IMG/VR virus record: IMGVR_UViG_3300021420_000126
Span: 1-20,775 of that record
DNA length: 20,775 bases
DNA from: a virus
Reading direction: 5' to 3' (one strand)
Shown piece after piece: positions 1 to 20,775 of the stretch. The notes beneath the pieces are model-generated. The model saw nothing but the letters and a program-made list of their open reading frames with translations, was not told the DNA's origin and made no database searches. A program made the position numbers and the translations under genes. Within the stretch, counting starts at the first letter, position 1, and each line of letters starts with the position of its first letter.

Positions 1-490
1 CGCTGCGGGCCGTCTTCAGCTCCAGCAGCCAGACCTGCCCGAGCAGGTGCGCCACCAGGTCGGCCGTGCCGCAGTAGCCCACGAGCCGGTTGGCCACCAG
101 CAGCTCGATGGCCACGGGGTCCACGTCGAACCGGCGCAGCCAGGCGGCGTAGCTGCGCACGTGCCCGGCCAGCTCCTCGGGCACCGCCGCCCAGTCGATC
201 CGCTGGCCCCGGGCAAGGGGCTCGGCGTAGCGGTGCACGGCGGTCCCCTTGCGGGCGGCGGTGTCGCGTTCCTCGTTCGCCGCGCCCGCGATCCGCTTGT
301 GACGCTCCATGATCGGGGCCTTGGCCAGCTCGGCCCAGTGGTTGACCGCGTAGTCGGCAGCCGTGCGCCCGTACCACTGGGACAGGGCGTCCTTGGGCAT
401 CATGCCGAGGATGCGGGTCACGCCCGGGGCCTTGATGCCGTCGAGCTTGTAGCCGTGGCCGGTGCCGTAGTTGCGGCGGGCGATGGTCAC
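1..490 (-). CDS. PD-(D/E)XK exonuclease, RecB/Cas4-like (partial, 3' end off the left edge)
   Basis: This open frame runs off the left edge, so only the first 163 residues are visible. The GTG start at 490 overlaps the TGA of the upstream gene (GTGA), and a GGGAGG Shine-Dalgarno lies 5 nt before it. The visible part carries the signature of the RecB/Cas4-like branch of PD-(D/E)XK nucleases: GTAVH with His86, then Glu129, then GTADLV with Asp144, then LLELK with Glu157 and Lys159. In the family these residues bind metal and cut DNA. In actinophages such nucleases lie among the early DNA-replication and recombination genes, which fits the position downstream of the integrase and the HTH gene. 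Without the C-terminus I cannot tell whether a Cas4-type Fe-S cluster is present. The family call is fairly sure; the in vivo role (recombination exonuclease) is inferred. Confidence 0.75.
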   Translation of the reverse strand, partial: MTIARRNYGTGHGYKLDGIKAPGVTRILGMMPKDALSQWYGRTAADYAVNHWAELAKAPIMERHKRIAGAANEERDTAARKGTAVHRYAEPLARGQRIDWAAVPEELAGHVRSYAAWLRRFDVDPVAIELLVANRLVGYCGTADLVAHLLGQVWLLELKTARS

Positions 491-648
491 CGCTGCCTCC
501 CGGGGTGCAGCAGCGGGCGCAGCTCGGCCAGCAGCCGCTCGGGCAGGCGGCCGATGAAGGCGGCCAGGCGGCGCTGCGCGGCGGCCAGCTCGCGCTCCTG
601 GGCGGCGGCCCGGGCGGCGGCGCGCTCGGCCCGCTCGTCCTCAGTCAC
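487..648 (-). CDS. small charged helical protein, function unknown
   Basis: This is a 53-aa protein starting at GTG 648, which overlaps the TGA of the HTH gene upstream; its own TGA overlaps the GTG of the exonuclease gene downstream. Both junctions indicate translational coupling in one leftward operon. The sequence is rich in Ala, Arg, Glu and Gln (ERAERAAARAAAQERELAAA), predicting one long amphipathic helix or coiled coil, followed by a short Leu/Pro tail. I recognise no family. The evidence that it is real is the tight fit between two genes and the unbroken frame; very short GC-rich frames can be spurious. It could be a helper of the nuclease or the regulator, but nothing in it proves that. 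Confidence 0.55.
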   Translation of the reverse strand: MTEDERAERAAARAAAQERELAAAQRRLAAFIGRLPERLLAELRPLLHPGRQR

Positions 649-874
649 GGACCTGCACCCGGTCAAACAGCGCGTCCAGGGGCGTGCCCAGCTCGGCGGC
701 CAGGCTGCGGGCGGTCTTGCCCCGGACGGTTCCGCTGCCCAGGATGCGCGCCACGGTGCGCCGGGCGATGCCCGTGCGGGCCTCAATGTCGGCAGCGGTG
801 GGGGGGATGCCAGCGGTCGCGCAGATGGTCATGAGGTCGTGTAGGCGGACGCGGTATCCATACATCACCGACAT
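641..874 (-). CDS. Cro/C1-type (XRE) helix-turn-helix DNA-binding protein
   Basis: This 77-aa protein starts at ATG 874, with AGGGAG 8 nt upstream; the frame is open further upstream but no other start has as good a site. Residues about 25-50 (PTAADIEARTGIARRTVARI) form a helix-turn-helix of the XRE/Cro type, followed by a helix that includes TARSLAAELGTPLDALF, typical of the family. At this size it has no room for an oligomerisation or cleavage domain, so it resembles Cro, a short repressor or an excisionase-like factor more than a full CI repressor. It is the first gene after the repeat-rich stretch 875-1317, so those repeats are natural operator candidates for autoregulation. It is coupled to the 53-aa gene and the nuclease gene downstream. 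The DNA-binding assignment is strong; which role it plays in the lysis/lysogeny decision is not shown. Confidence 0.85.
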   Translation of the reverse strand: MSVMYGYRVRLHDLMTICATAGIPPTAADIEARTGIARRTVARILGSGTVRGKTARSLAAELGTPLDALFDRVQVRD

Positions 875-1067
875 CGAGCTGGCTCCCTGGGCGGTGGCTC
901 CTCCTCGGGGCCCGGGCTTCCGGCCGGCCGTAATGGGGGGAACCCCATCAAACCCGGGCACTTGCGTCGATCCTGCGCACGGCGCCCCCGCGCAGTCAAT
1001 GGGGAGGGGCTAGGCGCTGACCTGCGTGGCCACCCGTGCAATAGCCCGAAATGACTATCTTGGCGCG

Positions 1068-1143
1068 CCCTGGTCTAGCCCGATCTGGCCGGTATGCCCG
1101 TGGTCACGTCACAGGAGTGAACCCTGGTCACACTCCCTGGTCA
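1068..1143 (-). repeat. cluster of TGACCAGGG-like elements
   Basis: On the minus strand the 9-mer TGACCAGGG occurs exactly at 1143-1135 and 1130-1122 (13 bp apart). Variants lie at 1106-1098 (TGACCACGG) and 1076-1068 (AGACCAGGG). Four near-identical copies in 76 bp upstream of the HTH gene suggest binding sites for a regulator, possibly the HTH protein itself. This is inference from pattern and position. Confidence 0.45.
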
Positions 1144-1205
1144 AGGGCGTGCAAACTGGCCAGATCGGGCCATTTCTCAGAAAGGGCTCATTCTGGCCGG
1201 TATGC
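1084..1205. repeat. three TCTGGCCRGTWTGC elements (two direct, one inverted)
   Basis: TCTGGCCGGTATGC occurs exactly at 1084-1097 and 1192-1205 on the plus strand, and as TCTGGCCAGTTTGC (12 of 14) on the minus strand at 1164-1151. The first and the inverted copy also share flanks, giving a perfect 13-bp inverted repeat, GCCCGATCTGGCC, at 1078-1090 and 1158-1170. This is more sequence identity than expected by chance. It resembles a phage operator set; a role in integrase or repressor binding is also possible. Confidence 0.5.
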
Positions 1206-1271
1206 GGCGCCCAGGCGGCGCGCAGGCGGCCCCTGGGCGGCGGTGCCCCAGCTATGCGCCCGGGCAGCAGA

Positions 1272-1300
1272 ACGCCCCGCAGCGGCCAGCTACGGGGCGT
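1272..1300 (-). terminator. hairpin terminator after integrase
   Basis: ACGCCCCG at 1272-1279 pairs perfectly with CGGGGCGT at 1293-1300 across a 13-nt loop, starting 18 nt beyond the integrase stop codon. No U-tract follows on the minus strand, which is common for actinobacterial terminators. It probably ends the leftward integrase transcript before the HTH operon. Confidence 0.5.
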
Positions 1301-1317
1301 CCAGGGGGCAGAGCGGG

Positions 1318-2925
1318 CTAGGCGGCCAGGCTGCCGCCGCCCGTGTAGGTCTGCCCGTCGTAGCGCACGACGGTCAGCCCGGCGTCGATCGGCTGGCCCG
1401 GGCCACGGCGCGGCAGCCGCCCGATGGTGATGGTGGGCAGCACGCGGGCCACGACGGCGCGGCGCCGCGCCATCGGCAGCCCGGCCCATACCTGCGCCGG
1501 GGTCCGCCCGCCCCGGGCGGCCGGGCGGAACTCGGGCAGCGGGTCGGCCTCGTCGCTGGTGCCTAGCTGGGCCTCGATCTGGGCGCGGTCGGCAGCCAGG
1601 GCGGCCAGCTCCCGCTCGGCCACGGCGGCGCTGATGACCTTGGCCCGGTGCTGCCGCAGCGTGAACCCCTGCGCGTCGTCCAGCTCGGCAAGCTGGGCGC
1701 GCAGCGCGGCCCGGTCGATCCGTACGGCGGGGGCGGGCTGGAGCAGGGCGCCGTCGCTGGCGGCGATGGCTTGCACCACGGCGCCCTCGATCAGGGCATC
1801 GAGCGCGGCGGCGTTGCGGCGCACGTGCCCGCCCGTGGCGCACTGGTAGGTGTGGTGGTTGTTCCCGCCGCCCGGGCCCTGCGCCTTGATCGGGCCCGTG
1901 CAGACCCCGCACCGGGTGTGCCCGCTGAGGAGCCAGCGGGGCTCGTTCCCCGTGCTGGTCTTGCGCGCCGGGTCGGTCAGCAGATCGACCATGGCCTGCC
2001 AGCGCTCGGGGCGGACGATCGGGTCGGGGATGTGCGCGGCGCGGATCAGCTCGCCGCCGCGCCGGGCCAGCCCGGCCAGGCTGGGCTTGAGCAGCACATC
2101 GCGGAGGATCTGCGACGACCAGGGCACGCCCGTGACGGTGCCCACGGGGCCCTCGCGCAGCCTGCGCGCCTCGGCCCGCAGGTTGGAGCCCAGGTCAAGG
2201 ATGGCCGCGTAGATGGCCAGCACTTCCGCGGACTCCAGCGGCACCTGGTCAAGGATGCGCTCGTGCTCGGCCGAGCCCTCGCGGGGCCGGTAGCCGAACG
2301 GGCGGCGCCCGCCGCCGTAGCTGCGGCCAGCCCAGCGGCGGCGGCCCTTGCGCACGTTCCGCGCGATGGTCTCGGAGTACTGCCGGTTGGCCTCGATGGC
2401 GGCACGCAAGGCGGCTACCTCCTGCGGCGTGCCCCCGGCCGTCAGCAGCCAGCGGGGCGCGCCCTCGTCGTCGGGCACCAGGACGTAGGCGCTGGCGCTG
2501 CGCACGGCGTCGATCAGGTCGTCGCCGTCGCGGTGGGTACGGGCCAGCCGGGAAACGTCCCCGGCGATGAGCACGTTGGCGGCCCCGTTCTGGAGGTCCA
2601 GCACGGCGCCCTCGAACACGGGGCGGCGGGTGCGGAACGTGACGAGCCCCGTGCCCGTGATGACGCGGCGCGGGGTCTTGTAGGCGCTGGCAGGCTTGGC
2701 CCGGCCGCCTGCGGTCAGGTCGTTCTCGATCCGGGCGGGCCCGGCCACGGTCACGCCAGCGCGGGCGGCCAGCTCGCGCAGCTCGGCCTCGCGGGCGTCG
2801 AACGTGCCCGCGTCCTCGCCCCGGAAGTCCGACAGGCGCAGCAGGATGATGCCGGTCAGGACCGGGGCGGCCCCGGCCCCCGTGCGGGGGGCCAGGGCGG
2901 CGGGTGCCAGGGCGGCGGCGGTCAT
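1318..2925 (-). CDS. int: large serine integrase (site-specific recombinase)
   Basis: A 535-aa large serine recombinase that would insert the phage into the host chromosome by attP x attB recombination and, with a directionality factor, excise it. The ATG at 2925 overlaps the upstream stop (ATGA), with GAGGGG 6 nt before it. Order of parts: a 20-residue Ala/Pro leader; the resolvase catalytic domain with Arg30-Leu-Ser32 (Ser32 is the likely nucleophile) and Asp123 with SRLAR at 125-129; the recombinase DNA-binding domain (GGGRRPFGY, about 204-211, onward); a zinc ribbon with Cys339, Cys342, Cys362 and His367; a coiled coil at about 402-456; and a short C-terminal part. All hallmarks of phiC31/Bxb1-type integrases are present, at a normal length for the family. 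The frame is open for 66 codons upstream of ATG 2925, but that stretch overlaps the neighbouring gene and is a shadow. No damage is seen, so it should be active. Confidence 0.95.
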   Translation of the reverse strand: MTAAALAPAALAPRTGAGAAPVLTGIILLRLSDFRGEDAGTFDAREAELRELAARAGVTVAGPARIENDLTAGGRAKPASAYKTPRRVITGTGLVTFRTRRPVFEGAVLDLQNGAANVLIAGDVSRLARTHRDGDDLIDAVRSASAYVLVPDDEGAPRWLLTAGGTPQEVAALRAAIEANRQYSETIARNVRKGRRRWAGRSYGGGRRPFGYRPREGSAEHERILDQVPLESAEVLAIYAAILDLGSNLRAEARRLREGPVGTVTGVPWSSQILRDVLLKPSLAGLARRGGELIRAAHIPDPIVRPERWQAMVDLLTDPARKTSTGNEPRWLLSGHTRCGVCTGPIKAQGPGGGNNHHTYQCATGGHVRRNAAALDALIEGAVVQAIAASDGALLQPAPAVRIDRAALRAQLAELDDAQGFTLRQHRAKVISAAVAERELAALAADRAQIEAQLGTSDEADPLPEFRPAARGGRTPAQVWAGLPMARRRAVVARVLPTITIGRLPRRGPGQPIDAGLTVVRYDGQTYTGGGSLAA

Positions 2926-3263
2926 CGGTTGCCCCTCTCCGTGGCGGCTTCCCACGTGCGCTCGGCCAGGCGGCGCTCGGAGAGGGCCTGCCACAGGTCG
3001 CAGACCCGGCAGGCGGCCAGCCCCGAGGAGCCCAGCCCGTAGGCGATGGTGATCGGGTCCTCCGCGAACGCCTCGTAGCCGCAGGCGTGCGGCGGGGCGT
3101 CCTGGTAGGCGATCAGGTAGCACGTCAGGTGGCCGCAGCCATCCGGGCCAGGCTGGGGGTCGTACCAGTCGGCGCAGAGCGGGCCCGTGTTGGTGGGCTC
3201 CTCGCCCGGCGCCAGCCCGAACAGGCTGGCGATCAGGGCGGCGTCCTGGGGGGTGGTGGTCAT
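2922..3263 (-). CDS. Cys-rich hypothetical protein upstream of integrase
   Basis: A 113-aa acidic protein starting at ATG 3263, preceded by a GGAGGAACCACC box. Its TGA overlaps the integrase ATG (ATGA), so the two are translationally coupled. Six cysteines stand at 30, 43, 48, 61, 85 and 88, including a CRVC pair near the end and a CGHLTC stretch; these could bind zinc. I do not recognise the family. Small proteins encoded next to serine integrases are sometimes recombination directionality factors, which share no common sequence, so this protein is a candidate by position only. It could equally be an unrelated zinc-binding accessory protein. Confidence 0.75.
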   Translation of the reverse strand: MTTTPQDAALIASLFGLAPGEEPTNTGPLCADWYDPQPGPDGCGHLTCYLIAYQDAPPHACGYEAFAEDPITIAYGLGSSGLAACRVCDLWQALSERRLAERTWEAATERGNR

Positions 3264-3266
3264 GGC

Positions 3267-3278
3267 GGTGGTTCCTCC
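3267..3278 (-). promoter_or_regulatory. extended ribosome-binding box GGAGGAACCACC
   Basis: The minus strand reads GGAGGAACCACC, then 3 nt, then the ATG of the 113-aa gene. The AACCACC part lies beyond the Shine-Dalgarno core and is shared with the boxes at 3687-3699, 5064-5077 and 6028-6040. Confidence 0.6.
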
Positions 3279-3294
3279 GGTCGGGTAGGGCGGG

Positions 3295-3684
3295 TCAGTC
3301 GGTGGGGAGCATGGCGGCGCGGACGTACTCCTCGCCGTGGACGGAGCAGGCGGCGCTGAAGCCGTGGGTGAACAGGTAGGCACGGATGGCCGCGTAGTCG
3401 GCCTCGCTGGTGCCCTGCGCCCGGATGCGGGCGGCGCGCTCCTGCGCCTGCGCCAGCGTGTCGGTCTCGCCCTGGCGCGGCAGGCGCAGCGCTACGGGCT
3501 GGGGGGCGGGGGCGAGCCGCTCGTCCAGGTCGCGGGCGCAGTCCTCAAGCTGGGCGGCCTTGGCGTAGTACGTCAGGGCGCCCTGCGGGTCGCTGCTGAT
3601 CTTGGCGGCGGCGTCGCGGCGGTGGCTCTCGGCCAGCGTGCGCCACGCGGTGGCGATCTGGGCGGCGCTGTAGGTGGTGGTCAT
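3295..3684 (-). CDS. hypothetical helical protein, first gene of integrase operon
   Basis: A 129-aa protein with an ATG at 3684 and an exact AGGAGGAACCACC box 2 nt upstream, so the start is well supported. The first two-thirds looks helical, with a stretch resembling a TPR-like or coiled helix pair (DPQGALTYYAKAAQLEDCARDLDE); the C-terminal part contains Tyr- and Phe-rich segments and two cysteines. No family is recognised. It lies 31 bp upstream of the Cys-rich gene and shares the leftward transcript with the integrase. Together with that gene it is a positional candidate for a directionality factor or a regulator of integration; nothing in the sequence proves either. Confidence 0.7.
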   Translation of the reverse strand: MTTTYSAAQIATAWRTLAESHRRDAAAKISSDPQGALTYYAKAAQLEDCARDLDERLAPAPQPVALRLPRQGETDTLAQAQERAARIRAQGTSEADYAAIRAYLFTHGFSAACSVHGEEYVRAAMLPTD

Positions 3685-3686
3685 CT

Positions 3687-3699
3687 GGTGGTTCCTCCT
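3687..3699 (-). promoter_or_regulatory. extended ribosome-binding box AGGAGGAACCACC
   Basis: An exact 13-bp match to the box at 6028-6040, ending 2 nt before the ATG at 3684. It decides the start of the 129-aa gene. Confidence 0.65.
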
Positions 3700-3703
3700 A
3701 GCG

Positions 3704-3722
3704 GGCCCCCCGGGCGGGGGCC
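3704..3722 (-). promoter_or_regulatory. hairpin in the leader just upstream of the ribosome-binding site
   Basis: GGCCCCC (3704-3710) and GGGGGCC (3716-3722) form a 7-bp all-GC stem with a 5-nt loop. In the leftward transcript it ends only 4 nt before the AGGAGGAACCACC box of the integrase operon. It could damp translation or act as an attenuator or insulator. Its function is not known. Confidence 0.35.
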
Positions 3723-3726
3723 GTAC

Positions 3727-3738
3727 TACTACGTAGTA
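3727..3738. repeat. perfect 12-bp palindrome TACTACGTAGTA
   Basis: An AT-rich perfect palindrome in an otherwise very GC-rich stretch. It is about 43 bp upstream of the 129-aa gene start and 12 bp from the large 58-bp palindrome. Its size and position suit a dimeric repressor operator. No protein can be assigned to it. Confidence 0.4.
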
Positions 3739-3750
3739 ACGCCAGGTCAG

Positions 3751-3808
3751 CCTATTGTATGCCGCTTAAAGTGTGGGCTTGCCCACACATGAGGCGGCAC
3801 GCAATAGG
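3751..3808. other. 58-bp imperfect palindrome: candidate attP, or operator of the integrase operon
   Basis: Both nested arm pairs share the same centre at 3779/3780. The outer arms CCTATTGTATGCCGC (3751-3765) and GCGGCACGCAATAGG (3794-3808) pair at 13 of 15 positions, and the inner arms GTGTGGGC / GCCCACAC (3771-3778, 3781-3788) pair perfectly around a central TT. Overall 23 of 29 half-site positions are symmetric. Serine-integrase attP sites are imperfect palindromes of about 50 bp with a non-palindromic central dinucleotide (TT in phiC31) and usually lie near int; all of that fits. A promoter-operator or bidirectional hairpin is the main alternative, because a minus-strand TACAAT lies within the left arm. 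Confidence 0.4.
3754..3759 (-). promoter_or_regulatory. possible -10 box (TACAAT) for the integrase operon
   Basis: The minus strand reads TACAAT, one mismatch from TATAAT and rare in this GC-rich DNA. A transcript from here would have a leader of about 60 nt before the ATG at 3684. No good -35 is visible; the expected place lies inside the GTGTGGGC palindrome, which could therefore be an operator or activator site. Confidence 0.3.
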
Positions 3809-3811
3809 CGG

Positions 3812-3983
3812 CCCCGGCCGGGGGCTCCCCAGAGGTCCCGTCCAACCAACGAGGCCGGCACCCCCGGCCGGGGGCGGGCCCAGCCGGGGCCGCGCGGGGT
3901 TGGCTCACGCGGGCCCCGGCCGGGGCTAACCGGCCAGGGGCGGCAGCCGGGGGGGAGAGCTGCCGATGGTCCCCTGGCCGGGG
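3812..3983. repeat. array of CCCCGGCCGGGG palindromes spaced about 50-57 bp
   Basis: The perfect 12-bp palindrome CCCCGGCCGGGG stands at 3812-3823, 3862-3873 and 3914-3925, and a one-base-longer variant (CCCCTGGCCGGGG) at 3971-3983. The starts are 50, 52 and 57 bp apart. The array fills the gap after the leftward accessory operon. It may act as tandem terminators in the absence of U-tracts, or as a set of protein-binding sites. No gene is visible in it. Confidence 0.5.
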
Positions 3984-3986
3984 TCT

Positions 3987-4265
3987 TCAGTTGGGGCTCC
4001 TGCCCAGCAGGGCGGCCAGCACGACCGGCAGGTCCGGGCCCGCCAGCGCCCGCAGGTAGACCACCATGTCAGCTACGGCGGCGCGGTCGCTGTCGTAGCC
4101 GCTCATGGCGATGCCCGCCTTGGTGCTGTCGTCGTTGATGAGCACGATCACCCGGTCCCCGGGGCGGACGTGCTCGCTGCCCTCGATGCCGTCTATGGCG
4201 GCGTCGCATAGGCGGCCCAGGCGGCCCTCGCCGTGGCCCCCCCGGTAGTGCCAGATGCTGGTCAC
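3987..4265 (-). CDS. hypothetical protein, last gene of accessory operon
   Basis: A 92-aa protein. The GTG at 4265 overlaps the TGA of the upstream gene (GTGA), and GAGGG lies 7 nt upstream. It begins with a His/Gly-rich segment (WHYRGGHGEG), followed by an alternating hydrophobic core (GDRVIVLINDDSTKAGIAM) that looks like beta strands, and ends in a helix of hydrophobic residues (VVYLRALAGPDLPVVLAALLG). No family is recognised. It is the sixth gene of the GntR-led leftward operon, and the CCCCGGCCGGGG array follows its stop. An alternative start further upstream in frame would lie within the neighbouring gene and is less likely. Confidence 0.7.
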   Translation of the reverse strand: MTSIWHYRGGHGEGRLGRLCDAAIDGIEGSEHVRPGDRVIVLINDDSTKAGIAMSGYDSDRAAVADMVVYLRALAGPDLPVVLAALLGRSPN

Positions 4266-4528
4266 GCTAAATCCCTCGGGTCGGTGGCGCCGGGCTCGGG
4301 CCACGGGTGGCGGGTGGCCGGGCAGTCCGGGCCAGGGCAGGCGCAGGCGGGCCAGACTACGCAATCGGCGGGGCGCCGGGGCAGCGGGGCCAGCGGCGGC
4401 GGGGGGACGACCTGGCCGTCCCAGGTGGCCCAGGGGTCGGCCCAGCGGTCGGGGTGGTGGCGGGCCCAGGCGGCCACCCGGAACGCGGCCCGGGCGAGGG
4501 GGCCGGGGCCCGCGTGGGCGCCGCTCAT
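4262..4528 (-). CDS. small Cys/Pro/Trp-rich hypothetical protein
   Basis: An 88-aa protein starting at ATG 4528, which overlaps the upstream TGA (ATGA); no strong Shine-Dalgarno is seen, so it is probably translated by coupling. It is rich in Pro, Trp and Ala. The C-terminal third contains four cysteines and a histidine in CVVWPACACPGPDCPATRH, which could hold one zinc ion. Its next-to-last sense codon is TTA (4270-4268), the rarest codon in Streptomyces and one of only three seen in this window. Function unknown. Confidence 0.65.
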   Translation of the reverse strand: MSGAHAGPGPLARAAFRVAAWARHHPDRWADPWATWDGQVVPPPPLAPLPRRPADCVVWPACACPGPDCPATRHPWPEPGATDPRDLA

Positions 4529-4728
4529 AGGGGGTCGCCGTCCCCAGCGGCGGCAGCGGCTAGGCGGCGGCGGTGCTCGACCAGCTCGGCGCCCGCCGCG
4601 ATCATGTAGGCGGTGCCAGCGTTGCCGATCACTTGGGCCGCGTCCACGTCGTCCAGCCCGGCGACGATCAGGCCCAGCGCTTGGCCCTGGCTCTCGGCCA
4701 CGCGCCGCACCAGCTCCGGACCCTTCAC
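4525..4728 (-). CDS. small hypothetical protein
   Basis: A 67-aa, mostly helical protein. The GTG at 4728 overlaps the stop of the Cys-rich gene upstream (GTGA), with GGGAG 5 nt before it; the longer in-frame ATG at 4815 would lie deep in the neighbouring gene. The N-terminal part (VKGPELVRRVAESQGQALGL) and the middle, with DDVDAAQVIGNAGTAYMIAAGAELVEHRRR, look like an all-alpha fold of two or three helices. No family is recognised. Its stop overlaps the next gene's ATG, so it is part of the same coupled series. Confidence 0.65.
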   Translation of the reverse strand: MKGPELVRRVAESQGQALGLIVAGLDDVDAAQVIGNAGTAYMIAAGAELVEHRRRLAAAAAGDGDPL

Positions 4729-5063
4729 AGGTGCTCCCGGGGGCCGCCCGGGCAGGTGCAGTTGGCCGGCTGGTAGCCGCACGGGCCGCAGCCCCCGGGG
4801 CGGCAGCGGGGGCAACCGCGGACTTCGGGCTCGGGCAGCGGCACGTCCTCGATCAGGCGCCCGCCCAGGCGGGCGCTGCTCGGGCAGCCGCAGTTGGCGG
4901 CGAGGTAGCCGCAGCCGCCCCGGCAGTAGCCGGTGGGCGCGTGGCCGTTGACGGGCTGGGCGCGGGCTAGGTCGGGGCTGTCGGGGTCCGCGAGCAGCCC
5001 GTTAAGGACGCGATCCTCGGCGCGGGCGGCGCCGTGCCGGATGGTGTTGTGGCGGCGTGGCAT
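4725..5063 (-). CDS. Cys-rich protein with a duplicated zinc-knuckle-like motif
   Basis: A 112-aa protein with ATG 5063, preceded directly by GAGGAAGAACCACC, a variant of the extended ribosome-binding box. The first half is polar and probably disordered. The second half carries two related Cys clusters: GYCRGGCGYLAANCGCP (about residues 45-61) and GCGPCGYQPANCTCP (about 90-104), the latter preceded by a CPRC pair. The shared core CGYxxANCxCP suggests internal duplication and metal binding. It lies 12 bp downstream of the ADP-ribosyltransferase-like gene. I know no named family for it. It could be a nucleic-acid-binding knuckle protein or a partner of the upstream enzyme; both are guesses. Confidence 0.7.
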   Translation of the reverse strand: MPRRHNTIRHGAARAEDRVLNGLLADPDSPDLARAQPVNGHAPTGYCRGGCGYLAANCGCPSSARLGGRLIEDVPLPEPEVRGCPRCRPGGCGPCGYQPANCTCPGGPREHL

Positions 5064-5077
5064 GGTGGTTCTTCCTC
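5064..5077 (-). promoter_or_regulatory. extended ribosome-binding box variant GAGGAAGAACCACC
   Basis: It sits directly before the ATG at 5063 and overlaps the stop codon of the upstream gene. It shares AGAACCACC/GGAACCACC with the other boxes but has one inserted base in the Shine-Dalgarno part. Confidence 0.5.
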
Positions 5078-5588
5078 ACGTGGGTCTCGGTGCAAATTGC
5101 GGCCGCACATCCTCGCCCGCGACGAGCCGGGCAACCAGCTCGTCGCCCTGGGCGATCAGGTCGGCCTTGGTGTAGCCGGGCAGGGGGGTGGTGTAGCGCA
5201 TCAGGACGCGCTGGAGCGCGGCGCTGGTCATCTCTACGGGCTGCTCAACCACCCGCACGATGGTGGCGAACGGCTCTTGGACGCAGACGCCGGGAAAGTC
5301 CTCCTCGTGGTCGGGGTCGGGCTCGCAGGTCACAGGCCAGCACTCATACAGCACGCCGTACGGGGCCCGCCCGGTCGTGGCGAGCATGAAGGCGTGGGCG
5401 CGGGCTAGCTGCTTGGCGGTGGTCAGGAACACGCGGTCAGGGCGGGCGCGGTCGGGCTCCAGCCCGGCCTCACGAACAGAGGCGCCGAACACGCCTGCGA
5501 AAACGTCCGCAGCGGTCGGCGCCCCAGTGATGGATGGCGGCAGGAGCCAGCGGCCCGCGATGGGCGGGCCGCCGTGATACCAGCTCAC
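5076..5588 (-). CDS. probable ADP-ribosyltransferase (Arr/Tpt1-like fold)
   Basis: A 170-aa protein; GTG 5588 overlaps the GntR stop (GTGA), and a GTG one codon earlier (5591) is equally possible. The layout matches small Arr-type ADP-ribosyltransferases: WYHGG near the start (His5 in the NAD-binding position), RVFLTT at about 52-57 with following helix AKQLARAHAFML, then GVLYECWPVTCEPDPDHEEDF, and QEPFATIVRVVE at 104-115. The last resembles the CEPLRIVGVVE stretch as I recall it from rifampin ADP-ribosyltransferases. Such enzymes move ADP-ribose from NAD to a drug, protein or nucleic acid; the substrate here is unknown. A C-terminal helical extension of about 50 residues lies beyond the usual Arr fold. 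It is encoded between a GntR regulator and a Cys-rich protein. It might modify a host target, resist an antibiotic or counter defence. The fold is likely by motif; activity is inferred. Confidence 0.6.
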   Translation of the reverse strand: MSWYHGGPPIAGRWLLPPSITGAPTAADVFAGVFGASVREAGLEPDRARPDRVFLTTAKQLARAHAFMLATTGRAPYGVLYECWPVTCEPDPDHEEDFPGVCVQEPFATIVRVVEQPVEMTSAALQRVLMRYTTPLPGYTKADLIAQGDELVARLVAGEDVRPQFAPRPT

Positions 5589-5953
5589 CACGGATCGAAG
5601 GCCAGCAGCAGGCTAGCGGCCAGCGCGACGAGCCAGCCAGAGGCGGGCAGGGCCAGGACGGTCAGCCGGGTAACGATGCCCGGGCCGGTCAAGGCGACGG
5701 GGGCGGGGGCGGGCTCGTGCTCGCCGGTCACGTATGTGCCCCGGCGCGCGTGGGTGCGGACAAGGCCATCGTTTGCCAGCAGCCGCAGCGCCCGCACGAT
5801 GGTCATCCGGGCCACGCCGAACTCGGCGGCCAGCGCTGGCGCGGAGGGGATGGCACGGCCGGCCGGGTACTGCCCGGCCTCGATGCGGGCCCGGATGACG
5901 GCAGCGATCTGCTGGTAAACAGGGGCCTCCAGGCCCCGGTCAATATGGGTCAT
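5585..5953 (-). CDS. GntR-family transcriptional regulator with C-terminal membrane segment
   Basis: A 122-aa protein with ATG 5953 and a weak AGGG 4 nt upstream. Residues 11-76 form a complete GntR winged helix-turn-helix: PVYQQIAAVIRARIEAGQYP, IPSAPALAAEFGVARMTIVR, and the wing GLVRTHARRGTYV. There is no ligand-binding (UTRA or FCD) domain. Instead, residues about 97-119 (LTVLALPASGWLVALAASLL onward) are an unbroken hydrophobic stretch long enough to cross the membrane, followed by only a few residues. It is the first gene of the leftward accessory operon, and a 10-bp inverted repeat lies 16 bp upstream, facing the divergent 6041 gene, so autoregulation and control of both units are likely. 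The regulator call is solid; membrane anchoring is inferred from hydrophobicity. Confidence 0.85.
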   Translation of the reverse strand: MTHIDRGLEAPVYQQIAAVIRARIEAGQYPAGRAIPSAPALAAEFGVARMTIVRALRLLANDGLVRTHARRGTYVTGEHEPAPAPVALTGPGIVTRLTVLALPASGWLVALAASLLLAFDPW

Positions 5954-5968
5954 AACGCCCTAGCTTAC

Positions 5969-6007
5969 GCTGCGCTACCCTGGGCCCCGCTGGTAACGTA
6001 GCGCAGC
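5969..6007. promoter_or_regulatory. inverted repeat in divergent promoter region (GntR operator candidate)
   Basis: GCTGCGCTAC (5969-5978) and GTAGCGCAGC (5998-6007) are perfect 10-bp inverted arms with a 19-bp spacer, so the half-site centres are 29 bp apart. They lie in the 87-bp gap between the GntR gene and the plus-strand 61-aa gene. The gap must hold both promoters; a minus-strand TAAGCT just 8 bp before the GntR ATG would give a nearly leaderless mRNA. Binding by the GntR protein is inferred from position. Confidence 0.5.
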
Positions 6008-6027
6008 AGGGCGTACACGGACGGACT

Positions 6028-6040
6028 AGGAGGAACCACC
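6028..6040 (+). promoter_or_regulatory. extended ribosome-binding box AGGAGGAACCACC
   Basis: It directly abuts the ATG at 6041 and is identical over 13 bases to the box at 3687-3699 on the other strand. It fixes the start of the 61-aa gene. Confidence 0.65.
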
Positions 6041-6226
6041 ATGGGCGGGCTCGTTAGCTACTGGTGCGGCAGGGGCCAGCACGGCTCTTGCTCGGTCCCG
6101 GAATGCGAGTGCAAGACAGGGCTGCACCCCGCCTACCACGAGGGGTCGCGGCCCGATCTGGAGCTGCTCCCGCGCGATCCGGTGGCCCGCGCGGGCGCCG
6201 AGCGCGACCGCACGGGGGGGCGGTAG
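6041..6226 (+). CDS. small Cys/His-rich (putative zinc-binding) protein
   Basis: A 61-aa protein and first gene of the plus-strand unit; its ATG directly follows an AGGAGGAACCACC box. The N-terminal half contains a compact metal-binding pattern, with Cys, His and Cys residues in YWCGRGQHGSCSVPECECK followed by GLHPAYH. The rest is charged and probably flexible. Short C-H-C-C-C-H proteins are common among actinophage accessory genes, but none has a role I can name with certainty. It is divergent from the GntR gene and probably shares its operator. The next gene starts 2 nt after its stop, so the two are likely co-translated. Confidence 0.7.
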   Translation: MGGLVSYWCGRGQHGSCSVPECECKTGLHPAYHEGSRPDLELLPRDPVARAGAERDRTGGR

Positions 6227-6228
6227 CC

Positions 6229-6438
6229 GTGGCCCGCTACCTCGTGGTCTTCGCGGGCGAGCCGGGCAGCATGATCGCCTCGGCCCGGATCATCGTGGAG
6301 GCCCCGGACGACCCGGCGCTGGCGGCGGCCAGCCAGTCCTTAATGGACGCGCTCAGCGCCGTGGCGCCCGTCCAGATGGAGCTGCCGACGCTGCCCGCGC
6401 GGGAGCCTGGCACGGGGCCCCGCCCCGGCCGGTCATGA
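6229..6438 (+). CDS. small hypothetical protein with a TTA codon
   Basis: A 69-aa protein with GTG 6229, 2 nt after the stop of the Cys/His-rich gene, with a G-rich stretch upstream acting as a weak ribosome-binding site. The frame is open further upstream, but that part overlaps the previous gene. Predicted strands (RYLVVFAGEPGSMIASARIIVEA) are followed by a helix (PALAAASQSLMDALSAVAP) and a Pro-rich tail, suggesting a small alpha/beta fold. Leu38 is encoded by TTA (6340-6342). No family is recognised. It sits between a zinc-binding-type protein and an exported protein in the unit opposite the GntR regulator. Confidence 0.6.
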   Translation: MARYLVVFAGEPGSMIASARIIVEAPDDPALAAASQSLMDALSAVAPVQMELPTLPAREPGTGPRPGRS

Positions 6439-6481
6439 CGTGGCCGGGCCTCCAGCCCGGCCCAGCGAAAGGGATGAAACC

Positions 6482-7012
6482 ATGCGCAGATTAATACTCG
6501 CCGCAGGCGCCGCCGTGGTGCTCGTCGGCGGCGGCTACGCGGGCGCGGCCATCACGGCCCCAGCGCCCGCCGCGCCGCACGCGAGCGGCGGCACGCACCA
6601 CCGCCGCAGCACCGAATGCGGGCTGCTCCAAGACGGCACGGGCACCGGCTCGGCCCTGTCGGCGCTGCCCGGCAAGCCGGTGCGCGGCGGCCAGCAGGCC
6701 ACCGTCCAATCCGTCACCGATGCCTGGCGGGTCTGCTACAGCTTCACCAGCGGGGCCATCTGGCTGTCCTCGGCCAGTAGCTTCTGCGCTACCGACACTG
6801 ACGGCATCGTGGCCTGGGACGACTGCGGGCAGGACGGGCAGGTCTGGACCCAGGTCCCGCAGACGGGGGGCGGCGCGGAGTACCGCGACGAGACGCTATC
6901 GCCCGGGCTGGATATCTGCCCGACCGATGGGGTGGGGTCCAAGGTGATCACCAGCAGCCGGGCGGGCTGCTCGGTGTACCACCGAGACTTCACGTTCACC
7001 GCCAACAGCTAG
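6482..7012 (+). CDS. secreted six-cysteine protein
   Basis: A 176-aa protein with ATG 6482, preceded by AAGGGA. An N-terminal export signal is clear: MRR, then a hydrophobic core (LILAAGAAVVLVGGGYAGAA), with AxA-type cleavage options at about residues 28-34. The mature part has six cysteines (46, 85, 102, 115, 146, 163) and a Trp/Gln-containing segment, GQVWTQV. It is probably a disulfide-bonded beta domain; a lectin-like trefoil is possible but unproven. Codons 3-5 are AGA, TTA and ATA, all very rare in this DNA. A strong hairpin follows the stop. A phage-encoded exported protein next to a regulator and outside the late operon is a classical position for a lysogenic-conversion or superinfection-exclusion gene, but that role is inference. 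Confidence 0.75.
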   Translation: MRRLILAAGAAVVLVGGGYAGAAITAPAPAAPHASGGTHHRRSTECGLLQDGTGTGSALSALPGKPVRGGQQATVQSVTDAWRVCYSFTSGAIWLSSASSFCATDTDGIVAWDDCGQDGQVWTQVPQTGGGAEYRDETLSPGLDICPTDGVGSKVITSSRAGCSVYHRDFTFTANS

Positions 7013-7015
7013 GCA

Positions 7016-7049
7016 CCCGGCCGGGCCCGCAATCGTGGGCCCGGCCGGG
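7016..7049 (+). terminator. strong GC hairpin terminator
   Basis: CCCGGCCGGGCCC (7016-7028) and GGGCCCGGCCGGG (7037-7049) form a perfect 13-bp stem with an 8-nt loop, starting 3 nt after the stop of the secreted-protein gene. There is no U-tract. It probably ends the plus-strand unit and may also block leftward late transcripts. Confidence 0.7.
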
Positions 7050-7104
7050 CAAGCGCGGCCCGGGCGCGGGGGGTTTGTGGCACCCCTCGTGACCCGGGCC
7101 GCTC

Positions 7105-7132
7105 GCTGCCCCGATAGGGGGGCCGGGGCAGC
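7105..7132. terminator. hairpin, possible terminator of the late operon
   Basis: GCTGCCCCG (7105-7113) pairs with CGGGGCAGC (7124-7132) across a 10-nt loop. It lies 239 bp beyond the last late gene and faces the opposite terminator. It overlaps a G-quadruplex motif, so the two structures would compete. Confidence 0.4.
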
Positions 7133-7146
7133 CAAGGGGGCCGGGG
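7117..7146 (+). other. G-quadruplex motif
   Basis: The plus strand holds four G-tracts of 6, 4, 5 and 4 G (7117-7122, 7125-7128, 7136-7140, 7143-7146) with loops of 2, 7 and 2 nt. This is a strong intramolecular quadruplex pattern. High GC raises the chance of such motifs, but tracts of four or more with short loops are uncommon. Confidence 0.5.
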
Positions 7147-7296
7147 AGAGCACCGCAAGGCAGGCTCACCCGGGGGGGGGGCCATGGGCGGGCTCGCGCT
7201 AACGGCGCGGGCCCGCCCCGCTGGTTAGGCGGCAGGGCCCCGGGGGGGGCGGCGCGGAACGGGCTGCGCCCGCAGCCAGGCCAGCGGCAGCAGGGC

Positions 7297-7366
7297 GCCC
7301 AGGGCCGCCCGCGCATACCGGCTACCCCACGGCGGCCCAGGGCCGCAGCGGGCCGCCCAGGGCCGC
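7297..7366. repeat. three direct copies of GCCCAGGGCCGC
   Basis: Exact 12-bp copies begin at 7297, 7335 and 7355, just beyond the stop of the last late gene (7371). Each contains the small palindrome GCCC-A-GGGC. They may form stem-loops that end or stabilise the late transcript. Confidence 0.4.
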
Positions 7367-7370
7367 GCAG

Positions 7371-7685
7371 CTAGCGGGAGGAGTCCGCGGTGGGCGGGTC
7401 GTCCGGGTCGATGCCCAGGCGCCGCAGGATGGCCTCCTGCCGCACGTAGGCGGCCTCCTGCTTGCGGATCAGCTCGGCCTGCTGCTTGCGGCCATGGCCG
7501 ACGCTGGCCAGGGTGCGGAACACGGCGATGATCTGCACGAGGCTGGCGACCGCCGCGCCGATGGTGATCAGGATCTCCAGGTGCAGCGAGCGGAGCAGGT
7601 CGGCTATCGGGGTGGTCGTGCCCGGCGTGAGGATCGGCGCCGTGGGCGTCGGCCGGGGGGTGGCTGCGAGCCAGAGCAGCAGCAC
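7371..7685 (-). CDS. holin-like membrane protein
   Basis: A 104-aa protein. The GTG at 7685 lies 4 nt after the stop of the tail fibre gene with no clear Shine-Dalgarno, so it probably depends on re-initiation. The N-terminus is short and hydrophobic, followed by a Pro/Thr-rich stretch. One membrane span at about 36-58 (EILITIGAAVASLVQIIAVF) is followed by a basic, Gln/Glu/Arg-rich helix (about 63-90) likely to be a cytoplasmic coiled coil, and an acidic tail. A single-span protein with a charged tail in the lysis region of an actinophage is commonly a holin or holin partner. It is the last gene of the late operon, while the endolysin lies three genes upstream. The membrane topology is clear; the holin role is inferred from context. 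Confidence 0.6.
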   Translation of the reverse strand: MLLLWLAATPRPTPTAPILTPGTTTPIADLLRSLHLEILITIGAAVASLVQIIAVFRTLASVGHGRKQQAELIRKQEAAYVRQEAILRRLGIDPDDPPTADSSR

Positions 7686-7689
7686 GGGC

Positions 7690-9387
7690 CTAGCGGGCGA
7701 GGATTCCGGTGGCGCGCGGCTGCGCGACCATCGGCGGGTTGACGGGCGGCACGCCCGGGAAAACCGACGTGGACGCCTTGACGACCGCCTGCCCTACCGG
7801 GGCGCCGCCATCCAGCGGGGTCGCCCGGACGTAGAGCATGACGTTGCCCGGCCCCGTCGATACGGCGCGCACCGGCCCGATGGCGAGCGTGGCGTAGGGC
7901 AGCGCCTGGTGCAGCGTCACCTGACCGGAGCCGGGGCCGCTGATCGCTACCGGGCCGAGCCCTGCGATCCACGCGGTGATCACTCGCGGCGAGGCCGCTG
8001 GGACCGCCACCACGTTCAGCTCCACCGTCAGGTGGGCGCTGGCAAGGTACTCGGCGTTTGGCGGGAGCACGACAGGTATCCCGATCAGGGAGTCGGCGTT
8101 ATCGACCAGCGGCACGTCGTCGGGGATGGTCGCCAGGTGGAAGGACTCCAGCCGGTCCACCCGGGCCTGGAGGGCGTCGAGCCGGGCCACGACCGCGCCG
8201 AGGTCAGCCCAGCTAACGTCGCCCTGGTCGCCCTTCGGCCCTACCGGGCCGCGCAGGTTCCCGTCCAGGGAGTAGCCGCCGCCGATCATCACCCGGTAGA
8301 CGTTGCCGTTGCCGGGCATGTCGGGGGTGGCGTGATTCAGGACCAGCACCATGTCACCGGGCACCCCGATACCCGGTGTCGGCGGGTCGATGGGGAACCA
8401 ATGCCAGAGGTTGCCGGGCGGCCCGACCGGGCCGCCGACGCCCTGCGGGCCCTGCGGGCCGGTGTCGCCCTGGTCGCCCTTGTCGCCCTGCGGCCCCGTG
8501 ACCTTCATCGCCAACCAGGGCTGCGGCGCGGCCCCCGTCGCGCCGACGAAGACGATCGCCTGCCCCGTGTAGGGGTCGGTCGGCGTCAGCAGCAGGACCG
8601 CCTCACCGACCTTCATCTGGTAGGCGGCGGGCGGCTTGCCCGACCCGTCGAAGCCAGCCGGGATCAGGCCACTGGTGATCGAGGCCACGTCGGAGGCGCT
8701 GCGGGTGTAGATGTCCATGACGATGAACGACGGGGCGCCGGGGTCGCCGTCCGCGCCGTCCGCGCCGTCCTGGCCGTCCGCGCCCGGGGTGCCGGGCTCG
8801 CCCTGCGGGCCAGGCGGCCCCTCGGGCCCGGGGTCGCCCCGGTCGCCCTGGTCGCCCTTCGGGCCGGTAGCGCCAGGGGTGCCCGGCGCGCCGTCCGCGC
8901 CCCGTGCGCCTTGCGGGCCCGTGTCGCCCTGGTCGCCCTTGGGCCCCGGGCTGCCCGTGCCCCCGGTCAGCCCGCGCTCGCCAGGCGGGCCAGCCGGGCC
9001 CGTGTCGCCTACCGGGCCGCTGTCGCCAGGCGGGCCGCGCACCTGCCCGGTCTCGATCCAGCCGCCCGGGACGGCCGAGGGGCCGAGGAACAGGTACAGA
9101 TACCCGTCGCCCCGGTACTCCACCGACTGCCCGACGCCGACCTGAATCTCAGCCTCCGGGCTGCGCACGTCATCCCACCCGGCAGGGATCAGCCCATCCT
9201 CGGGCAGCTCGCCCGGGGTCCGCTGGGCGAACGAGAACACGATGGTCGTGGTGCCGCCCGGGTCGCCGCGCTCGCCGCGCGGGCCGCGCAGCCCAGGCGG
9301 CCCCATCACGGGCGGCCCCACGGCGGCCGAGGCGGCCCCGGCTGGCAGCCGGACAGCTACGCCCTGGCCGTTCCCGACCTCGGTCAT
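7690..9387 (-). CDS. collagen-like tail fibre / minor tail protein
   Basis: A 565-aa protein; the ATG at 9387 overlaps the upstream stop (ATGA). It is built of Gly-X-Y collagen-like blocks at about residues 24-45, 118-219, 298-326 and 380-390, including PGPKGDQGDTGPQG-type repeats, alternating with short globular modules at 46-117, 219-297 and 327-380. The first two modules share GLIPAG[WF]D and a VG-rich strand, suggesting duplication. A heptad helix (LGAVVARLDALQARVDRLES, 396-415) probably trimerises the fibre. The C-terminal 150 residues are beta-rich and likely form the receptor-binding head. Collagen-like fibres are usual in Streptomyces phages, where they would reach for the cell surface. 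It lies between the BppU-like gene and the holin-like gene. The fibre call is strong; receptor and symmetry are inferred. Confidence 0.85.
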   Translation of the reverse strand: MTEVGNGQGVAVRLPAGAASAAVGPPVMGPPGLRGPRGERGDPGGTTTIVFSFAQRTPGELPEDGLIPAGWDDVRSPEAEIQVGVGQSVEYRGDGYLYLFLGPSAVPGGWIETGQVRGPPGDSGPVGDTGPAGPPGERGLTGGTGSPGPKGDQGDTGPQGARGADGAPGTPGATGPKGDQGDRGDPGPEGPPGPQGEPGTPGADGQDGADGADGDPGAPSFIVMDIYTRSASDVASITSGLIPAGFDGSGKPPAAYQMKVGEAVLLLTPTDPYTGQAIVFVGATGAAPQPWLAMKVTGPQGDKGDQGDTGPQGPQGVGGPVGPPGNLWHWFPIDPPTPGIGVPGDMVLVLNHATPDMPGNGNVYRVMIGGGYSLDGNLRGPVGPKGDQGDVSWADLGAVVARLDALQARVDRLESFHLATIPDDVPLVDNADSLIGIPVVLPPNAEYLASAHLTVELNVVAVPAASPRVITAWIAGLGPVAISGPGSGQVTLHQALPYATLAIGPVRAVSTGPGNVMLYVRATPLDGGAPVGQAVVKASTSVFPGVPPVNPPMVAQPRATGILAR

Positions 9388-9782
9388 CCCGGCACCAGTT
9401 CTTCCTCGCGCGGCGCCGTGCCCGGGTCCGACCGCAGCGGATCGGTGACGCGCGGCTTGAGGATCATCTGCCCGGCAAGGACCGTGACGCCCTCGCCGCC
9501 TGCGGGCTGGCGGCACGCGGCGTCGAAGGCCAGCGCGGGCCCGGCCGGCAGCCGCGCGGTGTCGTCGCCGCGCAGCCAGAACCGCACCCCCGTGTCGTCG
9601 GCGGCCCACTCGAAATCGAGGCGCAGGGCGCCCTGGCCGAGGACGGTCGCCGCCCAGGTCCACAGCGTCACATCGACCGCGGAGCCGTCCTCGTCGAGCA
9701 GCGTCAGGCGGAAGGCGAACGGGTCGCCAGCCACCGCGCGCAGCGTGACCTCAATCGGCCAGGCATCGACCATCGCGGGCAC
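9384..9782 (-). CDS. BppU-like baseplate / minor tail protein
   Basis: A 132-aa protein. The GTG at 9782 has GGGAGGGGGG 7 nt upstream; an ATG three codons later is the alternative. The core (GDPFAFRLTLLDEDGSAVDV, then WTWAATVLGQGALRLDFEW and a DDTGVRFWLRGDDTARL strand) follows the pattern of the N-terminal domain of BppU-type baseplate proteins and related phage tail adaptors, a beta-sandwich that ties receptor-binding proteins to the tail tip. The C-terminal tail is charged. Its stop overlaps the ATG of the collagen-like fibre, so it is a plausible fibre adaptor. Family assignment is by pattern only. Confidence 0.6.
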   Translation of the reverse strand: MPAMVDAWPIEVTLRAVAGDPFAFRLTLLDEDGSAVDVTLWTWAATVLGQGALRLDFEWAADDTGVRFWLRGDDTARLPAGPALAFDAACRQPAGGEGVTVLAGQMILKPRVTDPLRSDPGTAPREEELVPG

Positions 9783-9798
9783 GGCGCGGCCCCCCTCC

Positions 9799-10644
9799 CT
9801 ACTTCGAGTAGGTCACCGCGACCTTGAGGTTCTTGCCCTCGCGGAGGCGGCAGACCGCGAAGCTCGTGCCCTTCGGGATCGTGGTGCCCTGCGCCCCCTT
9901 GCCGTAGTCCAGGGTCACGTCCCTGTTGTCGGCGCCGGGCCAGTCCAGCCGCACCACGGCGGCGCTGTTGCAGCCGAGCCGGATGCGGGCGTTGCCGCCC
10001 GTGTAGGCGTTCGGGATCACGATGGGGATCGGGTCCCCGTCCTTCGTCCAGTCGAGCCAGAACATGATCGGCTCCTCCTCCTCCTGCGGCTTCGGCGCGG
10101 GCGCGCCCGGGCTGGCGCCGCCGCCCTTGGCTATCCGGATGATCTCGTCCATCGGGAACCCGGGGCCGCAGTCGTGATGGTTGCTGCCGCCCGGGCCGAA
10201 GTTCTTGTGCTCGCAGAAGCCGCGCCCGCTGCCCTGCGCCTGGCTGCTGTTGAGCCCCACCATCGGGATGTTGTACTGCCGCGCCAGCTCCCCGGCCAGC
10301 CGCCCCGCAGCGGTGAGCATGTTCGGCATGGACAGCCACTTGGACCGGGACCAGCCCGAGGCGGCGCCGCTGGGGGTGCAGAACGAGATGGCCAGCGCCG
10401 AGCCGTTGTAGTTGGCTTGCGCCCAGCAGCGGTTGTTCGGGCTGACGTAGTTCGCGCACCAGTTGTTGCCGTGGCTGTTGTCCACCGCAAAGTGGTAGCT
10501 GACCTGCGATGACGGGTTGGTCAGCCAGTTCCGCAGCGATTCCGCGGTCTGGCTGCCCTCCGTGGTGTGGAAGGCGATCACGCGGCGGGGGGCGCCGCCG
10601 CTGGAGTAGTGCGGGCTGGGCCACCACGCCCGGGTAACGGCCAT
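9799..10644 (-). CDS. endolysin, N-acetylmuramoyl-L-alanine amidase (amidase-2 domain)
   Basis: A 281-aa protein; the ATG at 10644 shares one base with the upstream stop (TGATG), and GGAGG lies about 10 nt before it. Residues about 20-170 form an amidase-2 domain: RVIAFHTTEGS with zinc ligand His26, SYHFAVDN, a middle with several Cys and Trp, and HHDCGPGFPMDEI, where His156 and Asp158 fit the usual HxDPG zinc motif, although the Pro of that motif is Cys159. A Pro/Glu linker (about 181-195) leads to a C-terminal beta-rich domain of about 90 residues that is not LysM, SH3 or PG-binding as far as I can see and may bind the wall or envelope. It would cut the stem peptide from muramic acid at lysis. 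No signal peptide is seen, so a holin is needed, perhaps 7371-7685. Confidence 0.85.
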   Translation of the reverse strand: MAVTRAWWPSPHYSSGGAPRRVIAFHTTEGSQTAESLRNWLTNPSSQVSYHFAVDNSHGNNWCANYVSPNNRCWAQANYNGSALAISFCTPSGAASGWSRSKWLSMPNMLTAAGRLAGELARQYNIPMVGLNSSQAQGSGRGFCEHKNFGPGGSNHHDCGPGFPMDEIIRIAKGGGASPGAPAPKPQEEEEPIMFWLDWTKDGDPIPIVIPNAYTGGNARIRLGCNSAAVVRLDWPGADNRDVTLDYGKGAQGTTIPKGTSFAVCRLREGKNLKVAVTYSK

Positions 10645-11003
10645 CAGTCGCTCGCCTCCTCGTCGGGCCCGCGCTCGGGGTCCTCGTCCCCGGGGGCGCG
10701 CAGCTCGGGGTGCGCGTCGTCGTACTGCTCCAGGGCGGCGGGCTCGCCCTCGGGCTCCTCGGCGCCCGCCGCGACGGGGTTGGCGCCCAGCGGCTCCCCG
10801 GTGGGCGCGCCGTCGCCCTCGGGCTCCACGGCCCCCAGCGGCTCCCCCGTGCTGGTGACCCCGGCCCCCTCGCCAGGGTCGAACGCGGGTTCGGGTTCGG
10901 CCTTGCCGCCAGGCCAGCCCTGCTCGGCCTCGGCGTCACGATGCGTCATGTGCCTCATCCTGCCCGCCCTGCGCCAGGGGCGCCAGCGCGGCCACCCGCT
11001 CAC
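10644..11003 (-). CDS. acidic low-complexity protein between tail and lysis genes
   Basis: A 119-aa protein if it starts at GTG 11003, which overlaps the stop of the upstream gene (GTGA); ATGs at 10958 and 10949 are alternatives. Apart from a basic, Trp/Arg-rich start, it is almost wholly Glu, Asp, Gly, Pro and Ala, with an imperfect repeat (STGEPLGAVEPEGDG / PTGEPLGANPVAAG). This predicts a strongly acidic, disordered chain. The tight packing between two coupled genes supports a real gene. Function unknown; a flexible virion linker or chaperone-like acidic protein is conceivable. Confidence 0.6.
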   Translation of the reverse strand: MSGWPRWRPWRRAGRMRHMTHRDAEAEQGWPGGKAEPEPAFDPGEGAGVTSTGEPLGAVEPEGDGAPTGEPLGANPVAAGAEEPEGEPAALEQYDDAHPELRAPGDEDPERGPDEEASD

Positions 11004-11887
11004 GTGCCGCCGCCCAGGTCTTCGACGGTGCAGCAGACGTAATCGCCGTGGCCGACCGCCGTCCCCATCCGGTACTGCCCGCTGATGTGCGCCCAGATGC
11101 GGCCCTCGAAGATGTACCGGCCGGGGGGCACGTTCCCGGGGCGCTGGAAGATCCATTCGACGCTCGCGCCCTGCCCGGCCTGGAGGCGCCGGTAGGAGAT
11201 GATCGCGGCGCGGCCCATGATCGCGGCCGATTGCGGCTGGCCCTCCGGGCGGGAGCCGACGCCGATGCGGCCCTCCAGGCTGCTGCCGCTCTCGGCGGTC
11301 ACCGACGTGGAGGAGAACCGGACCCGGTACCAGCGGCCCGGTTGCAGCATCACGGGCTCGGTGGGGCAGGAGGCGAACCCGAGGGCGGTCTCCCACGTGT
11401 TCGCGTTCTGGAGCCCGCCAGCGTTCCGCACGGCCATCGCCAGCAGCCCGCCCCCGGCGCCGCCCCCGGTCGGCCCGGGGATCAGCTCCATCTGCGCGGC
11501 GCTGTTAGCGCCAGCGGGGACAACGATGGTGGCCAGCAGCACGCCCAGCCGCCCCGCCTCGCCCCCGGCCGGGTACAGCCGCCCCACCCAGGTCCCCGCG
11601 TCGGTGTCAATGTCGGCCCACAGCACATCGGTGCGCGGCTGCGCCCCGCCAGCCGGTACGTCCTGCTGCTGCTCCTCCCGGGCGCCGACCACGGCCAGCG
11701 TCCGGTCCCCGCAGTCCACGATGCCCAGCCAGGGGCCGACGCCCACGGTCAGCCCGCCCCGGGCCGCCAGCACGGGCGCGGCGACGAGGCCAGCGCGGCC
11801 CGCCAGGGCGGTGACCACCATCCGGTCCTCGATGGCGTCGTAGTTGCCCGCCTGGCCCCAGGCCAGCAGGCCACCAGGTGTCGTCAT
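11000..11887 (-). CDS. minor tail protein (baseplate-associated)
   Basis: A 295-aa protein; the ATG at 11887 overlaps the upstream TGA (ATGA), with GGAGGAGAC just before it. The first half (DRMVVTALAGRAGL, GGLTVGVGPWLGIVDCGDRT, RTDVLWADIDTDAGTWVGRL, LATIVVPAGANSA) follows a pattern common in Streptomyces and related phage minor tail proteins encoded after the tail hub. The second half reads like a carbohydrate-binding or jelly-roll beta-sandwich (PGRWYRVRFSSTSV, VPPGRYIFEGRIWA). It is therefore probably a tail-tip protein with a binding domain. It stands between the Gp37-like gene and the acidic gene in the coupled late series. The precise role is inferred. Confidence 0.7.
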   Translation of the reverse strand: MTTPGGLLAWGQAGNYDAIEDRMVVTALAGRAGLVAAPVLAARGGLTVGVGPWLGIVDCGDRTLAVVGAREEQQQDVPAGGAQPRTDVLWADIDTDAGTWVGRLYPAGGEAGRLGVLLATIVVPAGANSAAQMELIPGPTGGGAGGGLLAMAVRNAGGLQNANTWETALGFASCPTEPVMLQPGRWYRVRFSSTSVTAESGSSLEGRIGVGSRPEGQPQSAAIMGRAAIISYRRLQAGQGASVEWIFQRPGNVPPGRYIFEGRIWAHISGQYRMGTAVGHGDYVCCTVEDLGGGT

Positions 11888-13085
11888 GTCTCCTCCGCAG
11901 TGGTCGCTTCCAGGTGGGTGCGGAACATCCCGGTCGTCGTCGCGTCGAGCCGGTCCAGCCGCGCCGTCAGGGTCGCCGCAGGCTTGGGCGGCGGGTCCAC
12001 GATGGTGACCGTCCACGCGGCGGTCCCAGCGGCGGCGTCGGCGTCGATCCGGGCCAGCCGCCCCACGGCGCTCAGCCCGGCTGGCATGAAGGGGCTGACC
12101 AGGTTCACCGCCACGTCGTCCCCGACGCCGTAGGTGCCCAGCGCCGGGGCTGCCACGGGCATCCGTGATTCCAGGGCCAGCGCCGGGCCCGCGTACGTCG
12201 TCGCGGCGGCCAGCGCCCGCTCCCGCAGCGTGGAGGGCAGCACGGTCCCGGGCCAGTCGTCCACCTCGTCCAGGCGGGGCAGCCCCTCCTGGGGGCGGTC
12301 CACGATCTCCACGGGCGCCCGGGCGTCGGCCGGGGCGCCCTCGGGCGTCTCGCCCACGGCGAAGGTCCGGGTCCGCTGCTGCGCGGCCGACCACGTGTTG
12401 CGGAAGCTGGCGGCCCCGGCCGGGACGACGATGCCGAGCCCGGTAGCGCCCCCGGCCCTTGGGTAGGCGATCTTCAGCGTGCAGACCGGCCGCCCCGCCT
12501 CCATCGTGTACTCGGCGCGGAACTCCGGGCCCTCGATGACCTCGCACAGGTTGACCAGCAGGGCGGCCAGGCTGCCGCCCTCCAGGTAGTCATAGAACCG
12601 GGTCCGCAGCCTGCCCGGCCCCGGGTCGGTGACGACCCGCACCCCGACCTGCGAGACGAACGCGGCCAGGTCCCGGGCGATGATGGTCTGCTCCGTGCCC
12701 GGCTCGGGGTAGTTGACCCGGGAGGCTTGCTGCCGCTTGGCCAAGTAGCCGGGCAGCTCGCTGAACGCCATGCCGACCGCGGTCCCCCCGTCGTCATCGA
12801 GCCCGACCGGGCAGCCCGCCCAGACCGGCCGGCCGTCGTAGAACGCCCAGAGCCGCCAGCCCCAGAAGCGCAGCAGCTCGGCCCGGGTCAGCCCGGCCTG
12901 CTCGATGGGGATGACGGCCTCGGCGGCGCCGTACCCGCTCAGCAGCCACGAGCAGGTGAAGCCGGTCACCTGGACCGGGCCGAGGGCGTCACGCGGCCCG
13001 AACGGCAGCCCCGGGGGGAGCTGGGACTGGTCGGCCCAGAACGTCCACTCGGCGGGGATGGCCGAGCCGACCAGCGGCGGCGAGG

Positions 13086-13089
<4 letters not shown>
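11884..13089 (-). CDS. minor tail protein, Gp37-like tail hub component
   Basis: A 401-aa protein; the ATG at 13089 overlaps the stop of the Dit-type gene (ATGA). The N-terminal part (FTCSWLLSGYGAAEAVIPIE, LLRFWGWRLWAFYDGRPVWA, GMAFSELPGYLAKRQ) and the following EQTIIARDLAAFVSQ match the usual pattern of Gp37-like / Siphovirus tail-hub proteins, which form the ring under Dit that holds the tape measure tip and the spike. The second half is beta-rich, ending in a helical segment (TARLDRLDATTTGMF). Gene order (tape measure, Dit, hub, minor tail) supports the call. Family is moderately sure. Confidence 0.7.
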
Positions 13090-15751
<2,662 letters not shown>

Positions 15752-15752
<1 letters not shown>

Positions 15753-18277
15753 CAGGCCCTCCCGGTGGCGGTCGCCCAGCCAAGGCGGCGCGAGACGGCG
15801 GCGGCGATCTCCGTCTCCGACTGCCCGGGCTGCGGGTACACGTTGATGGTGATCGTGGCCCGGGCGCTGATGCCGCCGAGGCCCTCGGCCGCGCCCGCCA
15901 GGGGCGAGAGCAGGCGGGGCAGCGCGGCGGCCAGCGTGGCGCCCAGCCCGCCCCGGCCGCCCTCGGGCCCGCCGCCGCCGCCCGCCAGGGCGCCCACGGC
16001 CGGGCCGCCCCCGGGCACCGCCACGTGCCCGCCGCCGCCGCCGCCCGCGCCGCCGAGCAGGGCGCCCAGCACGGCCGACACGACAGGGGCACCGGCCGCC
16101 AGGCCCCGGGCGAGCCCGGCTGCGACCTCGCCGCCCACGTCCTCACCGATGACGCTGCGGCCGACCGCCCGCTTAGCGGCCGAGATGGCCCCGCCGATGG
16201 TCGAGCTGACCATGGAGGCGATGCCCGACAGCCCGGCCTGGATCGAGCTGGCCATGGCCGAGGCGGCGCTGGCCCCGGCGCTGGCGAAGCCGCCGACCAG
16301 GCCCCGGGCGGCGCCGACCATGCCCGACACGGCCGAGGAGACGACCGAGCGGGCCCGGGACAGCCCGGACGACAGGGCGCCGACGAGCCCGGAGGCGGCC
16401 TGCTGGGCGGCGCCCGTGACCCCGGAGGCCATGGACCGCACGGAGCCGATCACGGCCGACACCGCCGCCTTGGTCGCGCCCGTGACCGCCGACCAGGCGG
16501 CCCGCACGGCCCCAGCTACCGCCGTGAAGGCGGCGCCCAGGGCCCGCAGCACGCCCAGCGCCCCGGACACGGCGCCGCCCATGGCCGACAGGGCAGGGAT
16601 CAGCCCGGGGCTGCCGCCGAGGATCCAGCGGACCACCGTGGCGATGGCGTTGGCCACCACGCCCAGGATCGCGGCGAGCGCCTTGAAGCCGGGCACCGTG
16701 ATGTAGGTCACCTGGAGGCGCAGGATCGCCGCCGCGAGCTTGATCAGCGGCACCAGCAGCAGCGCCACGACCTTGACCAGCCCGCCCAGGATGGCGAAAA
16801 GGGCGGTCAGCAGCGGCGACACGGCCGACAGGACGGGGCCCAGCTCCTTCACGGCCGGCGCCAGCACGGAGCCCAGCTCGCGGGCCAGCAGCACGACCAC
16901 GGGCACCAGGGGCTTGATCGCGTTCATGACCCCGGCGAAGGCGGCCTTCAGCACGCCCAGCAGGGCGCCGCCCAGCGAGATCATCGCGGCCCGGAACTCC
17001 GGGGACACGGCCATCAGCAGCCCGATGGCGGCGACCACCCCAGCGATGGCGAGGCCCACGGGGCCCAGGGCAGCGCCCAGGCTGCCCGCCGCTGGGGCCA
17101 GCCCGCCCAGCCCGGGCAGCGCGGCGGCCCCGGCCTGGCCGATGGACAGCAGCCCCTTGCCGACCAGGCCCAGGGGCGACAGCAGCGATTGGAGCATCGG
17201 GCCCAGGATGGGCAGGCTGCCGAGCACCTTGGTGCCGCTGAACACGGCCAGCCCGGCCCCGGCCACGGCGGCGGCGGGGCCGAACCGTTTGATCGCGTCC
17301 ACCGCCGTGTTGATCTTGGCCGGGTCTAGCGTCTCGATGAACGTGGCGGCGTGTTTGGCGGCCCCAGCGATGGGCGCGGCCAGCCGGGCGGCGGCGACCC
17401 CGATGGCGTCGAAGATCGGGGCCAGCTTGCCCCCTGGCTCCAGCGCCCTCGCGAGCGCCTTCCCCAGGTCGTACGCCTGGAGGATCACGGGGCCGAAGGC
17501 GTTGACCAGCCCGGTGCCTACCGCGATCTTGATGTCGTCGATGATCCGGGGGAAGGACCGCAGCACCTTGCCCGGCTCGGTCATCGCCGCCGCGTAGGCC
17601 CCGGCGATGGGCTTGCCCGCCGCCAGGGTGGCGTTCAGTACGGCCTGCGCCCGCTCGGTCGCGGTCAGCTCGGACGCCGACTTGCCGACGCTCTTGGCGT
17701 AGTCGGCCATCGCCTGCCCGGCTTGGACGTTGATGCCCGCGTTGCGCAGGACCAGGCTGTTCTGCGTCGTGATGCCGTGGATGAGCTGGTCTAGTACCTC
17801 GGAGGAGTCGCGCCCGCTGATGACAGCGGCGTCCTGGGCGACCCGGGCCAGGTCCGTGCTCTTGCCGAGGTCGAGCTGGTTGCGGGCGAACTGGGCGACG
17901 AGGTTCTGCGCGACCCCGGCTTGGATGCCGTAGGAGCGCACCGCGGATACCTGCTTGAGCATCTGCGGGTACGACAGGTTGTTGGCCTGCGCCAGCGCCT
18001 TGAGCGTGGCGTTCATTTCCCCGACGCGGGCGGCGGCGCGGAAGCTGGCCACGCCGAACCCGATAGCCGCCGTGGAGGCCACGCCCAGCCCGGTCGCCAC
18101 CCCCCGGCCGATGCTGGCGGCGATGGGCTTGAGGGCGGTCAGGCCCTTGGACATGCCGCCGCTGACGGCCTTGCCCGCGTCGTCCCCGGCCGACTGGGCG
18201 GCGGCCTTGACCGCTGGCCCGACCTTCGATGTGTCGGGCAGGACGAGGAGCCTCAGCGCCCCATAGGCGCTAGCCAA
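15752..18277 (-). CDS. tape measure protein
   Basis: An 841-aa protein, starting at TTG 18277: the frame has a stop at 18292 and no ATG or GTG between it and the TTG, and GGAG lies 4 nt upstream. The start overlaps the chaperone stop by 8 bp. The N-terminal part has the usual actinophage tape-measure pattern (SKVGPAVKAAAQSAGDDAGK, ALAQANNLSYPQMLKQVSAV, QNSLVLRNAGINVQAGQAM). Long hydrophobic Ala/Gly/Leu/Val stretches follow (about 380-660), then Ser/Ala-rich repeats, a Gly-rich linker and a C-terminal ATITINVYPQPGQSETEI segment often seen in the family. It sets tail length and helps DNA pass the membrane. With about 0.15 nm per residue the tail would be near 125 nm. The position after the frameshifted chaperone pair is diagnostic. 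Confidence 0.93.
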
Positions 18278-18991
18278 GGTGCTCCACCCTCACCCCGGGC
18301 ATAAGCGCTAGCTGCGCGGCGGCGTCCGCCCACGTGCGCCCGCTCTTGGCCCCGGCCGCGCCCGTCCGGGCCGCTGCGGGCCGCCCAGCGCCGGGGCGTG
18401 CCAGCGCAGGGCGGGGCAGCGGGCGCGGCCTGGTCGCGCCCTTGGCGCCGTAGGCGCGCAGCGTGACCCACGTCAGCCGGGCCAGGTGATCGACCACCAG
18501 GGCCAGCAGTTCCGCCTCGGTGGACCACGCCTGCCCGCCGCGCAGCGCAGCGGGGGGCAGCCGCACGGCCAGCACGGCCAGGCGGCGCGGCGTAACCCGG
18601 GGGTCGAGCACATCGACCCCGTAGGCGGCGAGCATGGCGGCCTCTACGTCGCCGTCGAACCGGGCGGCGCAGGCGGCGGCGAGTTTGGGAGGCCCCCGAC
18701 CCCGGCCGCGCGGCCGACCTCCTCGAACAGGACGTTCAGCTCGCCCATCGTCATCCCGGCCGCGCAGAGCTGGTCGAACGTGGCCTGGCCGAGCAGCAGC
18801 ACCATGGCGTCCGCCAGCTCGCCCCGGCCGATGAGCGCCTGCGCCTGGAGGGGCCAGTTCAGCGCGGGCGGAACCTCATAGGTGGCGCCCCGGTAGGTGA
18901 ACGGGAAAGGGGTGGCCTCCTGGGCGGCAGCGGCGGCAGCGGCAGCCTGGTCCAGGTCGAACACGGCCCGCCCCGTGGCGGGCGCGTTCAT
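18270..18991 (-). CDS. tail assembly chaperone, long -1 frameshift product (gpGT-like)
   Basis: This is a fusion made when ribosomes slip back one base at CCCAAAC (18689-18683). The first 103 codons are read from ATG 18991, then base 18683 is read again and translation continues in the -1 frame to TAG at 18270, giving 240 aa. The -1 frame is open through the join, and its product there (LAAACAARFDGDVEAAMLAA) looks like the typical second chaperone domain. The downstream part ends in a basic linker and ADAAAQLALMPGVRVEHLG. In siphoviruses the long form binds the tape measure and the short form supplies most copies. The downstream frame alone also has an ATG at 18635, but without the slip it would lack its N-terminal helix. 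Frameshifting is inferred from the heptamer and the gene order. Confidence 0.8.
18644..18991 (-). CDS. tail assembly chaperone, short product (gpG-like)
   Basis: A 115-aa protein; ATG 18991 overlaps the stop of the major tail protein (ATGA). It begins with an Ala-rich helix (DLDQAAAAAAAAQE), then FPFTYRGATYEVPPALNWPL and ALIGRGELADAMVLLLG, then a conserved-looking GMTMGELNVLFEEVGRAAGV, typical of actinophage tail chaperones. The end past the slippery site (NSPPPAPPGSTAT) is low-complexity, as usual for the non-shifted tail. It coats the tape measure during tail assembly and is expected to be the more abundant of the two products. Confidence 0.88.
   Translation of the reverse strand: MNAPATGRAVFDLDQAAAAAAAAQEATPFPFTYRGATYEVPPALNWPLQAQALIGRGELADAMVLLLGQATFDQLCAAGMTMGELNVLFEEVGRAAGVGGLPNSPPPAPPGSTAT
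18683..18689 (-). promoter_or_regulatory. -1 programmed frameshift site C CCA AAC
   Basis: In the reading frame of the short chaperone the codons are CTC CCA AAC, giving a perfect X XXY YYZ heptamer (C CCA AAC). Slippage re-pairs both tRNAs with CCC and AAA and opens a -1 frame of 137 codons without a stop. The short frame ends 39 nt further on (18644). A downstream stimulatory structure was not modelled. Confidence 0.85.
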
Positions 18992-19680
18992 GCCGCTGCC
19001 TGCTCACCGGACGCCCTGGAGCCCTTGCGGCGGCGGCGGGCCGGGGGCGCTGCCCCGGCGCTGACCCCGGAACCGTTCGGGCTCGGCGCGCCCAGCGAGG
19101 AGCCAGCGGCGGCGGGGCCGAGCTGCACCCGCGCCAGGGACCCGGCGTCCTCCAGCGCCGACAGCGTGCAGTCCAGCGGCACGACCGCGCCCCTGGTGAT
19201 CGGCATGTCGCCCGCGTCGGACAGGTTGGCCCGGGTGAACGTCAGGCGCAGCACGCGCTCGCCGTCGCGGCTGTCGATCGACACGGCGTACAGGTGCCCG
19301 GCCTGGTCGGTGCGGACCTCCATGTCGATCGAGCCATCGGTGGCCGGGGTCGGCTCGTCGGTGTCGAAGTACAGCCCCAGCGTCATGCTGTTGAGCTGCC
19401 AGAGCACGAACTGGAGCGTGACCTGCCGCTCGGTGATCACCGTGCGGATCGGGGCCACGGACTGCCAGGGCGTCAGGGGCTCGCTGCTGGTGTCCTGGCC
19501 CACGGTCGGGCCGTCGTCGCTGAGGTAGCCCAGCAGCCGCCAGGGCGCCTCGTAGTCCTCGGTCGTGTCGTCCGGGGGCTCCGTGCCCGGGGGCGCGAGC
19601 CAGATGCCGGGGCCGTTCGGGGTGCCGACCTGCACTTCATCGGGATCGAGGGTCGTCACTGGGGGGGCGGGTGTGCTCAT
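18988..19680 (-). CDS. major tail protein (tail tube subunit)
   Basis: A 230-aa protein; ATG 19680 with GGAAGGAACACC upstream. It starts with a short Thr/Pro leader (TLDPDEVQVGTPNGPGIWLA) and goes on to APWRLLGYLSDDGPTVGQDT, ITERQVTLQFVLWQLN and LRLTFTRANLSDAG, the pattern of actinophage tail-tube proteins of the lambda gpV-like fold. The C-terminal about 35 residues are Gly/Ser/Ala then a basic RRRRKGSR stretch, a flexible extension. Its place between the tail terminator and the chaperones is the standard order. A 52-bp gap upstream, larger than at neighbouring junctions, might hold its own promoter (a weak CATACT is present), fitting its high copy number, but this is speculative. Confidence 0.88.
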   Translation of the reverse strand: MSTPAPPVTTLDPDEVQVGTPNGPGIWLAPPGTEPPDDTTEDYEAPWRLLGYLSDDGPTVGQDTSSEPLTPWQSVAPIRTVITERQVTLQFVLWQLNSMTLGLYFDTDEPTPATDGSIDMEVRTDQAGHLYAVSIDSRDGERVLRLTFTRANLSDAGDMPITRGAVVPLDCTLSALEDAGSLARVQLGPAAAGSSLGAPSPNGSGVSAGAAPPARRRRKGSRASGEQAAA

Positions 19681-19732
19681 GGCCGGGTGTTCCTTCCGAT
19701 CGGCCGGGCAGTATGGGCCGCGAGCATCGGGC

Positions 19733-20092
19733 TCACGGGGCCGCCCGGGCGGGGTGGACGCGGATCTCGTAGCGGGCGCAGTAGCGCGGCTTCCCGTCCT
19801 CGGGGTCGGGCAGCCAGAACGGGCCCTCGATGGGCTGGACGTAGGTGACGGTGCCCTCGGCCCAGGGCGCGCCGGGCAAGGCGCAGACCACGCGCAGCAG
19901 CCGCTCGGCCAGGTCCCGCGCGGCCTCCTTGGTGCGGGCCCGGGCGTCGGCCTGGACGAAGTAGGCGACCTGCCACCCGGCGTGGTCCCGGGTGGCCGTG
20001 TAGCAGAACGTCGTCACGTCGCCCAGCTCGCGCACGGCGGCCCAGACGTGCGCCTCAAGGTCCGGCTGCACGACAGCCGGGGGGGCGGTCAC
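19733..20092 (-). CDS. tail terminator (tail completion) protein
   Basis: A 119-aa protein; GTG 20092 overlaps the stop of the gp10-like gene (GTGA). The pattern PDLEAHVWAAVRELG, then VAYFVQADARARTKEAARDLAERLLRVV and a C-terminal strand pair (GPFWLPDPEDGKPRYCARYEI), is that of actinophage tail terminator proteins, which cap the tail tube before joining to the head. Length and position just before the major tail protein agree. The call rests on pattern and order; no catalytic motif is expected. Confidence 0.75.
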   Translation of the reverse strand: MTAPPAVVQPDLEAHVWAAVRELGDVTTFCYTATRDHAGWQVAYFVQADARARTKEAARDLAERLLRVVCALPGAPWAEGTVTYVQPIEGPFWLPDPEDGKPRYCARYEIRVHPARAAP

Positions 20093-20364
20093 CGGGCCCC
20101 CGCAGCGGCACGGCCCAGCGGCGACCGGGCGGGCATCTTCCGGGTGCCGAACTCGACATACTTGGCGTAGCGGACGGTGTTGGTGATCACGAACGCGCCG
20201 GGGACGCGGCCGGGCTCCACGGTCCAGCCCCCGGCCATGGCGCCGGTCAGCACCGGGGTGTTGGCCCGGGCCGTGTCGGCAATCTGACCGGCGCGCTCGG
20301 CTACCTGCGGGGCCGCCTCCCTAGCCGGCGCGCCGGGGTCAAGGATCTCGAACTCAGCGGGCAC
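20089..20364 (-). CDS. HK97 gp10-like head-tail joining protein (short)
   Basis: A 91-aa protein; GTG 20364 with GGAGG about 6-7 nt upstream, and the start lies inside the end of the preceding gene (11-bp overlap). Residues QIADTARANTPVLTGAMAGGWTVEP and VRYAKYVEFGTRKMPARSPLG are the hallmark HK97-gp10 segments (ANTPVLTG, YAxYVEFGT). The family is often 110-150 aa, so this is a compact member, lacking part of the N-terminal helix. It acts at the head-tail joint. The in-frame extension to 20490 is not supported by a start. Confidence 0.8.
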   Translation of the reverse strand: MPAEFEILDPGAPAREAAPQVAERAGQIADTARANTPVLTGAMAGGWTVEPGRVPGAFVITNTVRYAKYVEFGTRKMPARSPLGRAAAGAR

Positions 20365-20716
20365 TGGGCGCCTCCACGGCCGAGGCCACCCAGCAGTCCA
20401 GGTCGCCATGCCCGCGCGGGTCGGTGACGAGCCGGGCCTGCGCCAGGGCGTACGCCCGGCCGCCGATGACCACGACCGCCCCGTCTGCAACCGGGGCGTC
20501 AGGCGGCAGGTACACCTGGCCGAGCGCGGTGGTGGCGGGCTGCTGCGGGCCGTGCCCGCCCCGGTCCCCCGCCGCCGCGTCTGAGACGCCCGGGGCGGGC
20601 TGCCAGCTACCGGCGCCGCGCCAGGCCACCACGGCGCCGGGCAGCGCCCAGCCGTGGGCGTCCGCGCCCCCGGCCGGGTACAGCTCGACCTCGGTGTTGG
20701 CCAGCAGCACGGCCAT
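20354..20716 (-). CDS. head-tail connector (stopper-like) protein
   Basis: A 120-aa protein; ATG 20716 shares one base with the upstream stop (TGATG) and has GGAGG 8 nt upstream; a GTG five codons earlier is the alternative. It has a beta-rich pattern (AVLLANTEVELYPAGG, GQVYLPPDAPVADGAVVVIG, RAYALAQARLVTDPRGHGDL) fitting small head-tail connector or stopper proteins that sit before gp10-like genes. Family assignment is by gene order and general appearance rather than a firm motif. Confidence 0.55.
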   Translation of the reverse strand: MAVLLANTEVELYPAGGADAHGWALPGAVVAWRGAGSWQPAPGVSDAAAGDRGGHGPQQPATTALGQVYLPPDAPVADGAVVVIGGRAYALAQARLVTDPRGHGDLDCWVASAVEAPSAR

Positions 20717-20775
20717 CAGCCGACCTCCCACCAGTGCGGGTCGTGGACGGCCAGCGGCGTGTCGGCCACCAGGGG
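20716..20775 (-). CDS. C-terminal end of a head or connector protein (partial)
   Basis: The last 19 codons (ending ADTPLAVHDPHWWEVG, then TGA) of a leftward gene whose start is off the right edge. The frame is open to the edge and joins the next gene by TGATG. From the order it should be a head completion or connector protein, but there is too little sequence to say more. Confidence 0.5.
   Translation of the reverse strand, partial: PLVADTPLAVHDPHWWEVG

Follow-up and report, generated by a model that had tools for sequence, protein, structure and literature searches.

A nested palindrome upstream of a large serine integrase gene as the probable attP of a soil actinobacterial phage

Introduction

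Does the nested palindrome at positions 3751-3808 of this viral DNA serve as the attachment site (attP) of the large serine integrase encoded nearby and, if so, what kind of host sequence might the enzyme enter? Large serine integrases of the phiC31 and Bxb1 type act as dimers on attP and the bacterial attB, make 2-base staggered cuts, rotate their subunits and religate the ends, while excision requires a directionality factor. The attP sites of actinobacteriophages such as phiC31, Bxb1 and phiJoe are about 50-60 bp long, usually roughly 50 bp, and are composed of imperfect inverted repeats around a non-palindromic dinucleotide in intergenic DNA near the integrase gene (int).

Results

The integrase and its genomic surroundings

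The window, meaning the whole stretch of DNA analysed, is the complete IMG/VR record of 20,775 bases with a G+C content of 75%. It encodes a tape measure protein, a major tail protein with weak matches to Gordonia, Cutibacterium and Streptomyces phages, a tail fibre, an endolysin and connector proteins. Genes around the palindrome are directed leftward, and three of them are relevant here:

1318-2925, minus strand: large serine integrase, 535 aa, with resolvase N-terminal domain, catalytic Ser in ILLRLSDF, Cys pair CGVC and membership of phrog_95
2922-3263, minus strand: small ORF between the palindrome and int, without family match
3295-3684, minus strand: small ORF between the palindrome and int, with AGGAGG-like ribosome-binding site, without family match

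The product of 1318-2925 has the composition of a large serine integrase, namely a resolvase domain with the catalytic serine, a zinc ribbon and a long C-terminal part. Pfam Resolvase (PF00239) scored above cut-off and the phrog_95 integrase family matched with E 3e-34; the zinc-ribbon match fell below cut-off, yet the Cys pair is invariant, as are Ser32 and Arg30. The protein shares 25-30% identity with integrases of described phages and under 50% with every other integrase found here. The directionality factor could be encoded by one of the short ORFs at 2922-3684. Beyond int lie a non-coding, repeat-rich stretch (875-1317) and a small HTH gene (641-874). Further upstream, the divergent spacer between a GntR-type gene (5585-5953, minus strand) and 6041-6226 (plus strand) contains an inverted repeat, GCTGCGCTAC / GTAGCGCAGC, at 5969-6007, which is likely the operator of the GntR-type gene.

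A 58-bp palindrome with a two-base centre

The palindrome, CCTATTGTATGCCGCTTAAAGTGTGGGC-TT-GCCCACACATGAGGCGGCACGCAATAGG, lies in an A+T-richer spacer of 302 bp (3685-3986). Its features, as we assign them, are as follows:

3751-3778, minus strand: putative P' arm, the int-proximal half, reading GCCCACACTTTAAGCGGCATACAATAGG on the int strand; oriented by analogy with prophages G125, G195 and G085
3779-3780, TT on the plus strand and AA on the int strand: putative central crossover dinucleotide, assigned from breakpoints in homologous elements and the AA centre conserved in related phages
3781-3808, minus strand: putative P arm, the int-distal half, assigned from the palindrome and its conservation in relatives
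3754-3759, minus strand: TACAAT, a -10-like hexamer within the P' arm; no matching -35 found

The two 28-bp arms are complementary at 23 of 28 opposed positions (7+6+1+1+8) around an even, non-palindromic TT/AA centre. Outer (CCTATTG/CAATAGG), middle (TGCCGC/GCGGCA) and inner (GTGTGGGC/GCCCACAC) blocks share that centre, the inner arms contributing 8 perfect pairs per side, and the half-sites read CCTATTG..GTGTGGGCAA and TTGCCCACAC..CAATAGG. With a palindrome score of 15.0 the site ranks top in the window, ahead of the next at 12.0, and exceeds the window-wide maxima of 9-13.5 obtained in 15 Markov simulations of the same dinucleotide make-up. When only AA/TT-centred palindromes near int are considered, it scores 19 versus a maximum of 9 in 30 simulations. 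The first-pass annotation had described a 58-bp nested palindrome with a non-palindromic TT centre, the largest it had noticed in the window and 826 bp from the int start (2925), all of which holds; it had also placed the site at the head of the int operon, and here the upstream position stands, but ORFs 2922-3263 and 3295-3684 intervene.

The site resembles attP of the phiC31/Bxb1/phiJoe type in its length class, inverted repeats, dinucleotide centre, intergenic location and closeness to int. It differs in its unusually regular inner arms, its 58 bp and the two short ORFs before int; the length, against the roughly 50 bp that is usual, and the separation from int by these ORFs count against the attP reading.

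The site accompanies homologous integrases in related phages

Relatives were found via the tape measure and major tail proteins, which yielded ~80 soil virus contigs and one contig from a Streptosporangiales MAG. Integrases 34-48% identical to the window's are encoded on eight of these contigs (L103-L110), and in all eight a nested palindrome lies 9-772 bp upstream of int, in most at less than 500 bp. Read in int orientation, the best AA/TT-centred palindrome near int is the upstream one in 7/8 (L103, 276 bp; L104, 115 bp; L105, 482 bp; L106, 772 bp; L107, 9 bp; L109, 162 bp; L110, 91 bp), while the palindrome of L108, 152 bp from int, has a CT core. The centre is AA in six of the eight and TT in L107; a GGGC-AA-GCCC centre is found in the window, L105, L106, L109 and L110, and GTC-AA-GAC in L103 and L104.

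When the window's site was aligned locally against the int region, from 4 kb upstream to 2.5 kb downstream, the best match was the contig's own int-upstream palindrome in seven of the eight relatives (L103, L104, L105, L106, L107, L108 and L110). L105 has 19 exact bases in common with the window's site, and L103 and L106 align over 41-43 bases that include the outer motif CATACAATAGG / ATACATAGG / CATAAATGAGG; outside the core, the alignments of L109 and L104 are weak. Contigs L179 and L183 also retain a near-identical site, and L178, whose integrase is 48% identical, has no AA/TT palindrome in the 418 bp upstream of int, where the contig begins. Judging from these alignments, we regard the palindrome next to int in the relatives as a homologous site that is tied to the integrase. 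In the free phages it is always upstream of int and not on the 3' side, which in the window corresponds to 875-1317.

A second strong palindrome, TGTTAGCCCAGCTAGCTGGGCTAACA, perfect over 26 bp, is present in L104 ~53 bp int-proximal of the attP-like site, and a less perfect form occurs at the same distance in L179 and L183. Another contig, L002, is 99% identical to window positions 7063-20775 and stops before the int region.

Neither this phage nor its own integrase clade was represented by a prophage in searches of viral and genome collections and of 395 further genomes, and so attL and attR of this very phage were not seen; the 395 genomes of the class, searched without a positive control, contained no integrase of the window's clade. 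Single-protein patterns found no close integrase relatives in the viral and genome collections and likewise no relatives of early-region proteins, the half palindrome had no exact-pattern match in viral contigs, and the phage collection held no near match of the window. Described phage integrases, once aligned with the window's, proved too divergent for use as a search query.

Integrated homologous elements break at the AA/TT centre

A profile of these integrases searched against 345 genomes of the MAG's order, Streptosporangiales, gave 26 matches, of which the int-adjacent sequence was inspected. Both ends could be located in eight integrated elements of actinobacterial genomes, whose integrases share 30-40% identity with the window's and fall in neighbouring clades:

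TadA-type gene: G125 (19.0 kb), G195 (13.0 kb), G362 (19.4 kb)
ABC-transporter gene: G057 (9.3 kb), G199 (9.6 kb), G356 (14.8 kb), G365a (7.1 kb), G365b (9.3 kb)

In every one of the eight, the break between host and element falls exactly at the AA/TT centre of a site with palindromic arms around a GGC/GTC-AA/TT-GCC-like core, 56-254 bp upstream of the integrase match. Joining the host flanks at the shared AA/TT restores one open ATPase frame with an intact GxxxxGK[ST] in 8/8, the rejoined motifs being VTGGTGTGK-TT or GPNGAGK-[ST]T. Joining the element ends instead rebuilds palindrome-like sites of the window's design, such as CATTCGGC-AA-GCCGAATG for G125 and AAGATGCGTCACAATCC..GGC-TT-GCC..GGGGATCTGACGCATCTT for G199. 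The rebuilt attPs have 12-19 symmetric positions of 25, versus 8-13 of 25 for the rebuilt attBs, with G362 and G365a just slightly above their own attBs.

Because homologous elements break at the AA/TT centre, their flanks restore an ATPase gene and their ends rebuild a similar site, we conclude from sequence comparison that 3751-3808 is very probably the attP of the large serine integrase encoded at 1318-2925 (minus strand) in a soil actinobacterial phage. The attP candidacy put forward in the first-pass annotation thus gains support from the palindromes of relatives and from the breakpoints of the eight integrated homologues. That annotation had named junctions elsewhere, for example in 875-1317, as contrary evidence; among the relatives the eight breaks all lie upstream of int and none in the 3' region.

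Alternative readings of the palindrome

An inverted repeat with an even centre, placed in an A+T-richer spacer ahead of the first gene in a leftward group, might be expected of an operator, bound by the GntR-type regulator (5585-5953) or by the integrase, over a promoter of the int operon. Such a reading draws on the TACAAT in the P' arm, on the GntR protein encoded nearby and on a perfect, operator-like 12-bp palindrome, TACTACGTAGTA, at 3727-3738, on the int side of the site and upstream of ORF 3295-3684. The first-pass annotation had offered an operator over a TACAAT promoter as its alternative; the -10-like hexamer is present on the minus strand (3759-3754), but a promoter scan of 3600-4050 found no promoter-like pair and no complete sigma-70-type promoter. 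A regulator site would moreover leave unexplained why homologous sites break at their exact centre, and across relatives the site tracks the integrase rather than the GntR gene. We therefore hold an operator in place of attP to be very unlikely and the reading superfluous, although, with the hexamer in its int-side arm, the site might serve both purposes.

Still less probable is that 3751-3808 is something else and that a second palindrome, found 3' of int at 1151-1205, is the real attP. This 55-bp nested palindrome scores 12.0 and lies 113 bp from the int stop codon within the repeat-rich non-coding stretch, but it is centred on a single base (C1178), which does not fit the 2-base core of a serine integrase, its best matches in relatives are scattered with scores near background, and no homologous junction lies 3' of int. 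It was rejected as attP for its odd centre and lack of conservation. Least credible of all is an RNA hairpin acting as terminator or attenuator within the int operon leader: both strands fold far better than shuffles (z -5.8 to -7.5), but such folding is expected of any perfect DNA palindrome, the arms are A+T-rich with equal symmetry on both strands, and there is neither a T-run nor an Rfam match. On these checks of folding, T-run and Rfam, a hairpin, a tRNA-type site and a terminator at 3751-3808 were all rejected, and attP remains our preferred assignment.

The 1151-1205 palindrome is perhaps regulatory. Associated with it (1151-1205, also 1085-1097 and 1191-1205) are three CTGGCCGGTATGC-like half-site copies and several CCTGGTCA repeats.

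A Walker A lysine codon as the target of homologous integrases

All eight two-ended elements interrupt TadA/CpaF-type or ABC-transporter ATPase genes at the Walker A lysine codon; Pfam assigns the gene to T2SSE for G125 (3e-57) and to ABC_tran for G057, G199, G365a and G365b. The crossover AA makes up positions one and two of AAG, the invariant lysine codon. The window's site also has an AA core, which would match this codon of the homologues' targets if its attB were of the same kind. One-sided junctions fall at the same Walker A codons in G085 (T2SSE) and in G133, G263 and G323 (ABC); for these loci and G261 the far ends were not found or lay beyond the contig, and only the int-side junction was used. 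Among the best-matching genomic integrases with a readable int side, 12 of 13 have a Walker A junction, the exception being G261, an amidase insertion. A wider search added three more T2SSE junctions (L186, L192 and L197) and many other loci without a readable junction.

More distant homologues lie elsewhere, next to a ComEA-like gene (L123, L127) or an amidase-like gene (G261/L134), and the Walker A rule is not universal. The integrases of L123 and L127 adjoin a truncated ComEA-like (helix-hairpin-helix) gene, a competence-gene target.

The window's integrase groups with the eight phage integrases in a clade of their own (support 100/100). In a smaller tree this clade joins the T2SSE-targeting integrases (89/93), a placement that a larger tree did not recover with resolution. 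Given that the rule is not universal, that the placement of the clade is unstable and that no lysogen of the clade was found, a P-loop target for this phage is a prediction only, and we put about even odds on its attB lying in the Walker A sequence of a P-loop ATPase gene. The chances are similarly balanced that the window's integrase belongs to a group recognising Walker A P-loop DNA, in which the invariant lysine codon is the entry point of one lineage into many unrelated ATPase genes of essential fold and the nested palindrome represents the phage half. The identity of 3751-3808 as attP is much firmer than the ATPase target.

Discussion

By analogy with the characterised enzymes, an integrase dimer would bind both arms of 3751-3808 and synapse with a second dimer on the host attB, whereupon all four strands would be cut at the central AA/TT (3779-3780), the breaks staggered by two bases. 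Subunit rotation and religation would then place the phage between attL and attR, with the P' arm (3751-3778) staying beside int. In the homologous elements, attB corresponds to the Walker A codons GGC-AAG (Gly-Lys) in the gene for a P-loop ATPase, and the cut falls at the AA of the invariant lysine codon. Since this cut lies inside the codon, integration of these elements splits the ATPase gene.

Thousands of large serine recombinases were catalogued by Durrant et al. 2022 (PMC10083194), with att sites inferred from integrated elements, the same approach as ours. That paper reports that recombinases of distant groups target one conserved gene, and that targets are enriched for a magnesium chelatase gene and competence genes, so that ATPase genes were already known as targets. 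The pattern described here differs from that account in that neighbouring integrase clades use one Walker A lysine codon in both T2SSE (TadA/CpaF) and ABC transporters, ATPase families that are unrelated to each other; the terms 'Walker', 'ATPase' and 'ABC transporter' are absent from the paper's main text. A literature search of incomplete coverage turned up no account in which Walker A codons serve as attB, which is no proof of novelty.

The attP itself is of a familiar type, now assigned to an integrase remote from those of described phages and from all others found here, and of greater interest, though a by-product, is the Walker A target that neighbouring integrases share. It points to an insertion rule based on Walker A codons, and few short coding sequences in bacteria are as conserved as these. 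Should the rule hold for this clade, the host attachment site would be predictable from sequence, and the attP/integrase pair would be a candidate DNA-integration tool.

One genome, G365 (loci L147-L150 and L174-L176), has its 7.1-kb element in the Walker A codon of one ABC-transporter gene and its 9.3-kb element in that of another; both elements are too small for complete tailed phages.
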